Translations under genes and position numbers: made by a program
From: Streptococcus suis
GTDB taxonomy: Bacteria; Bacillota; Bacilli; Lactobacillales; Streptococcaceae
NCBI GenBank assembly: GCA_022354845.1
Contig: CP031970.1
Span: 1,426,001-1,490,000, forward strand
Direction of reading: 5' to 3'
DNA length: 64,000 nucleotides
Shown here: positions 1 to 64,000 of the stretch, piece after piece
How positions within the stretch are numbered: the stretch's first letter is position 1
Layout: every line of letters begins with the position of its first letter
The notes under the pieces: model-generated
Seen by the model: only the letters and a program-made list of their open reading frames with translations
The model's database searches: none
What the model was told of the DNA's origin: nothing

Positions 1-475
1 CAGTTAAAATTTCTTCTTGTAAACCAAACATCTCAGCTTCTTCTTCTGGCGTATAATGATCGTAACCATTGATGTGTAAGAAGCCATGTACGGCTAAAAA
101 TCCCATTTCACGCTCAAAGCTATGTCCATAATCCTCAGCCTGTTCACGCGCCTTATCAATTGAAATATACAATTCACCAATATAGGCATCAAAATCTTCC
201 ATCATTTCAGCCAATTCAGGATTGTCCACCAAATCTTCTTCATCAAAGACAATTTCTGATTCGGGTTTGTACTCTAAACTAACCACATCTGTGGGGCGAT
301 CAATACCTCGATATTCCAAATTTACTTCATGCACACGTGCATTATCTACAAATGTCACAGCCATTTCTTTATTTTGTTTACCGATTTTTTTAGCTGCAAA
401 TTGGAGCAATTCTATGATTTGTTCTTGCATTTTCACAGGAACTTTTCCTGTTTCATCTACCATTTCAATATACAT
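1..475 (-). CDS. ybeY: Endoribonuclease YbeY (rRNA maturation factor), 3' end outside window
   Basis: This is a single-strand-specific, metal-dependent endoribonuclease of 16S rRNA maturation and ribosome quality control. The reverse-strand translation contains the zinc-binding signature of the family, [11 protein letters not shown], near the window edge, followed by an EEEAEMF segment. The N-terminal half carries the conserved [18 protein letters not shown] stretch. The start is an ATG at 475, ten bases after a GAAGGA ribosome-binding site. The C-terminus runs off the left edge. Its first ~75 codons and upstream region are duplicated at 2787-3102. In many streptococci ybeY lies next to phoH; here phoH is about 15 kb away, so the intervening block is probably rearranged or inserted (inference). 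Confidence 0.92.
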
Positions 476-577
476 CTTATTACATTCCTTCTATACAAGT
501 CCATTATACCACAAAAGGGAATAAAGCGGATTTTTATAGTTTAATGATTACAAACCATCGTACTAAAGGGTAAGTCA
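252..577. repeat. Direct repeat, copy 1: ybeY 5' end plus upstream region
   Basis: Bases 252-577 match 2787-3102 almost base for base at a constant offset of 2535 as far as the start codon. There are scattered substitutions and one ~10-base deletion in the upstream part of copy 2. Both copies end at the same TAAGTCA. This copy is joined to the rest of an intact ybeY. The divergence means the duplication is not recent, or that one copy came from another strain. Confidence 0.93.
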
Positions 578-693
578 GTATGGCTTGATAGGATAGGCTG
601 AATGTCTTTGCTGATTTTACGAGCGTGGGAACATATCCATAGCCTTTTCCGTTGTTTAGTCGTTTGTGGAAACATATCCATAAAACTGAAATT

Positions 694-1755
694 TTAGCGT
701 TCTTTTTCTATTTCTGCAATTTGATGCACAATCTCAGAAAAACCTTCTGAATCAGACTCTAATAATCCATGTGTCATATTTTCCATTATAAACATCTGTT
801 TATACGGTGCATTTACTTCTTCGAAATATTCTTGTGCCAATTTGTAATTCGTTTGATAATCTTTATCACCGTTTATATTATAAAAAGGCACTTGATATTC
901 AACTTTATCCTTAAGTGAAAAGCTTGCAAATTCATCAGAAGAATAAAAATCCAAATAGGTGCTCATATCTGTATTTAGGAATTGAATCCAATCGCTAACG
1001 GAATAGTATGGATTAAATACTATCGTTGAAATCAAATTATAATCAGCACCATTTGCCATCGTATCATAGCCATATTTTTGCATAATCTTGTTTTTGACAG
1101 AAAAATGTTCTACCGTCTCATTATCTGGTGTCAACTGGTCTACCAAATTCAGCATTTCCTCATCATTTTGTGCCCATATATAGGCTTCTTGTTTGAATGC
1201 TTCTTCATTCTCCAAGCAATCTACAAGTTGCCCTGCTCCAATAAAACATTCATAATACTCCGGGTATTCAAGCACCAAATTTGCCCCATATATACTTCCC
1301 CAAGAATGTCCTAATATGGTCAATTTATCCTTTGATAGATAATCCAATACATATTCTGTAACTTCTTTCCCGTCAGTTAAAAACAAGTCCTTTGTCAAAG
1401 TAACATCCTTCTGCTCTATGTTATAGCTTTTCCCACAATTACGCTGGTCCCAAGTTACTATCGTATATACATCTGCCCATTTTCTTGTAATCACATAATC
1501 CAAATGACTTGTTGAAGACCCGGGCCCTCCATGTAAATATAACAAGACTGGGTTATCTATATCCTCTCCATAAATACTAATCCACTGCTTTGTCCCATTA
1601 ACATCAATATACATTGACTCATTGATACCACCAGCAGGAGTTTGATTATAGATAGCCTTTCCGATTGCTCTAACTAAAAAGAACACCGTAAGCAATGATA
1701 AAATCACTACTGCTATCCATTTAATAATTCTAAAAATTTTGCATTTTTTCTTCAT
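694..1755 (-). CDS. Membrane-anchored alpha/beta hydrolase (proline iminopeptidase-like)
   Basis: This is a 353-aa alpha/beta-hydrolase-fold protein. An N-terminal membrane segment (about residues 10-30, IVKW/VVILSLLTVFFLV-like) would place the catalytic domain outside the cell. The HGGPGSST oxyanion-hole motif, the DQRNCGKS segment and the GHSWGS nucleophile elbow are typical of proline iminopeptidase/HGGPG-type serine hydrolases. A late NGDKDYQTN and a THG segment fit the acid and His of the triad. The ATG at 1755 is chosen because GGTGGTGAGAAG precedes it; a longer reading frame to 1821 overlaps the upstream gene. It follows the 305-aa protein by ~30 bases and is probably co-transcribed. 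The substrate cannot be read from sequence. The gene lies inside DNA separating two ybeY copies, so horizontal acquisition is likely. Confidence 0.8.
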   Translation of the reverse strand: MKKKCKIFRIIKWIAVVILSLLTVFFLVRAIGKAIYNQTPAGGINESMYIDVNGTKQWISIYGEDIDNPVLLYLHGGPGSSTSHLDYVITRKWADVYTIVTWDQRNCGKSYNIEQKDVTLTKDLFLTDGKEVTEYVLDYLSKDKLTILGHSWGSIYGANLVLEYPEYYECFIGAGQLVDCLENEEAFKQEAYIWAQNDEEMLNLVDQLTPDNETVEHFSVKNKIMQKYGYDTMANGADYNLISTIVFNPYYSVSDWIQFLNTDMSTYLDFYSSDEFASFSLKDKVEYQVPFYNINGDKDYQTNYKLAQEYFEEVNAPYKQMFIMENMTHGLLESDSEGFSEIVHQIAEIEKER

Positions 1756-1784
1756 CTTCTCACCACCAAATTCAAATTTTCCGC

Positions 1785-2702
1785 TTACGCTACAGACGGG
1801 TCGAAATCCTCGTCCGTACACTTACGGATGATTCTCTTTGTTTTTTCAATAGGTAGAGGCACATTTTCTTCACTGAAATACTCAATATTCACTACCTCTA
1901 CAACCGCCTCATGGTTATCCTTACCTGCAGGCACAAGCACGAAGTCACCAATTTCAATGCTATCATCATCTGTCAGATAATAATAACTCTTGTAACCTTC
2001 ATCAAAAGTAACGCTGCAAAAGATGTATTCTGATTTGCGCCGTTTTACTTTGCCATAAACTGATGGGTCAAGTATTTCTCCTAAACCATAGAAACGAATG
2101 AACTCAAACACCGTTTCCGCAAAATCTGCGAAGTCCTCCGGCAGACCGTTTTTATCGTAGCTACCCGCAATGGTACGGCTCGGATTTTTCTTATACTCGA
2201 TGGTTATTGTATAATCCTTGGTTTCGTTTGGTGTATCTATTACATCATCAGGATTTCCTTCGATGTGACTAAACAACTCTTCTGCATCAAAATTCTCAAG
2301 CAGACTCTCGATTCCGCCTTCGATTTCATACTTACGTGAAACCTTACATCCTGTACCGATATTCTGAATATGCTCTAATGTTTCCGTTTCTCTGTCGATA
2401 AACAAATGCTCGGTATAATCCCAGGTTACAAATTTCCAATCTGCATCTTCCGGTTTGTGTCGTGGTTCAATTTTTGTCAGCCTGTGGTAATCTAAGGTGA
2501 CTTTTGTTATCACATCCGGTTTGCAGTTTCCATCAAACACATACAAATCATCCATACCCACTGTATCACGGACGAGGTCGGATAAATCTTTACCTTCATA
2601 GTCGAAGTCGGCACACAGAGAGCCTCTGAATTTGTATGTCATTCCTTCAGAATTGGTCAGTTCCATAACCCAATCACCAATATCTGTAGCGAAAACTTCC
2701 AT
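1785..2702 (-). CDS. Uncharacterised acidic 305-aa protein in inserted cargo
   Basis: I do not recognise this family. The product is acidic and soluble, with no signal peptide or membrane segment. It has two apparent halves: residues ~1-140 (WVMELTNSEGMTYKFRGSL, VTLDYHRLTKIEPRHKPEDA) and ~150-305 (KDYTITIEYKKNPSRTI, then a segment ending in VEVVNIEYFSEENVPLP). An open frame continues upstream of the ATG at 2702 with protein-like sequence (NKLFDAIAAYFGNEY) into the junction at ~2786. The gene may therefore have lost its own 5' end when it was inserted, or the ATG at 2702 may be internal. It runs into the alpha/beta hydrolase as an apparent two-gene unit. It resembles nothing else in the window, which fits imported DNA. 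Confidence 0.6.
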   Translation of the reverse strand: MEVFATDIGDWVMELTNSEGMTYKFRGSLCADFDYEGKDLSDLVRDTVGMDDLYVFDGNCKPDVITKVTLDYHRLTKIEPRHKPEDADWKFVTWDYTEHLFIDRETETLEHIQNIGTGCKVSRKYEIEGGIESLLENFDAEELFSHIEGNPDDVIDTPNETKDYTITIEYKKNPSRTIAGSYDKNGLPEDFADFAETVFEFIRFYGLGEILDPSVYGKVKRRKSEYIFCSVTFDEGYKSYYYLTDDDSIEIGDFVLVPAGKDNHEAVVEVVNIEYFSEENVPLPIEKTKRIIRKCTDEDFDPSVA

Positions 2703-2761
2703 ATACTCATTGCCAAAATAAGCTGCAATCGCATCAAACAGCTTGTTCGTGGCATCTTTGT

Positions 2762-3010
2762 CTATCTTGAAGTTTTCGCTACAGATATTTCTGATTCGGG
2801 TTTGTACTCTAAACTAACCACATCTGTGGGGCGATCAATGCCTCGATATTCCAAATTTACTTCATGCACACGGGCATTATCTACAAATGTCACAGCCATT
2901 TCTTTGTTTTGTTTACCGATTTTTTTAGCTGCAAATTGGAGCAATTCTATGATTTGTTCTTGCATTTTCACAGGAACTTTTCCTGTTTCATCTACCATTT
3001 CAATATATAT
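2762..3010 (-). pseudogene. ybeY: Truncated second copy of ybeY (5' end only)
   Basis: This is a near-identical copy of the first ~75 codons of ybeY. It breaks off after PESEIS where the foreign cargo begins, so it lacks the zinc-binding HGxLHLxGYDH region and cannot be functional. The position of the true start codon carries ATA (3008-3010) instead of ATG, so even initiation is damaged; translation could only begin at the internal Met at 2998. It is a remnant of the duplication event. Confidence 0.9.
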
Positions 3011-3102
3011 CTTATTACATTCCTTCTATACAAGTCCATTATACCAAAAAAGGGAATAAAGCGGATTTTTAATTACAAACCATCGTACTAAAGGGTAAGT
3101 CA
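2787..3102. repeat. Direct repeat, copy 2: ybeY 5' end plus upstream region
   Basis: This is the partner of 252-577. It ends at the same TAAGTCA, directly in front of the RpiR-type regulator fragment. Bases 578-2786 are therefore an insertion flanked by ~320-bp direct repeats. That is the geometry left by single-crossover integration of a molecule carrying a ybeY fragment, or by tandem duplication with cargo. Confidence 0.93.
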
Positions 3103-3104
3103 CT

Positions 3105-3530
3105 ATGATAGCAACAGGAAAAAATATCATTGCCATTATTGAATCCAACATGGACGAAATGACTGAGTTGGAACAAGAAATTGCCCGCTATTTCACGCAA
3201 TTGGATCCTGTTGATGCAGATTTAACATGGAGTTCACTACAGCCACTCTTCACGTTTTCACCATCTGCGCTCACACGATTCGCTAAAAAATGCGGTTTCT
3301 CAGGTTATAGAGAATTTGTTTTCACCTATCAAAAAGATCACCAGTATTTGTTAAAACATTTCGACCATATTCAGCGTAGCCTAACTAAGAAAGTGTTGAT
3401 GGATTATGATCAAATATTGGCAGCTACCAATAACCTAGTGGATGAAGAAAAGCTAGAAGAAATTGCAAAATTAATTGACAACAGCAAGCGCGTCTACTTC
3501 TATGGGATCGGTAGTTCCTGTAAACCATAA
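3105..3530 (+). pseudogene. Truncated MurR/RpiR-family transcriptional regulator
   Basis: The 141 aa cover the N-terminal helix-turn-helix of an RpiR/MurR regulator (ALTRFAKKCGFSGYREF is the characteristic recognition helix). The reading frame then enters a SIS sugar-phosphate domain but stops at YFYGIGSSCKP, right where the SIS phosphate-binding loop should continue (normally ~280 aa). The protein lacks the effector domain, so it is a remnant or at best a DNA-binding fragment. The truncation point abuts an oppositely oriented HAD-hydrolase fragment, marking a deletion junction near 3530-3557. Confidence 0.85.
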
Positions 3531-3556
3531 TTCCGAACAATTCATACCCGCTAGAC

Positions 3557-3637
3557 CTACTGGTTTTTAATCAATTGATAATACGGTTGAATTTGATCAT
3601 ATAAGGTATCATCTACATCAAAAATTAAAGCTTTCAT
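3557..3637 (-). pseudogene. N-terminal fragment of a HAD-superfamily hydrolase
   Basis: A 26-codon reverse-strand frame starts MKALIFDVDDTLYDQ, the DxDxT nucleophile motif of haloacid-dehalogenase phosphatases, and stops within one helix (YYQLIKNQ). Full-length members are >200 aa, so this is only a 5' remnant. It converges on the truncated RpiR-type gene. RpiR regulators often sit beside sugar-phosphate genes, so the two may once have been neighbours in one locus (inference). Confidence 0.75.
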
Positions 3638-3663
3638 GTACAATTTCTTTCTGGTCTATCAAC

Positions 3664-4314
3664 TTATTTCGCCGATTTTTGTTTTTCATGCAAATTGAAT
3701 AAATTCTTCACCCTTGTGTAGCTTTCTTCCTCACCAACAAAATAAATCAAATCATCCTTTTCCAATGTTTGATACGGACTGGGAGCAATTAGCAAGTCTT
3801 CATTTCTTTCTATTCCTACTATCACAGCTCCTGTATGATGCCAAACTCGGATTTCTGTTAATTGTTTCCCCAATAAGTCAGAATCCGAGGTCAACTTTAA
3901 TCCATATGGGTCAAGGGGATACTTTTTTTGGACACGCTTGGTCTGATCTAGGTAAATAGAAACCATACCACGTAATTCTTTCAGCATGAGCTCCTGTTGA
4001 TCCAATTTCTCAAGAATTCTATCTTTCTGCGTAACCAATGAGTTGGTCATTTCAAAATTATCCAAAAAATCTTGAGCCTTTTCTTTGGACAAGACAATGG
4101 CTCCACTACCGTGTTTGACGGAAACAATATTCAAATCAGCCAAGATATTTAAAGCTTTCCGAGTTGTTTCAGGAGAAACAGCAAACATACTGGCTAATGT
4201 AGAACGAGATTTGATTCGTTCACCCACTTTATACTCCCCGCTCACGATTCTTTGAGCAACTCCAACTGCAATTTGCTGATATTTTGATGTTTTTACCATC
4301 TTACGATTTGGCAT
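3664..4314 (-). CDS. busR: BusR-type GntR/RCK_C transcriptional regulator (c-di-AMP, osmotic stress)
   Basis: This is a 216-aa regulator with an N-terminal GntR winged helix (about 10-75; SRSTLASMFAVSPETTRKAL) and a central coiled-coil linker (~80-125). The C-terminal RCK_C/TrkA-C domain (~130-210; LTEIRVWHHTGAVIVGI, LEKDDLIYFVGEEE) is the arrangement of BusR. In Lactococcus and Streptococcus agalactiae, BusR binds c-di-AMP and represses the glycine-betaine importer busAB. The start ATG at 4314 follows AAAGGAG. No busAB genes lie beside it here, so its target must be elsewhere, or this is a paralogue with another target. Its neighbour, the Gls24/AmaP stress operon, makes stress control a plausible shared theme. 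Confidence 0.82.
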   Translation of the reverse strand: MPNRKMVKTSKYQQIAVGVAQRIVSGEYKVGERIKSRSTLASMFAVSPETTRKALNILADLNIVSVKHGSGAIVLSKEKAQDFLDNFEMTNSLVTQKDRILEKLDQQELMLKELRGMVSIYLDQTKRVQKKYPLDPYGLKLTSDSDLLGKQLTEIRVWHHTGAVIVGIERNEDLLIAPSPYQTLEKDDLIYFVGEEESYTRVKNLFNLHEKQKSAK

Positions 4315-4339
4315 TTTTTTGTTCTCCTTTCACAAACAG

Positions 4340-4368
4340 AAAAAGAGCGAGATGCTATCATCTCACTC
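4340..4368 (-). terminator. Intrinsic terminator of the Gls24 stress operon
   Basis: On the reverse strand, GAGTGAGATG pairs with CATCTCGCTC around a 4-base loop, followed by a T run. It lies downstream of the last Gls24 gene and upstream of busR. Confidence 0.75.
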
Positions 4369-4429
4369 CCATCGTCTAGCTAGATAACACATCTTTTACC
4401 TAGCTAGTTGTCTCTTATCGCACGAAAAT

Positions 4430-4476
4430 GTGTACGTGATTATTGAACACGTGATTATTGAACACGTGATGATTCA
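4430..4476. repeat. Short tandem repeat at the 3' end of the last Gls24 gene
   Basis: The 15-base unit GTGATTATTGAACAC is present twice in succession, with a partial third copy. The copies overlap the stop codon of the Gls24 gene, so the last codons and stop (SRVQ-stop) are repeated just downstream. The unit boundary CACGTG is palindromic. This is probably replication slippage with no obvious function. Confidence 0.7.
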
Positions 4477-4979
4477 AGTTTATCTTTTACCACTTCTGTT
4501 TGAGTCGTGACGAAATCGCCAGCTTTACTAGCTTGATTGCCTATAACCTCACCTGTAGCTTGAGTAGCACTAGCTACACGATCTTGTAAGGTCACAGATT
4601 CTGCCTCAAACTCTTCACGTGTCTTTATATCCACGACTTCAACATTGACTTCAACCACTTCCAAGTGGGTCATTTTCTTCACTTCTGTACCGATAATAGA
4701 CTTCATTGTTTCGACGATTTCAGGAATATCTTTTCCATATTCTACCACAATTTTCAAATCCGTTGCAACTTGTTTGCTACCGACTTCTACATTAATACCT
4801 TCTCGGACATCTGAGCTATTAATCAATTTATTTTTGATATCTGTGAAAAATCCACCACTAATTGACAATAAACCTGGAACATGTTGCAAAGCGTGACCAA
4901 CCATTTTTTCAATGACCTGATCTGCGTATGTCACTGTTCCCTTTATCAATGTTTGTTCTACTTCTGTAATTTCCGCCAT
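4455..4979 (-). CDS. Asp23/Gls24 family envelope stress response protein
   Basis: This 174-aa Asp23/Gls24 protein is a paralogue of the one at 5235-5738. Both share VIEKMVGHAL-type starts, SGGFF..KLINS, and the VDIKTREEFEA.S segment. Asp23 in Staphylococcus is tethered to the membrane by AmaP and affects cell-envelope homeostasis; Gls24 proteins of streptococci and enterococci are linked to bile and starvation tolerance. The ATG at 4979 is preferred (AAGGTG seven bases upstream) over an upstream GTG. The C-terminal ~30 residues diverge from the paralogue. It is the last gene of the stress operon. Confidence 0.9.
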   Translation of the reverse strand: MAEITEVEQTLIKGTVTYADQVIEKMVGHALQHVPGLLSISGGFFTDIKNKLINSSDVREGINVEVGSKQVATDLKIVVEYGKDIPEIVETMKSIIGTEVKKMTHLEVVEVNVEVVDIKTREEFEAESVTLQDRVASATQATGEVIGNQASKAGDFVTTQTEVVKDKLESSRVQ

Positions 4980-5011
4980 GAGTAACACCTTGCTTTCTTT
5001 TTTCGTAATCC

Positions 5012-5212
5012 TTACTTATTGGAATTCTTCAATCCATCAAGAGCACCTTTTACAGTATCCTTTGCATCAGCTAAGATGGAACCAGCTTTTCCTGCTAATT
5101 CTTCAATCTTACCTTCATTTTCCAAGTGTTTATCTCCAGTCACTTTACCAGCAACTTTCTTTGCTGTTCCAACAAATTCATCTTTTTTTGCATTCAATTT
5201 ATCTACTGACAT
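5012..5212 (-). CDS. CsbD family small stress protein
   Basis: This is a 66-aa, Lys/Glu/Ala-rich helical protein with the CsbD layout: a repeated GTAKKVAGKVTGDKHLENEGK-type unit (split here as GTAKKVAGKVTGD and LENEGKIEELAGKAG). CsbD members are general-stress proteins (sigma-B dependent in Bacillus) of unknown mechanism. It sits between two Gls24 genes in the same operon. Confidence 0.9.
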   Translation of the reverse strand: MSVDKLNAKKDEFVGTAKKVAGKVTGDKHLENEGKIEELAGKAGSILADAKDTVKGALDGLKNSNK

Positions 5213-5234
5213 AATTTTTTCCTCCTCTATTCAC

Positions 5235-5738
5235 TTAAATGACACGTGGTTCTTTGCCACTTGTAATGTCTTCAACACCCTTTGAAGCTTTATCTACTTG
5301 AGCTGTCGTAAATCCAACTGCGGAACTAGCAGCATCTGTAACTTTATCTTTTAAACTTACTGAATCGGCTTCATATTGTTCACGAGTTTTGATATCAACC
5401 ACTTCAACGTTCACTTCAACCACATCCAAATCTGTCATGGCTTTCACTTCTGACTCAATAATAGCTTTCATATCTTTATAGATAGTTGGTAAGTGTTTTT
5501 TATACTCTGCAATAATAGAAAGGTCTACAGCAACTTGTTTTTTACCAACTTCAACGTTTACACCCGTTGTCGGCTGGTCGCTATTGACTAATTTATCTTT
5601 CAGGTTTGCGAAAAATCCACCACTGACCTCCAACAAGCCGTCTACTGACTCTAAGGCAATTCCAATCATTTTCTCAATGACTTTATCAGCATATGTTAAT
5701 TCTCCACGAATTACAGAAACTTTCTTTTGTTCAGTCAT
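5235..5738 (-). CDS. Asp23/Gls24 family envelope stress response protein (Gls24)
   Basis: This 167-aa Asp23/Gls24 protein sits directly downstream of DUF2273 and AmaP, the conserved amaP-DUF2273-asp23 order of Gram-positive bacteria. Conserved VEVNVEVVDIKT and SGGFFANLKDKL segments are visible. The ATG at 5738 is chosen because GGAGG lies six bases before it; an ATG two codons earlier touches that SD. It ends in EPRVI, a common tail in streptococcal Gls24 proteins. It probably forms a cytoplasmic layer under the membrane through AmaP (by analogy with Staphylococcus). Confidence 0.92.
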   Translation of the reverse strand: MTEQKKVSVIRGELTYADKVIEKMIGIALESVDGLLEVSGGFFANLKDKLVNSDQPTTGVNVEVGKKQVAVDLSIIAEYKKHLPTIYKDMKAIIESEVKAMTDLDVVEVNVEVVDIKTREQYEADSVSLKDKVTDAASSAVGFTTAQVDKASKGVEDITSGKEPRVI

Positions 5739-5760
5739 ATTCATCCTCCAAAATTTTGTA

Positions 5761-5946
5761 TTACTTTCTCAAAATATATTCTAAAATACCTGATCGTTGA
5801 ACGAGAGAACCCACCAGTGCCCCAAGTATCATTAAAAATAATACAAGCAATGTTTTAAGGAACCCAAGGGTAAGGAAAAGTACCGCCAATAAAAGACCAG
5901 TTCCAGCTCCCAAAATAGGATATTTCCAATGATTTATCTCTTTCAT
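5761..5946 (-). CDS. DUF2273 small membrane protein
   Basis: This is a 61-aa protein with two hydrophobic stretches (GAGTGLLLAVLFLTLGFLK and TLLVLFLMILGALVGSLV) typical of DUF2273, the small integral membrane protein encoded between AmaP and Asp23/Gls24 in many Firmicutes. The ATG at 5946 is taken; an in-frame GTG two codons upstream is possible. It likely works with AmaP in the membrane. Confidence 0.85.
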   Translation of the reverse strand: MKEINHWKYPILGAGTGLLLAVLFLTLGFLKTLLVLFLMILGALVGSLVQRSGILEYILRK

Positions 5947-5956
5947 ACACACCCCA

Positions 5957-6532
5957 CTATTCTACCCGAGAAACCAGTCTACTCTTAGAATCTTGAATTT
6001 CGTTAACAGCAACCGAGAATTGTACTGGACGAGTCAAGCCGAAAAAGTTCTCTAAACCTTCTCGAATCTCCTGTTCCAAGTTAGACATTTGTTGAACAGC
6101 TGCAGTTCTCGAACGCATTTGTCCTACCACTTTCACCTTAAAGCGTTTCTTATATAGAGAAACATGTACTGAAGGATCAGCCATTACTCCATTTTCTGAA
6201 ACAATTGATTTTACAAAACCTTCTATGGCAGATTTTTTCAATAAAAGCTTACCATTCTTTTCAACTGACAAATCAATTTCTGTATAACGCTTTGGCCACA
6301 AGAAGAATATTAGACTGACAATTAATAATGCAAGCATAAAAGTAAGTGATCCCCAGAAAAGGAATAGTGAAATTACATGATTAGATTGGTCATGAAGATA
6401 CCATTGCGGTAGGAATCCTGCTACCTCACTCGGCAAAGTGACAACCTCCGAATACCGGATGGCAATTAAGCCAAGTAAAACAAACAGAGGTAATGCCACT
6501 AATACATATCCCCACTTAACTAACTTTGTCAT
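5957..6532 (-). CDS. amaP: Alkaline shock response membrane anchor protein AmaP
   Basis: This 191-aa protein has two N-terminal membrane helices (about residues 8-28 and 55-85; the second is LFLFWGSLTFMLALLIVSLI) and a soluble C-terminal Asp23-like domain, the AmaP architecture. AmaP anchors Asp23/Gls24 to the membrane. It is co-directional with DUF2273 (10 bases apart) and follows the GlsB array. The ATG at 6532 is preferred over a TTG two codons upstream. Confidence 0.88.
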   Translation of the reverse strand: MTKLVKWGYVLVALPLFVLLGLIAIRYSEVVTLPSEVAGFLPQWYLHDQSNHVISLFLFWGSLTFMLALLIVSLIFFLWPKRYTEIDLSVEKNGKLLLKKSAIEGFVKSIVSENGVMADPSVHVSLYKKRFKVKVVGQMRSRTAAVQQMSNLEQEIREGLENFFGLTRPVQFSVAVNEIQDSKSRLVSRVE

Positions 6533-6553
6533 AGGCAACTCTTTCTAGAAGGC

Positions 6554-6799
6554 TTACACCTTACGACCCACGAAGTAGGAAACAACTGCTACAACGATTA
6601 CCGCTCCAACAATGGATGGAACAAGTGCCATTCCTGCAAATGATGGACCCCAATGACCTAAAAGAGCTTGACCAATGGATGAACCGACGAGACCGGCTAC
6701 AATATTGGCAATCCAGCCCATTGAGCCACCTTTATTTGTAATCGCTCCTGCGATTGCACCAATTACTCCACCTACGATTAATGTCCAAATGAATCCCAT
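6554..6799 (-). CDS. GlsB/YeaQ/YmgE family membrane protein, array copy 1
   Basis: This is an 81-aa, very hydrophobic, glycine-rich protein of the transglycosylase-associated/GlsB family (three predicted helices; GGVIGAIAGAI, GWIANIVAGLVGSSIG, IVGAVIVVAVVSYFVGRKV). GlsB was first noted beside Gls24 in Enterococcus, and its biochemical role is unknown. Its protein is identical to copy 2. It is nearest the amaP end of the operon. Confidence 0.9.
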   Translation of the reverse strand: MGFIWTLIVGGVIGAIAGAITNKGGSMGWIANIVAGLVGSSIGQALLGHWGPSFAGMALVPSIVGAVIVVAVVSYFVGRKV

Positions 6800-6853
6800 A
6801 ATAAACCTCTTTCAATACATCTAATATCTTTTAAAACTGTGTGCTTAGTTCGT

Positions 6854-7099
6854 CTACACCTTACGACCCACGAAGTAGGAAACAACTGCTACAACGATTA
6901 CCGCTCCAACAATGGATGGAACAAGTGCCATTCCTGCAAATGATGGACCCCAATGACCTAAAAGAGCTTGACCAATGGATGAACCGACGAGACCGGCTAC
7001 AATATTGGCAATCCAGCCCATTGAGCCACCTTTATTTGTAATCGCTCCTGCGATTGCACCAATTACTCCACCTACGATTAATGTCCAAATGAATCCCAT
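6854..7099 (-). CDS. GlsB/YeaQ/YmgE family membrane protein, array copy 2
   Basis: The protein sequence is identical to copy 1 (81 aa, GLIG-rich, three hydrophobic segments). The DNA is also essentially identical, including the following spacer except for a few bases near the stop. This implies recent duplication or gene conversion. Same family and uncertainty of role as copy 1. Confidence 0.9.
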   Translation of the reverse strand: MGFIWTLIVGGVIGAIAGAITNKGGSMGWIANIVAGLVGSSIGQALLGHWGPSFAGMALVPSIVGAVIVVAVVSYFVGRKV

Positions 7100-7153
7100 A
7101 ATAAACCTCTTTCAATACATCTAATATCTTTTAAAACTGTGTGCTTACTTCGT

Positions 7154-7399
7154 CTACGCCTTACGACCCACGAAGAAAGATACAACTGCTACTACGATAA
7201 CCGCACCTAGAATCGATGGAACAAGTGCCATTCCTGCAAATGATGGACCCCATGATCCAAAAACTGCTTGACCAATGGATGAACCAACCAGTCCTGCTAC
7301 AATATTGGCAATCCAGCCCATTGAGCCACCTTTATTTGTAATCGCTCCTGCGATTGCACCAATTACTCCACCTACGATTAATGTCCAAATGAATCCCAT
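7154..7399 (-). CDS. GlsB/YeaQ/YmgE family membrane protein, array copy 3 (mosaic)
   Basis: This 81-aa GlsB paralogue differs from copies 1/2 mainly in the middle and C-terminus (GQAVFGSWG for GQALLGHWG, SILGAV for SIVGAV, SFFVGRKA for SYFVGRKV). Its 5' half matches copies 1/2 at DNA level, and its 3' half matches copy 4, a sign of recombination inside the array. Confidence 0.9.
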   Translation of the reverse strand: MGFIWTLIVGGVIGAIAGAITNKGGSMGWIANIVAGLVGSSIGQAVFGSWGPSFAGMALVPSILGAVIVVAVVSFFVGRKA

Positions 7400-7453
7400 A
7401 ATAAACCTCTTTCAATACATCTAATATCTTTTAAAACTGTGTGCTTACTTCGT

Positions 7454-7699
7454 CTACGCCTTACGACCCACGAAGAAAGATACAACTGCTACTACGATAA
7501 CCGCACCTAGAATCGATGGAACAAGTGCCATTCCTGCAAATGATGGACCCCATGATCCAAAAACTGCTTGACCAATGGATGAACCGACGAGACCGGCTAC
7601 AATATTGGCAATCCAGCCCATTGAGCCACCTCTATTGGTGATTGCCCCTGCAATTGCACCAATTACTCCACCTACGATAAGTGTCCAAATGAATCCCAT
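7454..7699 (-). CDS. GlsB/YeaQ/YmgE family membrane protein, array copy 4 (promoter-proximal)
   Basis: This is the first gene of the stress operon. The 81-aa GlsB starts at the ATG at 7699, after AAAGGAG; an open frame upstream of this Met is not coding. It is the only copy with a non-repeated, strong ribosome-binding site and the ITNRGGS variant, so it is probably the founding copy from which the other three arose. Confidence 0.9.
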   Translation of the reverse strand: MGFIWTLIVGGVIGAIAGAITNRGGSMGWIANIVAGLVGSSIGQAVFGSWGPSFAGMALVPSILGAVIVVAVVSFFVGRKA

Positions 7700-8068
7700 A
7701 ATGTATTCTCCTTTAATTAAAAATAGTAGAAAAACCAATTTATCACTTTTAAGAGTAACCAACACTTGTTTAATCGTTCAAGTAGTTTTATAATTAAGAG
7801 TGACAACATTTGTTTAACTTTATATTGTTAGTTTATCATTTAAGTTGGCACTATGCAAGTTTTCTGCCTACTATTTTAATATTTTTTTACAAAAACAGTC
7901 TAAAACCCTTGTTTTAAAAGACTTTTTTCTATATATTTTTTTTATTAAATAATGTAAATTTATCGGATCGTCTAATAAATCAAATGATAAGATTGATAAA
8001 AATAATTAAATCATTTATCATTACAATCTATTTTTCATTTTAGGTTGTCACTTTTAAAAAAATGGTTC
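7700..8068 (-). promoter_or_regulatory. AT-rich control region of the stress operon with repeated elements
   Basis: This gene-free, very AT-rich stretch lies upstream of the GlsB array. On the reverse strand an ~22-base element with the core TTGTCACTCTTAA / TTGGTTACTCTTAA occurs at 7796-7817 and 7751-7773, 45 bases apart. A third TTGTCACTTTTAA lies on the opposite strand at 8045-8057. The spacing and position suggest binding sites for a stress regulator, but I cannot name it, and no promoter hexamers stand out unambiguously. Confidence 0.4.
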
Positions 8069-8098
8069 AAAAAAATCCAGTTGTTCCAAACTGGATTT
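8069..8098 (-). terminator. Intrinsic terminator of the ABC exporter operon
   Basis: AAATCCAGTT and AACTGGATTT form a 10-bp stem with a 6-base loop. The reverse strand continues with a run of seven T. It lies ~135 bases past the stop of the second exporter gene. Confidence 0.8.
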
Positions 8099-8232
8099 CA
8101 TAATGTAGAAACACTTTGATATTTCGAGTTGTATGACAATTCTTTCATAGTTGAATGAATAAACATATTTGGGTTGAGGATCTAAATTCCCACCTCGACT
8201 GGCTGTCTTTGCCAACTAAAGATTTTTAGTCC

Positions 8233-9972
8233 TTACACCCTTGCTTGAATCTCATGCATTTGAGAATAGGTGCCACCAAACGCAATCAAGTCTTCGTGTT
8301 TGCCATGCTCAATGATTCGACCCTGATCCAAGACAAAGATTTGATCTGCTTTTTGAATGGTAGAGAGTCGGTGTGCAATGATAAAGGTTGTTCGGCCTTC
8401 TTTCACCACTTCCATGGCATGTTGGATAATTTCTTCCGTCTCCGTATCAATATGAGAAGTTGCCTCATCCAAAATGAGGATTTTAGGATCAGAGTAGAGC
8501 GTCCGAGCAAAGGCAATCAGCTGGCGCTCTCCACTTGAAAAGGCCGCTCCCTTCTCAACTACAGGTTCATCAATCCCTTTCTCTAAACGAGATAGCATCG
8601 GCCCTGCTCCAACTTTTTCCAGGGCTTGCAAAATTCGTGTTTTGTCTGCTGTTTCCTCATTCATGGAAACATTACTTGCAATCGTTCCTGTAAAGAGATA
8701 GGGATCTTGTAAAACAATCCCCATGTGACTACGAAGGCTTTCACGAGAATAGTCACGAATATTTTTCCCATCAATCAATACGCGACCCGCCTGTGGATCA
8801 TAGAAACGATAGAGGAGGTTCATAATGGATGACTTTCCAGAACCCGTATGTCCCACCAAAGCAACTGTTTCACCTTTTTCAGCCCGAATAGAAATATCTC
8901 TCAAAACTGGTTTGTTTTCTTCATAACTAAAATTCACATTTTCAAACACGACTTGACCTTGATTTACTTCCAAATCATGCTCGCTATCAGGTTCCGCCTC
9001 TTCTTCTAAAAGAGCCATTAGACGCTTACCAGTTTCAAAAGAACGAAGCATATTTGGAAATTGCTGAACCAAGGCACCTAATGCGATGAAGATTCCCTCA
9101 ATGTAATTAACATAAACAAAGAGTCTCCCGGCTGTAACTCCAGGATGGCCCTTGAGAAATTGATAACCAACTACCGTCAAAATCCCTGTAATCACTAAAT
9201 TTTGTAAGAAGCCACTCAAATTCCAAGTTGCGAGAGACTGAGCCCAAATCATCTTGTTGTCTGCACGACGCATCTTGTCAGCAGTAGCTTCAAACTCTTG
9301 CATACTTCTTTCTTCTTGTCCAAAGAGTTGAATCAAACTAGCACCGTTCATGGTTTCATTTACCTGAGTATTCACATCACTCCTGGCATCATAGAAGTCC
9401 TTCATGGGCTTGTCAGTCATTTTTTTATAAGCAAATTGAATTCCAATATATAGAGGAATCAGCAGCAACATCAGCCAACCCAAACTACGATTCATGTAGA
9501 AAAGAACAGCATATGTAAATACCAGTCGAACGAAATTGTTAAAGGCATAAACTAAAGTACCATAAAATTGAGTTCGCAGTGTCTCTGTATCATTGACAAT
9601 TCTAGTTGCAATCTTCCCTGCTGGTTTATCATCAAAATATGAAATAGGCAACCGCTGCATCACATCATAGGCTTGATTTCTAAGATTTTCTGCAATCCGA
9701 TTGGCACAATGCATGAGTAAGCGCATGGACAGGTAAAAACCAATGGCTCCTAGGACTGTCATCCCCATATATTGAGCTGACTGAGTCAAAAAAACAGTTT
9801 CATCAAATGGCAAACCCTTGCTCAAATCTGTAATTGGCCCATCGATAGCCTGCTGAATCAACAGAGGAGCCAATTGAACCAGGGTTGAAGCTAGTAAATA
9901 GAAAACTACTGCTATAATAAATATCCATTTGATGCGTTTGATTTGTTTTAATAAAAATCCTAAAATAGTCAT
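8233..9972 (-). CDS. Heterodimeric ABC exporter, catalytic-site subunit (BmrD/LmrD-like)
   Basis: This is a 579-aa ABC half-transporter: six membrane helices in the first ~310 residues, then a nucleotide-binding domain with Walker A GHTGSGKSS, signature SSGERQL, Walker B ILILDEATS (canonical catalytic Glu) and the H-loop IIAHRLS. It starts by a TAATG overlap with the upstream partner gene, so the two are translationally coupled. Such pairs (BmrCD of Bacillus, LmrCD of Lactococcus) export drugs and other amphipathic compounds. The substrate here is unknown. The canonical Glu identifies this as the BmrD/LmrD-type subunit. Confidence 0.9.
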   Translation of the reverse strand: MTILGFLLKQIKRIKWIFIIAVVFYLLASTLVQLAPLLIQQAIDGPITDLSKGLPFDETVFLTQSAQYMGMTVLGAIGFYLSMRLLMHCANRIAENLRNQAYDVMQRLPISYFDDKPAGKIATRIVNDTETLRTQFYGTLVYAFNNFVRLVFTYAVLFYMNRSLGWLMLLLIPLYIGIQFAYKKMTDKPMKDFYDARSDVNTQVNETMNGASLIQLFGQEERSMQEFEATADKMRRADNKMIWAQSLATWNLSGFLQNLVITGILTVVGYQFLKGHPGVTAGRLFVYVNYIEGIFIALGALVQQFPNMLRSFETGKRLMALLEEEAEPDSEHDLEVNQGQVVFENVNFSYEENKPVLRDISIRAEKGETVALVGHTGSGKSSIMNLLYRFYDPQAGRVLIDGKNIRDYSRESLRSHMGIVLQDPYLFTGTIASNVSMNEETADKTRILQALEKVGAGPMLSRLEKGIDEPVVEKGAAFSSGERQLIAFARTLYSDPKILILDEATSHIDTETEEIIQHAMEVVKEGRTTFIIAHRLSTIQKADQIFVLDQGRIIEHGKHEDLIAFGGTYSQMHEIQARV

Positions 9973-11699
9973 TACTCTCCTCCTTCCTGGCTTTGTTGTC
10001 GCTGGTATTGTTCATAATACCAACCTTTTTGGGCAAGCAAATCAGCGGGACGCCCTTCTTCAACGATACGGCCCTCATCCAGAACCAACACCCAATCAGC
10101 ATGGTTGACAGCAGATAGACGATGCGTCACGATGACATTGGTTTTACCGGCACGTTCTTTTTGAATATTTTGGATAATCTGGCGTTCAGTCCGAGCATCC
10201 ACTGCAGATAAGGAATCATCTAGGATTAGCAAATCTGGCTCCCGTAAGAATGCACGCGCAATAGAAATCCGTTGCTTTTGACCACCCGAAATAGACACCC
10301 CACGTTCACCTATCATAGTGTTAAGCCCATCACTCATCCGTTTTAAATCTTGATCAAATGCAGCCGTAACAATGGCTTGTTCAATCTCTTCAGAACTACT
10401 ATCTACTTTACCGAGTGCAATGTTTTCTCCGACAGACTTAGAAAAGAGAATGTGTTCTTGTGGAACATAACCAATTTTTTCTTCAAGGCTAGCGCGTTTA
10501 TAGTCCAATACTGATTGATTATTTATGGTGAAATCACCCTGACCAATAGGATATTGACGGAGGAATTGGCGGACTAAGGTCGTTTTTCCAGATCCTGTTT
10601 TTCCGACGATTCCAACGGTCTGTCCAGCTAGTAGGGTCCAATTAATGTCCTGTAGGCTGGCTCTTTCCGCCTGAGGATATCGGAAGCTGTAATCCTTGAA
10701 AGCAATACTCGCCAGCTCTGCTATTTCCTTAGCCCCATCCACTTCCAAATCATCACCAGTCTCTATTAGCTCTTGCAATTTTTCGAAAGATGTCTTGCCA
10801 GTTTGATAAACGAGGATAAAATCTGCCAGTGTCCAGAAGGGCTCTAAGAGCGAACTGACATAGAGTTGCAGTGCAATGATTTGTCCGAGTGTTAATTGCC
10901 CTGTCTTCACGGCCTGTGCTCCCATTACAAGTACTATAATCGTTGATAAACCTAAACAAACAGTCGCTAGTGGATTGTATATAGATTGAAGTGAGGTGAT
11001 ACGATCACCACCTTGTGCTAATTGTTTGGTGCGTGCTTGGAATTGAGCTTTTTGAGTCTCTTTCTTACCATAAGCCCGAGTCACTCGAATCCCTTCGATG
11101 ACTTCCAAAACTTCATTATTGAGTTGAGCTACAGCGTCCCTATTCGCGTCAATCGCCTTATCTTGTTTTCTTCCGATAAAAAATATACAAAGTGTCATGA
11201 ACAGCATCGGAAGCAAAGCAACCGTAGAAATCTTCCAGTCAATGAAGAACATGGTTGGGATGATAAAGGCTAGCATGCCGCCTGCATAGACGACAATCAT
11301 GAGACCGTAGCCGACCATCTCCATCAAGCCATCCACATCCGTTGAAAAACGGGTCATTACATCTCCTGAGCGAAATTTCTCATAGAATGGTGTTCGCATG
11401 GTGACCAATTTTTTGAATGCCCGTTGTTGCATATCAAACTTGAAGTTAACGGAAGCCTGAAATAGTTTAAGGTGCCAAATAAATGCCATAGCATAGTTCA
11501 GCAAAGTCACGAGCAACAAGAGCGTCATATCCTGAACTAAAATTGCTTGCGTTAATTCATTTTTTGTTAGTATATCAACCATCCGTTGAATCATTTGCGT
11601 CGGTACCAAAAGCGTGGCATCATAAATAATCAAGGTCACGGCAACCAATAAATAGAGCCACTTATGACGCTTGATATAATCAAAAATTAATCGAAACAT
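9972..11699 (-). CDS. Heterodimeric ABC exporter, degenerate-site subunit (BmrC/LmrC-like)
   Basis: This 575-aa half-transporter has an N-terminal six-helix membrane domain, then Walker A GKTGSGKTT, signature SGGQKQR and Walker B LLILDDSLSAVD. Asp stands where the catalytic Glu should be, and the H-loop is IVTHRLS. The Glu-to-Asp change marks the degenerate ATP site of the BmrC/LmrC subunit, which must pair with the downstream gene. About 240 bases of its 5' untranslated region separate it from an intrinsic terminator and a leader peptide. That is the arrangement seen for antibiotic-inducible ribosome-mediated attenuation of bmrCD in Bacillus. Confidence 0.9.
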   Translation of the reverse strand: MFRLIFDYIKRHKWLYLLVAVTLIIYDATLLVPTQMIQRMVDILTKNELTQAILVQDMTLLLLVTLLNYAMAFIWHLKLFQASVNFKFDMQQRAFKKLVTMRTPFYEKFRSGDVMTRFSTDVDGLMEMVGYGLMIVVYAGGMLAFIIPTMFFIDWKISTVALLPMLFMTLCIFFIGRKQDKAIDANRDAVAQLNNEVLEVIEGIRVTRAYGKKETQKAQFQARTKQLAQGGDRITSLQSIYNPLATVCLGLSTIIVLVMGAQAVKTGQLTLGQIIALQLYVSSLLEPFWTLADFILVYQTGKTSFEKLQELIETGDDLEVDGAKEIAELASIAFKDYSFRYPQAERASLQDINWTLLAGQTVGIVGKTGSGKTTLVRQFLRQYPIGQGDFTINNQSVLDYKRASLEEKIGYVPQEHILFSKSVGENIALGKVDSSSEEIEQAIVTAAFDQDLKRMSDGLNTMIGERGVSISGGQKQRISIARAFLREPDLLILDDSLSAVDARTERQIIQNIQKERAGKTNVIVTHRLSAVNHADWVLVLDEGRIVEEGRPADLLAQKGWYYEQYQRQQSQEGGE

Positions 11700-11768
11700 A
11701 TATCTCCTTTACAAATCTCCAGCCTGCCATTTGCCACTTTATTCAATAAGCAACAATTGATAGACGTT

Positions 11769-11923
11769 ATACTCAATGAAAATCAAAAGTAGCCTTGGAT
11801 ACGAAGTCGAAGATGGAACTCTGTTACTTTCTTGTTTCAAGGTAACAGGCTGAAAAGCTCCACTGGAGCTTTTCACTCATCAAGGCAAGTTGACAACGGA
11901 TAATTTTGATTTTCGAAGAGTAT
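11769..11923. repeat. BOX-like streptococcal repeat element
   Basis: The element begins ATACTCAATGAAAATCAAA and ends TTTGATTTTCGAAGAGTAT. These are the known termini of pneumococcal BOX elements (boxC end and boxA start), present here inverted. The interior contains a hairpin (AAAAGCTCCACTGGAGCTTTT). It lies in the untranslated leader between the attenuator terminator and the exporter gene, so it is probably transcribed. Related elements occur at 22859-22962 and, degenerate, at ~48712-48888. Confidence 0.75.
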
Positions 11924-11940
11924 TACCTTTCTAAGCGCAC

Positions 11941-11977
11941 AAAAAAGCCCAGGGAAGCATTTCACTCCTCCTAGGCT
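11941..11977 (-). terminator. Leader (attenuator) terminator upstream of the ABC exporter
   Basis: On the reverse strand AGCCTAGG pairs with CCTGGGCT (one G-T pair), followed by TTTTTT. It lies between the leader-peptide promoter (-35 at 12229-12234) and the exporter start at 11699, so transcription must read through it to express the exporter. The loop carries AGGAGG and an ATG that opens a nine-codon frame; this may be coincidence. Confidence 0.75.
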
Positions 11978-12100
11978 TGCTTTAGTCCACAAAAATAGAC
12001 CCGTTGTTTTTCAAAAATCACTCAATAAGTCAATAAACTTATCTAGCTGAACTGCCGTTCAACCTCTACTCTTCATCGAGACCACACTCATGAATGATTT

Positions 12101-12175
12101 CTAAAATCTGTTTTCCCGCTTAGAAAGGAGTATATAATAAAAAACAGCTTGTTTGACAATAAGTTTTTTGTTCAT
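12101..12175 (-). CDS. 24-aa leader peptide of the ABC exporter attenuator
   Basis: A 24-codon frame begins MNKKLIVKQAVFYYILL and ends ENRF-stop, with an AAAGGAG ribosome-binding site (12184-12190) nine bases upstream. The ribosome-binding region GAAAGGAGTA is perfectly complementary to TACTCCTTTC within the coding region of the peptide. RNA folding can thus be coupled to ribosome position. The frame is followed ~125 bases later by an intrinsic terminator and then by a multidrug exporter. This matches the design of bmrB-bmrCD in Bacillus, where antibiotic-stalled ribosomes on the leader prevent termination. The regulatory role is inference. Confidence 0.7.
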   Translation of the reverse strand: MNKKLIVKQAVFYYILLSKRENRF

Positions 12176-12206
12176 TTGTCTTACTCCTTTCAGCTTTCTA
12201 TCCACT

Positions 12207-12234
12207 ATTTTAACACAATAAACATATATGTCAA
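12207..12234 (-). promoter_or_regulatory. Promoter of the leader peptide/ABC exporter transcript
   Basis: TTGACA at 12229-12234 and TAAAAT at 12207-12212 are separated by 16 bases on the reverse strand, directly upstream of the leader-peptide ribosome-binding site. Confidence 0.75.
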
Positions 12235-12292
12235 GGGGTTTTGTTGGTAAAATATTCCCTATTTACCCCCTATTTAATAGAATTGCCTTTAG

Positions 12293-12526
12293 AAAATAGT
12301 TGGGCGAAATGTCCACATAGACTCACTAAGACATACCCACGCATCATACTTGATTACTCAAGGAGTCGAATTGATTTCCATTTCCCGATTATTAGGACAT
12401 GAAAATTTAAACATAACACTCAAAGTCTATGCCCATCAACTGGAATCATTAAAAGAAAAGAGTAATGACAAGTTCAAAAAGATATTCGAAAGATTTGGGG
12501 CAGGCATAACAAAAACCCCTGTGTAT
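12293..12526 (+). pseudogene. C-terminal remnant of a phage-type tyrosine integrase
   Basis: The frame HIDSLRHTHASYLI...SRLLGHENLNITLKVYAH contains the H-x-x-R, the second His and the catalytic Tyr region of tyrosine recombinases. The frame is closed by an in-frame stop just upstream (12290-12292) and lacks the N-terminal ~250 residues. A TTG at 12350 could start only a fragment. The remnant ends next to tRNA-Thr, a classical integration target, so it is likely a scar of a lost integrative element or prophage. Confidence 0.85.
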
Positions 12527-12538
12527 CAAGGGTTTTTT
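12511..12538. terminator. Intrinsic terminator beside tRNA-Thr
   Basis: AAAAACCCCT...AAGGGTTTTTT is a bidirectional hairpin with T runs on both strands. On the reverse strand it follows tRNA-Thr. Confidence 0.75.
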
Positions 12539-12549
12539 GGATTATTTTA

Positions 12550-12622
12550 TGCTAGTTGCCGGGATTGAACCGGCGACCTCATCCTTACCATGGATGCGCT
12601 CTACCGACTGAGCTAAACCAGC
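12550..12622 (-). tRNA. tRNA-Thr (anticodon GGT)
   Basis: The reverse strand folds as a tRNA. The acceptor GCTGGTT pairs with AACTAGC, with discriminator A at 12550. The D arm is AGCTCAGTCGGTAGAGC. The anticodon stem CATCC/GGATG closes the loop ATGGTAA, giving anticodon GGT. The T arm is GCCGGTTCAATCCCGGC. No CCA is encoded. Confidence 0.95.
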
Positions 12623-12773
12623 GTACTTGACTAGTATATCATACCTCCAAAATATGTCAATGGATTTTTATAAAAAATGATTAAGAGAGAGCACGATGAA
12701 GAAAGCGATGAAGTAAGCACGTGAACAAAATATATTCCAGTATCATTAAAGCTAATATATATCTAAAAATTAT

Positions 12774-12802
12774 CTGACATTTTTAAGTATTTGTGTTATA
12801 TT
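12774..12802 (+). promoter_or_regulatory. Promoter of the feo operon
   Basis: CTGACA (12774-12779) and TATATT (12797-12802) are spaced by 17 bases, 30 bases before the feoA start. No convincing Fur, MntR or PerR box was recognised. Confidence 0.6.
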
Positions 12803-12831
12803 ATTGTTATAAAAATCACAAAGGATGCATA

Positions 12832-13293
12832 ATGAACATGCAAACACTGCAAATTGGACAAATTTATCTTGTAAAAGACATTCAATTACAAGAAGATGTT
12901 CGCAAACATTTGAACCATCTTGGGTTAAAGATAGGGCAAGAAATTCGAATCATTTCAAAAACAAAGGACAATGCAATTATCCAGGTCAAAGCCAGTCGTT
13001 TAGCTTTGGATCAATCTGTTCTCAATAGCTTGGTTTTAGAAGAAAAATCAGAACAAGGGCGATCCTTGGCCCTATCAGATCTTCCAATTGGTAGCAGCGC
13101 TAAAGTTATTGAAATCTGTGCGACAGGCGCTCTACGCCGTCGTCTCATGGATATGGGTATAACAAAACATACACAACTTCTTCTAAAAAATGTTGCTCCT
13201 TTAGGCGATCCATTAGAAATAACACTTCGTGGCTACCATTTAACTCTCCGGAAATCGGAAGCACAAATGATTCTCGTTCAAGTTGCAAGCTAG
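12832..13293 (+). CDS. feoA: FeoA-like protein with two FeoA domains
   Basis: This 153-aa cytoplasmic protein is made of two successive SH3-like FeoA domains (about 5-75, LNHLGLKIGQEIRII; and 80-150, RRRLMDMGITKHTQLLL, DPLEITLRGYHLTLRKSEA). The second half is the better match to classical FeoA. FeoA assists the ferrous-iron transporter FeoB. The ATG at 12832 follows AAAGGA; an open frame further upstream is not used. It lies eight bases before feoB. The tandem domain form is known in streptococci. Confidence 0.88.
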   Translation: MNMQTLQIGQIYLVKDIQLQEDVRKHLNHLGLKIGQEIRIISKTKDNAIIQVKASRLALDQSVLNSLVLEEKSEQGRSLALSDLPIGSSAKVIEICATGALRRRLMDMGITKHTQLLLKNVAPLGDPLEITLRGYHLTLRKSEAQMILVQVAS

Positions 13294-13301
13294 GTGAATA
13301 A

Positions 13302-15452
13302 ATGAAAAAACAGATAGCCTTAGTGGGTAATCCGAACAGCGGGAAGACCTCCCTTTTCAACCTACTGACAGGAACCAACCAACGAGTTGGAAATTGGCCA
13401 GGTGTAACGGTCGAAAGAAAATCAGGAAACATAAAAAAACGACCACACTTGGATCTGCAAGATCTTCCCGGAATCTATTCCCTCTCACCCTACACTTCCG
13501 AAGAGATGGTTGCTAGAGACTACCTCCTAACTGCTCAACCAGCAGCCATTTTAAATGTTGTAGATGCAACGAATCTGGAACGCAATCTATATCTAACTCT
13601 CCAATTACTCGAGATGGGTATCCCAACTGTTATTGCACTGAATATGACCGATACTTTGAAACAACAGGGACGGAGTATTAAAGTAGATCAGTTATCTCAC
13701 CAGCTAGGTTGCCCCATTCAATCAATTAGTGCATTAAAAAAGATGGGAATCCCTCAACTGCTTAGCGAAGTTGAAAGAATGAGCACACAATCTAGCACAC
13801 ATTATTTTCCGCAATATGAGAAACAATTTGAAGCAGCTATTGCTCAAGTTATTGAATTGTTACCTCAAACAATCCCTACAAGACAACAACGCTTTTATGC
13901 TATCAAGTCTTTAGAACAAGATCCAGACATTTTACATCAACTCAATTTCGGAGAAACTGAAAAAGCAGATTTATCTGAAATTATCATGATTTTGGAGAAA
14001 ATCTATTCGGATGATATCGAAGCCATAATTGTCAATCAGCGATACCAATTAATTGAAACCATTTCGAGCTCCGTCCAAGAAGAAATTGGAAACGGCCTTA
14101 ATATTTCTGATAAAGTGGACCAAATTGTAACCAACCGCTTTCTCGCACTTCCTATTTTTGCACTCGTTATGTGGCTAACCTACTTTCTTGCTATCCAAAC
14201 CGTAGGAACTATTGGGACTGACTGGGTCAACGATGTATTGTTTGGCCAATTTGTTCCAGTTATTATTCAAAATCTCCTTGATACCTTTGGAATTGCTGGC
14301 TGGTTACAATCATTAGTACTTGATGGAATTGTAGCTGGTTGTGGAGCTATACTCGGCTTTGTGCCACAGATTTTTGTACTCTTCTTCTGTCTAGGAATCT
14401 TAGAAGATATTGGATACATGAGTCGAATTGCCTTTGTCATGGACCGAATTTTTAGACGGTTTGGCCTATCAGGTAAATCCTTTATCCCGATGCTGATAGC
14501 CACAGGATGTGGTGTTCCTGGAGTAATGGCTAGTCGAACAATTGAGAATGAACAAGACAGAAAAATCACCATTATGACAGCTACTTTTATGCCTTGTTCA
14601 GCCAAACTTCCGATTATTTCACTCGTTGCAGGTGCTTTTTTCCCTGGCAACCCTTGGATTGCACCCAGCGCATATTTCGTTGGTATGGGAGCCATTATTC
14701 TTTCTGGTTTGGCATTGAAAAAAACAAAGCAACTCGGTGGCTTTGCGAGTCCATTTATCATGGAATTGCCTTCCTACCATCTTCCGCAAATTCAAACCGT
14801 TCTTCGTTATTCTTCCAATAAGGCAATAAGCTTTATCAAACGTGCGGGGACCATTATCTTCGTAACCAATATCATCATTTGGTTTGCTAGTTCATACAGC
14901 TGGGCTTTGGCACCAGTCGAGACAAATCAAAGCATCCTGGCTTCAATCGGCCATGGTTTTGCCTTTTTCTTCCAACCACTTGGTTTTGGGAACTGGAAAG
15001 CTACAATCGCAGCGATTACTGGTCTCCTAGCTAAAGAGACAGTCATTGCTAGTTTTGGTATTCTCTACAAACTGGGAGAAACTTCCGAGAGCAATCGTGA
15101 ATTGTGGGTATTGCTCCAGCAAGATTATTCCGCTTTATCCGCCTACTCATTCCTCATTTTTAACTTGCTCTGTGCACCATGCTTTGCTGCTATTGGAGCC
15201 ATACATCGTGAGATGGGAAATGCAAAATGGACCTGGATTGCTGTAGGTTTCCAAACAGGACTAGCCTATGCTGTCAGCCTCATCATTTATCAATTCGGAG
15301 CTGTTTTTCTCTATCATCATCAACCAACTATTTGGACCGGTATTGCACTGATTTTACTATCTGCAATGGTGTATAGTATCGTTCGAAAACCTGCTTCCGC
15401 CTTACCCATCGTCACTCTAAAAAACATTCAAAAGGAGCAAATGAATGGCTAA
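13302..15452 (+). CDS. feoB: Ferrous iron transporter FeoB
   Basis: This is a 716-aa polytopic transporter. The N-terminal G-protein domain has G1 GNPNSGKTS, G3 DLPGIYSL and G4 NMTD. A helical GDI domain follows, then two Gate repeats in the C-terminal membrane part (IATGCGVPGVMASRT, and LLAKETVIASFGILY). It takes up Fe(II) across the membrane. It is translationally close to feoA and overlaps the following small Cys-rich gene. Confidence 0.95.
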   Translation: MKKQIALVGNPNSGKTSLFNLLTGTNQRVGNWPGVTVERKSGNIKKRPHLDLQDLPGIYSLSPYTSEEMVARDYLLTAQPAAILNVVDATNLERNLYLTLQLLEMGIPTVIALNMTDTLKQQGRSIKVDQLSHQLGCPIQSISALKKMGIPQLLSEVERMSTQSSTHYFPQYEKQFEAAIAQVIELLPQTIPTRQQRFYAIKSLEQDPDILHQLNFGETEKADLSEIIMILEKIYSDDIEAIIVNQRYQLIETISSSVQEEIGNGLNISDKVDQIVTNRFLALPIFALVMWLTYFLAIQTVGTIGTDWVNDVLFGQFVPVIIQNLLDTFGIAGWLQSLVLDGIVAGCGAILGFVPQIFVLFFCLGILEDIGYMSRIAFVMDRIFRRFGLSGKSFIPMLIATGCGVPGVMASRTIENEQDRKITIMTATFMPCSAKLPIISLVAGAFFPGNPWIAPSAYFVGMGAIILSGLALKKTKQLGGFASPFIMELPSYHLPQIQTVLRYSSNKAISFIKRAGTIIFVTNIIIWFASSYSWALAPVETNQSILASIGHGFAFFFQPLGFGNWKATIAAITGLLAKETVIASFGILYKLGETSESNRELWVLLQQDYSALSAYSFLIFNLLCAPCFAAIGAIHREMGNAKWTWIAVGFQTGLAYAVSLIIYQFGAVFLYHHQPTIWTGIALILLSAMVYSIVRKPASALPIVTLKNIQKEQMNG

Positions 15453-15606
15453 CTTCATCCTGATATCACTCATTGTTGTATTGTTCGTCCTAGCTATCCG
15501 TAGCTTGGTCAAAAGTAAAGGTGCCTGCAATGATTGTTCTTGTGACTGTGCTATCAAACAAGAAATTTCTCATCAACATGTTCCAAAACATTCTAAAATC
15601 TCATAA
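15445..15606 (+). CDS. FeoB-associated Cys-rich small membrane protein
   Basis: This 53-aa protein starts inside the last codons of feoB (ATGAATGGCTAA overlap). It has one N-terminal membrane helix (FILISLIVVLFVLAI) followed by CNDCSCDC, the layout of FeoB-associated Cys-rich proteins. These replace FeoC in many Firmicutes and may hand iron or electrons to FeoB (role not proven). Confidence 0.88.
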   Translation: MANFILISLIVVLFVLAIRSLVKSKGACNDCSCDCAIKQEISHQHVPKHSKIS

Positions 15607-15650
15607 ACTTCACCTTTAAAAAAATTCCATTTTTTAACTGTCAGACAGAT

Positions 15651-15691
15651 AAAAAACTGCCTTATTTTCTTTATGAAATAGGCAGTTTTTT
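15651..15691 (+). terminator. Intrinsic terminator of the feo operon
   Basis: AAAAACTGCCTATTTC-type stem (AAAACTGCCTTATTTTC with GAAATAGGCAGTTTTTT). It can also act for genes on the reverse strand. Confidence 0.8.
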
Positions 15692-15696
15692 GATTA

Positions 15697-15955
15697 TTAT
15701 TCATCTAATGCATATTCTGCTATGACGATTGTTTTTCCAGCTATTTCTTTGACCTCGCCAGTTGGACAAAATCCAACTTTGGACCAAAAATGACTGGACT
15801 GAGGATTGCTTTCTACATAACCTAGACGCATCTTTTTGAAGTAAGTTGCTAACTGAGAAAGGAGCTCTGCTATGATCTTTGACCAAGACCTGCTTTAAGT
15901 CGGCGTCTACTAACTTTCGTACTTGATAACGATTTGAACATTGACTAGTCTTCAT
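15697..15955 (-). pseudogene. Frameshifted and shortened GNAT acetyltransferase
   Basis: The reverse strand from 15955 starts MKTSQCSNRYQVRKLVDADL and runs for ~27 codons. It then shifts frame (near 15875) into a clear GNAT C-terminus (LLSQLATYFKKMRLGYVES, SSHFWSKVGFCPTGEV) ending at 15697. The central acetyl-CoA-binding motif region is missing, so the gene has a deletion plus frameshift. It overlaps the 3' end of phoH by about ten bases. Confidence 0.75.
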
Positions 15956-16967
15956 CCTCTTCGCTCCGACCAGGCTGTCCAATCGTTTCAAAACTTGCTC
16001 GACTATCAGCCGCCCGAGCCTCCTCTTCATAGGCAGTGATAATCTGGGCAACTACTGGATGGCGAACCACATCCTTGGCTGAAAAATGTACGAAATCAAT
16101 CTGTGGAATTTTGCTTAGTTTCTCCGTCGCATCAATCAGGCCTGACTTAACCTTGCGTGGCAGGTCAATCTGACTAATATCCCCATTGACAATCATCTTA
16201 GAATTAAAGCCCAGACGGGTCAGGAACATCTTCATCTGCATAATGGTGGTATTTTGCGCCTCATCCAAGATGACAAAGGCATCTTCCAAGGTCCGCCCCC
16301 GCATATAGGCCAGCGGTGCAATCTCGATAATCTCGCGCTCCATTAGGCGCGTGGTCTGCTCCTTGCCCAAAATCTGGTAGAGGGCATCATAGACAGGACG
16401 CAAATAGGGATCTACTTTTTCTTTTAAGTCCCCTGGCAAAAAGCCTAAACTTTCGCCTGCTTCTACCGCAGGACGGGTCAGGACAATCCGCTTGACCTGT
16501 CCCCGCTTGAGGGCTGTTACAGCTAGAGTAACCGCCAAGAAGGTCTTACCTGTACCAGCAGGTCCAATTCCAAACACGATGTCATGACGCTTCACGCTGT
16601 CCACATAGAGTTTCTGTCCAAGGGTCTTTACGAGAATAGGTTTGCCGTAGTTATCCTTGATAATCTCTTCTTCATAGAGGGCAACGAATTTCTCAATCTC
16701 ATCATTTTTTGCCATGGAAATAGCTGTGACCACATCTGGCGTATTGATAACCAAACCACGACTCACCAAGACAAGGAGAGACTGGATAACAAGACGTGCC
16801 TGTTCTACATGTTCTTCCTGTCCAATCACCTGCACTTTTTCCGTACGGGCATGAATAACCACACCTAGTTCCTGTTCCATCAATCTCAGATGACGTTCAT
16901 TCGAACCAAATAGACTAAACGAATCATCTGGATGCTTGAGTTGAATATCAATTGAATGTTCTAGCAA
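15945..16967 (-). CDS. phoH: PhoH family ATPase/RNA-binding protein (PhoL)
   Basis: This 340-aa protein has an N-terminal KH-like region (about 1-90) and a PhoH P-loop domain with Walker A GPAGTGKTFLA, Walker B FVILDEAQNT and the GRTLEDAF segment. PhoH/YbeZ proteins interact with YbeY in ribosome and RNA maturation. The usual ybeY neighbour is not adjacent here. The C-terminal tail (RSEEDED) is acidic. Confidence 0.92.
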   Translation of the reverse strand: MLEHSIDIQLKHPDDSFSLFGSNERHLRLMEQELGVVIHARTEKVQVIGQEEHVEQARLVIQSLLVLVSRGLVINTPDVVTAISMAKNDEIEKFVALYEEEIIKDNYGKPILVKTLGQKLYVDSVKRHDIVFGIGPAGTGKTFLAVTLAVTALKRGQVKRIVLTRPAVEAGESLGFLPGDLKEKVDPYLRPVYDALYQILGKEQTTRLMEREIIEIAPLAYMRGRTLEDAFVILDEAQNTTIMQMKMFLTRLGFNSKMIVNGDISQIDLPRKVKSGLIDATEKLSKIPQIDFVHFSAKDVVRHPVVAQIITAYEEEARAADSRASFETIGQPGRSEEDED

Positions 16968-17045
16968 GAGTTGCTCCTTTTCCTGTCCTTTTCTCTATTA
17001 TAACAAAAATAGCCCAAACAAGGCTATTTTGTACTATTTTATCCA

Positions 17046-17261
17046 TCAATGTCCCAAATAATCTTCCCAAATCCCATCAAAATCAGCCATGGAAAAAGCA
17101 AAGCTGGCCGATTCCTCCAAAAAACGACTGACTTCATCGAAATTATCTGATTGCTTAGGAAAATCAGATTCATCAAAGGCATGATCTGCCAAGATAGCTA
17201 CTGGTTCATTACTTTTCGGGTTGCGCTGGGTCATCAACCAAGAATAAAAACTTCTTCTCAC
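17046..17261 (-). CDS. YozE family protein (UPF0346)
   Basis: This is a 71-aa protein with the YozE SAM-like helical fold sequence pattern ([38 protein letters not shown]). It is conserved in Firmicutes, of unknown function, and commonly found near phoH in streptococci. Confidence 0.88.
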
Positions 17262-17266
17262 TACAT

Positions 17267-17722
17267 TTACTTTCTATGATTTTCTTCGTAGAGCTCTATA
17301 TAGCGCTCCATAGACATTTTACTAACTAAATCCCCAATCAATTCATAAGGAATATTCTTGGGATTTTTCATACGAACACAGGACTTGCCCATATCCAGTT
17401 TGGTAGGCACCTGTGCTTGATAAGCAGCAACGAACCAATCATTCAATTCTTGGTCCATATAGATTCCCATGTGGTAGAGGGCGATGTGTGCCTTTTGTGA
17501 TGCCAAGGCAAGGAATGGCAAGGGTTCTCCCGGTGTGCAGTGATAACCATCAGGGTAGGCGGCAAGCGGCACATAATAGTTAATCATAGCTCCCAAGATT
17601 CCTACTTCAAAACCAGCTGGTAACTGTTCCACAATCACTTGATGGAGTCATTCAACTGCTTCCTTCCGATTTTCAGGCAAGGCAGCCATATATTCTTCAA
17701 TCGTTTCCGCTTCAATCAGCAT
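17267..17722 (-). pseudogene. DUF1801 (YdhG-like) protein interrupted by a TGA stop
   Basis: Translation from the ATG at 17722 (MLIEAETIEEYMAALPENRK) meets an in-frame TGA at 17648-17650 (codon 25, EAVE-stop-LHQVI). It then continues as a normal DUF1801 domain of 123 further residues (GAMINYYVPLAAYPDG, MGIYMDQEL, GKSCVRMKN). A CGA-to-TGA transition explains it. The remainder could start only at a non-ATG codon near 17638. It is a recent nonsense mutation, since the rest of the frame is intact. Confidence 0.85.
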
Positions 17723-17731
17723 GACTTTCTC

Positions 17732-18652
17732 CTATCTCAACCCCAGCATACTCTCTTTGGCATGAATCATATCCGTTATCATTTGGCAATAGGGTGTTGG
17801 AATACCTGCACGTTTGCCCTTAAAAACAACCGCTCCATTCAGATAATCAATTTCTGTCTTTCGACCATATTGGACCAAATCCTGGTGCATAGATGGATAG
17901 TGATTGGAAGCCTTCTTCGAAGCATCAATAACATATTTCCAAATAGCTTCTTCGTCAATTCCATCTGCCTCAGACTTAGCAACAGCAATAAATTCTTTGA
18001 AAATCCCCTGTACTAGATTCAGTCCAGCCTCCGTACCGAATAATTCACCAATTGTACAGTCTAAAATGGTACAAGTTGGATTCATCACACCATTGACACA
18101 GGCTTTCTGCCAAATAGCACTGACAACATGATTGTCATAGATCACATTTAGCCCAGCTTCATTCAGCATTTCAATAATATCCGCAACTGATTGCTCATCG
18201 CCAAGAATATGCTGAACGGAGATAGAACCCGGACCTTCTAAGTGAGCATGTCCCGGACCCTTTAGTCCCGCCAACCACATAGTCACCCCAACCATGATAC
18301 TTTCATCTGGTACATACCGACGCATGGTCGTCGCATGCCCCAAACCATTCAAGAGACTCAAAACCATGGTAGTTGGACCGATAATTGGCTTAATATCCCT
18401 CAACATCTTTGGCAACTGATCAGCCTTAGTCAATAGAATGATAAAATCTGCTTCTCTCGTTGCTTCGGTCGGTTTCATGATGGGTAAGTGTACAATTTCC
18501 TCTACATCTCCAGTCACTTTCAAGCCGTTTTCTCGTATTGCTTCGATATGTTCTTCCCAATTATCCAGCAAAATCACTTCATGATTTGTCTTAGACAATT
18601 GATAACCAAACCGACACCCCATCGCTCCACTACCAGCAATATATACGAGCAT
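17732..18652 (-). CDS. Ketopantoate reductase PanE/ApbA family protein
   Basis: This 306-aa oxidoreductase has an N-terminal Rossmann motif (AGSGAMGCRFG) and the family C-terminal helical domain (NPTCTILDCTIGEL, DLVQYGRKTEIDYLNG). Members reduce 2-dehydropantoate with NADPH in pantothenate synthesis, although many streptococcal homologues act in isolation and their substrate is unproven. It follows cvfB closely (9 bases). Confidence 0.88.
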   Translation of the reverse strand: MLVYIAGSGAMGCRFGYQLSKTNHEVILLDNWEEHIEAIRENGLKVTGDVEEIVHLPIMKPTEATREADFIILLTKADQLPKMLRDIKPIIGPTTMVLSLLNGLGHATTMRRYVPDESIMVGVTMWLAGLKGPGHAHLEGPGSISVQHILGDEQSVADIIEMLNEAGLNVIYDNHVVSAIWQKACVNGVMNPTCTILDCTIGELFGTEAGLNLVQGIFKEFIAVAKSEADGIDEEAIWKYVIDASKKASNHYPSMHQDLVQYGRKTEIDYLNGAVVFKGKRAGIPTPYCQMITDMIHAKESMLGLR

Positions 18653-18661
18653 AGACGCCTC

Positions 18662-19516
18662 CTATACCAATTCTGTTCCCACTGAGTCCTTCTTTATTTT
18701 CCCAGCCTTCATCAAACCACCAAGAGCTTTTTTGAATTGCCCTTTGGAAATACCAAAGGTAGCCTTGATGTCTTCCGGAGCAGACTTATCGTCCAAGGTC
18801 ATAAAACCTCCATTGCTTTCCAGATAAGTCAATATCATCTGAGCATCATTTTCCAGCATCTCAAATGAACGTGGCTTGAGAGACAAGTTCAAGGTCCGAT
18901 CAACTGCACGGTAGCCGATAACACGCGCCTCCAAAACCTGACCCAGACGTGGTTCCGCAAATCGTTCACTTGGGTGGATAAAACCAAGCATATTGTTGTC
19001 TGGTAAATAGACAAAAGTACCATTCATTTTCAAACGATAGACAATCGCTCGCAGTGTTTGGTTTTGCATATTGTCATAAGCAGGTCCAGCCATTTTCTGA
19101 AACTCTTCCTGAAAAGCTGGTAGAGCCCAAATGCGGTCCTTCTTATCGACGTCTAATTTGACGTACAACTGATCACCTTTCTTCGGCCAGAGTTCCTTGA
19201 TTTCAGGCAAAATGTCTAAGGAAACAACTACTTGCTTGTCTGGCAGACCTGTATCCACAAAGACACCCAAATCCTTACGTACCTCAGTGACAGTTCCCCA
19301 ACCAAAGCTGGTACGACTCGCTCCAACTTCCTTAGTTGTCAAACGGAGTTTTTGTTTCATATCGGTATAGGCAAATCCCTTAACAGATTGACCTAGACTA
19401 TGTTCTCCTTCTTCCTTGGAGAGCGCAAAGGTAACTCCTCCTTTTTGGACAAAATAAAACTGATCATTTTCGTCAGTCACTAAACCAACGATATACTGTG
19501 CTAATAAATCATTCAT
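18662..19516 (-). CDS. cvfB: CvfB family S1 RNA-binding regulatory protein
   Basis: This is a 284-aa protein of the CvfB/YitL family, with consecutive S1-like OB domains (FGWGTVTEVRKDLGVFVDTG; FVYLPDNNMLGFIHPSER) and a C-terminal winged-helix segment (FGISKGQFKKALGGLMKAGK). CvfB affects virulence gene expression in staphylococci and binds RNA. It lies between frr and the PanE-like gene in a run of reverse-strand genes. Confidence 0.9.
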   Translation of the reverse strand: MNDLLAQYIVGLVTDENDQFYFVQKGGVTFALSKEEGEHSLGQSVKGFAYTDMKQKLRLTTKEVGASRTSFGWGTVTEVRKDLGVFVDTGLPDKQVVVSLDILPEIKELWPKKGDQLYVKLDVDKKDRIWALPAFQEEFQKMAGPAYDNMQNQTLRAIVYRLKMNGTFVYLPDNNMLGFIHPSERFAEPRLGQVLEARVIGYRAVDRTLNLSLKPRSFEMLENDAQMILTYLESNGGFMTLDDKSAPEDIKATFGISKGQFKKALGGLMKAGKIKKDSVGTELV

Positions 19517-19535
19517 GATTTTCTTCTTTCTGATT

Positions 19536-19565
19536 AAAAAAGGGGGAGTCTGTCTAACCCCCCCT
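19536..19565 (-). terminator. Intrinsic terminator after frr
   Basis: On the reverse strand GGGGGTTAGACAGACTCCCCC is followed by TTTTTT. A further GTTAGACAG at ~19592-19600 could compete for pairing with GTCTGTCTAAC, so an alternative longer hairpin is possible. Confidence 0.65.
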
Positions 19566-19645
19566 CCATTAGATTTCTTATTGATACACCACTGGAAGTT
19601 AGACAGCCCAGTGATGATCTATTTTTTAGCCTAAAAACGTGTTGA

Positions 19646-20203
19646 TTAAACTTCCAACAATTCTTTTTCTTTGTCGGCAGTCATTTTATCAATTGTCTTG
19701 ATAGCATCATCTGTTACTTTTTGAATATCTTTTTCAAGTGACTTCAATTCGTCTTCCGTGATTTCTTTTGCTTTTTCAGCTTTTTTTGCTTCATCCATAG
19801 CATCACGACGGATATTGCGGATAGCAACTTTAGAGTTCTCACCCACTTTTTTCACATCCTTCGCTAAATTCTTACGAGTTTCCTCAGTAAGAGCAGGAAT
19901 GACCAAACGGATAACAGTACCGTCAGATTGTGGTGTCAAACCAAGGTCAGATGCGTTCAAAGCACGCTCAACATCTTTTAATATTGACTTGTCGAATGGT
20001 GTAATCAATAGAACACGCGCTTCTGGCACTGTAATACCAGCCAACTGGTTCAATGGTGTTGGAGAACCGTAGTACTCAACTGAAATACGGTCCAACAAGC
20101 TAGCATTTGCACGACCAGCACGAATGTGGCTAAATTCACGCGCCAAACTCTGATGAGATTGGTTCATGCGCTCTTGCGCTTTAGCAATAATTTCTTTAGA
20201 CAT
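19646..20203 (-). CDS. frr: Ribosome recycling factor
   Basis: This 185-aa protein matches the normal length of RRF and carries its hallmarks ([17 protein letters not shown] near the N-terminus, [29 protein letters not shown]). Together with EF-G it splits post-termination ribosomes. It lies 63 bases after pyrH, the conserved pyrH-frr order. Confidence 0.97.
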
Positions 20204-20266
20204 AAAACTTCCTACTTTTTTTATTTTTCTATTGAATAGATGAAAACTGAACTCAATTTCAATCTA

Positions 20267-20998
20267 TTATTTTGCTGCAGTATAATTTGAAACAGTTGTC
20301 CCAATCGGTTCACCAAAGACAACGCGCTTGATGTTCCCTGGTTCATTCATATTAAAGACAACCAAATCAATGTCATTGTCCATTGAAAGTGTTGAAGCAG
20401 TCGCATCCATAATTTTAAGACCACGACTAATCACTTCACGGTGAGTTAATTCATTAAATTTAACAGCATTGGCATCTTTCTTCGGATCAGCGTTATACAC
20501 ACCATCCACACCATTTTTTGCCATCAAAATTGCATCCGCCTCAATTTCAGCAGCTCGAAGGGCAGCTGTTGTATCGGTTGAGAAGTATGGAGAACCAATA
20601 CCTGCACCAAAGATAACAATACGACCTTTTTCCAGATGACGGAGCGCACGACCACGAATATAAGGCTCAGCAACCGATTGCATGGCAATGGCGGTTTGTA
20701 CACGTGTATCTACACCAAGTTGTTTAAGAGAATCCGCCATTACAAGGGCGTTCATAACAGTTCCAAGCATACCAGTATAATCAGCCTGAACTCGATCCAT
20801 GCCCGCCTCAGCAGCAGGTTCTCCACGCCATAAGTTACCGCCACCAATTACAAGGGCAATTTGAATACCTGATTCTGCAACTTCCCGGATTTCCTTTGCC
20901 ATTTCTTGAACGGTTTTCAAGTCAATGCCGATACCACGTTCACCGGCCAAAGCCTCTCCAGACAGTTTTATTAGAATGCGTTCGTATTTAGGTTTCAT
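20267..20998 (-). CDS. pyrH: UMP kinase
   Basis: This is a 243-aa UMP kinase of the amino-acid-kinase fold ([41 protein letters not shown], split motifs seen in order). It phosphorylates UMP to UDP in pyrimidine nucleotide synthesis. The length and start match the family. Confidence 0.97.
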
Positions 20999-21068
20999 TC
21001 TCTTACTCCTCTTTTTTGTCCCTACTATTCTACCATAAATTCAATTTTTTTTATACTGAAATCTCCAA

Positions 21069-21100
21069 GAAAAAAGAAAATCCATCATGAATTTTCTTTC
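21069..21100 (-). terminator. Intrinsic terminator after the flippase gene
   Basis: GAAAATTCATGATGGATTTTC followed by TTTTTT on the reverse strand, ~75 bases past the stop at 21176. Confidence 0.7.
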
Positions 21101-21175
21101 CTTTTATTACGTACTAGCCTATCTTTACTGCACAATGATCCCGCAATACCAGCCAGATTAACCCTCTCGAAGACC

Positions 21176-22816
21176 CTATCCCAGCCGTAACTTTCTACGT
21201 AAAGGTTGTGCTCTACCACCGATTAGGCGGTCTAACTGACGCGTCTTTAATGTCAGTAGACCGAAAACAATAATACCAGCACCACCAGCAATCACTAAAT
21301 GGATAAAGCTAGAAACATATCCATTTGCTGGAACAACGATATCTAGAAGGAACTCGATAGCCCAGACAATCAAGCCCATCACCGCGGAAATCCAACTAAT
21401 TGTCACAATATCCTTCACTACTAATTGTTCATCAATATCTAGTATCTTATCAATTCGTTTATAAAAGAGATACAGCATAATACCTAAACCAAAAATTGTT
21501 GAAATAAAGCTGCCATAAACTTTGAAAAGATACATCATTGGTACTTGTAAAACAATTTTCACTAGCATACCAATCAAGAAATAATAAATTCCATGTCTGT
21601 TTTCAAAGATTGATTGAATAACAACGCTAATGACTGAATACAAGCCCAAAGGAAGAATCATAAAAAGATTCCAAATAAACAAGGTAATAGCAATTTCTTC
21701 TGATGGACCATAGAATACCGTATACAAAGGACGAGCTAATAGAACAGTACCAACAATAGCCGGTATAGTGAATATAAAGAGTAATTGTAGATTATCCGCC
21801 ACTAAATGAGATGCCGCCTTCAAATCTTTCTTGACAAATTTCTCTGTTATCAAAGGAATGGCCACACTTCCCAAACTCAGTGAAATCCCGATAATCATCA
21901 TCGTAATCTTACTTGGATTGGCAGCCATATACGAATAAAGTTCCAAAAGTTCCGAATTACTGTAATTCGTAATTCTTTCCATAACACGAATAAACGTGAC
22001 TTGGTCAATAAACTGCAATAATTGAATCGTTAGACCTAAAATGATAATTGGAATCGCATCTCGAACAGTTTCCCTAATAAGTTGACCTGTATCCAAAGAA
22101 ATCTTTTGTTTCTTAGCATGAAGCAACTTGCCAAGGTAACCTTGCTTCCATAAAGTATAAACTAAAATCCCAACACTAGCAATCATCCCGACAAAAGCTG
22201 CAAAGGTAGATTGGACAACCGCTTCAAGATAGTCACCGCTACCCAACTTCATAATCATAAATGTTGCTGCCAGTATCCAGATAACCCGTACCAGCTGCTC
22301 TGCAAGCTGACTGATCGCATAGGGCTTCATATCGTGCCGACCTTGGAAAAAACCACGCAAGATACTCATGGCTGGGAAGATAAAGAGAGGCGGGACTAGA
22401 CTATACATGACTGGAAGTAACTTTTCCTTCGACCCCGATGCGTCTGCCAACCACGGAGCACTTAGATACATGACCCCTGCAAAGACAGCTCCAAAGACCA
22501 ACATGAGCTTGAAGAATTCTCTGACCAAGTAGAGCGACACCTCTTCTTTACCCAAGACATTGTATTTAGCTACTTGTTTAGCAATAGCTGTCGGAAGACC
22601 AGCTGTTGAAATCAATAAGAAGTTGGCATAGATTTGATACCCCATACTAAAGAGGGCATTGGCTTCAGCTCGATATTCCCCTAACCAAATATACCAGGGA
22701 ATAACATAGGCAACACCAAGCAGGCGACTAAGAATATTTCCAGCAGTCAACCAAGCCAAGCCTCTGGCCATTGTCGCCTGTTCTTTGGACTGCTGCATTT
22801 CAACTTTTTCGGACAT
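21176..22816 (-). CDS. MurJ/YtgP-type lipid II flippase (MOP superfamily)
   Basis: This 546-aa protein has ~14 hydrophobic segments and the N-terminal GLAWLTAGNILSRLLGVAYV / PWYIWLGEYRAEANALF sequence of streptococcal YtgP/MurJ proteins, which translocate lipid II for peptidoglycan synthesis. The ATG at 22816 (MSEKVEMQQ) is preferred. The open frame further upstream to 22924 reads through a BOX-like repeat and is unlikely to be coding. Related SpoVB/Wzx flippases are an alternative, but the N-terminus favours YtgP. Confidence 0.85.
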   Translation of the reverse strand: MSEKVEMQQSKEQATMARGLAWLTAGNILSRLLGVAYVIPWYIWLGEYRAEANALFSMGYQIYANFLLISTAGLPTAIAKQVAKYNVLGKEEVSLYLVREFFKLMLVFGAVFAGVMYLSAPWLADASGSKEKLLPVMYSLVPPLFIFPAMSILRGFFQGRHDMKPYAISQLAEQLVRVIWILAATFMIMKLGSGDYLEAVVQSTFAAFVGMIASVGILVYTLWKQGYLGKLLHAKKQKISLDTGQLIRETVRDAIPIIILGLTIQLLQFIDQVTFIRVMERITNYSNSELLELYSYMAANPSKITMMIIGISLSLGSVAIPLITEKFVKKDLKAASHLVADNLQLLFIFTIPAIVGTVLLARPLYTVFYGPSEEIAITLFIWNLFMILPLGLYSVISVVIQSIFENRHGIYYFLIGMLVKIVLQVPMMYLFKVYGSFISTIFGLGIMLYLFYKRIDKILDIDEQLVVKDIVTISWISAVMGLIVWAIEFLLDIVVPANGYVSSFIHLVIAGGAGIIVFGLLTLKTRQLDRLIGGRAQPLRRKLRLG

Positions 22817-22858
22817 TTTTCTATTACTTTCTATGTAAATATAAGACAGGAAAAACTC

Positions 22859-22962
22859 ATACTCTTCGAAAATCAAAATCAGACGTTGTTGACTTGATTT
22901 GATGAACTTCAGTTCTATCTGCATCTACGTCGCCTAGTCTAATTCTGATTTTGATTGAGTAT
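22859..22962. repeat. BOX-like repeat element (short form)
   Basis: The element runs from ATACTCTTCGAAAATCAAAATC to GATTTTGATTGAGTAT, the same termini as BOX elements, with an interior of only ~70 bases. It lies immediately upstream of the flippase start and may contribute to its 5' untranslated region. Confidence 0.75.
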
Positions 22963-23040
22963 CAATTATTAATTTCTATTTTTGGATTTTCACAAAGTCT
23001 AACCCTCTCATTATAAACTTTTATGATACCAAAGTAAAAG

Positions 23041-23062
23041 AAAAACCCACCCAATGGGTGGG
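23041..23062 (-). terminator. Intrinsic terminator after the GST gene
   Basis: CCCACCCATTGGGTGGG followed by TTTTT on the reverse strand, directly past the stop at 23072. Confidence 0.85.
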
Positions 23063-23071
23063 GTGAGTGGT

Positions 23072-23860
23072 TTAATGATCAATGGACTGATACTTCACTG
23101 TCAACCCTCGTTGTACAGCAGGACGCTGAGCAATCTTCTCTACCCAGTCTTTTAGATGCGTATAAGAAGCAACATCTAAAAATTCTGCTGAACCTGGATA
23201 TAGTTCTCCTTGCACCAAGCGACCATACCAAGACCAAATAGCGATATCAGCAATAGTATAAGTGTTGCCTGCCACATATTCTCTAGTCGCTAATAACTGA
23301 TCTAACAGATCCAGCTGACGCTTGGTCTCCATTGTATAGCGATTAATCGGATATTCTTGCACGGTCGGAGCATAATGGAAGAAATGTCCAAACCCTCCAC
23401 CAACAAATGGAGCTGCGCCAGTTTGCCAGAAGAGCCAGTTATGGACTTCAGTCCGTTCAGCCCATTCTTTCGGTAAGAGAACATCAAATTTTTCTGCTAA
23501 ATAGAGAAGAATATTTGCTGATTCAAAGACGCGAACGGGTTCTTTTTCAGAATAATCTACCATGGCTGGAATTTTGGAATTGGGGTTGATAGCAACAAAA
23601 TCGGAGCCGAATTGGTCTCCTTGACCGATATTAATGAGAAACAGGTCATAATCTGCATGCGAAACACCAAATTCCCTCAGTTCTTCCAACATGATAGCTA
23701 CTTTAATACCATTTGGCGTTCCCAGTGAATAAACTTGGAAAGGTTTTTCTCCTTTTGGTAGTTTTTGTTCAAAGCGACTACCTGCTGTGGGGCGATTGCC
23801 AGATCGGTTGTCATTTTTATCTTCCCACTTCCATACGAGTGGCTTTATATATCCTGTCAT
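23072..23860 (-). CDS. Glutathione S-transferase family protein, YghU type
   Basis: This is a 262-aa GST-fold protein close to E. coli YghU/YfcG disulfide-bond reductases. The thioredoxin-like half (YSLGTPNGIKVAIMLEEL, NPNSKIPAMVD, ESANILLYLAEK) is followed by the all-helical half (NTYTIADIAIWSWYG). It probably acts in thiol and peroxide metabolism in the cytoplasm. Confidence 0.88.
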   Translation of the reverse strand: MTGYIKPLVWKWEDKNDNRSGNRPTAGSRFEQKLPKGEKPFQVYSLGTPNGIKVAIMLEELREFGVSHADYDLFLINIGQGDQFGSDFVAINPNSKIPAMVDYSEKEPVRVFESANILLYLAEKFDVLLPKEWAERTEVHNWLFWQTGAAPFVGGGFGHFFHYAPTVQEYPINRYTMETKRQLDLLDQLLATREYVAGNTYTIADIAIWSWYGRLVQGELYPGSAEFLDVASYTHLKDWVEKIAQRPAVQRGLTVKYQSIDH

Positions 23861-23868
23861 GTTTTCCC

Positions 23869-24159
23869 CTATTCTATCTTACCTGGAATAATGCTTGCAT
23901 AACGATAGTGATTTTGAAGTTCTTGAAGATAGTGAGCTAACTGAACCAATTCCTTAGGTGCTCGACAAGTGAGAGCTGTTAGCTCTGCATTGATAAAGCG
24001 ACTTAAGTGTCCAGCCAGTATATAGAGATTTTCCTCCTTGTCCAGCTGACCTGCCACCTCCAATATTTTTTCACGCAGGGCTTCTGAAAATGCTTCCTGC
24101 GGAAGGTTGTAGGTCGCAGAAAGGTAGTTATAAAACTCATTTTTTTCCGCTATTTTCAT
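23869..24159 (-). CDS. Small uncharacterised helical protein
   Basis: This is a 96-aa soluble protein, predominantly helical (EAFSEALREKILEVAGQL, LTALTCRAPKELVQLAHYL), without a motif I can name. The size and helical-bundle character vaguely recall bacteriocin-immunity proteins, but no diagnostic residues support that. It precedes the GST gene by eight bases, so the two are likely co-transcribed. Confidence 0.6.
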   Translation of the reverse strand: MKIAEKNEFYNYLSATYNLPQEAFSEALREKILEVAGQLDKEENLYILAGHLSRFINAELTALTCRAPKELVQLAHYLQELQNHYRYASIIPGKIE

Positions 24160-24230
24160 TGGATGACTCCTTTATGTAAATTGAATATAGTATAAATCGA
24201 AATCAATTGCTTGTCAAGAAAATCTCAAGA

Positions 24231-24257
24231 AAAAAAAGATTGCCCTAAGACAATCTT
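24231..24257 (-). terminator. Intrinsic terminator of rplK-rplA
   Basis: AAGATTGTCTTAGGGCAATCTT with an eight-T tail on the reverse strand, just past the rplA stop. Confidence 0.85.
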
Positions 24258-24265
24258 CTTATTGA

Positions 24266-24955
24266 TTAAAGTGAGTTAGGATCAACTTTGATACCAACAC
24301 CTTGTGTTGTTGTGATTGTTACTGAAGTCATGTAAGTACCTTTAGCTGTAGCTGGTTTAGCTTTAGCCATTACATCGTGGAATGCTTTGAAGTTTTCAAC
24401 GAGTTTGTCAGCGTCAAATGATACTTTACCGATAAGAGCTTGTACGATACCTGCTTTGTCAGCACGGTAAGTGATTTTACCACCTTTAGACTCTTCAACT
24501 GCTTTAGCAACATCCATTGTTACTGTACCAGTTTTAGGGTTTGGCATCAAGTTACGTGGACCAAGTACGCGACCAAGACGTCCAACAACAGCCATCATAT
24601 CTGGAGTTGCGATTACAACGTCGAAGTCCAACCAACCACCGTTGATTTTAGCAACAAGGTCATCTTCACCAACAAAGTCTGCACCAGCAGCTTTTGCTTC
24701 TTCTGCTTTTGCACCACGTGCGAAAACAAGAACACGTGAAGTTTTACCAGTACCATTTGGCAATACCATTGCACCACGGATTTGTTGATCAGCTTTACGA
24801 ACGTCGATGTTCAAGTTGTAAGCAACTTCAACAGACGCATCAAATTTAGCGAAGTTAGTTTCTTTTGCAAGAGCAACAGCTTCTTCTACGCTGTACAGTT
24901 TTGTGCTGTCGATTTTCTCAAGAGCAGCACGCAAGTTTTTGCTTTTTTTAGCCAT
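24266..24955 (-). CDS. rplA: 50S ribosomal protein L1
   Basis: This 229-aa protein has standard L1 features ([19 protein letters not shown]; the [19 protein letters not shown] rRNA-binding loop). L1 forms the mobile stalk at the E site and represses its own rplK-rplA mRNA in many bacteria. It lies 40 bases after rplK. Confidence 0.98.
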
Positions 24956-24995
24956 ATTATATGTCTCCTTGTAATCAGATAAACTAGGGTGCTAC

Positions 24996-25421
24996 TTAGT
25001 CAGTAACAGTGAATCCCATAGAACGAGCAGTACCTTCGATCATACGCATTGCAGCTTCTACAGATGCAGCGTTCAAGTCAGGCATTTTAGTTTCAGCAAT
25101 TTCTTGTACTTGTGCACGAGTAACTGTTGCAACTTTAGTTTTGTTTGGTGTACCTGAACCTTTTTCAACACCTGCAGCTTTTTTCAAAAGAACAGCAGCT
25201 GGTGGTGTTTTAGTGATGAAAGTGAATGATTTATCTTCATACACAGAGATAACGACTGGGATGATCATACCAGCTTGGTCAGCTGTACGAGCGTTGAACT
25301 CTTTAGTGAATCCCATGATATTGATACCTGCTTGACCAAGTGCTGGTCCGACTGGTGGAGCTGGAGTAGCTTTACCTGCAGGAATTTGAAGTTTTACGAG
25401 TTTTTCGACTTTTTTAGCCAT
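24996..25421 (-). CDS. rplK: 50S ribosomal protein L11
   Basis: This 141-aa protein has the proline-rich N-terminal domain ([20 protein letters not shown]) and the C-terminal 23S-binding domain (GTARSMGF). It is part of the GTPase-associated centre. It is the first gene of the rplK-rplA transcript, with an AGGAGG ribosome-binding site. Confidence 0.98.
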
Positions 25422-25504
25422 GATATAAAATCCTCCTATTGTGGTTTTGGCGGTAATTACAGATTTTTACCTCCCACAAATATGTGTTTTACACATACTT
25501 TTTC

Positions 25505-25532
25505 ATTATACACGATTTTCAAAGAAATGCAA
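25505..25532 (-). promoter_or_regulatory. Promoter of rplK-rplA
   Basis: TTGCAT (25527-25532) and TATAAT (25505-25510) on the reverse strand, spaced 16 bases, ~85 bases ahead of the rplK start. Confidence 0.7.
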
Positions 25533-25575
25533 GCTTTAGGTTTACTTTTGTTCACATTTTTTATAGAATAGACTT

Positions 25576-25944
25576 ATGTTTGAATCAATGATTTTTTTAA
25601 AGATTGCGGCAATATTATTTCTATTTCTAACTTTGGCACTTTCCATTATAGTTGTCAATTTTTTTAAATTGCAAAAAAGAGGATGGAATTTTGCGGATAT
25701 TGCCTTTCCATTATTTGCCTTTGAGTTTTATCTTATTTCTGACAAGGCTTACTATAGTAGCTTAATACCTCATCTGACCTTCTCACTGTCAGTACTTGCC
25801 ATCGGTCTTTGTCTCTTCTTCTTGCTTCAAAAAAGACAGTTTAACTACAAACGATTTTTCAAAGTATTTTGGAGAGCTGGCTTTATCTTGACATTCCTGA
25901 TGTATTTGGCCTTGGTGATTGCTGTCCTAACTTTAAAAAACTAA
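25576..25944 (+). CDS. DUF3397 family membrane protein
   Basis: This is a 122-aa protein with four hydrophobic helices (AAILFLFLTLALSIIVVNFF, IAFPLFAFEFYLI, LTFSLSVLAIGLCLFFLL, GFILTFLMYLALVIAVLTL), the DUF3397 pattern found in lactobacilli and streptococci. Function unknown. It is transcribed divergently from rplK. Confidence 0.82.
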   Translation: MFESMIFLKIAAILFLFLTLALSIIVVNFFKLQKRGWNFADIAFPLFAFEFYLISDKAYYSSLIPHLTFSLSVLAIGLCLFFLLQKRQFNYKRFFKVFWRAGFILTFLMYLALVIAVLTLKN

Positions 25945-25966
25945 GTTCGAAACTTATCACATACAG

Positions 25967-25994
25967 AAAAAACCTGAAATTTTCAGGTTTTTTT
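25967..25994 (+). terminator. Intrinsic terminator after the DUF3397 gene
   Basis: AAAACCTGAAATTTTCAGGTTTTTTT hairpin, perfectly paired. Confidence 0.85.
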
Positions 25995-25999
25995 ATTTC

Positions 26000-26234
26000 T
26001 TATTTGTTTCGTTCAGCGCGGTATGCCGCAGCCTCTTCTTCTGTAGCCAATACAAAGTGACCAGGCGTAATCTCATGCATCTGACGTTCTTGACCATCTA
26101 ATTCAGCACTTGGATCGTATTCCATATGGACACGATCTTTTTCAAATTCTGGATCCGGTTCAGGGATAGCAGAAAGCAAACTCTTCGTGTACGGATGAAT
26201 TGGATCATTTTTTAATATACGTAATATATATTAG
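26000..26234 (-). pseudogene. C-terminal remnant of an oligopeptide ABC transporter ATPase (Opp/Ami type)
   Basis: The reverse frame reads KNDPIHPYTKSLLSAIPEPD, the hallmark HPYTxxLLxAIPxPD of OppD/OppF-type ATPases. A tail of ~45 residues (DGQERQMHEITPGHFVLATE) follows, to the stop at 26000. Walker A, signature and Walker B regions are all missing; an in-frame stop lies at ~26234. It is a 3' scar of a deletion. Confidence 0.85.
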
Positions 26235-26517
26235 CACCTGTTGTGGCATACTTATTTTTTATACTAATCGCGAATTATGTTTTCGTAAACACTTGACAAC
26301 ATTCGTTTTTACCCCTATTTCTCAAAAGTCTGATCTGTGAAATTATACAGTATATGACATACTTTGTATCCTTTACACATAATGTTGGTTTTTATTACAT
26401 TGAAGCATAAAATTATTTGACAAAAAAAGTAATTAGCTGTTTACTAACTACTTTTATTCCAATCAATGGTTCAAATTTTATTAGAACTTGCTCAAATTCC
26501 TTCAAGTAATGACGAAA
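26235..26517. other. Gene-free AT-rich stretch next to the Opp remnant
   Basis: No convincing frame on either strand. A TTGACA occurs near 26293, but no matching -10 drives a recognisable gene. Probably decayed sequence left by the deletion that removed the Opp ATPase. Confidence 0.5.
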
Positions 26518-26904
26518 TTATTCATGTATTTCTAATGGAAGACCATCTGGATCAAAGAAAAATGCCATTTTTTTTCCGTCAAAATCATCTGTTCGTACGT
26601 TCTCATGTCGTATTCCCTGAGCGTCAAACTCACTTAAACATCTTTCAACATTCTCAACTCTAAACGCAAGGTGACGAAGACCTGTATGCTCTGGATTTGG
26701 CATAGCTGGTCGCTTTGGGGCATCTGGTTTAATGAAAATTTCCAAAACCAGATTACCTTTTCTTACATTAAAAAGAATATCCTTTTTTTCTGGACGGATA
26801 TGCTCGTCAAGTTGTTCGAACCCTAACTTTTCAACATAAAATTCCCTTGTATTTTCATAATTGCTACCAATGATAGCAATATGGTGTACAGTATCAAGTT
26901 TCAT
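26518..26904 (-). CDS. VOC (glyoxalase/dioxygenase) superfamily protein
   Basis: This 128-aa protein has the two beta-alpha-beta-beta-beta units of the VOC fold (VHHIAIIGSNYENTREFYVEK; GLRHLAFRVENVERCL; a final FFFDPDGLPLEIHE). The metal-ligand pattern His/Glu (HHIAI, LEIFI, RHLAF, LEIHE) is retained, so a metal enzyme of glyoxalase I or related type is likely. It starts by one-base overlap with ftsK. Confidence 0.85.
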   Translation of the reverse strand: MKLDTVHHIAIIGSNYENTREFYVEKLGFEQLDEHIRPEKKDILFNVRKGNLVLEIFIKPDAPKRPAMPNPEHTGLRHLAFRVENVERCLSEFDAQGIRHENVRTDDFDGKKMAFFFDPDGLPLEIHE

Positions 26905-29279
26905 TATTGCGTTTCTAATACCTTTCTTGGTTTTGTTCCTTCTGCAGGTCCGATCACACCAGCAACTTCTAGTTCTTCCATTAATCGAGTCGCCCTATTA
27001 AATCCGACCGATAGCCTACGTTGAATCATCGATGCACTTGCTTTTTGCGTCTCTATGACTAATGCTCTTGCTTCATTATAGAGTGGATCTCCTTCGTTGG
27101 ATCCACCGTTTGCACCGTAATCTGTATCACTGTCAGATACTTCTCCTGGATCAAAGGTCTCATCATATTCTGCGTCAGCCTGATCTTTTACAAATTGAAC
27201 GATACGTTCTACATCATCGTCTGAAATAAAGGACCCTTGTAAACGCATTGGTGCAGATTCTCCAATTGGATGGAATAGCATGTCCCCCCGTCCAAGCAGT
27301 TTTTCTGCTCCATTCTCACCTAAAATAGTCCGTGAATCCGTACCTGATGCCACAGCAAAAGCAATACGAGATGGAACATTTGCCTTAATTAGACCAGAGA
27401 TAACGTCTACTGAAGGACGTTGTGTTGCTAAAATCATATGAATACCCGCGGCACGGGCTTTTTGACCAAGACGTATAATTGCGTCTTCAACTTCCTTGCT
27501 AGCTACCATCATCAAATCTGCCAATTCATCTACGATAACGACGATAAGTGGTAATGGAATTTGTTTTTCGTCAGAACGGCTGTTAAATTCTTCCACTTTG
27601 GCATTGTAGCCTTCTAAATTTCTAACCCCCACTTGGCTGAAAAGTTCGTACCGTTTTTCCATTTCGTCAACGACTTTTTGAAGGGCACGCGCTGCTTTTC
27701 GTGGATTGGTTACAACAGGAATTAATAAATGAGGAATATCATTGTAAACCGATAACTCTACCATTTTAGGGTCAATCATCATGAACTTCACTTGGTCTGG
27801 GCTTGCTTTCATCAAAATAGATGAAATGATTCCATTGACTGCCACTGATTTCCCCGATCCTGTCGAGCCAGCAACTAACAAGTGGGGCATCCGTGTCAAA
27901 TCAAACGAACGCACCGTCCCATTGACAGCTTTACCAAGCGGAATTTCTAACAATTTAGCTGGGTCTGTCATGGATTGTTCCCATAATTCTCGGAAAGGCA
28001 CCATTGCCACTTCTGTATTAGGAACTTCGATACCGACTAAAGACTTCCCGGGAATAGGGGCTTCAATCCGAACATCTTTAGCAGCTAAGGCAAGAGCCAG
28101 ATCATCTGCCAAATTAGAAATACGACTGACTCGAACCCCAACAGCTGGTTTCAACTCATACCGAGTTACAGAAGGTCCAATTTCTGCCCGTTCAACAACT
28201 ACTTTGATACCAAAACTTGCAAAGGTATCTTCTAACACTTTTATGTTCTGACGAACGATTCGCTTCTCATTGGTTTGTCCTTTTACTTTTATTGGGGCAA
28301 ATAAATCAATGGTTGGCAATTTGTAAGCCAATCGTTGCTTGGGTTTAAAATCTATTTGAATGTCAGTATCTTCAACTTCTTCGTCTGCGAGTTCCTGCTG
28401 GTCCTCCATAACTGGAAGCTCATCTTGTGCAAGCATGACTGGAAACTCATCTTCGGGTTCCAAATGATCGTATTCAGAAAAAATTGGTACTTGAACGGGT
28501 TCTTCTATCTCTTTTTCCTCTATGATTTCCTCTGTTTCAAGATCAATTTTTCGTTGAGGAGAGGTGCTTTCATCGGTAACCTCAACTTCATTTTCAATCC
28601 GGAGGCGCTCCTCCTCAAGACGAGCTAATTCTTGCTGGCGTTTTTCTTCTCGTTCAACCCGCTTCTGTGCACGAAGCTCTGCTCTTTTTTCTTGTCTTTC
28701 AGAAAGTCTATCTCTGAAAACTGCCATTCCATCCGCCACTTCATATACAGACCACGGACTCATAAAGAAAATCCCAAAGGCAATCAATAAGAAGCCGATG
28801 AAAAATACTCCAATGTTTGAAAATAAAAACGAAACCGGCAGATAAAGAACATTCCCAACCAGACCACCTCCAAAGAACTCCATCACTTGGAATGATGACA
28901 AGTCTCCAATTGCTAATTTAAGTGTTTGTTGGAATAAATCTTCACCCTTAAAATTCCAGTCAAAATAGGCATGAAATTCAAGCAAGAGTCCTGCAACGAT
29001 TAGCCAAAAACCGGAAATGGTTCCTTCACGGTTCCGAATTTGATTTGGAAGCAAGAAATAAACAAATGCACCCACAATCAAAAGGTAGGCCAAACTACCA
29101 AAAAGCAATCGGAAAATGTTGTAACTGGTTACCCCAAACACTCCCAATCGACTTGCTGTAAATGCTAAAAAAAGGAGACTGATGATGCGTATAACCATCT
29201 TTTTAACACGCTCTTGTTGAACCAGTTCCGCCTTTGTCGGCCGTCTTGTCGCCTTTCCTTTCTTACCTGTCTTTCTCAT
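26904..29279 (-). CDS. ftsK: DNA translocase FtsK/SpoIIIE
   Basis: This is a 791-aa septal DNA pump. Four to five membrane helices occupy residues ~30-175, followed by a charged coiled linker (~185-330; [18 protein letters not shown]). The motor domain has Walker A GSTGSGKS, Walker [15 protein letters not shown] and the [12 protein letters not shown] segment. A C-terminal winged-helix gamma domain ([18 protein letters not shown]) reads KOPS-like polarity sequences. It clears chromosomal DNA from the closing septum. Confidence 0.96.
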
Positions 29280-29362
29280 ATATACCTCAACTTTCTCAAT
29301 CTCCTTATTTTATCATATTTGAGAAGAATTTTCATGATAGAAAAAAGGACCAGCCTTGCTGA

Positions 29363-29902
29363 TCACATTTTTTTCTTCGGATGTTTGTCGATTACTTCGG
29401 GGTGATTGTCTAGTGCTGATTTTCCCTTTTCCGTCAAGGCGTAGCCGCGAACTGAAAAATATGGTGCCAGTTTTTCTTCAGTCAAATACTCCTTAAGTGC
29501 TGCATCAAGATCAGCAACTTTTAACTTGGATAAACCAGTAACTCCTTCTGCTTTGAGAATATTTTTCTTAGCAGTTGAAGTGATGTGATCCAATGAATCA
29601 AAGGCAGACTCAACATAAGCATATCCATCTGTGATTAATTGTTCCATATGTTCTGGACCATTGATACCATAGATATACTCAAAATACTTTGAATAGGGGG
29701 TGGTTGTTTCAAACGTTCCAAAGTTAATGCGCCATAATAAAATGATATCCCCTGGTAGCAGACCTTCTTCTAGACGAACCATATTACGCTTTGGCACCGG
29801 TTTTGCTTCTAATAGCCAGGTCGCAAGATCACGTTCTGGGGAAATATAGGGTTTGACCTCATAGTCATTATACATTTCTGCGATGCGTTGTTCAACAGAC
29901 AT
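29363..29902 (-). CDS. Uncharacterised 179-aa protein
   Basis: Not recognised. It is soluble, with an N-terminal region EVKPYISPERDLATWLLEA, a central RLEEGLLPGDIILLWRI, and a C-terminal helix-extended stretch (KAEGVTGLSKLKVADLDAAL) resembling a SAP/LEM-like helix-turn-helix. The tail is YALTEKGKSALDNHPEVIDK. The GxTxxxKLKVxDL pattern is SAP-like, but this is weak. It starts after GAGG and is preceded by the DUF2500 gene. Confidence 0.65.
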   Translation of the reverse strand: MSVEQRIAEMYNDYEVKPYISPERDLATWLLEAKPVPKRNMVRLEEGLLPGDIILLWRINFGTFETTTPYSKYFEYIYGINGPEHMEQLITDGYAYVESAFDSLDHITSTAKKNILKAEGVTGLSKLKVADLDAALKEYLTEEKLAPYFSVRGYALTEKGKSALDNHPEVIDKHPKKKM

Positions 29903-29976
29903 AATTACCTCACATTATTATCTCTAAATAGTAAGATCATTATACACTATTCCACAGGAAAAACCTAGATTAGTGA

Positions 29977-30333
29977 CTAGGATTTGCGTTCAAAAGAGAG
30001 CATGCGAGTTCCTTGAAAGGTCAATATTCCTTTATCACCTTCCGTTAACAATCCGTATTCATGATCCTTGACACGAAACTCTCTTCTTTGACCATTCCAT
30101 TCAAATGTCAGGTAATAATTGGTCCGGGCTGTTTCATTTCCAAAAACATCCGTTCGCTTTGTGACCAGTAAGGCTTGACAAGTCTCAATTGGTGATTGGT
30201 TATTACGATGCCACTCCATAAAATTTCGAAGGATTTGAAAACATATTAGCCCAATTATGAAAATAAAAACGAAATAAAAAAGAGCCATTTCCCACATAAT
30301 TCCTCCATGTGGACCAAATAAATTTCCAAACAT
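29977..30333 (-). CDS. DUF2500 family membrane protein
   Basis: This 118-aa protein has one N-terminal membrane helix (MALFYFVFIFIIGLICFQIL) and an extracytoplasmic beta domain typical of DUF2500 (CQALLVTKRTDVFG, TNYYLTFEWNGQRREFRV, LLTEGDKGILTFQGTR). Function unknown. Confidence 0.85.
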   Translation of the reverse strand: MFGNLFGPHGGIMWEMALFYFVFIFIIGLICFQILRNFMEWHRNNQSPIETCQALLVTKRTDVFGNETARTNYYLTFEWNGQRREFRVKDHEYGLLTEGDKGILTFQGTRMLSFERKS

Positions 30334-30416
30334 ATGGTAACCTCCTGTTGCATTTATAACAATAGTATATCATATTTAGTTCAGTTAGAAACGATTGATC
30401 TCATCTAGGAGAAAAT

Positions 30417-30445
30417 TTGAAAAAATTAGGAAAACATGGTAGAAT
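30417..30445 (+). promoter_or_regulatory. Promoter of the cyclophilin lipoprotein gene
   Basis: TTGAAA (30417-30422) and TAGAAT (30440-30445) with a 17-base spacer, 35 bases before the start. Confidence 0.65.
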
Positions 30446-30480
30446 GTGCATAATTAATAAGAACCAGAAAGGTATTTTCT

Positions 30481-31281
30481 ATGAAGAAAGCAATACTGTT
30501 TTTACTGACATCCAGTTTATTTCTAACTGCCTGCGGAAATAGCTCATCAACTTCAGATTCCTCCAGCTCCACAAGTTCAACATCTGTAGCATCTACAACT
30601 ACGGATACGACAGCATCAAGTCAATATGCAAAGGATTTGGCTTATGCGATCAACAATCCATCTGCTTCCTTTCCACAATTGTCAACTGATATAGCTGAAA
30701 ATGAGGCTGCCGTTAAAATCAAGACAACTGAAGGGGATATTACTATCAAACTCTTCCCTGAGCAGGCACCTTTGACCGTTGAAAATTTCTTAACCCATGC
30801 AAAGGAAGGATACTATGACGGCACCATCTTCCATCGTGTCATTAAAGACTTTATGATTCAAGGTGGAGATCCACTTGGAAATGGTACTGGTGGTGAATCT
30901 ATCTGGGCAGGAAAAGATACGACCATCGATGCTGGAAATGGTTTCAAAGATGAGTTTTCAGCCTTCCTTTACAATATTCGTGGCTCGCTTTCGATGGCCA
31001 ATGCTGGTACCGGTACAAATGGTAGCCAATTCTTTATCAACCAAAATACCACAGACATGTCAAGCCAACTTTCTAGTTCCAGCTATCCTGGTAAGATTGT
31101 TGAAGCCTATAAAAAAGGTGGAAATCCAAACTTAGATAGCAAACATACTGTATTTGGTCAAGTGATTGATGGAATGGATGTCGTCGACAAGATTGCTTCT
31201 GTTGAGACGGATGACAATGATAAACCAAAAACAGATGTTAAGATTGAGTCAATTGAGATCATTAAAGACTACACTAACTAG
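30481..31281 (+). CDS. Surface lipoprotein peptidyl-prolyl cis-trans isomerase (cyclophilin, SlrA/PpiA type)
   Basis: This 266-aa protein has a lipoprotein signal peptide with lipobox LTAC (Cys ~18) and a Ser/Thr-rich linker (~20-50). The cyclophilin domain ([56 protein letters not shown]) retains the Arg and Phe-x-x-Gln core. It catalyses prolyl isomerisation of exported proteins at the membrane surface. SlrA of pneumococcus is the best-known homologue and affects adhesion. Confidence 0.93.
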
Positions 31282-31282
31282 G

Positions 31283-31478
31283 TCAGACCAATAAAAAATG
31301 AGTCTGAGCAAAAAGCCCAGCACTGCTTCTCAAAGTCAGTGTCAACATCTCAGCGCAGTGGTTGATTGGCAGATTTGTTCGTGTTTTACACTCCAAATCT
31401 GACCTAATCAACTGTGCGGGGGTGGGAAGACGAACTATTCTATGAATAGTCGAGTTCTTTCCCACTCCCATTTTTTTT
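31283..31478. repeat. Dispersed streptococcal intergenic repeat with terminal hairpin
   Basis: The stretch CATCTCAGCGCAGTGGTTGATT ... GTGGGAAGACGAACTATTC is related to CGTCTCAGCACAGTGATAGATTGC ... GGTGGGAAATAAAAC at 40530-40600. The last 60 bases form a long hairpin (GGGTGGGAA...TTCCCACTCC) followed by eight T, acting as terminator for the cyclophilin gene. Confidence 0.6.
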
Positions 31479-31491
31479 ACGATTGCTTTCC

Positions 31492-32022
31492 TTATTTTCC
31501 ATTATATAAACCTTTGAATACTTGATAGAGGATTGGTACAGCAATGATGGTCGTAATTGCAGTGCCATAGGTTCCTAAGATTCTACCCAATGCTGCGAGG
31601 AAGGAAGCTGAGAAGGTTAACCCTCCGACAAAACTTCCCGTTAATGTATACTTCAATAGGTTCAAGATAATTTTTGTAATTGCCGCAACAATTCCAACCA
31701 AAATAATATTAGTTAAGCGGTCATTTTTCTTGAGGAATTTCTCATAAAATAAATGCAAAATGAAGCAGACGATGAGCGATTCTAAAATGGTAATCCAAGC
31801 GACTGAAGCATAACCAGATAGTAAATCAAAGATGCCTAGACCAAGTGACGCTGCCACAGCTCCTTTTTTAGCTCCAAATAGTAAAACTCCTACCACTACT
31901 AAAGCATTGCCTAAGTGAACAAATTGACTCCCAAATGGAATGCGAATAAAGAAGACAACCACACAAATAAGGGCTGCAAATAAACTAACTTCGGTTAATT
32001 GACGTAATTGATTCTGTTTCAT
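31492..32022 (-). CDS. ECF transporter S component, probably for vitamin B6
   Basis: This 176-aa protein has six hydrophobic helices typical of ECF S components (LFAALICVVVFFIRIPFG, HLGNALVVVGVLLFGAKKGA; the ALVxVGxLLFGxKxGA region follows the family pattern). It overlaps the stop of a pyridoxine/pyridoxamine-type kinase gene by four bases (ATGA), which points to a B6 vitamer as substrate (PdxU-like). Energising EcfA/A'/T must be encoded elsewhere. Confidence 0.8.
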   Translation of the reverse strand: MKQNQLRQLTEVSLFAALICVVVFFIRIPFGSQFVHLGNALVVVGVLLFGAKKGAVAASLGLGIFDLLSGYASVAWITILESLIVCFILHLFYEKFLKKNDRLTNIILVGIVAAITKIILNLLKYTLTGSFVGGLTFSASFLAALGRILGTYGTAITTIIAVPILYQVFKGLYNGK

Positions 32023-32867
32023 AATTTCTCCTTTAATGTTTGAAATGTTTCTTGTAACTCTGCTAAAAATGGCTCAAAATAAATCCCTAACTTTAGGTCT
32101 CGATTCAATGAAAGGGTTTGTCTTAAGCTTTTGTCAATAAATTCTAAAGCAAGAGGGATAGCTTGATGGAGATTGATTTGTTCAATGGTTGCTACTGCTA
32201 ACAAGGTAGATAGAATATCACCTGTTCCAAAGAAATTTGCTGGATATTTTTTAGACAAATAGGTAGTAATTTCCCCTGTTTCCTGCTGAAAATAGGCTAC
32301 ACCTATTTGGCTATCATCAAAGGAAATTCCTGTCAGTACAATATCTGCTGTCACTTGCTTTGCCAAGGCCTCCAATAAGTCTTCAATCACCGAAAAATCA
32401 TAGTGTTCTCCAACATATTCCCGACCAGTTAACAACGCAGCCTCTGTCAAATTTGGAAGAATGAGCTTGGCCGACTGAGTTAATTCTTTCATGGCCTCTA
32501 CATAGGATGATGTAAAACCTGTATACAGTCTTCCACTGTCACCCATAATCGGATCTACAATCAATGGTGTCTTTGTTTGCTTGGCGTACATTGCCAATTG
32601 TCTAAGCTGCTGAGGATTTCTACAATAACCTGACAGAATTCCCGCTACTTTTACATTCAATTTCTTCCACTGTCTAAAATAGGCACGATTCAAGTCAGTC
32701 ATATCTTCAATGACAACATCTGGAAAACCGCCTGTGTGTGAGGATAAAAGAACTGTAGGTAAAAGCATTGTTTCTACCTGACAAACTGCTGCAATTGGGA
32801 TACTAGTTGCTAGTGCAACCTTACCAACACCAGGTAAGTCGTTCGCAAGCAATAATCGCTGAACCAT
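32019..32867 (-). CDS. Pyridoxal/pyridoxamine kinase (PdxY/PdxK-like, ribokinase fold)
   Basis: This 282-aa ribokinase-fold kinase has NDLPGVGKVALATSIP at the N-terminus, PLIVDPIMGDSGRLY (substrate pocket) and KYPANFFGTGDILSTLLA with the catalytic GTGD. It phosphorylates B6 vitamers. It lies directly ahead of the S component in an apparent salvage operon, with a strong AGGAGG ribosome-binding site. Confidence 0.85.
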   Translation of the reverse strand: MVQRLLLANDLPGVGKVALATSIPIAAVCQVETMLLPTVLLSSHTGGFPDVVIEDMTDLNRAYFRQWKKLNVKVAGILSGYCRNPQQLRQLAMYAKQTKTPLIVDPIMGDSGRLYTGFTSSYVEAMKELTQSAKLILPNLTEAALLTGREYVGEHYDFSVIEDLLEALAKQVTADIVLTGISFDDSQIGVAYFQQETGEITTYLSKKYPANFFGTGDILSTLLAVATIEQINLHQAIPLALEFIDKSLRQTLSLNRDLKLGIYFEPFLAELQETFQTLKEKL

Positions 32868-33001
32868 AACAACCTCCTAAATTATTTTTCATAAACAAAA
32901 TTGTAAAGTATTATCATACATTTTTCAATATTACATATCCACAACTGTATGGGGACAGATGCCTAAAACCTTATTATGTTGGGCTAAAATTACTGCATAA
33001 G

Positions 33002-33030
33002 AAAAACAGTAACAATTTTTTGCTACTGTC
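33002..33030 (-). terminator. Intrinsic terminator after mtnN
   Basis: GACAGTAGCAAAAAATTGTTACTGTT followed by TTTC on the reverse strand, just past the mtnN stop. Confidence 0.7.
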
Positions 33031-33063
33031 ATCCTATTTCAATGTATTGTTGTCAAAACCTGC

Positions 33064-33753
33064 TTAATTTTTCTCCAGAAAGGCAATCAGGGTCTGGGCA
33101 GAACGTTCTCCTGCTTGAATGATAAATTCATCAAAGGTAATATTGGCATCTCCCTGAGCTGTGTCACTCATGGCACGGATAACCAAGAATGGCTTACCTG
33201 TATTGACAGCTGCTTGAGCGATAGCTGCTCCTTCCATCTCTACGGCAAGGACTTCTGGGAAATGAGTTTTGATCGTAGTAATTCTCTCCTGACCTGCGAT
33301 AAAACTGTCACCCGTCACAATCAGACCCACATGGTTAATGATTTCCTGCTCTGCTAAAACGGTTCTCAGCTGTTCTAACAAGGCTTGATCTGCTGGATAA
33401 TACAATTCCTGCCCTGCCATTTGTCCGTAAGCATAGCCAAAAGCTGTCACATCGACATCGTGGTATGCCAATTGATTTGCTACAACCACATCACCAATAG
33501 CTATACCGTCAGCAACAGCTCCGGCTGAGCCTGTATTAACAATGACATCAACTGCAAAATGGTCTGCCAAAATAGCAACAGACATGGCTGACATTACCTT
33601 TCCAATACCTGATTGGACGAGAACTACATCATGTTGACCGATTTGTCCCTGATAGTAGGTTCGACCCAAAACGATGGTTTCTGTTCCATCTTGTAGATGC
33701 TCTACAAGAATCTTTAATTCTTGTGGCATGGCTGCGATAATTCCAAATTTCAT
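33064..33753 (-). CDS. mtnN: 5'-methylthioadenosine/S-adenosylhomocysteine nucleosidase
   Basis: This 229-aa enzyme (normal length) has GIIAAMPQELKIL at the start, VTGDSFIAG, and VEMEGAAIAQAA with the catalytic Glu; RAMSDTA carries the catalytic Asp. It cleaves MTA and SAH, feeding the activated methyl cycle and AI-2 synthesis. The ATG at 33753 is chosen by family alignment; the open frame to 33813 overlaps macP. Confidence 0.95.
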   Translation of the reverse strand: MKFGIIAAMPQELKILVEHLQDGTETIVLGRTYYQGQIGQHDVVLVQSGIGKVMSAMSVAILADHFAVDVIVNTGSAGAVADGIAIGDVVVANQLAYHDVDVTAFGYAYGQMAGQELYYPADQALLEQLRTVLAEQEIINHVGLIVTGDSFIAGQERITTIKTHFPEVLAVEMEGAAIAQAAVNTGKPFLVIRAMSDTAQGDANITFDEFIIQAGERSAQTLIAFLEKN

Positions 33754-33761
33754 CTCTTCTC

Positions 33762-34082
33762 CTAAATAAATAATACTGCAATGATAAAGATAATCAGCAA
33801 GATAATAACCCAAAAAAGGATTTTATTCACTTTACTACGGAATGCTTCTCTTTTGATGGTTTCAATACGACGACTTTTTACCACACTAGGTTTGACTGGA
33901 ATTCGGATTGTTTGCCCTTCCTCATACCCTTGATACTCTTCGTCTAGATAAGGCTCAAATACATTGTCATCCATTGATACATCTTGATTTGGACGATAAT
34001 GTCCAAATTGATTTGATTGACCTGAATACTGATTCTTTTTCACTTTCTCTAAAATATCATCCGTTAACAAGGGCTTCCTCAT
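33762..34082 (-). CDS. macP: Cell wall synthase accessory phosphoprotein MacP
   Basis: This 106-aa bitopic protein starts MRKPLLTDDILEK and ends in a single membrane helix (ILFWVIILLIIFIIAVLFI), preceded by the basic VVKSRRIETIKREAFRSKVN segment characteristic of MacP. In pneumococcus MacP is a StkP substrate that activates the class A penicillin-binding protein PBP2a. The neighbourhood glmU-nudix-macP-mtnN is the pneumococcal order. Thr residues in the N-terminal part are candidate phosphosites. Confidence 0.9.
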   Translation of the reverse strand: MRKPLLTDDILEKVKKNQYSGQSNQFGHYRPNQDVSMDDNVFEPYLDEEYQGYEEGQTIRIPVKPSVVKSRRIETIKREAFRSKVNKILFWVIILLIIFIIAVLFI

Positions 34083-34090
34083 GCCTTAAC

Positions 34091-34636
34091 CTACTTTCTC
34101 ATGAGTTGTAAATATTGCACAGCCATGATGGTCTTTGCATCACAAATCTCGCCAGTAGCCACCAAGTTCAAAGCCTCTTCCAAGCTTACCTCATGTAATT
34201 CGATAACCTCATCTTCATCCATTGGACGTGGATTTTCAACTTTGACCAGATGGTCAGCTAAATACAAGCGAATTCGCTCATTGCAAAAACCGATAGCTGA
34301 GTAAAAATCTGCTAACAATGTCAGTTTGTCGCTGGAGTAACCTGTCTCTTCTTCTAATTCCCGCAAGGTAGCATCTTCCAGCGTATCTTCTTCACCTAAT
34401 TCCAACTTACCTGCAGGAATCTCATAAATGGCACGTTCAATCGCTTTCCGGTACTGTTTCACCAAAATCATTTTTCCCTCTGGCGTCACAGCTAATACGC
34501 AAACTGCTCCTCTATGAAAAACTAATTCGCGCTGGCTTATCTTACCATCTGGGAGTTGGACATCATCCACTACTACATCAAAAATGTGTCCCTTAAAAAT
34601 CTCTGTCCGCTGAACTGTTTTTTCTTCAAAATTCAT
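34091..34636 (-). CDS. nudF: NUDIX hydrolase (ADP-ribose pyrophosphatase type)
   Basis: This 181-aa protein has the Nudix box visible as GEEDTLEDATLRELEEETGY with correct spacing after PAGKLEL. It hydrolyses ADP-ribose and related nucleotide sugars. The ATG at 34636 (MNFEEKTVQRTE) is chosen; an upstream extension runs into glmU. It lies between glmU and macP as in pneumococcus. Confidence 0.92.
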   Translation of the reverse strand: MNFEEKTVQRTEIFKGHIFDVVVDDVQLPDGKISQRELVFHRGAVCVLAVTPEGKMILVKQYRKAIERAIYEIPAGKLELGEEDTLEDATLRELEEETGYSSDKLTLLADFYSAIGFCNERIRLYLADHLVKVENPRPMDEDEVIELHEVSLEEALNLVATGEICDAKTIMAVQYLQLMRK

Positions 34637-34646
34637 ATATATATAC

Positions 34647-36158
<1,512 letters not shown>

Positions 36159-36206
36159 CTAGTATTAGAAAACAAACTACAGGTTGATTGCATCCAATAG
36201 AATTGT

Positions 36207-36677
36207 CTATTTAGGGTAAACCAATTCAAATTCTTCACAGACGACTAGCATATCTTCTGAGAAGGAAAGGCCTGCTTCTGCCAGCCAGATAGTGAAAAGG
36301 TCTTCATGAACCTGTCGCCAGTGGATCAGACTTTTCGCTTTTATGTCAGACAAGTCACCTCCCTGACGGAACTCGCCCTCCTTATAGGCATGTTCTTTCG
36401 TCACTTGGGAAAAGGGCGTCACATAGACCTTGGTGGTCTGGATAATGCACACAGCCTTACCTTGTCCGTCCAGAATGATGTCATAGCCACCAGCTGTTGG
36501 GACATCTTCTCCCTCTACTGCATAGAGGGCATGGGCAGAGCTGGTCGAAGTTTTTATGCCCCTGGCCACCAAATCGGCCAGTCGATCAGCTTCCGCCCCA
36601 AAGGCCCAGGGCTCCGGCTCAGAACCAGCTTGGGAATTGATTGCAAGAAATTCTTGCCAGAGTTGTGTTGGTGTCAT
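36207..36677 (-). CDS. ASCH domain protein
   Basis: This 156-aa protein has a PUA-related ASCH fold (FGAEADRLADLVARGIKTSTSS; VPTAGGYDIILDGQGKAVCI; FELVYP tail). ASCH proteins are proposed RNA-binding or nucleoside-processing enzymes; some hydrolyse N4-acetylcytidine. The start overlaps the GNAT stop by four bases. Last gene of the operon. Confidence 0.88.
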   Translation of the reverse strand: MTPTQLWQEFLAINSQAGSEPEPWAFGAEADRLADLVARGIKTSTSSAHALYAVEGEDVPTAGGYDIILDGQGKAVCIIQTTKVYVTPFSQVTKEHAYKEGEFRQGGDLSDIKAKSLIHWRQVHEDLFTIWLAEAGLSFSEDMLVVCEEFELVYPK

Positions 36678-37225
36678 GGGTTTTCCTTTCTAGAATACCA
36701 TTCCTCTCTCGTCAATAAACTCACTCGTTCGGTACGAACTTCATCGATGAGTGGGAAATGCACATCTTCCAAGAGGTATTGGTAAACAAAGCCCAGTTTT
36801 TCTTGGACACGTAATGATTTGCTATTTTCTACAAAAGCACGACACCAGATTTTCTCAAGATTCAATTGGGAAAAGCCGTAATCCAGTAAAACTTGACTAG
36901 CCTCTGGCACCAATCCCTGTCCCCAAAATGAATGACCAATCCAATAACCAATCTCGGCCTCTGAATCAGCCAATTCAAGACCACCTTTCTTGCCAATCAT
37001 CAGTCCGATACTGCCAATCACCTGTCCTTTTTCTTTGTGAAAAAGGGCATAGGTTTCTGATTGGCTGAGAACAGTCTTGATAATCTCTCGACTTTCTTCC
37101 ACGCTCTGATGAACAGGCCAACCCGCTGCAGGACCAACTTCCGGATGACTGGCTTGAACAAATAAATCAGTTGCGTCTGTTTCACTCCAAGGTCGAAGCA
37201 TCAATCTATTGGTTTCAAGAATCAT
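36674..37225 (-). CDS. GNAT acetyltransferase (RimJ/RimL type)
   Basis: This 183-aa protein has MILETNRLMLRPWSETDATD, ELADSEAEIGYWIGHSFWGQGLVPEA (acetyl-CoA motif A) and VENSKSLRVQEKLGF, the standard RimJ/L-type N-acetyltransferase features. Substrate unknown. It lies in an operon with SDR and ASCH genes. Confidence 0.9.
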   Translation of the reverse strand: MILETNRLMLRPWSETDATDLFVQASHPEVGPAAGWPVHQSVEESREIIKTVLSQSETYALFHKEKGQVIGSIGLMIGKKGGLELADSEAEIGYWIGHSFWGQGLVPEASQVLLDYGFSQLNLEKIWCRAFVENSKSLRVQEKLGFVYQYLLEDVHFPLIDEVRTERVSLLTREEWYSRKENP

Positions 37226-37237
37226 CGAATTTCCTCC

Positions 37238-37936
37238 CTACTTCAAACTCCAGCCACCATCAATGGTGATAATTTGGCCTTGCATGGAAGCCAGTTTGCC
37301 ACTGGCTAGCATAAATGTCAGCTCTGCGATTTCGCTGGGCTGGGTCCAGCATCCGATTGGAGTCTGGTCTGCCACCCAGTCCGCCAGACCACCCGGCTCA
37401 AAATCCTTCTGGGTCATGCCTGTTTGGACGGCACCTGGGGCGATACCGAAGACCTGAACCTTGTCCTTGGCATAGTCCAAAGCCAACTGCTTGGTAAAGC
37501 CTGCTAAAGCGTGCTTGGAAGCAGTATAGGCTGAGCCCCCTCCTCCTGCTAGACTAGAGGCAATGGAGCACATATTGATAATGATGCCAGACTGTCTGTC
37601 CACCATTTGCTGCAGATAGGGGCGAGTCAGTCTAGTCACCGCAAAAAAATTAACCTCGAAGATGCGAGCTAATTCATCCTCCTCGATATCCAGATGGGGA
37701 CGGTAATCATCTAGAATGCCTGCGGTGTTGCAGAGGACGTCGACTGTCTGGCACCATGAAAAGACTGGGCTTAAATCGCCTGTCAGGTCCAGCTGTAGAA
37801 AGTGGAAATCTCCTGCCAAATCAGGCTTGCTGGCCTGATCAATCCCGTACACACGCCAGCCATTTTCCAAGAAAATGCCTGCCTGAGCTAGTCCGATGCC
37901 GCTGGAAACGCCTGTGATGAGGGCTGTCTTAGTCAT
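37238..37936 (-). CDS. Short-chain dehydrogenase/reductase (FabG-like)
   Basis: This 232-aa NAD(P)-dependent SDR has the cofactor motif TGVSSGIG, NTAG, Ser of MCSIASS and the catalytic YTASK. It is called 3-oxoacyl-ACP reductase-like by family, but it sits outside a fatty acid operon, so the substrate is unknown. It overlaps DUF2829 by eight bases. Confidence 0.9.
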   Translation of the reverse strand: MTKTALITGVSSGIGLAQAGIFLENGWRVYGIDQASKPDLAGDFHFLQLDLTGDLSPVFSWCQTVDVLCNTAGILDDYRPHLDIEEDELARIFEVNFFAVTRLTRPYLQQMVDRQSGIIINMCSIASSLAGGGGSAYTASKHALAGFTKQLALDYAKDKVQVFGIAPGAVQTGMTQKDFEPGGLADWVADQTPIGCWTQPSEIAELTFMLASGKLASMQGQIITIDGGWSLK

Positions 37937-38165
37937 GGACTTCTACCCAGTCGGTCGCAAGGACATCGCAGGGAGTCGGGCTCCACATGGAGAAGCCTTC
38001 GCCCTCGCCTGTCACGTTGATGAGGAAATAGGGCGTCGCCTCCAGCTTTTGCCCGTGGACCTCAATGGTGTCAAAGAGCTGGACGTAGTTCTCCGCTCCA
38101 CCCCAGCCTGTGCGAACGTACTTTTTCTTGGCCTTCAAGCCTGGTAAAATTTCTTCAAATGTCAT
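37929..38165 (-). CDS. DUF2829 protein (Tad2-like fold)
   Basis: This 78-aa protein reads MTFEEILPGLKAKKKYVRTGW ... FSMWSPTPCDVLATDWVEV, the DUF2829 signature (RxxW near the start, W-x-P-x-x-x-D-x-x-A-x-D-W at the end). DUF2829 is the fold of phage Thoeris anti-defence protein Tad2, which sequesters a cyclic ADP-ribose signal. Chromosomal members are common in streptococci and their role is unknown. It is first in an operon with SDR, GNAT and ASCH genes. Confidence 0.88.
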   Translation of the reverse strand: MTFEEILPGLKAKKKYVRTGWGGAENYVQLFDTIEVHGQKLEATPYFLINVTGEGEGFSMWSPTPCDVLATDWVEVHD

Positions 38166-38204
38166 GGGTTACTCCTTTATTCTTCTATCTTACAATCATT
38201 ATAC

Positions 38205-38239
38205 CAAAAAATCAGACTACTCTAAAGGCTAGCCTGATT
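38205..38239 (-). terminator. Intrinsic terminator after the PadR operon
   Basis: AATCAGGCTAGC...GTAGTCTGATT followed by TTTTT on the reverse strand, just past the stop at 38246. Confidence 0.65.
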
Positions 38240-38245
38240 CTGTTT

Positions 38246-39070
38246 CTACCCCACATTCTCCTTTTTCAATAGGAAAAATGTGCCTGCAAGTGTTGAGAAA
38301 AAGGCAAGAACCATAAAGAGCAGAGGCAACCAACCTGTCCAATCCTGCGGTCCGTAGCCAAACTGACTGGCCAGCAGCTGACTAAAGCCGCTGAGCACCG
38401 TTAACACATAGGCTGGAATCAAGGTATCTACAATTGCTGACTTACTGCGATAGTAGAAGAGACCAGCTGCGATTCCTAAGATTATCAAGAGACTGGCCCA
38501 CAAGGGCAGGGGAACTCCTTCATAAAACTGACGACTAATCCAAAAACGCAAGACAATCAGCCCTACAAAGCTAAGTCCCCACGTCCCCATCAGCAGATAG
38601 GACTTGATTTTTGACCGTTCATAGACTAGGTTCTTTAGGATGAAAAATGCAGAGCTGGGCAGAATGAGCGCCAGAAGCAAATCGCACAGCAAGCCTCGCC
38701 ATTCTAGGACCATTTCACCAGTCACTCCAAACAAACCTAAGAAAAACCAACTAATATAGACCAAGGAAATCAATCCTGTTAACCGCAAACCATAGTACCA
38801 GCGAATAGGCGGCAGGTCAGACAAGAGTTCATCCGCCATCTGCTTACTATCTTTGCCTAAAAAATCCTCTGCCGATTGACCGTCTGCTTGGGCATCCAAG
38901 ACATCTTGATAGATAGAAAGCAAGAGTTCCGTCGCTCTTTCCTCCTGCTCATGGAAGGCTGATGCCAGTATCAAGTAAGCATGGAGCTTACGCATATAAG
39001 CCTTGTTTTCCTTGGTCAACTTCCCCTGTAAGCTGCTAATAGTGTTCAAATGTTCCTGTTGCTTGTTCAT
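38246..39070 (-). CDS. HAAS-like/DUF1129-type membrane protein 2
   Basis: This 274-aa protein has an N-terminal ~85-residue helical cytoplasmic domain containing SAEDFLGKDSKQMADELL, followed by about eight membrane segments. It is a paralogue of the adjacent 39072-39866 gene (same SAEDFLGKDSKQMAD motif). Such proteins next to PadR regulators match the HAAS-type signalling architecture, in which the helical domain is an adaptor or sensor. Function unknown; a gap of a single base separates it from its paralogue. Confidence 0.72.
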   Translation of the reverse strand: MNKQQEHLNTISSLQGKLTKENKAYMRKLHAYLILASAFHEQEERATELLLSIYQDVLDAQADGQSAEDFLGKDSKQMADELLSDLPPIRWYYGLRLTGLISLVYISWFFLGLFGVTGEMVLEWRGLLCDLLLALILPSSAFFILKNLVYERSKIKSYLLMGTWGLSFVGLIVLRFWISRQFYEGVPLPLWASLLIILGIAAGLFYYRSKSAIVDTLIPAYVLTVLSGFSQLLASQFGYGPQDWTGWLPLLFMVLAFFSTLAGTFFLLKKENVG

Positions 39071-39071
39071 C

Positions 39072-39866
39072 TTACTTCTCCTTCCTCACCAACAAAACCG
39101 CAGTTCCAATCCAAAAGGCCATGGCTGGAAGAATCACCAACATCAGATTGAACCAAACTGGAACAGCCATGACCATATTTACCACACCGCCAACAATCAT
39201 AAAGAGATAGGTCGGTAAAAAGACATAGCGGACCAACTTTTCCTTTTGGAAAAATAGCAGAACGAGACCGAGCAAGGTGAGTGGTACTAGTAGCCCCCAG
39301 CCAGTCAAGACTAGGTCAGGTTCCTTGGGGATTGCCCAAAGACGAAGTCCACAAATCACGAGAAAAAGAAGGGGGATGCAAAGAAAACTTGCCCAGACCT
39401 TGATTTTGCTGGTCTGGTAAATCAGACCGCGAATGAGGAGGAAAATCCCTGCTGGCAGGAGGAAACTGAGAGCTGTGTCACACACCAAGCCCAGCCAGTT
39501 GAGGGAAATGGTTCCTGTCCCTGCAAAGTCTACCAGCCATTGGCTGCCGAGGTAGATGATGAGCATGAGGCCACTCAGGTTTGCGACTTCCATGAAACCA
39601 ATTGGAGGAAGGTAGCTGAGTAGGTCATCTGCCATTTGCTTGCTGTCTTTGCCCAGAAAATCCTCCGCCGAAAGCCCGTCATTTTGGGCTTCCAGAACAT
39701 CTTGGTAAATGGATAAAAGCTGGGCAGTCACTGCTTCTTCCTGCCTGTGAAAGACAGAGGCAATCATCATGTAGCCATTGATACGGCCCATGTATTCCTT
39801 GTTTTCCTTGATCAACTGGCTTTCAATCACTTCAATCTGCTTGCGGTATTCCATTTGTTTGCTCAT
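39072..39866 (-). CDS. HAAS-like/DUF1129-type membrane protein 1
   Basis: This 264-aa paralogue of the next gene has an N-terminal helical domain (KEYMGRINGYMMIASVFHRQ; SAEDFLGKDSKQMADDLL), then about seven to eight membrane helices. It follows the PadR regulator by a single base, so the regulator and both membrane proteins are co-expressed. It is probably an envelope-stress or signalling module controlled by PadR (inference). Confidence 0.72.
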   Translation of the reverse strand: MSKQMEYRKQIEVIESQLIKENKEYMGRINGYMMIASVFHRQEEAVTAQLLSIYQDVLEAQNDGLSAEDFLGKDSKQMADDLLSYLPPIGFMEVANLSGLMLIIYLGSQWLVDFAGTGTISLNWLGLVCDTALSFLLPAGIFLLIRGLIYQTSKIKVWASFLCIPLLFLVICGLRLWAIPKEPDLVLTGWGLLVPLTLLGLVLLFFQKEKLVRYVFLPTYLFMIVGGVVNMVMAVPVWFNLMLVILPAMAFWIGTAVLLVRKEK

Positions 39867-39867
39867 C

Positions 39868-40185
39868 TTATTCTCCTTTCAATCGCTGAACTTTTTGAAC
39901 CAATTCCGTCCACTGGCTCCAAAAATCTTCTAGATAAGCCTTTCCCTGGTCTGTCAGATAGAAATACTTCCTGTCGGGTCCATCTGGTGAGGGCTTATTC
40001 TGACTAAGAATCAGGTCATTTTTTTCTAACTTTTGAAGGAGTGGATAAACCGTCCCTCCGACCATGTTTTCAAAGCCCTGATTTCTCAACTCCTGAACCA
40101 ATTCGTAACCATAAATCTCCTTCTGGCTGATAATTTGTAATACACAGCCATCTAGAACCCCCTTGAGCATCTGGGTTTCTTTCAT
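39868..40185 (-). CDS. PadR family transcriptional regulator
   Basis: This 105-aa PadR-type winged helix protein has LKGVLDGCVLQIISQKEIYG, GGTVYPLLQKLEKNDLI and DRKYFYLTDQGKAYL. It likely represses its own operon. Its start codon overlaps the stop codon of the 54-aa membrane gene (TTATGA). Membership in the operon with HAAS-like membrane proteins fits known PadR-HAAS pairs. Confidence 0.9.
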   Translation of the reverse strand: MKETQMLKGVLDGCVLQIISQKEIYGYELVQELRNQGFENMVGGTVYPLLQKLEKNDLILSQNKPSPDGPDRKYFYLTDQGKAYLEDFWSQWTELVQKVQRLKGE

Positions 40186-40346
40186 AAGCCCTCCTCATCT
40201 TCTGCAAAAAATCCAAACAGCAAGCCTGACGCTAACATGATACCTAAGATCAATATAGAATCCAAGGCCCAGCCTGTTATAATCGCCGTCACAAGCGTGA
40301 TGCCTGCTAGTTTCCAATTTTCGCGACTTTTCTTATCCAGTTTCAT
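40182..40346 (-). CDS. 54-aa membrane protein, first gene of the PadR operon
   Basis: A small frame starts MKLDKKSRENWKLAGITL and contains one or two hydrophobic stretches (LVTAIITGWALDSILILGI; MLASGLLFGFF). It has a GGGAGGAAGT ribosome-binding site directly before the ATG at 40346, and its stop overlaps the PadR start. The strong ribosome-binding site and translational coupling support a real gene. Role unknown. Confidence 0.75.
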   Translation of the reverse strand: MKLDKKSRENWKLAGITLVTAIITGWALDSILILGIMLASGLLFGFFAEDEEGL

Positions 40347-40448
40347 ACTTCCTCCCATCTAGTTTGTAATACCAACTAGCCTGATAAAAAAAGTTATTTT
40401 CTTTGTCTTTTACCACTAGTTTGTTTTACCTATTAGTATTATATCTAT

Positions 40449-40477
40449 ATTATAATACAAGATACCTAGTATGTAAA
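40449..40477 (-). promoter_or_regulatory. Promoter of the PadR operon with an operator-like palindrome in the spacer
   Basis: TTTACA (40472-40477) and TATAAT (40449-40454) are separated by 17 bases on the reverse strand. The spacer contains ATACTAGGTAT, a nearly perfect palindrome that would place a PadR dimer over the promoter. Two further ACAAACTAG copies lie between the promoter and the first gene, at ~40355-40363 and ~40406-40414. Confidence 0.6.
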
Positions 40478-40529
40478 GCAATATAGTGAAAAATATTTAA
40501 AAATAAATCACTTTTAAAAGTTTGCGTTA

Positions 40530-40760
40530 ACGTCTCAGCACAGTGATAGATTGCTTCAACAGTCTGGGGAGAGACTGTTAAAGGTGGGAAATAAAACAAA
40601 CGCAGTTTGTGTACAAACAATATGGGAAATTGTTGGAGGTGGGAAATAAAACAAACGTAGTTTGTGTCCAAACAATCTGGGAGACTGTTGAAGGTGGGAA
40701 AAGACAAGCTGAGAGACTGATGAAGGGGGAAGATAAAAAGTTGCGGTAGCAACTTATCTT
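40530..40760. repeat. 55-bp tandem repeat with internal hairpins
   Basis: GGTGGGAA starts at 40583, 40638 and 40693, exactly 55 bases apart. The first two units share GGTGGGAAATAAAACAAACG and TTTGTGT...AAACAAT. Between units, palindromes such as ACAGTCT...AGACTGT and AACAATATGGGAAATTGTT occur. A partial unit precedes. Related sequence occurs at 31310-31430. No gene; the rest of 40347-40954 holds only the PadR promoter and a terminator. Confidence 0.85.
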
Positions 40761-40769
40761 AGAACCTGT

Positions 40770-40795
40770 AAAAAAAACTTGGGTTGCCCCAAGTT
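40770..40795 (-). terminator. Intrinsic terminator of amt-glnK
   Basis: GAACTTGGGGCAACCCAAGTT followed by a T7 run on the reverse strand, ~160 bases past glnK. Confidence 0.8.
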
Positions 40796-40953
40796 CATCA
40801 TATCTATTTCTAAGAACCAATATTCACCAATCACAAACTTTTAGATAAGAAAGCGATCTACACTGGTTTTTGAGAGAACACTAACTGTATTTTGACAAGA
40901 ACTAGTGTTGAAAAGCTTACTTAAATGAAAGTGCTGGGCTGTGAATCCAAGTT

Positions 40954-41295
40954 CTAAATTGCATCACGACCACGTTCCCCTGTCCGAATGCGAACAACAT
41001 CATCGATTGGCTGAATAAATATTTTACCGTCACCGACTTCCCCTGTTCGGACTACAGTAGTGATGACATCAACAACTTCTTCGACTGCGGCATCTTCAAC
41101 AACAATCTCTGCTTTTACCTTAGCAAGCATGGTTGGAGTCACCTTTTGACCACGAACAAATTCCGCAAAGCCTTTTTGATTTCCAAAACCCAGAACTTGT
41201 GAAATCGTCATTCCCTTAGCAACTCCTGCACTAGTTATGGCAACCTTAAGATCTTCTAATTTTTCTGTACGAATAATTGCTTCTATTTTTTTCAT
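40954..41295 (-). CDS. glnK: Nitrogen regulatory protein P-II (GlnK)
   Basis: This 113-aa PII protein has [10 protein letters not shown] at the start, [11 protein letters not shown], the B-loop region and the C-terminal [23 protein letters not shown] (in pieces). The T-loop has Lys at position 51 where enteric PII has the uridylylated Tyr, so it cannot be uridylylated there. It regulates the ammonium channel encoded just upstream. The ATG at 41295 is the family start. Confidence 0.95.
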
Positions 41296-41309
41296 CAAAA
41301 ACACCTCTC

Positions 41310-42551
41310 TTATGAATCTAAGCCCATAAATGTTGGATAAGCTGTCTCACCATGTTCTGTATTATCCAAACCAATTGCTTCTTCTCTATCTGAAACGCGG
41401 AGTGGCATGAAGAATGAGATTCCCTTTATGAGAACAAATGTCATGCCTGCAGACCAAACAATTGTAAAAACAATCGCTGCGATGGTTACCAAGAACAGGC
41501 GTGGATTACCATAAATCAAGCCAATATTGTCAGGGTCGAGAGCCAATTCAGGAGTAGTAAACAGTCCTGTTACGATACCTCCAAAAATACCACCGACACC
41601 ATGACAGCCAAAAGCATCTAAGGCATCATCGTAACCAAGTTTATGTTTCACAATAGCAATTGCATAGAAACAAACTGGACTAACCAATAATCCGATAATC
41701 ACTGCACTCCACGTTGATACAAAACCAGCCCCGGGCGTAATAGCAACCAATCCAGCTACTAATCCTGTTGAAGCACCGACAAGTGATGGTTTTCCATTCT
41801 TTAAATATTCTAACAAAATCCATGAGAACATGGCCGCTGCAGCTGACAAATGTGTCGTTACCAAGGCATGAACAGCCAAACCATCGGCTGCTAAGGCAGA
41901 ACCTGCATTAAAACCAAACCAACCGAACCAAAGTAAGCCAGCCCCCAATAGGACAAATGGTACATTATGTGGACGGTATTCGAGGCGATTAAAGTCCTTG
42001 CGCTTGCCAACTACCAAAGCCAAAACCAAGCCACTTACCCCTGATGTAATATGGACAACATCACCACCAGCAAAGTCAATTGTACCCCACTGAGCAAGTA
42101 ACCCTTCATCCCAAACCATATGGGCAAATGGATAGTAAACTAAAAGAAGCCAACCAACTATGAAGATTAAGAGAGGTTTAAATCGCATCCGTCCCACTAC
42201 GGATCCTGTTAAAATCCCAACAGTAATGATAGAAAACATCATCTGAAAAACTGCGAAAAGTGAGTCCGGAATCGTCAAGCCCCTTGTACTCTCTGAGTCA
42301 CTGACGCCTTGGAAAAACGCATGTCCAAGATCACCAATAAGATTACCATCCCCTGAAAATGATAGAGAGTAACCAACAGCGAACCACATCACCGTTGAGA
42401 TAGCTAGCGAGACAACAGACATCATCATCGTTGAGATGACATTTTTCCGCCTCTCGAGACCACCATAGAAGAAAGCAAGGGCTGGCGTCATTAAAAATAC
42501 CAAACCTGTACAAATCACTATAAAGGCAATACTTGATCCTTCAATTTTCAT
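41310..42551 (-). CDS. amt: Ammonium transporter (AmtB/NrgA)
   Basis: This 413-aa ammonium channel has eleven membrane helices. Conserved segments are [28 protein letters not shown] and [13 protein letters not shown]. The twin-His pore is supplied by the HITSG and GCHGVGG histidines. The ATG at 42551 is chosen (AAAGGAG eight bases upstream) over a GTG two codons earlier. It lies 14 bases ahead of glnK, the conserved amtB-glnK pair. Confidence 0.95.
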
Positions 42552-42779
42552 AAGCACATCTCCTTTTTTATCCCTTAATTGTTAGCACTTATCTTACTGT
42601 CTTCTTTTTTTATAAAAGGCAAGAACGATGACACTAAACAACTATAGAATGAACTTTTTGTTACGCTATATACAATATCACTATCCTCTTAATATGTAAA
42701 TATTAAATTGACAGAAAATTCTAAAAATGTTCCACGTTATGTTAGAAATATCAAAAAACTTGGGGAAAACCCCAAGTTT
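42552..42779. other. Intergenic region upstream of amt
   Basis: It holds the terminator of the ABC permease operon at its right end and the amt promoter region. A TGTCA...TTACA inverted pair at ~42695-42713 is GlnR-like but has 9 instead of 7 bases between half-sites, so it is not called as a site. Confidence 0.45.
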
Positions 42780-42780
42780 T
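42753..42780 (-). terminator. Intrinsic terminator of the Bce-type ABC operon
   Basis: AAAACTTGGGGTTTTCCCCAAGTTTTTTG on the reverse strand, starting at the permease stop. Confidence 0.85.
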
Positions 42781-44789
42781 TAGGAAACAATTTGTTTATA
42801 AGTCCGTGTTGTTATTACAAAAACCATCAAGTAGAGCAAGAAATAGACCAAACAAATTCCTATCGTTACATGTAACATTAATTCCATATTTACGACACCA
42901 ATTGAGACAAGGATGGCGGATAACATCTTATAGGCAAAACCAAGATGAACTATAGCCAACAAGATTGGAAGGAAAAATACCATCAACAACTGCTTACGGA
43001 TGGACTGTCTGGCTTGATTCTCATCCAGACCAACCTTGGTCATGATGATAAAGCGATCTCTGTCTTCATAGCCTTCTGAAATCTGTTTAAAGTAAATCAC
43101 CAAAACCACCGCCATAAGGAAGGTGAGCGATAGCAAGAGCCCAATGAAGAAAAGTGAACCAGCAAAACTAAAGAAGTTACGTGTTGCGTAGGCGCGGTAG
43201 GCCAGACTAATGGAGTTCGTTCCATCCGGTAATATATTGGACTCCCAAAGCTCACTTTCAAAACTACCTGATAAGAAAGTCTCTTGGCTATCTACCTGTT
43301 CTTCTTCTGACAAACTGCTTTCAAAGCCCATATAATAGTGATTCTCAGCTTGATTTTCAAATATCGTCAAATCTTGAACCACAACGATTAAATACTGACT
43401 TACAATGAAAGACACATGGTCTGGAAGATGTCCCAAGGTCACATTTTCAGACAAGACTTGGGCAACTTCCATCTCCTTTTCATCAAAGGCGAGGGTTTGA
43501 CCAGCTTGAAATTGGACTACCTTACTATAAATGGCCACTTGGTCTGCTTCCAACTCCAGTTTTTGACCAGTCATCTTTTCATAGCTGGCTTGATCAAGGA
43601 TAAACCCAACACCAAGGTCAGAGAAATCTATACTAGCGGCTTTTTCATCCGACAAAAATGCCACTTGCTGATTCGTCACATTAGAAAAATAGGCTTGTTG
43701 GTAGGGATAGACTACCTTACTTTCCACAGGAATCTTCGCCTCTTCCAAGATAGCATCCGCCCACTCCTCCACTTGTGTTTTTGAAGTGGTAGGTTCCATG
43801 ACAACATCAATCGAATAATCATTTGGATTCTGGTTGGCGATATAATCTTTACCACCGATGTAAATATTAAGTCCTCCAACCATGGTCACTAAAAACATAG
43901 TGGATAAAATGGTGATCGTAGCAAGACCCAGAGCATTTTTCCGCATACGGAAAATCAAGTTAGATACAGAAATGAAATTATCTGGCTTATAATAGTAGGT
44001 CTGACGATTCTTTAGCCAGTTTAATAGACTGATAACACCTGCTTGGAAGAGCAAATAAGTCCCAAGGATAACCAGAAGAGTTGCTCCGAAAAAGCTTGGA
44101 ATAGCCTGTATAGGACTCGTCACTAGTTGGGCAATAACATAGCCTGCTCCCAATAAAATAAGAGCTAAAAGAGTTTGCAACCAGAGGAATCCTGTTTTCT
44201 TATCCCCTCGCTTCTTGCCCTGAACCAGCTTGAGAGAGTCAGTCAAGCCTAGCTTTCCGATATTAACTAGGCTGACTAAAATGAAAATCCCATAGAGATA
44301 GGCAAGTACAATTGCCACATTTTTCAATTGAAAGACGGATGTCAAAACAACTGGCATCTGCATGGTCTTAAGCAAGAGCGCATAGAAAAGTTTGTCCAGG
44401 GCCAGTCCTAAAAGGAGGCCGGTCAAAATAGTGCTAGTTGAGTAGACCACATTTTCTAGGAAAGTCATCAAAAGAAGGTGTTTTTTCTCCAAACCCAGAA
44501 TACTATAGACACCGAACTCTTTTGACCGTTGCTTCATGACAAAACTATTGGCATATAAAACCATAATAGCAACTGCTAACATGACCACAATCATACCAAA
44601 CCCCAACACTTGGGTCACTCCATTTGCTCCCTTGACTTGACCTAAATCAGGATGAAAAGCTAATGATGCAAATATATAAGAAATGGCTGTGGAAACAATG
44701 GTCATTATTGCGTATGGGTAGTAGAGACGACGGTTCTTTTTTAGATTGGTTAGCGCCAATCGAAAGCATAGTCCAAACATACTACTCAC
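42780..44789 (-). CDS. Bce-type ABC transporter permease (BceB-like)
   Basis: This 669-aa permease has ten membrane helices, with a large extracytoplasmic domain between helices 7 and 8 (about residues 310-520) and FtsX-type segments. This is the BceB architecture, which binds lipid-cycle-targeting peptide antibiotics or their lipid targets. It works with the ATPase encoded by the overlapping upstream gene and signals to the BceS-like kinase. The antibiotic specificity cannot be predicted. Confidence 0.88.
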   Translation of the reverse strand: MSSMFGLCFRLALTNLKKNRRLYYPYAIMTIVSTAISYIFASLAFHPDLGQVKGANGVTQVLGFGMIVVMLAVAIMVLYANSFVMKQRSKEFGVYSILGLEKKHLLLMTFLENVVYSTSTILTGLLLGLALDKLFYALLLKTMQMPVVLTSVFQLKNVAIVLAYLYGIFILVSLVNIGKLGLTDSLKLVQGKKRGDKKTGFLWLQTLLALILLGAGYVIAQLVTSPIQAIPSFFGATLLVILGTYLLFQAGVISLLNWLKNRQTYYYKPDNFISVSNLIFRMRKNALGLATITILSTMFLVTMVGGLNIYIGGKDYIANQNPNDYSIDVVMEPTTSKTQVEEWADAILEEAKIPVESKVVYPYQQAYFSNVTNQQVAFLSDEKAASIDFSDLGVGFILDQASYEKMTGQKLELEADQVAIYSKVVQFQAGQTLAFDEKEMEVAQVLSENVTLGHLPDHVSFIVSQYLIVVVQDLTIFENQAENHYYMGFESSLSEEEQVDSQETFLSGSFESELWESNILPDGTNSISLAYRAYATRNFFSFAGSLFFIGLLLSLTFLMAVVLVIYFKQISEGYEDRDRFIIMTKVGLDENQARQSIRKQLLMVFFLPILLAIVHLGFAYKMLSAILVSIGVVNMELMLHVTIGICLVYFLLYLMVFVITTRTYKQIVS

Positions 44790-45540
44790 CTCGATTCGCC
44801 ATAAGAGTCAGAGTATCTGATATCAACTGAAACATCTCTTGACTGGTCCGCTCACCTCGGTAGATTTGGTTATAGAGAATACCATCTTTGATAAATAAAA
44901 CCCGTTTTGCCCGACTTGCTGCAGCTGTCGAATGGGTTACCATCAGAATTGTTTGCCCCTGCTGATTAATTTGTTCAAAAATATCCAGCAAGGTTGCTGA
45001 CGATTTGGAATCTAAGGCACCAGTCGGCTCATCTGCTAGAAGAATTTCTGGTCGTGTGATAATGGCACGCGCCACCGCAACTCGTTGTTGCTGACCACCA
45101 GAGATTTCGTATGGCATTTTCTCCTGCAAGGTCCCAATTTCAAGACTATTGAGTGTATGTACCAAACGCTTGTTCATCTCATCTATCGGATAGCGAGAAA
45201 GAACTAATGGCAGGAGAACATTGTCCTTGACAGATAAGGTATCCAAGAGGTTAAAGTCCTGGAACACAAAGCCCAATTTCTCCCGACGAAAGGCTGCTGC
45301 TTCCTTACTCTTGATAGACTGTGTATCCAAACCGTTCAGCAAAACCTTACCTCGCGTTGGCTTATCGAGGGTGGCCAAAATATTGAGCAAGGTCGATTTC
45401 CCTGAGCCAGACTCACCCATGATAGCGACATATTCTCCCTCTTCTACAGTAAAATGAATATCTTTTAAGGCCTCTAATTGCCCCGCCTTAAAGCGTGAAC
45501 TATAAATCTTTTGCACATGCTGAACATCTAAGACAGTCAT
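44782..45540 (-). CDS. Bce-type ABC transporter ATP-binding protein (BceA-like)
   Basis: This 252-aa ATPase has Walker A GESGSGKST, signature ISGGQQQR, Walker B EILLADEPTGALD and the H-loop MVTHS. It pairs with the ten-helix permease. The start follows a promoter region carrying a BceR-type operator. Confidence 0.92.
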   Translation of the reverse strand: MTVLDVQHVQKIYSSRFKAGQLEALKDIHFTVEEGEYVAIMGESGSGKSTLLNILATLDKPTRGKVLLNGLDTQSIKSKEAAAFRREKLGFVFQDFNLLDTLSVKDNVLLPLVLSRYPIDEMNKRLVHTLNSLEIGTLQEKMPYEISGGQQQRVAVARAIITRPEILLADEPTGALDSKSSATLLDIFEQINQQGQTILMVTHSTAAASRAKRVLFIKDGILYNQIYRGERTSQEMFQLISDTLTLMANRGE

Positions 45541-45619
45541 AACATCACTCCCTTTCTTTTTCTACCTCCATTCTAGCTTAAGCCAACATAAGCTACCATA
45601 GTTCAAGCTTTCATTTACG

Positions 45620-45633
45620 TTACAGTTTTGTAA
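45620..45633 (-). promoter_or_regulatory. BceR-type operator upstream of the ABC genes
   Basis: TTACAAAACTGTAA (reverse strand) fits TNACA-N4-TGTAA, the invariant half-sites recognised by BceR-like response regulators. It lies ~80 bases before the ATPase start, at the end of the kinase gene. This indicates that transporter production is induced by the adjacent two-component system. Confidence 0.8.
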
Positions 45634-45635
45634 GA

Positions 45636-46628
45636 TTAATCCAAAACCAGTTCCACCTCCTTGATACCAATCCGAACTTCTGTGCCTTGTCCCACTTTGG
45701 AGCTTAGTTTTAGGGAATAGCCCAGCTCCGCTGCGATTTTACGTGAAAGATAAAGCCCAAGTCCCGAAGATTGCTGTGTTCTACGACCATTAAATCCTGA
45801 AAATCCACGTTCAAAGACCCGTTCCAAATCACTCTCTGCAATCCCGATTCCTGTATCACCAATGACCAAATCATCTCCGTCCAAAACAATCGAAATGGTC
45901 CCTTTCTGACAATACTTGAGGGCATTGGATAAAATTTGCTCAATCAGAAGTCCTAGCCATCGTTTATCAGTCCTTACAATCCGATCCAGTTGTCCTAAGT
46001 CCAAACGATTATTAGACTGTATAAAAAAGAGAGAATACTTCTTCACCAAAGTCCTGATAAGCTCATCTAAATGAACAGGTTCAATGACTAAATCATCATG
46101 AAAAGACTGGAGTCGCAAGTAATTCAGGACCAAACCAGTATACTGCTCTATCTTGAACAACTCAGATTCTAATTGGTGACGAATTTGACTGGTCTCAATT
46201 TCATTGATTAAGAGGTGGCTTGCTGCTATGGGTGTTTTCATTTGATGAACCCATAGGGTATAGTAATCATCTAATTCAGCCTTGTCCTTTCGCTGCTTTT
46301 CAAAGAGTGATTTGTTTTCGACTTCCAGTCTTTCCAACTTCTCCTGTAAGCAACGCTCACTAGCTGTCATTGATGCGACCTTCTGACCACGCCAGATTTT
46401 TCTAAAACGAGAAAACTCGACAAGAAGGTCGAACAAAAGAGCAAGAAACCAGCAGAGACTGAGAAGGGTAAGGGCATAGATGATTAAATTGCTGTCTATT
46501 TCAAAAAGAGAGCCGAATCCTAGAGTAATCCCCGAAAAAACGATAATAGCAAGGAGAAAAATCCAACGATGGCCTAGCCAGGAACCTAGAAATTGATAAA
46601 AAACGCTACCAACATCATTTTTATTCAT
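45636..46628 (-). CDS. Bce-type sensor histidine kinase (BceS-like)
   Basis: This 330-aa intramembrane-sensing kinase has two N-terminal helices with almost no extracellular loop (WIFLLAIIVFSGITLGF; LIIYALTLLSLCWFLALLF). The dimerisation/phosphoacceptor region is VHQMKTPIAASHLL (His), followed by an HATPase domain (EQILSNALKY, GDTGIGI, SSGLGLYLSRKI). It lacks its own sensor domain, so it senses flux through the BceAB transporter. Confidence 0.92.
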   Translation of the reverse strand: MNKNDVGSVFYQFLGSWLGHRWIFLLAIIVFSGITLGFGSLFEIDSNLIIYALTLLSLCWFLALLFDLLVEFSRFRKIWRGQKVASMTASERCLQEKLERLEVENKSLFEKQRKDKAELDDYYTLWVHQMKTPIAASHLLINEIETSQIRHQLESELFKIEQYTGLVLNYLRLQSFHDDLVIEPVHLDELIRTLVKKYSLFFIQSNNRLDLGQLDRIVRTDKRWLGLLIEQILSNALKYCQKGTISIVLDGDDLVIGDTGIGIAESDLERVFERGFSGFNGRRTQQSSGLGLYLSRKIAAELGYSLKLSSKVGQGTEVRIGIKEVELVLD

Positions 46629-47304
46629 GTATCCACACTAGGCCGTAGCCAACTCCTTTCTTGGTCGCAATGAGGTCAGGCAAGCCCAATTCTGTCAATT
46701 TTTTGCGCAATCGGGCAATATTTACTGATAAAGTATTATCATCGACAAAGATATCACTGTTCCACAACTCACGCATCAATGCCTCGCGGCTAACGACTTC
46801 TTTGCCATGCTCAAAAAGTACTCGTAAAATCTGAAATTCATTACGAGTCAATTCTTCAACAGCTTCTGTATAGGAGACCTGCATAGTTTTTAAATCAAGT
46901 GCAACCTGTTCAAACCAGAGTAAACTCTGCTCACCAACAAAATCATAGGTTCTTCTCAAAAGTCCTTGTATTTTTGCCAAAAGCACTGTCATTTCAAAGG
47001 GTTTGGTCACAAAGTCATCCGCTCCCATATTAATCGCCATGACAATATCCATCGGCTGATCATGCGAAGACAAAAACATGATGGGGACACGAGAGGTCTT
47101 ACGGATTTCCTGACACCAATAATAGCCGTTAAAGAAAGGAAGACTGATATCAAGTATAATCAAGTGAGGTTGAAAATCGTCGATTTGCTTCAAAATCGTC
47201 TGAAAATCCTTTACTTCTTGGACCTGATACCCCCAGTTCGTCAAGTTTTTAGCGACCAATTGGCTAATGGTTTTATCATCTTCTACTAGAAAAATCTTCT
47301 GCAT
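46621..47304 (-). CDS. Bce-type response regulator (BceR-like, OmpR/PhoB family)
   Basis: This 227-aa regulator has a receiver domain with VEDDKTI, phosphoacceptor LIILDISLP and KPFEMTVLLAK, then a C-terminal winged helix (LTRNEFQILRVLFEHGKEVV, DNTLSVNIARLRKKL). It overlaps the kinase start by eight bases. It should act at the TNACA-N4-TGTAA operator of the ABC genes. Confidence 0.92.
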   Translation of the reverse strand: MQKIFLVEDDKTISQLVAKNLTNWGYQVQEVKDFQTILKQIDDFQPHLIILDISLPFFNGYYWCQEIRKTSRVPIMFLSSHDQPMDIVMAINMGADDFVTKPFEMTVLLAKIQGLLRRTYDFVGEQSLLWFEQVALDLKTMQVSYTEAVEELTRNEFQILRVLFEHGKEVVSREALMRELWNSDIFVDDNTLSVNIARLRKKLTELGLPDLIATKKGVGYGLVWIHE

Positions 47305-47421
47305 CTGTGTCTCCTTTCACTCTTCTATTATTATAGCCTATTCAATAAAATTTATGCAAATTTATTCGGTGGAAATGAATGTGAAATTTTTATGAAAATG
47401 GCCAAATAACTATACGAATAG

Positions 47422-47450
47422 TTGTCATCTATGCATGATTAGGTTATACT
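47422..47450 (+). promoter_or_regulatory. Promoter of the Mbeg1-like hydrolase
   Basis: TTGTCA (47422-47427) and TATACT (47445-47450), 17-base spacer, 30 bases before the start. Confidence 0.75.
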
Positions 47451-47479
47451 ATTTATCTATAAGAAAACTTGAGGTTTTT

Positions 47480-48661
47480 ATGCCAAATTTACTAGATTAC
47501 ATTAAAAATATCAAATACGATAGTTTCTATGACCAAGCTATTAATAAATTAGATATTCTAGCCTTGACAGAATTATCCTATCTCCCCTTTGACGATCTTG
47601 TTCCGACAGAATTCACCAGTTCTGGTATTCGTATTGATAAATTATTTGATGCTTTCAATGAAAAATACAATCAAAAATTTCCTCCTTTTACCATGGTCAC
47701 AAAGAGCCGCTTAACTCTTTTTGAATTAATGGCTAGCTCAAAACGCTATAAATACTTGAAAGCATTTGCCTATGTTAATGATTATCAGATTGATTTACAA
47801 CAACAATTTGCAGCAGTTAGCTATCACTTGGATAGAGATACAGTGTTGACCTGTTTCCGTGGCACCGATGATACCATCATTGGGTGGAAGGAAGATTTCC
47901 ATATGACCTATATGAAGGAAATTCCTGCACAACAATCTGCCAGTCGCTATTTGCAGGATATCATGGCTGCTCAACATTCTGATTTTTATGTTTCAGGCCA
48001 CTCGAAGGGTGGTAATTTAGCAATTTATGCTACTTCTCAACTCCCACCAGCCCTTCAACAATATATTTTGATTGTTTACGCTTTTGACGCTCCAGGACTT
48101 CATAAACAGTATTTGACGTCGAATGGGTATTTGGGAATCGAACAAAAAATTGTACCGATTATTCCTCAAAATTCCATTGTAGGGATGATGTTGGAAACAC
48201 CAGAAAAAGCGCAAATAGTGAGCAGCCGCACAATCGGTTTATTACAACACATCAGCTTTTCTTGGGAGGTAGATGGGTACGATTTCCGGACCGCCCCAGC
48301 ACTTACTGAAGAAAGTTTGCAAATCGACCGTACCTTAAAAGCATGGACTGCTAGTCTGACAGAGGAAGAATTACAAGCCTTTTTCGATCTATTTTTTGGT
48401 ATTTTCATTCAAGCTGGTATCGAACGTTTTAGTGACTTTGTCATCAATCCCTTGCAAAAATTACAGGAGATTGATCGATTAAGAAAAGAATTCTCCCCTC
48501 AAGAAGCCGAGATGATGGATAAACTCATTCGCATGCTCTTTGATACCCGTTATCAAATCTGGCTAAAGGGATGGAATAATCGCCTCCCAAAACCCGACCT
48601 AAATTTCCCTGATTGGAACGATCTCTTTACTCTCCCAACTATCAATAAAAATAAAAGCTAG
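47480..48661 (+). CDS. Mbeg1-like/DUF2974 alpha/beta hydrolase
   Basis: This 393-aa protein of the DUF2974/Mbeg1-like group resembles class 3 lipases. CFRGTDDTIIGWKEDFHM lies before the nucleophile elbow SGHSKGGNLA (GxSxG), followed by FDAPG. It is cytoplasmic (no signal peptide). The ATG at 47480 (MPNLLDYIKN) follows GAGG; the frame further upstream contains the promoter. Substrate unknown, probably a lipid or ester. Confidence 0.88.
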   Translation: MPNLLDYIKNIKYDSFYDQAINKLDILALTELSYLPFDDLVPTEFTSSGIRIDKLFDAFNEKYNQKFPPFTMVTKSRLTLFELMASSKRYKYLKAFAYVNDYQIDLQQQFAAVSYHLDRDTVLTCFRGTDDTIIGWKEDFHMTYMKEIPAQQSASRYLQDIMAAQHSDFYVSGHSKGGNLAIYATSQLPPALQQYILIVYAFDAPGLHKQYLTSNGYLGIEQKIVPIIPQNSIVGMMLETPEKAQIVSSRTIGLLQHISFSWEVDGYDFRTAPALTEESLQIDRTLKAWTASLTEEELQAFFDLFFGIFIQAGIERFSDFVINPLQKLQEIDRLRKEFSPQEAEMMDKLIRMLFDTRYQIWLKGWNNRLPKPDLNFPDWNDLFTLPTINKNKS

Positions 48662-48683
48662 TTTAGGTTCTCTAAGCTAGCTT
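48654..48683 (+). terminator. Intrinsic hairpin after the Mbeg1-like gene
   Basis: AAAGCTAGTTTAGGTTCTCTAAGCTAGCTTT, ten paired bases; the T tail is short, so efficiency is uncertain. Confidence 0.6.
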
Positions 48684-48711
48684 TGTTTATGTACTTTAAG
48701 ATTATACTACT

Positions 48712-48888
48712 TACCCTCTCGTCAAGATCCTCGATGAGTGAAAAGTTCTAGTGCTACATTTCTGCCTGTTACCTTAAAAAAGAATGCCAGAAGGTGCTAT
48801 CTTTGACTTAAAGATAGACTGGGAAGAACTCATATCATTTGTGATGAGTTGTCAATGGATCTTCGATTCTAGTTGATTTTCAATGACT
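48712..48888. repeat. Degenerate BOX-like repeat
   Basis: GATGAGTGAAAAGTTCTAGTG ... CTGCCTGTTACCTTAAA matches the interior of the element at 11769-11923 (reverse strand GATGAGTGAAAAGCTCCAGTG ... AGCCTGTTACCTTGAAA). It ends GTTGATTTTCAATGA, like the BOX terminus. It is worn and overlaps the 3' end of the aminotransferase gene. Confidence 0.55.
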
Positions 48889-50004
48889 TTTGTCGTATGC
48901 TGCTAAAGCATTTCCTAATAGCTCCAATCCTTTTTTCAGTGTCTCTTGGTCACAGGCATAACCAATGCGAACATAGCCCTCTTTTTCAAATCGACTTCCA
49001 GGTACAACCAATACCCCATATTTTTCTAATAGGTTCAAAGAAAATTCTTCAATCGGAATGGGAACATCCAATTTGACAAAGGAGGTTGAGACAAAAGCAG
49101 GTTTTATATAGGATGCCCTAGGTTGCATAGATACCCAATGGTCCAAAATTGATAGATTTTCGTGGATAATGCGGTGGTTTCTTTTCAAAATTGCCTGGCG
49201 ATTTTCCAAAGCAAGCTGAGCCACCATATCATCGAATACACCTGCGCAAATCAAAGTGTAATCCCTATAATCACGTAAAATGGAAATGACCTTATCATTT
49301 GCAGCGACCCAGCCAATACGAATACCTGCTAAGGAGTAGGTTTTGGACAAACTGTTGACTGCTATGCCATTTTCATACAGGTCTACAATGGAAGAATTGT
49401 TGTTTTCTGAAAACGATGTGTAAATTTCATCGACTAGTACATAGGCACCAACACTGGCCGCAATCGTAGCCACTTCTTTTAGGAAAACATCATCCATTAC
49501 CGCACCCGTAGGATTATTGGCATTATTTAAACAAATCATCTTTGTCTGAGGGCGAATTAATTGACGTAAATCATCTAAATCTGGTAACCAATTCAATTCT
49601 TCTTTGATCTGCCAGTATTCAAGCTCTGCACCTAGTGATTTTGGAATATCATAGAGCTGTTGGTAAGTGGGATAGAGCGAAATAATATGATCACCTGGTT
49701 CAATTAGACTAAAGAGGGCTAGAAAATTTGCTCCAGTAGCACCATTTGTCTGTAAGATATGTTCTGGTTCGATTGTACGATAGAGTTGACTGACCGATTT
49801 CTTAAACCCTGGAGACCCCTCAATCCAGCCATAATCCAATTTTGTCTTTCCCAGTTCCTTATAAAATGTCGCTGCAGAAGTATTTGTCAACTCAAAAAGT
49901 TCATCTAAGGATAATGATTTGATGGAAACTCCTGCGATATCATATTTTGCATTTTTTTCATGGACATTCAGCCATTCTTCAACCCCAAAACGTGGTAATT
50001 TCAT
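48880..50004 (-). CDS. PLP-dependent aminotransferase class I/II
   Basis: This 374-aa fold-type I enzyme has the PLP lysine in NSLSKTYSLAGIRIGW, the Asp/Tyr pair in LVDEIYTS and NNANNPTGAVM for cofactor and carboxylate binding. A C-terminal VVPGSRFEKEGYVRIGY is seen. The ATG at 50004 follows AGAAAGAAG; an upstream extension is not needed. Substrate not predictable from sequence. Confidence 0.9.
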   Translation of the reverse strand: MKLPRFGVEEWLNVHEKNAKYDIAGVSIKSLSLDELFELTNTSAATFYKELGKTKLDYGWIEGSPGFKKSVSQLYRTIEPEHILQTNGATGANFLALFSLIEPGDHIISLYPTYQQLYDIPKSLGAELEYWQIKEELNWLPDLDDLRQLIRPQTKMICLNNANNPTGAVMDDVFLKEVATIAASVGAYVLVDEIYTSFSENNNSSIVDLYENGIAVNSLSKTYSLAGIRIGWVAANDKVISILRDYRDYTLICAGVFDDMVAQLALENRQAILKRNHRIIHENLSILDHWVSMQPRASYIKPAFVSTSFVKLDVPIPIEEFSLNLLEKYGVLVVPGSRFEKEGYVRIGYACDQETLKKGLELLGNALAAYDKSH

Positions 50005-50140
50005 CTTAATCTTCTTTCTAATATTCTCTATCAATCATTGTAACATGAAATGATTATTTCAATACTGGAAATAATAGAATTTAGGAAGGTTTTTGTGGCA
50101 AAATTATTCCTTCCCTCACAAATGAACCAATTTCTTGTCA

Positions 50141-50181
50141 AAAGAAAGAATCAATTTAGCAATGCTAAATTGATTCTTTGA
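50141..50181. terminator. Perfect 15-bp hairpin between aminotransferase and YtxH genes
   Basis: AAGAATCAATTTAGC and its exact complement with a 3-base loop; on the reverse strand it follows the YtxH stop and is continued by TTCTTT. Likely the terminator of the hprK-lgt-DUF948-YtxH transcript. Confidence 0.75.
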
Positions 50182-50189
50182 CTATTATT

Positions 50190-50726
50190 TTAGAGGTTGT
50201 GAGACTCTTCGCTATCATTTGTTGGTGCTTCAGTTACTTCCTCCACAGTAGGTTCAACAACAACAGAATCAATATCAATTTCAATATCCTCTGAAACTAC
50301 CACAGCATCTTCTATATCATCAGCCGTTACATCAACTGTTGGTGCTTTAGCGGTTTTAGCTTTAATTGCATCCAGAATATCCGCTGTAGAAAGATTTTGT
50401 TCTGCAATTTTTTCTTTGATTTGTTCAAAGGTTTCCAAAGATTTTTCCTTGCCAGATTTGACCAAGTCTTCAACTTTCAGTTCACCAGTTTCAAGTTGTG
50501 TTTTCACTTCAGTGAACCGTTCAGATGCTTGTTTTCCTAGATCTTGAGCTTTGTTCACGAAATCAGCATTGATTTCATCATGATTTTCCTTATAATCATT
50601 TGCAAAATTGACTACCTTTTTTTTGACTACTTTACCAGTTTTGCTTGCTAGAAATGCAGCTGCTGCTGCACCTCCTGCTGCTCCCAATAAGAGACTGGTT
50701 AGTACACTACTAGATTTTCTTACCAT
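50190..50726 (-). CDS. YtxH domain protein
   Basis: This 178-aa protein has an N-terminal Ala-rich membrane helix (TSLLLGAAGGAAAAAFLAS) followed by a long helical/coiled region (KVVKKKVVNFANDYKENHDE) and a very acidic tail (AVVVSEDIEIDIDS). The YtxH family is a membrane-associated stress protein group of unknown function. It overlaps the DUF948 stop by 17 bases. Confidence 0.85.
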   Translation of the reverse strand: MVRKSSSVLTSLLLGAAGGAAAAAFLASKTGKVVKKKVVNFANDYKENHDEINADFVNKAQDLGKQASERFTEVKTQLETGELKVEDLVKSGKEKSLETFEQIKEKIAEQNLSTADILDAIKAKTAKAPTVDVTADDIEDAVVVSEDIEIDIDSVVVEPTVEEVTEAPTNDSEESHNL

Positions 50727-51123
50727 TTTTTTCTCCTTTCCTACCTAAGAGAGATGAGATAGCTGACAGTGCAGAGAGCGCTCCACCTGCCTTCACTGTA
50801 CTTGCTCCAGCAGACTTAGCCTTGACTGTCAAATTTCTTGCTGATGTATTCAGGTCAGAAACAGAAGTTGACAAGTCTGCCACTGCTACAAATAGCGGAT
50901 CGAGTGTTGCAACTTTTCCATTGACATCTTCTACCAAGACATTGGTTTTAGCTAATAGCTCATTGGTCTGGTAGAGTGTCACATTCACATCACTAGTCAA
51001 GACCTTTAGGGTCTGTTGCGCTTCATCCGTTACTGTATTCAATTTTTTTAAAAACAAAATAATGTATACTGCCACCGCCGCGATGGACAAGGCAATAATC
51101 AACACTGAAATTTCAATAATCAT
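50710..51123 (-). CDS. DUF948 membrane protein
   Basis: This 137-aa protein has one N-terminal helix (IIEISVLIIALSIAAVAVYI) then a coiled-coil stretch (DEAQQTLKVLTSDVNVTLYQ) as in DUF948/YtxG proteins, usually paired with YtxH. The ATG at 51123 is the family start; the longer frame overlaps lgt. Confidence 0.85.
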   Translation of the reverse strand: MIIEISVLIIALSIAAVAVYIILFLKKLNTVTDEAQQTLKVLTSDVNVTLYQTNELLAKTNVLVEDVNGKVATLDPLFVAVADLSTSVSDLNTSARNLTVKAKSAGASTVKAGGALSALSAISSLLGRKGEKNGKKI

Positions 51124-51133
51124 ATTCTCTCCT

Positions 51134-51910
51134 TTATGATTGATAGAACGGAATAGTTGCCTTTCTCCTCCGTAGTACAACCATGATAATACCAACGAGG
51201 ATTAAGATTCCAGACAACCATTGTGAGACGCGTATGCCCAAGAACATGAGACTATCCGTCCGCAATCCTTCAATTAAGAGACGACCACAACCATACCAAA
51301 TGAGATAGAAAGCTGTGATTTCTCCCTGTTTGAGAAGTTTAGGACGTCTGCGTAATATACAAATCACTACAAATCCCAATAAGTTCCACAACGATTCAAA
51401 TAGGAAGGTTGGTTGACGATAAGCACCGTCTATATACATCTGATCACGTATGAATCTTGGTAAATAATTTAGGCTATCAACAGCTTTACCATAAGCTTCT
51501 TGGTTAAAGAAATTTCCCCAACGACCAATCGCTTGAGCCAACATGACCGATGGCGCAACGACATCTAGAAAATCTAGAGTTTTGATAAAGCGGTACTGTG
51601 TAAAGAAATACAAGATGATGGCTCCCGTAATCAAACCACCATAGATAGCGATTCCGCCATTCCAAATAGCAAAAACGGATAAGATATCGTCTTTATAGTC
51701 GCTCCAAGAAAAGGCAACGTAATATATTCTCGCTCCAATAATGGAAAGTGGAAAGGCAATCAAGATAAAATCCATAATATCATCTTGAAGGATTTTCTTG
51801 CGTGGAGCCTCTTTTACTGCTAAGTAAACTCCGAGCATTAAACCAAGTAAAATACAGACGGCATACCAACGAATCTCTAGGGGGCCTAATGTAATTGCAA
51901 CTGGATCCAT
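51134..51910 (-). CDS. lgt: Prolipoprotein diacylglyceryl transferase
   Basis: This 258-aa membrane enzyme carries the Lgt signature around [14 protein letters not shown] (catalytic Arg and Glu) and seven helices. It transfers diacylglycerol from phosphatidylglycerol to lipoprotein Cys, and is needed for lipoproteins such as the cyclophilin at 30481. The ATG at 51910 is preferred; a longer start would overlap hprK. The hprK-lgt order is conserved in streptococci. Confidence 0.95.
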
Positions 51911-51911
51911 C

Positions 51912-52844
51912 TTAGTTTTCACTCCTATTGTGTTCAATTAAATTGGAAAGACGCTCCTCAAATAATTTTGTCGCATCAAATCCCATTTGTTTTGCTCGGT
52001 AATTCATTGCAGCTGCTTCAATCACTACAGAAATATTTCGTCCTGTTTTTACAGGTATACGAATTTGAGGAACCGTTATCCCAGCAATCTCAATCGTATC
52101 ACCAGAATTTCCCAGTCGGTCAAACACCTTGCCAGTTTCAAAATTTTCAAGGTAGACTGCTAATTGCACTTCTGATGAATCTTTAACGGCACTTGCACCA
52201 TGTAGACTCATCACATCAATAATCCCAACTCCTCTAATTTCCAATAAATGACGAAGTATTTCTGCAGGCTCACCCCAAAGGGTAACATCATCTTTGGCAA
52301 AGACATCAACTCGGTCATCAGCCACCAATCGGTGTCCTCGTTTAACCAACTCTAGGCCCGTCTCACTTTTACCAATACCAGAATCACCTTGGATTAAAAC
52401 CCCCATGCCATAGATATCCATCAGGACACCATGAACACTGGTACGTTGTGCCAATCGACTATCTAAATAAGAGGAGAGTTCCCCTGACAGTCGACTAGTC
52501 GCAGTTTTACTTCTACAAATTGCAATCTGTTTTTCCTTAGCAGCCTTATACATCTCTTCAGGAATTTCCAGACCACGGGCAACAATAACAACAGGCGTTT
52601 CTGGTTGGAACATTTGAGAAAGGACCTGATAACGGTTATGACCAGTCATTGCTGTCAAATAGGACCATTCCTTCATACCAATCAGTTGAATGCGTTCTGG
52701 GGCGTAATAATCAAAGTAGCCAGTCATTTCCAATCCTGGACGGGTAATGTCTGCCGTTGTAATTGGTTTTTTCAGGAGCTCTTCAGTACTATAAGCACAT
52801 TCAATCCGCAGATTATCGACCAGATCTTTTACATAAACGGTCAT
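51912..52844 (-). CDS. hprK: HPr kinase/phosphorylase
   Basis: This 310-aa bifunctional enzyme has Walker [10 protein letters not shown] and the HPrK signature [18 protein letters not shown]. It phosphorylates and dephosphorylates HPr at Ser46, controlling CcpA carbon catabolite repression and PTS activity. The ATG at 52844 (MTVYVKDLV) is preferred over one four codons upstream. Confidence 0.96.
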
Positions 52845-53046
52845 TTGTTCCCTCACTTTCAGTTTTATTATATTATACCATAAGCTAGCGCTTGCAGGGG
52901 AAAGAAGTGGACTATATTAATAAAAAGAATAAGTTTACTTACTTATTCAATTAAAGTCAATAAAAAACACTCATGCTATCAGATACACAATTCTAACAAT
53001 TCTGTTATACTTTTATAGTAGAATTCTTTTTAAAAAGGAGATGAAT

Positions 53047-53988
53047 ATGGAACCCTTGTTTCTCACACCTGTAATGCACGAAAAAATTTGGGGTGGTCAA
53101 CGCCTGAAAACCAACTACCACTACGATATTCCTAGTGAAAAGACTGGTGAATGTTGGGCTATATCTGCCCACCCAAACGGCGTAACAATAGTCTCAAATG
53201 GTCAATATAAAGGAAGAGGACTGGATGACCTCTATCAGAATGAAAAACATTTATTTGGCAATCCCACAGATAATGTCTTTCCATTATTAACCAAAATCCT
53301 TGATGCAGACGATTGGCTTAGCGTCCAAGTCCATCCCGATGATAGCTATGGCTTGGCTCACGAAGGTGAATTGGGCAAGACAGAATGTTGGTACATTTTA
53401 GAAGCTGAGGACGGAGCTGAAATCATTTATGGCCACAAAGCCCAATCCAAAGAAGAACTCCGCCAGCAAATCGAAGCTGGAGATTGGGACAAGCTGTTGA
53501 CCCATGTACCCGTCAAAAAGGGTGATTTCTTCTTTGTACCAAGCGGAACCATGCACGCCATCGGTAAAGGTATCATGATACTAGAAACCCAACAATCTAG
53601 CGATACAACCTACCGTGTCTATGACTTTGATCGCCGTGATGATGCAGGCAACCTCCGTGAACTACACATTGAAAAATCGATTGATGTGCTGACAATTGGT
53701 CCAGTTGCCAATTCAACACCTGCCAAGCTTAAAATCGATCATCTTGATTCGACCGTCTTAGTAGCAAATCCGTTTTTTACAGTCTATAAATGGGATATTC
53801 ATCAAGAAATCAAAATGGGACAGACCGTTCCTTACCTGCTTGTCAGTGTCATCGAAGGGGAAGGTGCCATCCAAGTCGGTGAAACCAGCTATCCACTTCA
53901 AAAAGGTACCCACTTTATCTTACCAGCCGATGTATCAGACTGGACCTTTACAGGTCAAATGGAATTAATAGCTAGTCACGCAAACTAA
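53047..53988 (+). CDS. manA: Mannose-6-phosphate isomerase, class I
   Basis: This 313-aa cupin-type zinc enzyme has VQVHPDDSYG, KTECWYILEAEDGAE, KKGDFFFVPSGTMHAIGKG and YRVYDFDRRD. It interconverts mannose-6-P and fructose-6-P. The ATG at 53047 lies seven bases after AAAGGAG; another ATG at 53041 touches the Shine-Dalgarno. Confidence 0.95.
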   Translation: MEPLFLTPVMHEKIWGGQRLKTNYHYDIPSEKTGECWAISAHPNGVTIVSNGQYKGRGLDDLYQNEKHLFGNPTDNVFPLLTKILDADDWLSVQVHPDDSYGLAHEGELGKTECWYILEAEDGAEIIYGHKAQSKEELRQQIEAGDWDKLLTHVPVKKGDFFFVPSGTMHAIGKGIMILETQQSSDTTYRVYDFDRRDDAGNLRELHIEKSIDVLTIGPVANSTPAKLKIDHLDSTVLVANPFFTVYKWDIHQEIKMGQTVPYLLVSVIEGEGAIQVGETSYPLQKGTHFILPADVSDWTFTGQMELIASHAN

Positions 53989-53994
53989 GCATAC

Positions 53995-54028
53995 AAAAAA
54001 CTTGAGCTTTTAAACTCAAGTTTTTTTG
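53995..54028. terminator. Bidirectional terminator between manA and the LiaY-like gene
   Basis: AAAAAACTTGAGCTTTTAAACTCAAGTTTTTTT, T runs on both strands; serves converging genes. Confidence 0.85.
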
Positions 54029-54030
54029 CA

Positions 54031-54303
54031 TTATTCAAACCAAGATTTATGTATCTTCTCAGCATCTTTTATCTTACGCGGGCCAGTTCCATATTTCTCG
54101 GCATCCTTATCTTCCTTATATGGTAAGAAGTAAACTGCTGCTGCGTAAAGGGCGATTAACAAGATAAAAGATTTTCCAAATAGAAGACCTGCTATAAAGA
54201 GGGCTCGAACAAGCCATGCTTCCCATCCTAATTTATGAGCAATGCCTGCAAGAACGCCAGACACAACTTTTCCCTTTCTTACTCTATACAAATCAATTGA
54301 CAT
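54031..54303 (-). CDS. PspC domain membrane protein (LiaY-like)
   Basis: This 90-aa PspC-type protein has VRKGKVVSGVLAGIAHKLGW and a hydrophobic segment (ALFIAGLLFGKSFILLIALY). Its start overlaps the stop of the LiaX-like gene by 11 bases. In enterococci and streptococci such PspC proteins belong to the LiaFSR envelope-stress regulon. Confidence 0.85.
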   Translation of the reverse strand: MSIDLYRVRKGKVVSGVLAGIAHKLGWEAWLVRALFIAGLLFGKSFILLIALYAAAVYFLPYKEDKDAEKYGTGPRKIKDAEKIHKSWFE

Positions 54304-55054
54304 CTTTTATTCCTTTCACATAAAAAGCACCTTGACCAGTCTGTGCTTTTATAAAGAGTAAATCATTTCCTGATTTTTCAAATTGATAAGGACTATTTTT
54401 CTTCTTTCGGTTGACTACAACCTGTCCTGATTGAGACTCAATCTGACCTCGAATTCCCTGCCCCTTCCCTGTTTGTAAGGTGAAGGGCGCGTGTGCCAAT
54501 TGCACATACAAATGTTGTGGGTAGCCACCGCAGGTTGTCAAGCGAATATCCTGTTGTTTTTTATCTCTTGAACTGCGGATAGAAATATCTTCAAACGGCA
54601 AGTAGTCTAACCGGGCATCTGCTTGACCAAGTTCTACAGCTAGTACTGACATCCATTCCTGGGGTAAGCTAATGGTCAAGTGACAGGCCAAACTACTGTT
54701 GAAATATAGTCCTTTCTTTTCAACATAAAGACGAGGGAGCTTGTCTTCTGGCGCATCTTGATTATAAACAATTTCTACGGTGATCTGTTCATTCTTAGAC
54801 TTAGTCAGAGTCAGCCGCCCCTCGGATAATTTTAGAAAGAGTGATTCAATTCCATCAAATGAATAGGCCTGTTTCAGCTTTGAGGAAGCAAAGACCTTGA
54901 AACTTGGTAAGGTAAAATTCAATTTTGCTTTTTCTTCCACAAAAAGAAAGTCTGGTTCTTGATTCATTTCCTTAAAACAGGCGCGAGCCTCTTCCTTGGT
55001 CAAGACACCTTTTTCATATAACTCAATTAAGCGTTCTTCTCTCTTTTGCGTCAT
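54293..55054 (-). CDS. DUF4097/LiaX-like envelope stress protein
   Basis: This 253-aa protein has an N-terminal SHOCT-like helix (MTQKREERLIELYEKGVLTK), then a beta-rich domain typical of DUF4097 (FDGIESLFLKLSEGRLTL, ACHLTISLPQEWMSVLAVEL, ...GQADARLDYLPFEDISI). It lacks a signal peptide. It resembles LiaX of Enterococcus, a modulator of the LiaFSR daptomycin and antimicrobial-peptide response, and is coupled to a PspC gene as in liaXYZ. Homology to LiaX is at domain level only. Confidence 0.75.
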   Translation of the reverse strand: MTQKREERLIELYEKGVLTKEEARACFKEMNQEPDFLFVEEKAKLNFTLPSFKVFASSKLKQAYSFDGIESLFLKLSEGRLTLTKSKNEQITVEIVYNQDAPEDKLPRLYVEKKGLYFNSSLACHLTISLPQEWMSVLAVELGQADARLDYLPFEDISIRSSRDKKQQDIRLTTCGGYPQHLYVQLAHAPFTLQTGKGQGIRGQIESQSGQVVVNRKKKNSPYQFEKSGNDLLFIKAQTGQGAFYVKGIKDVN

Positions 55055-55095
55055 AGACTCACCTCAATTCCATACTAGTATACCATATTTCCCAA

Positions 55096-55121
55096 CAAAA
55101 AAATCAGCCCAAGGACTGATT
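55096..55121 (-). terminator. Intrinsic terminator at the end of the RM locus
   Basis: AATCAGTCCTTGGGCTGATT followed by TTTTT on the reverse strand; it separates the LiaX-like gene's promoter region from the restriction locus. Confidence 0.75.
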
Positions 55122-55240
55122 CTAGAAAACCAAGCTTTGCCAAGGCAATTGATAGATTTTCTGAAAATGGATGAAAATTCTGCTTTGAAAACCAAAAATT
55201 TAATTCTATTACTCAACTCTGAGCGTATAAAAATCATCAC

Positions 55241-55256
55241 GCTTGGGAACTGCGGA
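55241..55256 (+). repeat. hsdS 5' recombination repeat, inverted copy
   Basis: GCTTGGGAACTGCGGA occurs here on the + strand and at 57141-57156 on the - strand. Its 13-base core GCTTGGGAACTGC also occurs at 60963-60975 and 61539-61551 (both -) within the expressed hsdS, at the start of each TRD. Confidence 0.85.
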
Positions 55257-55657
55257 AGTTCAAAGACATTCTAAAAACACACTCGTTCCGTTCGTACTTA
55301 GCTGGTGTTTCAGAGAATGGTGAGTACGAAGTTATTCAACAAGGTGATAAGCCAATTGTTGGATATTTTGATGGTGAACCTTTTACTGATTACAAAGATG
55401 TAACTCTGTTTGGGGACCATACAGTTTCATTATATAAGCCCAAAAGCCCCTTCTTTGTTGCTACTGATGGCGTAAAAATTTTAAGTGCAGATAATTTTGA
55501 AGGTGATTATCTGTATACAACTTTAGAACGTTATAAACCTGAACCACAAGGATATAAGCGTCATTTTACAATTTTGAAAAATCAAGATGTGTGTTTTACG
55601 GAAAATATGGAAGAACAACAAAAAATTGGTGTCTTCTTCAAACAGTTAGATGCCACT

Positions 55658-55681
55658 ATCACCCTTCATCAGCGTAAGTCG
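55658..55681 (+). repeat. hsdS 3' recombination repeat, inverted copy
   Basis: A 24-base sequence encoding ITLHQRKS is identical here (+) and at 56632-56655 (-), flanking the recombinase. A 20-base core (ATCACCCTTCATCAGCGTAA) recurs at 60518-60537 and 61076-61095 (-) in the expressed hsdS. Confidence 0.9.
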
Positions 55682-55690
55682 ATTTGATGT

Positions 55691-56623
55691 CTAGCTTAAG
55701 CCAGATAGGTAACGCATGACTAAATCTGTATCTTGATTTTCAAGTTCCGAGATGACATGCATATAGACTTTTTGGGTGGTTGTCATGGAGGAGTGTCCCA
55801 ATCGTCTGGACACACTAGCTATTGAAACACCTGCATACATCAAAAGAGAGGCATGGGTATGTCTAAGCCCGTGGATAGAAATGACTGGTACACCCACATT
55901 TTTGCAGTGGCGCTCCAACCACTTATTTGGAGTGGAGTTGCAGACTGAACCATTGACAAAAATAGGCTTATCCTGGGGTAAGTCTTTGATGAGTTGCTGA
56001 AATTGCATACTCAACTGCCAATCAATCTGCACTTTCCGCATGGAAGATTTATTTTTGGTAGGTAAAAAACCACCATTTCCCTTGTAATTCCATGTCTTTG
56101 TCACGGAAACATTCTGCTGAACAAAATTAAAATCAGCTGGTGTCAGACCTAAAGCCTCTGAAAATCGCAGCCCTGTCTTCGCAATGAGCAAAATCAGCCA
56201 GTCCCAGTTGATCCGACACTCCAAGTTCAAATCAGAAAGGACATTGTGGAGTTCAAACTGATTTAGGTATTTCATTTTTTTAATTCTTGGTGCCTTGCCC
56301 TTAAAAACCACTTTACGGGTCGGATCTCGGTCAATATAACCCTCATCAACAGCATCCAAGACCGCACCCTTGAGCTGGTGATGAAAGTCAATAACTGTCT
56401 GACGTTCATGGGTCAAAGCATAGTCATTCAAAATTTGCTGATAGGTCGTCCTATCTAACTGATAAAGAGACAAATCAGGAACAATATTTTTCAAATGAAC
56501 ATAATTATTTCTATACTTTTCCAAAGTAATCGGTCGAACCGCCCCCTCTTTAAATAGCCTGGTCCATTGTTTAAAATATTCGTGAAGTAAGGTTTCTCGT
56601 GTAATTTTATTCATCATATCCAA
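55691..56623 (-). CDS. Tyrosine recombinase of the phase-variable hsdS locus (CreX/PsrA-like)
   Basis: This 310-aa integrase-family protein has an N-terminal SAM-like core-binding domain (~20-110) and a catalytic domain with Arg in KTGLRFSEALGL, HGLRHTHASLL (His-x-x-Arg), GHSS and the Tyr of QKVYMHV. It lies between two oppositely oriented half-hsdS cassettes with a 24-bp inverted repeat at each side. That is the position of CreX in pneumococcal SpnIII and related phase-variable type I systems. It probably catalyses TRD inversion (inference from context). Confidence 0.9.
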   Translation of the reverse strand: MDMMNKITRETLLHEYFKQWTRLFKEGAVRPITLEKYRNNYVHLKNIVPDLSLYQLDRTTYQQILNDYALTHERQTVIDFHHQLKGAVLDAVDEGYIDRDPTRKVVFKGKAPRIKKMKYLNQFELHNVLSDLNLECRINWDWLILLIAKTGLRFSEALGLTPADFNFVQQNVSVTKTWNYKGNGGFLPTKNKSSMRKVQIDWQLSMQFQQLIKDLPQDKPIFVNGSVCNSTPNKWLERHCKNVGVPVISIHGLRHTHASLLMYAGVSIASVSRRLGHSSMTTTQKVYMHVISELENQDTDLVMRYLSGLS

Positions 56624-56628
56624 TCCTT

Positions 56629-57185
56629 CTACGACTTACGCTGATGAAGGGTGATGTGTTGGTCAAGGGTGGAGAAGAAGGTGCCGATGGCAGATTGTTC
56701 TTTTTGACTAGGGACCAAAACATTTTGCTCATCTAAATCATGTTTGTTTAAGTTACCAATAGCTCCGTTTCCACCAGCAACATATAGATTGATAAATTTG
56801 GTATACCATGCAGAACTCATAAGTGAGTTGATGAACTCTGGATTTCTACAAGAAGCTAACAACATGAATCCACCATGTATTGCAGAATTTTCTGGTAAAT
56901 CTTTAATTATAGTGTGTTTCCCAACTAGTCTGCTAGAACCATTCGCAGCCGTTATCAGAATGTCACCTTCTTTGACCAATGGACTTTTTACTACCCCTTT
57001 ATCTACAAAAACATCATCTTCTCCAAATGTAAATGTATCTTCATCAATATTAGAAGAGCGTAACACTCTAATACCTTCTAAACGGATATTGACAGGGGAG
57101 TAAGTCAATCCTCTACGAATTTCCGCTAACTCTGAAAATCTCCGCAGTTCCCAAGCAGGAGTATTTTTTACCCTATTCCACAGTG
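56629..57185 (-). pseudogene. Silent half-hsdS cassette (forward with hsd operon)
   Basis: A frame without a usable start codon reads KNTPAWELRRFSELAEIRRG, one TRD (AEIRRGLTYSPVNIRLEGI...; ENSAIHGGFMLLASCR), then IGTFFSTLDQHITLHQRK and a stop. An in-frame TGA lies upstream near 57207. It has the same ends as the inverted cassette but a different TRD. An ATG at 57108 could express only part of it. It lies between hsdR and the recombinase. Confidence 0.88.
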
Positions 57186-57253
57186 GCTGAGGATGACAGT
57201 TTATTCATTCGATAGCTACTAGAAAATGTTTTCTGTTGGTTTCTGAAAACGAT

Positions 57254-57279
57254 GAAAAAGACCAAGAAAAATCTTGGCC
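57254..57279 (-). terminator. Intrinsic terminator after hsdR
   Basis: GGCCAAGATTTTTCTTGGTC followed by TTTTTC on the reverse strand, just past the hsdR stop; it should insulate the silent cassettes from the operon. Confidence 0.7.
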
Positions 57280-57288
57280 TTAGTGGTC

Positions 57289-60200
57289 TTATTTGTATTT
57301 CTGCTTGGTTTCTGCTATCCACTGTGGGAGAACCTTGTTCAAATTCATATTTAACTTCAGCTTATTACCTGCGAACTCATTGGTCGCTTGATCTGGATCC
57401 AAGGTCGTAGCAATTTCATTACGGTAAGGAACCTCACCTGGCTTACTTGTGTTGTACTCCTGTAGTGACTTTCTAAGCAAGTCGCTACCAATTCCCCACT
57501 GGCCTGCAAATTCCTTGATGACCGCAAACTGTCTATTCTCCTGCCATTCTTTAAAAGCGACGTCAAAATCGACAGAGGCAGACAATTTACCTGTGACCAA
57601 TTCTTCGTTAATAAAGGTTTTCAAGGCTTCAGCCAGTTCATTCTCACCAAGGTCACTCAATTCTTGGATTTGCTCCAAAATCAAGACCAAATTATTGTCA
57701 TTGATTACTTGGAAACCACCTTCATTGGTTGTTTTGTTTCCTATCAAAGCAAATAAACTTTGGGCATCAATGATTTGACTACCCTGCAATTTGGTACGCC
57801 CCTTCAAGTCTTTTGGTATCCAATCATCGCCACCAGTTTCTCTAGGAAACAGGTTTCTATAAGCACCGATGTACTGAAGCCAGCTATGCTCATCCAAACC
57901 AAAGGCTTCATCATCCCAAACAAATTCATAGTATTGCTTGACACGATCCAGTTGCTTGAAGCTTTCTTTAAAAGCAGTTTTATACGCTACCTTCTTCTCC
58001 TCATCATACTGGATGTCAATCCACTTGGTCGGGTTGGGCAATTCTGACCGTAGAGCCTCTACTTTTGTCCGAAGTAAGTCTACCGCAACCCCATATTTTT
58101 CAACAAGAACACGGCTATTGCTACCACCGCTACCGTATAGCAACAAGGCTTCCTTAACAATTTCCTCTGTTATGCGAGGGTATTGGAAATTGATAATAGT
58201 ACCAAATTCCTTGCTGGAACCAAAAACCCGGTTGGTTCGAGAATATGCCTGTATTAAGCCCTGTAATTCCAGCTTCCTATCAACGTAGAGAGTATTCAAG
58301 CGTTTCGCATCATAACCCGTCAAAAGCTGATCTGCAACGATGAGAATATCGATATTCTTAGGATTACGACCACTTCCACCACGCTTGGCACGGTCAGTCA
58401 CATCTTCAAAATAAGCATCCTCGCCCTTTTTCTTATCACCAGCAATAAAACGGATACCTGTAAAACCTTCATAATCCGCGAACATCTCTTCAATGACTTC
58501 CCTAGCGACATTGTCAGAATCATTTTCATTTCCAAAACTAAAGGTCATGGCAATATTGGGCTTGGCATCTCCATCCCTAAACTGCTCTGCTATTTGCTTT
58601 TTAAACTCGTGATAGTAGGCGATGACCCGCTCCTTAAAAGCAACCGTCAGCATGGCATTGAACTCGCCACCCTGTGATTGTTCCTGCCAGCCCGCCAAAA
58701 TCTCCTCTACCACTCTAGGAATATGGGTTTGATCGTGATAGACCAAAAGTCCCTCTTTGGCCGCATGCTTTTCTACATCCAATTCTGACAGCCGCATGAC
58801 TTGACGTTCAATCTCTTTGATAGCTTTTTCTGGATGTTTTTCTGTTAGAAGTTCAATCAAATCTTCACGCAAGTCTTCATAGCTCCTAAATTCACCAGTA
58901 TTGATGTAATCCACATGGAAGCCAAGGACATTCCCATCCGCAATCGCCTCGTCAATCGTATATTGGTGCAAAAGAGGCCCAAACAATTTTTCAGTCGTGT
59001 TAATCAACTCACTGCGTTCGTTAATTTTCCCCTTGACCTTGTTTTCATCAAAGAGGGGAGTACCTGTAAAACCAAAGAATAGACCATTTTTATAGAAATA
59101 ATCCTTAATCATCCCCATCATACCGCCCATGGTTGTCCTATGGGCCTCGTCAATGATGAAAATCATTTTCTTATTTGTCAAACTTCGATCATCAGCTTCC
59201 ATCAAGTCCTTGACCAAATTGCTCAATTTGAAGGTAGTGGTCACAACAATACCGCTCTTTGAAGCTGTTAGTTGTTTACGGAGCTGATAAGTACTTTTGG
59301 TATCGTCAACATTGACAGATTCATAGGTCGCGTAAGCCTTAAAGGCCTTGGAAGTCTGCTCATCCAAATCCCGCCTATCTAGCAAGAAGACAACCTTGTC
59401 AAACTCCGTTCGTGTCGAAAGAAATTGAGCTGTTTTAAAGCTGGTAATGGTCTTTCCAGAACCTGTCGTATGCCAAACAAAGCCTCCATGGGGTATTTTT
59501 TCCGCATTATCCCATCCAAAAGCTGCCTTTTCAACTGCCTGCAGGGCATAGACCTGATAGGGACGCATAAGCATGTGGCGTCTATTCTCCTCATTGTCAA
59601 GATCTTCATCGATAATCAGGTAGTCGCCCACCATCTGATGAGCCATTGGAACCATCAGAAAATGCTCAATGACTTCTCTGAAATCTGTCAAGACCCTTTG
59701 TCCCAAATGCTTACCACTTTCTTGGTCCTTCTTGGTGACAGACCAATGAAAAACAAAGGCAGGATTAAAATCATTGATAGATTTTGGCGTTGCAAAATAC
59801 CGGGTTTCGATGTCTGTTGTGACCACCATCATTTGAGAAAAGGCCATGAAGTTATTGGTATATTCCCCATCGGCATAGTAGCGTTTAAACTGACCAAAGG
59901 CCTCGTCCAAGGACTTGTCACTCCGCTTTTGCTCAATGTTAATCAAGGGCAGACCGTTAATCAATAAGACTAGGTCAAAGCGGTTGCCATTGTCCGACCA
60001 AACTTCGCGAGCCACTTGATAGCTGGAATCTCCCCCACTAACCTGAGCCTTTTTCAAAATGGTTAAGGTAATTTGCTTCTTGGTCACATGTGGGTGCTGG
60101 TCACGGTATATACCATCGATTTTACCCGTAGAACCTTCCATGGATAGGATTTTTGCGGCCTCGTAACTATTGGAAATCTGCTTGACCTTTGTCATGACTT

Positions 60201-60414
60201 GATCGAACTCGCTATCGGTAAGAGCAACACCTTCCAAGACATCCGCATTCATACGATTTAGCTCTGACCGCCAATTATTTATCAAATCCTGAACTGTAAC
60301 TTTCTGTAAGTTTCCATTTAGGTGTTCAGGAGTTTGCCATTTAAACTTGGATAATTCCCGAACGAATTTATCTTGAAATTCACGTTCTGAAGCGTTTTTT
60401 GAGATAGTTTCCAT
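57289..60414 (-). CDS. hsdR: Type I restriction endonuclease subunit R
   Basis: This 1041-aa protein has an N-terminal PD-ExK nuclease (RFDLVLLINGLPLINIEQK), then an SF2 motor with Walker A HTTGSGKT, DEAH box IIDEAHR, GFTGTPL (motif III-like) and a later VADQLLTGYDAKRLNTLYVD (motif VI region). It cuts unmodified DNA after translocation as part of R2M2S. The ATG follows AGAAAGGA. It is placed after hsdS, between it and the silent cassettes, unlike pneumococcal SpnIII, where hsdR is upstream of the invertible region. Confidence 0.95.
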   Translation of the reverse strand: METISKNASEREFQDKFVRELSKFKWQTPEHLNGNLQKVTVQDLINNWRSELNRMNADVLEGVALTDSEFDQVMTKVKQISNSYEAAKILSMEGSTGKIDGIYRDQHPHVTKKQITLTILKKAQVSGGDSSYQVAREVWSDNGNRFDLVLLINGLPLINIEQKRSDKSLDEAFGQFKRYYADGEYTNNFMAFSQMMVVTTDIETRYFATPKSINDFNPAFVFHWSVTKKDQESGKHLGQRVLTDFREVIEHFLMVPMAHQMVGDYLIIDEDLDNEENRRHMLMRPYQVYALQAVEKAAFGWDNAEKIPHGGFVWHTTGSGKTITSFKTAQFLSTRTEFDKVVFLLDRRDLDEQTSKAFKAYATYESVNVDDTKSTYQLRKQLTASKSGIVVTTTFKLSNLVKDLMEADDRSLTNKKMIFIIDEAHRTTMGGMMGMIKDYFYKNGLFFGFTGTPLFDENKVKGKINERSELINTTEKLFGPLLHQYTIDEAIADGNVLGFHVDYINTGEFRSYEDLREDLIELLTEKHPEKAIKEIERQVMRLSELDVEKHAAKEGLLVYHDQTHIPRVVEEILAGWQEQSQGGEFNAMLTVAFKERVIAYYHEFKKQIAEQFRDGDAKPNIAMTFSFGNENDSDNVAREVIEEMFADYEGFTGIRFIAGDKKKGEDAYFEDVTDRAKRGGSGRNPKNIDILIVADQLLTGYDAKRLNTLYVDRKLELQGLIQAYSRTNRVFGSSKEFGTIINFQYPRITEEIVKEALLLYGSGGSNSRVLVEKYGVAVDLLRTKVEALRSELPNPTKWIDIQYDEEKKVAYKTAFKESFKQLDRVKQYYEFVWDDEAFGLDEHSWLQYIGAYRNLFPRETGGDDWIPKDLKGRTKLQGSQIIDAQSLFALIGNKTTNEGGFQVINDNNLVLILEQIQELSDLGENELAEALKTFINEELVTGKLSASVDFDVAFKEWQENRQFAVIKEFAGQWGIGSDLLRKSLQEYNTSKPGEVPYRNEIATTLDPDQATNEFAGNKLKLNMNLNKVLPQWIAETKQKYK

Positions 60415-60462
60415 TCATTTCCTTTCTATCATCATGTAAGTAACTGCTACTTACGCTGAAAA

Positions 60463-61611
60463 TCATACAAACAGCTCATTTAAAAGTGCTTTTTTCAAGT
60501 TTTTGAGTTTTTCTAGCTTACGCTGATGAAGGGTGATTTGTTGGTCGAGGGTGGAGAGTATCTTAACAATTTTTTCTTGTTCTTCTAATTGTGGTATAGT
60601 TATCTCCATATCTGAGATCATTTCTAAACGAACTGAATCGACAGAGTTCTTTGCAGTCATAGCCATCACTCTATCAAAAAATTTTTTTGAAAAGTAATAA
60701 TAAAAGTATTTAGCGTTAACATGGGTGAATGAAAACATCCTATAAACTCGTTGATGTAAGTCATATTTACCATGAACATAATGAAATACCTTACCTGTCC
60801 CAACTCCATCTCCAACTGTGAGAACTGCTTCCTCATCAAATAAATACTTAGTCGATTTTTCAATTATTGGAGATCTCACATAGAATGGGAATTTACCTTG
60901 CTCCTCTCTATCTTGAGTATTACTTTTACCAGTTGAAATTCTACAAATTTCTCCTACATTCTGCAGTTCCCAAGCGTCAGTAAATCCAGGAAAACGGCGT
61001 TTTGGCACACGCTCTCCTTCAGCGGGGAACATTTCACTCAAATACGCTTGTTTTACACTCTTTAATTTGTCAAGCTTACGCTGATGAAGGGTGATGTGTT
61101 GGTCTAGGGTGGAGAAGAAAGTGCCGATGGCTTCTTGTTCGGAGAGGGAGGGGAACTTTGCAATACTTTCAGCAACTAAATTCCAATCTGATCTTGGCAT
61201 CTTCGTACCAGAAGTATCATTTGCAACTAATTGAAAAGAATTACTCTGTATATAGGTATATAAAAAACAACTATGCCAAAGATCCGACTTTAAATTCCAA
61301 AAATCACCTAGTGCTATTCCTTTAAACTCTGCATACCACCAATTTTTTAAATATGGACGTAATTTTCCGAATAGTACATCCCCCACATTAAACTCTAAAC
61401 CTTTCCTATAATCTAATTTCTGAGAAATATCCTTATTTAAAGTACCTAATCCTGAGTTAATATCTTCAAACTCCAATCTAGGTAAATCTTTACTAGATGA
61501 TATTAGATTTGAACGATAAACCACTTCCCCAAACTTTCGCAGTTCCCAAGCATCTGCATTTTCAAACTCTTTAAAGCGGCGTTTGGGGATATTTTTATCT
61601 TTGTTCGGCAT
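60463..61611 (-). CDS. hsdS: Type I restriction specificity subunit S (expressed copy)
   Basis: This 382-aa protein has two TRDs, ~25-155 (LRKFGEVVYRSNLISSSKD) and ~220-350 (LQNVGEICRISTGKSNTQD). Each is followed by the conserved spacer helix (TLDQHITLHQRKLDKLKSV; TLDQQITLHQRKLEKLKNL). Full length, with start ATG and GGGGGA ribosome-binding site. It dictates the DNA target of both methylation and restriction. The 13-base and 20-base repeats at the TRD edges are shared with the two silent cassettes. Confidence 0.95.
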   Translation of the reverse strand: MPNKDKNIPKRRFKEFENADAWELRKFGEVVYRSNLISSSKDLPRLEFEDINSGLGTLNKDISQKLDYRKGLEFNVGDVLFGKLRPYLKNWWYAEFKGIALGDFWNLKSDLWHSCFLYTYIQSNSFQLVANDTSGTKMPRSDWNLVAESIAKFPSLSEQEAIGTFFSTLDQHITLHQRKLDKLKSVKQAYLSEMFPAEGERVPKRRFPGFTDAWELQNVGEICRISTGKSNTQDREEQGKFPFYVRSPIIEKSTKYLFDEEAVLTVGDGVGTGKVFHYVHGKYDLHQRVYRMFSFTHVNAKYFYYYFSKKFFDRVMAMTAKNSVDSVRLEMISDMEITIPQLEEQEKIVKILSTLDQQITLHQRKLEKLKNLKKALLNELFV

Positions 61612-61744
61612 TGCTATATTCCCCCAACTTCTTTCGATTTTTCTTTCGTTTTCGGAAAATCGCAGAAAATGACTGTTAATGATTTTCTTTCACAGGATTT
61701 TTGGGCTATAAAATAGCTCTTGTTGAAAGTTTGTTTCATCATCT

Positions 61745-64000
61745 TCATGATAATACCACCAGCTCTTTCATCAGATTTTCAAGTTCTCTTTCAAGCAGGG
61801 CTATTTCCGCATCCATGTCGTCCAAGGTTTCAGCATAGCGATTATGGAGTTCTTCGATAATGGCAATCTCAGCCTTTAATGGCAATTCAACCAGTTCCAA
61901 TGCCTTGTCCGTCACCTGACCAAACCATTTCTTATAGAGTAGCTGATCAACTTCCTCATCTGTCAAGACTTGGATACGGTTTGACACCAGTTCCTTGAGT
62001 TCCTGTTCCTTGGTCTTGATTTCCTTGGCTACTGTCGACTTCTCCTTGGCTAGATCATCCACTTGTTTCAAGAAACCAAATTCTGTAGAGCCTTTTACTG
62101 CTTCTTTCAGAGCAGCCTTGACCAATTTACCTTCAAAACTATCCTGTGCTTCCCCATCGTCATTCTTTTTCAAGACATCAAAGAAGGCATTATACTCTTC
62201 GCTATCTTCCACCTTGGCATTTTCCACCAATTCACTGACTTCACTGTCAATTTCCGAAATCCGGTTTTTCAGGCTGTCAATATGGGTAAGTTCTTCACCG
62301 TAGCACTCACTAGCAATCAAACTATTAGGAATAATCACACCATTCCAGCCATCTTGAACCTTCTCCTTGTTCTTCCCTTTAGCCACCATATTCGGCTCAC
62401 GGGTACGCCCAGCCTCATAAAATCCTAATTGCTCAATCAACTCTGCGTCATGGGTCAGGGTCTTAGTCCAAATTTCTGCAATGATTTGATAACCTTCGTA
62501 GATATCAATTTGGTCAAATTGTGACAAGCATTTCTTAATGTCTGCCAACATTTCTTCTTTCAATAATCTTGTATTGGTTTCCGTTTGTAAACGGTGCAAT
62601 TTTGTCCAATATTCTTCGATAAAGGCCGTAATAGTTGACTGGACTTGTTCGTATTCTGCCCGAACAACTGGGCTGGATAAGATTGCTCTTGAAAACTCTT
62701 CAATGGACTGATGTAAAGTTAAGTAGCCTGGACGATTTTCACTAAAGGCATTGTCCAAAACCTCTTTGACTGTCTGATTGAGTACCATCAGGGAGTCTAT
62801 ATTTTTCTTTGGAATACCACCATAAAGATGCGCATCCACATCATGGGGAATTTCTTTATCCAGAGCAGTCACATAGCGTGGGATGTTCATATTATAGTCA
62901 TTTTGGATCAATTCCTGACGACTTGCCAAGTGACTGTAGCCATCTTCTTCCGTTCTGTTCGTATAGACATCCACAATCTTTGCGATGTCCTTTTCTTGCA
63001 AGGCATTTTGTTTACCTGCCTTGATAAAGTTTCGTGAGGCATCGATAAAGAGTACAGGCTCATTCAAATCCCGATTTTTCTTGAGGATGATGATACAAAC
63101 TGGGATACCAGTGTTGGTAAAGAGGTTGCTTGGCAAACCAATAACGGCATCAATCTGATTTTTTTCCAAAAGACGCTTGCGGATTTCACCCTCAGCTGCT
63201 CCGCGGAAGAGAACACCGTGTGGCAAGACAATGGCCATGGTTCCATGGGTTCCCAGGTGATAGAGACCGTGTAAAAGGAAGGCAAAATCGCCTTTTGAGT
63301 CAGGTGGAAGAACACCAGCGATTTCGAAACGGGGGTCGCTGGGTTTCAAGCCTGAACGATTCCAATTTTTTACAGAATATGGTGGGTTCATGACCACCGC
63401 ATCAAATTGGACACCTTCATTTGGACGTTCTGGATCTTCTGGCCAGTCTTGCGATAGGGTATCACCATTTTTAATACTCATCTTTTCCGGACGGACACCG
63501 TGGAGCAAGAGGTTCATGCGGGTCAAGTTATAGGTAGCTGTATTCTTCTCCTGACCGTAGTAGTTTAAACTTTTTTGCTTGTCTTCTGACAAGTGTTTTT
63601 TTACGGTCAGAAGGAGGGAACCTGACCCAACCGTTGGGTCATAGATAGAAGAAATTGATGAGTTGGTTGCGACAATCTGAGCCATGACTTCGCTGACTTG
63701 GTGAGGCGTGTAGAACTCACCCGCTTTCTTACCAGATTCCATGGCAAATTGACCAATCAGGTATTCATAAGCATCTCCCAAGACATCTCCATTTTGTAGA
63801 GCAACCATATCCAAATCCTCGAACAAACGGATGAGGGCTTGAATATTTTTACTGCGTTCATTGAGATTGCTTCCCAATGCTGTATCTGTCAAGTCAAGGG
63901 TTGAGCTGGCAAATAGGCCTTGAAAATCATCAGAACCATTAGCAACAGCGATACTCCGCTCAAACTGGCTCAAGCTATCCGTTACCTTTTGGACTTCAAA
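61745..64000 (-). CDS. hsdM: Type I restriction-modification methyltransferase subunit M, 5' end outside window
   Basis: This is an N6-adenine methyltransferase: SAM motif I DPTVGSGSLL, catalytic motif IV NPPYS, plus FYTPHQV. The frame stays open to the right edge (FEVQKVTDSLSQFER), so the N-terminal helical domain lies outside; at least 751 residues are present. Beyond the methylase core (~residue 420 here) there is a long charged helical tail (LKNRISEIDSEVSELVENAK, KEIKTKEQELKELV) of ~300 residues, longer than in classical ~520-aa HsdM. Confidence 0.93.
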   Translation of the reverse strand, partial: FEVQKVTDSLSQFERSIAVANGSDDFQGLFASSTLDLTDTALGSNLNERSKNIQALIRLFEDLDMVALQNGDVLGDAYEYLIGQFAMESGKKAGEFYTPHQVSEVMAQIVATNSSISSIYDPTVGSGSLLLTVKKHLSEDKQKSLNYYGQEKNTATYNLTRMNLLLHGVRPEKMSIKNGDTLSQDWPEDPERPNEGVQFDAVVMNPPYSVKNWNRSGLKPSDPRFEIAGVLPPDSKGDFAFLLHGLYHLGTHGTMAIVLPHGVLFRGAAEGEIRKRLLEKNQIDAVIGLPSNLFTNTGIPVCIIILKKNRDLNEPVLFIDASRNFIKAGKQNALQEKDIAKIVDVYTNRTEEDGYSHLASRQELIQNDYNMNIPRYVTALDKEIPHDVDAHLYGGIPKKNIDSLMVLNQTVKEVLDNAFSENRPGYLTLHQSIEEFSRAILSSPVVRAEYEQVQSTITAFIEEYWTKLHRLQTETNTRLLKEEMLADIKKCLSQFDQIDIYEGYQIIAEIWTKTLTHDAELIEQLGFYEAGRTREPNMVAKGKNKEKVQDGWNGVIIPNSLIASECYGEELTHIDSLKNRISEIDSEVSELVENAKVEDSEEYNAFFDVLKKNDDGEAQDSFEGKLVKAALKEAVKGSTEFGFLKQVDDLAKEKSTVAKEIKTKEQELKELVSNRIQVLTDEEVDQLLYKKWFGQVTDKALELVELPLKAEIAIIEELHNRYAETLDDMDAEIALLERELENLMKELVVLS

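What the first reader, a model, noticed from the sequence alone, without database searches (positions are those of the whole stretch)
55223..61611. Phase-variable type I RM locus: two silent TRD cassettes around a recombinase
One expressed hsdS with two TRDs, two start-less half-hsdS cassettes in opposite orientations, a tyrosine recombinase between them, and matching 13-16 bp and 20-24 bp repeats at all four TRD borders. Reshuffling can create several HsdS variants and so several methylomes. This is the SpnIII-type logic, but with its own gene order.
Basis: partly seen in the sequence, partly recalled or inferred. Interest (0 to 1): 0.75.

Follow-up and report, generated by a model that had tools for sequence, protein, structure and literature searches.

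The report
Shuffling cassettes of a restriction enzyme
A pig-associated streptococcus keeps four interchangeable DNA-recognition cassettes, two in use and two in store beside a DNA-cutting-and-joining enzyme; related bacteria carry such cassettes in every one of the four places, so the bacterium can probably change which DNA sequence its restriction enzyme marks, a new variant of a known kind of switch.

Summary
On the minus strand: hsdM, hsdS (two TRDs), hsdR, silent half-hsdS S2, tyrosine recombinase; inverted silent half S1 follows. All four TRDs share a 13-bp 5' and a 21-bp 3' repeat; exact copies of the 21-mer occur four times in the 2.03-Mb genome, all here.

SpnIII-type single inversion does not suffice: hsdR lies between hsdS and both stores, so the 10 of 12 single crossovers that touch hsdS shorten it or flip or delete hsdR. 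A clean exchange needs both borders.

Exchange has happened. One public HsdS equals this one except that S1 replaces TRD1 exactly. The S2 type of TRD occurs in all four slots among S. suis proteins. In one relative both expressed TRDs have identical silent copies ending at the repeats. N and C slots are interchangeable. Products of single crossovers also occur: HsdS with silent-cassette tails, and an hsdR-less strain.

Repeat codons are fixed beyond codon usage. The recombinase as driver, and switching within one culture, remain inferred. New variant of a known kind.

The parts
61745..64000 (-). hsdM, modification subunit (start lies beyond the window)
   Evidence: N6_Mtase PF02384 368 bits; TIGR00497 344.6 bits
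60463..61611 (-). hsdS at the expressed position, 382 aa, two TRDs (N slot and C slot), native C-terminus LEKLKNLKKALLNELFV
   Evidence: Methylase_S 96.3 bits; two TRDs by the half-hsdS profile
61075..61551 (-). N-slot TRD cassette T1 with its two repeats
60517..60975 (-). C-slot TRD cassette T2 with its two repeats
57289..60414 (-). hsdR, restriction subunit, between hsdS and the silent cassettes
   Evidence: HSDR_N, SWI2_SNF2, EcoR124_C; TIGR00348 329.4 bits over cut-off 284.55
56629..57204 (-). silent half-hsdS S2, same orientation as hsdS, ends HQRKS*
   Evidence: stop-to-stop frame; Methylase_S 33 bits
55691..56623 (-). tyrosine recombinase, 310 aa, flanked on both sides by inverted copies of the 3' repeat
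   Evidence: Phage_integrase 64.8 bits; solved relatives include XerD and phage Int
55223..55687 (+). silent half-hsdS S1, opposite orientation, ends HQRKSI*
   Evidence: stop-to-stop frame; Methylase_S 27.1 bits
55241..55253 (+). 5' repeat GCTTGGGAACTGC of S1 (16 bp shared with S2)
57144..57156 (-). 5' repeat of S2
60963..60975 (-). 5' repeat of the C slot
61539..61551 (-). 5' repeat of the N slot
55658..55681 (+). 3' repeat of S1 (24 bp shared with S2, 21 bp with all)
   Evidence: (I4-I6)
56632..56655 (-). 3' repeat of S2
60517..60537 (-). 3' repeat of the C slot
61075..61095 (-). 3' repeat of the N slot

Best explanation
[quoted passage not shown] The unit that moves is a cassette from the 5' repeat (GCTTGGGAAC..) to the 3' repeat (..CATCAGCGTAAG); start codon, linker and C-terminal helix stay with the slot. 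Because every slot carries the same two repeats, any TRD can enter any slot, N or C. The recombinase most likely acts at these repeats. One crossover between hsdS and a store truncates hsdS and flips or deletes hsdR; a second crossover at the other border can restore the operon with a new TRD. Shown by comparison: exact cassette replacement, all four slots used, exact copying in relatives, protein forms expected from single crossovers. Inferred: that the recombinase does it, that it happens within a culture, and that methylation changes. With four cassettes, 12 ordered HsdS proteins are possible. An N/C swap should read the same bipartite target on the other strand, since the linker aligns with C-terminus plus N-terminus, so about six different motifs are expected.
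For: Repeats at 4 of 4 cassettes, the 21-mer nowhere else in the genome. P0028 (267-kb contig, source not shown) equals the window HsdS over 27 N-terminal and 210 C-terminal residues with S1's 145 residues exactly in the N slot. The S2-type TRD (85% or more alike) is in N (P0027, P0047, P0243), C (P0054), S1 (P0244) and S2 (window); another TRD is in N, S1 and S2 (P0121, P0123, P0122). P0027/P0054 and P0046/P0072 hold the same two TRDs in swapped order with 0 mismatches in TRDs and backbone; P0035/P0040 0 in TRDs, one in the linker. G178: expressed TRD1 = silent cassette 519/519 bp, TRD2 = the other silent one 507/507; G138: 506/507; identity starts 3-4 bp before TGGGAA and stops within 1 bp of the AAG of the 3' repeat. 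Same order M-S-R-S2-recombinase-S1 in G058, G138 and G178. Repeat codons against the background of the same frames: Leu CTT 64/64 against 18%, 3' Arg CGT 83% against 22%, Lys AAG 78% (3') and 97% (5') against 24%. 11 of 50 HsdS with this system's start end in silent-cassette tails, as single crossovers predict. Recombinase reversed in YS161.
Against: No reads or methylome: switching within one culture is not shown. No recombinase-negative comparison. Exact duplicates (G178, G138, G082) cannot arise by inversions alone, which conserve the set; they need copying between chromosomes, gene conversion or DNA uptake. Homologous recombination and natural transformation could explain all the strain comparisons. 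The codon control outside recombinase loci was too small (4 LHQRK and 2 WE[QL]R[KR] sites in 2 loci, same favoured spelling), so the DNA constraint is not tied to the recombinase; and the count takes only sites whose protein still reads LHQRK or WE[QL]R[KR]. Of the 11 tailed HsdS most come from metagenome contigs, many short. hsdR is colinear with hsdM in 23 of 23 scored loci, so the predicted flipped intermediate was not seen as a locus.
Confidence: 0.72

Rival explanations
1. Recombination between strains: TRDs are exchanged mainly by natural transformation and RecA at the short conserved borders. The silent cassettes are an archive; the recombinase is a passenger or an old relic. No programmed switch within a clone.
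For: Exact duplicates in G178 and G138 need non-reciprocal transfer. The listed proteins with this start show many different TRDs. TRDs of the T1 and S2 types also sit in another S. suis HsdS backbone (P0065, P0096, P0118; P0248). Domain movement is described without naming a recombinase (PMC3077401, passages read).
Against: Of 7 loci with a recombinase of 87% or more (window, L009, L010, L011, L060, L061, L062), 4 show the full order, 1 (L009) is cut by contig ends but agrees, and the 2 short forms (L010, L011) still keep recombinase and a second cassette. None of the 27 recombinase matches in 25 of 284 genus genomes has an internal stop. The recombinase is reversed between its flanking repeats in YS161. 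Borders of 13-21 bp are short for RecA (recalled). P0028 has a backbone identical to the window's.
Confidence: 0.2
2. SpnIII-type invertase switch: single inversions between hsdS and S1 make the variants, and what matters is the HsdS with the silent tail.
For: Proteins with HQRKSI* tails exist: 4 with two TRDs and 2 with one, of 50 with this system's start.
Against: Each such inversion turns hsdR round and cuts off the C-terminal helix. 31 of 50 HsdS keep two TRDs and the native C-terminus. hsdR is colinear with hsdM in 23 of 23 scored loci.
Confidence: 0.06
3. Excision-reintegration as at pneumococcal tvr (SpnIV): a circle carrying recombinase and cassettes is excised and re-enters at another repeat.
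For: S2 and hsdS are direct repeats; the hsdR-less YS161 looks like an excision product.
Against: S1 is inverted; only the recombinase lies between the two silent cassettes, no tvrAT-like pair; a circle excised between hsdS and S2 would carry hsdR.
Confidence: 0.07

Closest known systems
SsuCC20p of S. suis (PMC10790761: passages and sections 6 and 11 read; PMC5198162: parts 1 and 2 of 4 read)
   Same: Type I locus with four TRDs, a tyrosine recombinase called xerD, short repeats, TRDs 'switching place', recombinase orientation reversed in some strains, truncated hsdS or inverted xerD seen in reads.
   Different: Its 14-bp repeats TAAATCATCATTTA are absent from window 52001-64000. It sits by rpsI/rplM on a mobile element with two hypothetical proteins. 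The 2016 paper found no domain movement between TRD1 and TRD2; here there is. Sequence identity of the recombinases was not compared.
SpnIII / cod locus of S. pneumoniae (PMC6620402, PMC7096588: passages read)
   Same: Expressed hsdS with silent hsdS and a tyrosine recombinase. The CreX core ATTATGGGAA shares TGGGAA with the 5' repeat here.
   Different: Three different inverted repeats; single inversions suffice; that N and C TRDs keep their place there is recalled.
SpnIV / tvr locus (PMC6265443: passages read)
   Same: Half-S units (TES) and shuffling driven by a tyrosine recombinase, TvrR.
   Different: Direct repeats, circular intermediate, tvrAT regulator genes, hsdR outside the excised part.
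Domain movement (DOMO) in H. pylori and S. pyogenes HsdS (PMC3077401: passages read)
   Same: TRDs move between N and C positions at x and y repeats; one-TRD and three-TRD forms occur.
   Different: No linked recombinase or silent-cassette module is described in the passages read.
SsuPORF1273P and SsuPORF1588P of S. suis (PMC6265453 passages, PMC5198162 parts 1-2, PMC10790761 section 11 read)
   Same: Same species; two hsdS genes (1273P), or a linked integrase and single-TRD hsdS (1588P).
   Different: [quoted passage not shown] 1588P lies between serS and an N-acetyltransferase gene. The window locus lies between PspC/manA/hprK-like and sprT/tex-like genes (named by eye).

Membership tests
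Type I restriction-modification system | hsdR, hsdM and hsdS with two TRDs in one locus | tested here: met
Tyrosine recombinase | Phage_integrase domain with catalytic R, HxxR, H, Y (motif recalled) | tested here: met
   PF00589 64.8 bits; TGLR, HGLRH, LGHS and VYMH read by eye in the translation
Recombinase-linked phase-variable type I RM (general kind) | silent hsdS parts, repeats shared with the expressed gene, linked recombinase | tested here: met
Recombinase-linked phase-variable type I RM (general kind) | several alleles within one clone | not testable with these tools
   no reads; P0028 comes from an assembly whose strain is not shown
SpnIII/cod type | a single inversion gives a new intact hsdS | tested here: not met
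   0 of 12 single events (an enumeration, not an experiment)
SpnIII/cod type | separate repeat sets for N and C TRDs (recalled) | tested here: not met
   same 13-bp and 21-bp repeats at all four TRDs
SsuCC20p | IR TAAATCATCATTTA / TAAATGATGATTTA | tested here: not met
   no match in window 52001-64000
SsuCC20p | recombinase homology to its XerD | not tested
   its sequence was not fetched
tvr / SpnIV | all repeats direct, with tvrAT beside the recombinase | tested here: not met
   S1 inverted, only the recombinase between the silent cassettes
tvr / SpnIV | circular intermediate | not testable with these tools
   needs DNA from a culture
DOMO | same TRD at N and C positions of HsdS at one locus, flanked by repeats | tested here: met
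   (locus judged from the shared start, linker and end; these proteins come without genomic context)

The most novel reading that the evidence does not exclude
hsdR is built into the switching segment so that a stepwise change of specificity passes through a restriction-off state: the first crossover joins a new TRD to hsdM and at the same time turns hsdR away from the operon and truncates HsdS; only after the second crossover is the full enzyme back. That would keep the nuclease off while the new methylation is laid down, and so solve the self-restriction problem of specificity switching by gene order alone. For: all 8 single events joining hsdS to a store flip or delete hsdR; HsdS with the predicted tails occur (11 of 50); of 23 recombinase loci that could be scored, hsdR lies between hsdS and the cassette beside the recombinase in 16, hsdM in 5, neither in 2 (in 5 of the 16, L074-L078, that cassette is a weak match of about 30 bits and in most of them another cassette lies elsewhere; 23 further loci could not be scored). 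Against: hsdR is colinear with hsdM in 23 of 23, so no flipped state was caught; a coordinated double exchange or copying would skip it; the tailed HsdS may be inactive; hsdR could have a promoter of its own.
Probability: 0.13. Interest if true: 0.72.

Novelty: new variant of a known kind. Interest (0 to 1): 0.46.

Why it matters
Phase-variable type I systems change the methylome and gene expression of streptococci. This one has a simple, readable format, one cassette type and four equal slots, that lets borders, order and copying be read from genomes. It separates two questions usually mixed: exchange with a store (new motif) and N/C swap (expected to be neutral for the motif). Its gene order makes a clear test of how a cell survives a change of restriction specificity, since hsdR should be disconnected during any stepwise switch.

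Tried and rejected
SpnIII single inversion: rejected by enumeration. tvr-like excision: kept as a minor rival. Identity with SsuCC20p: its repeat is absent. Identity with SsuPORF1588P and 1273P: flanks differ from those in PMC5198162; Ssu13ORF242P of that paper was not tested. Codon control in HsdS without a nearby recombinase: only 4 LHQRK and 2 WE[QL]R[KR] sites in 2 loci, same favoured spelling, so no contrast; replaced by the codon background within the same frames, where sites are not independent because cassettes travel. Promoter/terminator scan of 54900-57500: 7 promoter-like sites against 6.5 expected, 1 terminator-like against 2.0, nothing usable. In the literature searches (open-licence PMC only) I saw no description of this locus in the listings or in the passages I opened; subscription papers and supplements were not searched. 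PMC9233858 (S. parasuis, passages read) mentions hsdS below 50% alike beside shared hsdR and hsdM, which may or may not be this locus. PMC7394358 (passages read) surveys type I loci with duplicated hsdS; the S. suis locus named in what I read is SSU1271-SSU1274.

Counts: one search dropped 31 named loci as duplicate or shorter copies; one search used a named list of one copy per locus; one search dropped L012 (same place as L062) and could not score 23 loci. TRD groups use 75% identity with single linkage and join some distant TRDs; one search uses 85%, and there the window hsdS is counted twice (P0001 and WIN_S). The three protein searches listed 120 each of 7982, 336 and 696 hits, so frequencies are not population frequencies. 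An earlier hand count for the novel case (11 of 22) was replaced by the scripted count.

Full report
What is there. The window is 1426001-1490000 of a 2,026,249-bp genome in one contig. The best recombinase matches among named genomes are S. suis 10581 (98%) and YS161 (96%), and many HsdS relatives are named S. suis, so the organism is S. suis or a close relative. On the minus strand follow hsdM (61745 to beyond the window), hsdS (60463-61611), hsdR (57289-60414), a half-hsdS S2 (56629-57204) and a 310-aa tyrosine recombinase (55691-56623); a second half-hsdS S1 (55223-55687) lies opposite, tail to tail with S2 around the recombinase. Each of the four TRDs begins at GCTTGGGAACTGC and ends at ATCACCCTTCATCAGCGTAAG. 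The 13-mer is found four times in the window against 0.00 expected. The 21-mer is found exactly four times in the genome, all here, with 0 for the backwards control.

What moves. In G178 the expressed TRD1 is identical over 519 bp to the silent cassette downstream of hsdR, and TRD2 over 507 bp to the inverted silent cassette; in G138 (S. pacificus, by the same contig) TRD2 matches the S2 cassette at 506 of 507, the one difference being the last base of the 3' repeat. Identity starts 3-4 bp before TGGGAA and stops within 1 bp of the AAG of the 3' repeat, while the flanks differ. So the moving unit is repeat-TRD-repeat, and at least some events copy rather than swap. G082 has four nearly identical copies of one TRD, three in one 567-aa frame. 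In the window and in G058 the four TRDs all differ.

Where it goes. I classed TRDs in 360 listed proteins and in the window, L009, L010 and L060 by the amino acids before them: N slot (MPNK..NIPKRRFK), C slot (PKRRFPGF), S2 slot (..KNTPA), S1 slot (..LNSERIKI or AYKNHHA): 49 N, 55 C, 4 S2, 4 S1, 179 not assigned. At 85% identity, 12 TRD groups occur in two or more slots. The group of the window's S2 occurs in all four; the TRD at the expressed position of YS161 occurs in N, S1 and S2 slots of three proteins. P0028 is the window's HsdS with T1 replaced by S1 and nothing else changed (27 and 210 flanking residues identical). P0027/P0054 and P0046/P0072 hold the same two TRDs in opposite order without any mismatch; P0035/P0040 with one linker difference. 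N and C slots are thus equivalent. The linker between the TRDs aligns with the protein's C-terminus followed by its N-terminus, which fits the pseudo-twofold symmetry of HsdS (recalled); an N/C swap should therefore keep the bipartite target, apart perhaps from spacing.

How. I enumerated all crossovers between like sites. Of 12 single events, 2 only turn the recombinase (with or without S1/S2), 2 remove one TRD of hsdS, and the 8 that join hsdS to a store leave HsdS with a HQRKS* or HQRKSI* end and hsdR deleted (4) or inverted (4). Two inversions, one at each border, restore the operon with S1 in N or C; inversions alone reach all 12 ordered pairs within five steps. The predicted protein forms exist: of 50 listed proteins with this system's start, 31 have two TRDs and the native end, 11 end in the silent tails (4 HQRKS*, 4 HQRKSI*, 1 HQRKSI read on, 2 one-TRD HQRKSI*), 1 has three TRDs, 7 are others. 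YS161, with the same left-flank genes as the window, has hsdM, one TRD ending HQRKSI*, the recombinase reversed, and one other cassette. Its genome shows no hsdR closer than 38% at E up to 1e-60: a deleted form, in a draft assembly. Peptoniphilus KCTC 25270 (L011) has the same short form with an interrupted hsdM. The recombinase is reversed in 2 of the 6 S1-slot instances I could read from tails (L010, P0123 against window, L060, P0242, P0244, the slot of L060 and P0242 placed by eye).

Is the recombinase the driver? For: linkage; cassettes tail to tail around it in 13 of 47 rows (12 distinct loci, two of them with full hsdS on both sides; many other rows are cut by contig ends or lack a cassette within 400 bp); no internal stop in its 27 matches in 25 of 284 genus genomes; and repeat spelling fixed in ways neither the protein nor codon usage demands: Leu CTT 64 of 64 against 18% of other Leu codons, CAG 83% (3') and 88% (5') against 31%, CGT 83% at the 3' site against 22% (at the 5' site CGT 53%, CGG 30%), AAG 78% (3') and 97% (5') against 24%, in 29 loci that include Streptococcus, Jeotgalicoccus and Lachnospiraceae. 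The pneumococcal CreX core ATTATGGGAA (PMC6620402, passage read) shares TGGGAA with the 5' repeat. Against: sites are not independent, the outside control was too small and of the same spelling, and copying needs more than inversion. SsuCC20p gives the nearest experimental support: its shuffling needs its xerD and looks like TRDs switching place (PMC10790761, passages and sections 6 and 11 read).

Gene order. Of 23 recombinase loci that could be scored, hsdR lies between the expressed hsdS and the cassette next to the recombinase in 16 (5 of them doubtful), hsdM in 5 and neither in 2; hsdR is colinear with hsdM in all 23. This is the ground of the novel case, and the colinearity speaks against a stable flipped state.

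What it is called. It is a recombinase-linked, shuffling type I RM locus. It is not SpnIII type (a single inversion does not work; repeats not separate), not tvr type as far as tested, and lacks SsuCC20p's repeat. It unites domain movement with a silent-cassette module and puts hsdR inside the exchange interval. I therefore call it a new variant of a known kind.

Noticed in passing
L011 (Peptoniphilus sp. KCTC 25270), 9465-15625: A close copy of the system (recombinase 88%, hsdM pieces 78% and 81%) in a distant Firmicute, next to rpsI/rplM-like genes, with hsdM split by two genes that look like acetyltransferases (named by eye). SsuCC20p is also placed at rpsI/rplM in PMC5198162.
   Followed up: partly
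P0065, P0096, P0118, P0248; G058:C1:650672-651190: TRDs of the same types also sit in other S. suis HsdS backbones, and a fifth cassette with both repeats lies in another type I locus of G058: cassettes seem to pass between unrelated loci.
   Followed up: partly
P0007 (577 aa); L065 10495-12195 (567 aa): HsdS-like frames with three TRDs; in L065 (silent side) the three are nearly identical.
   Followed up: no
L063, L067, L070, L072, L079: In other streptococci the cassette-recombinase module lies beside hsdM, so hsdM rather than hsdR lies in the exchange interval.
   Followed up: partly
G000:C1:847823-851281 and 1888062-1891598: Two further type I loci in the genome with full hsdS (frames of 393 and 423 aa); neither holds an exact copy of the 21-bp repeat.
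   Followed up: partly
G000:C1:659574-660344: A distant recombinase relative (28%) with an internal stop.
   Followed up: no
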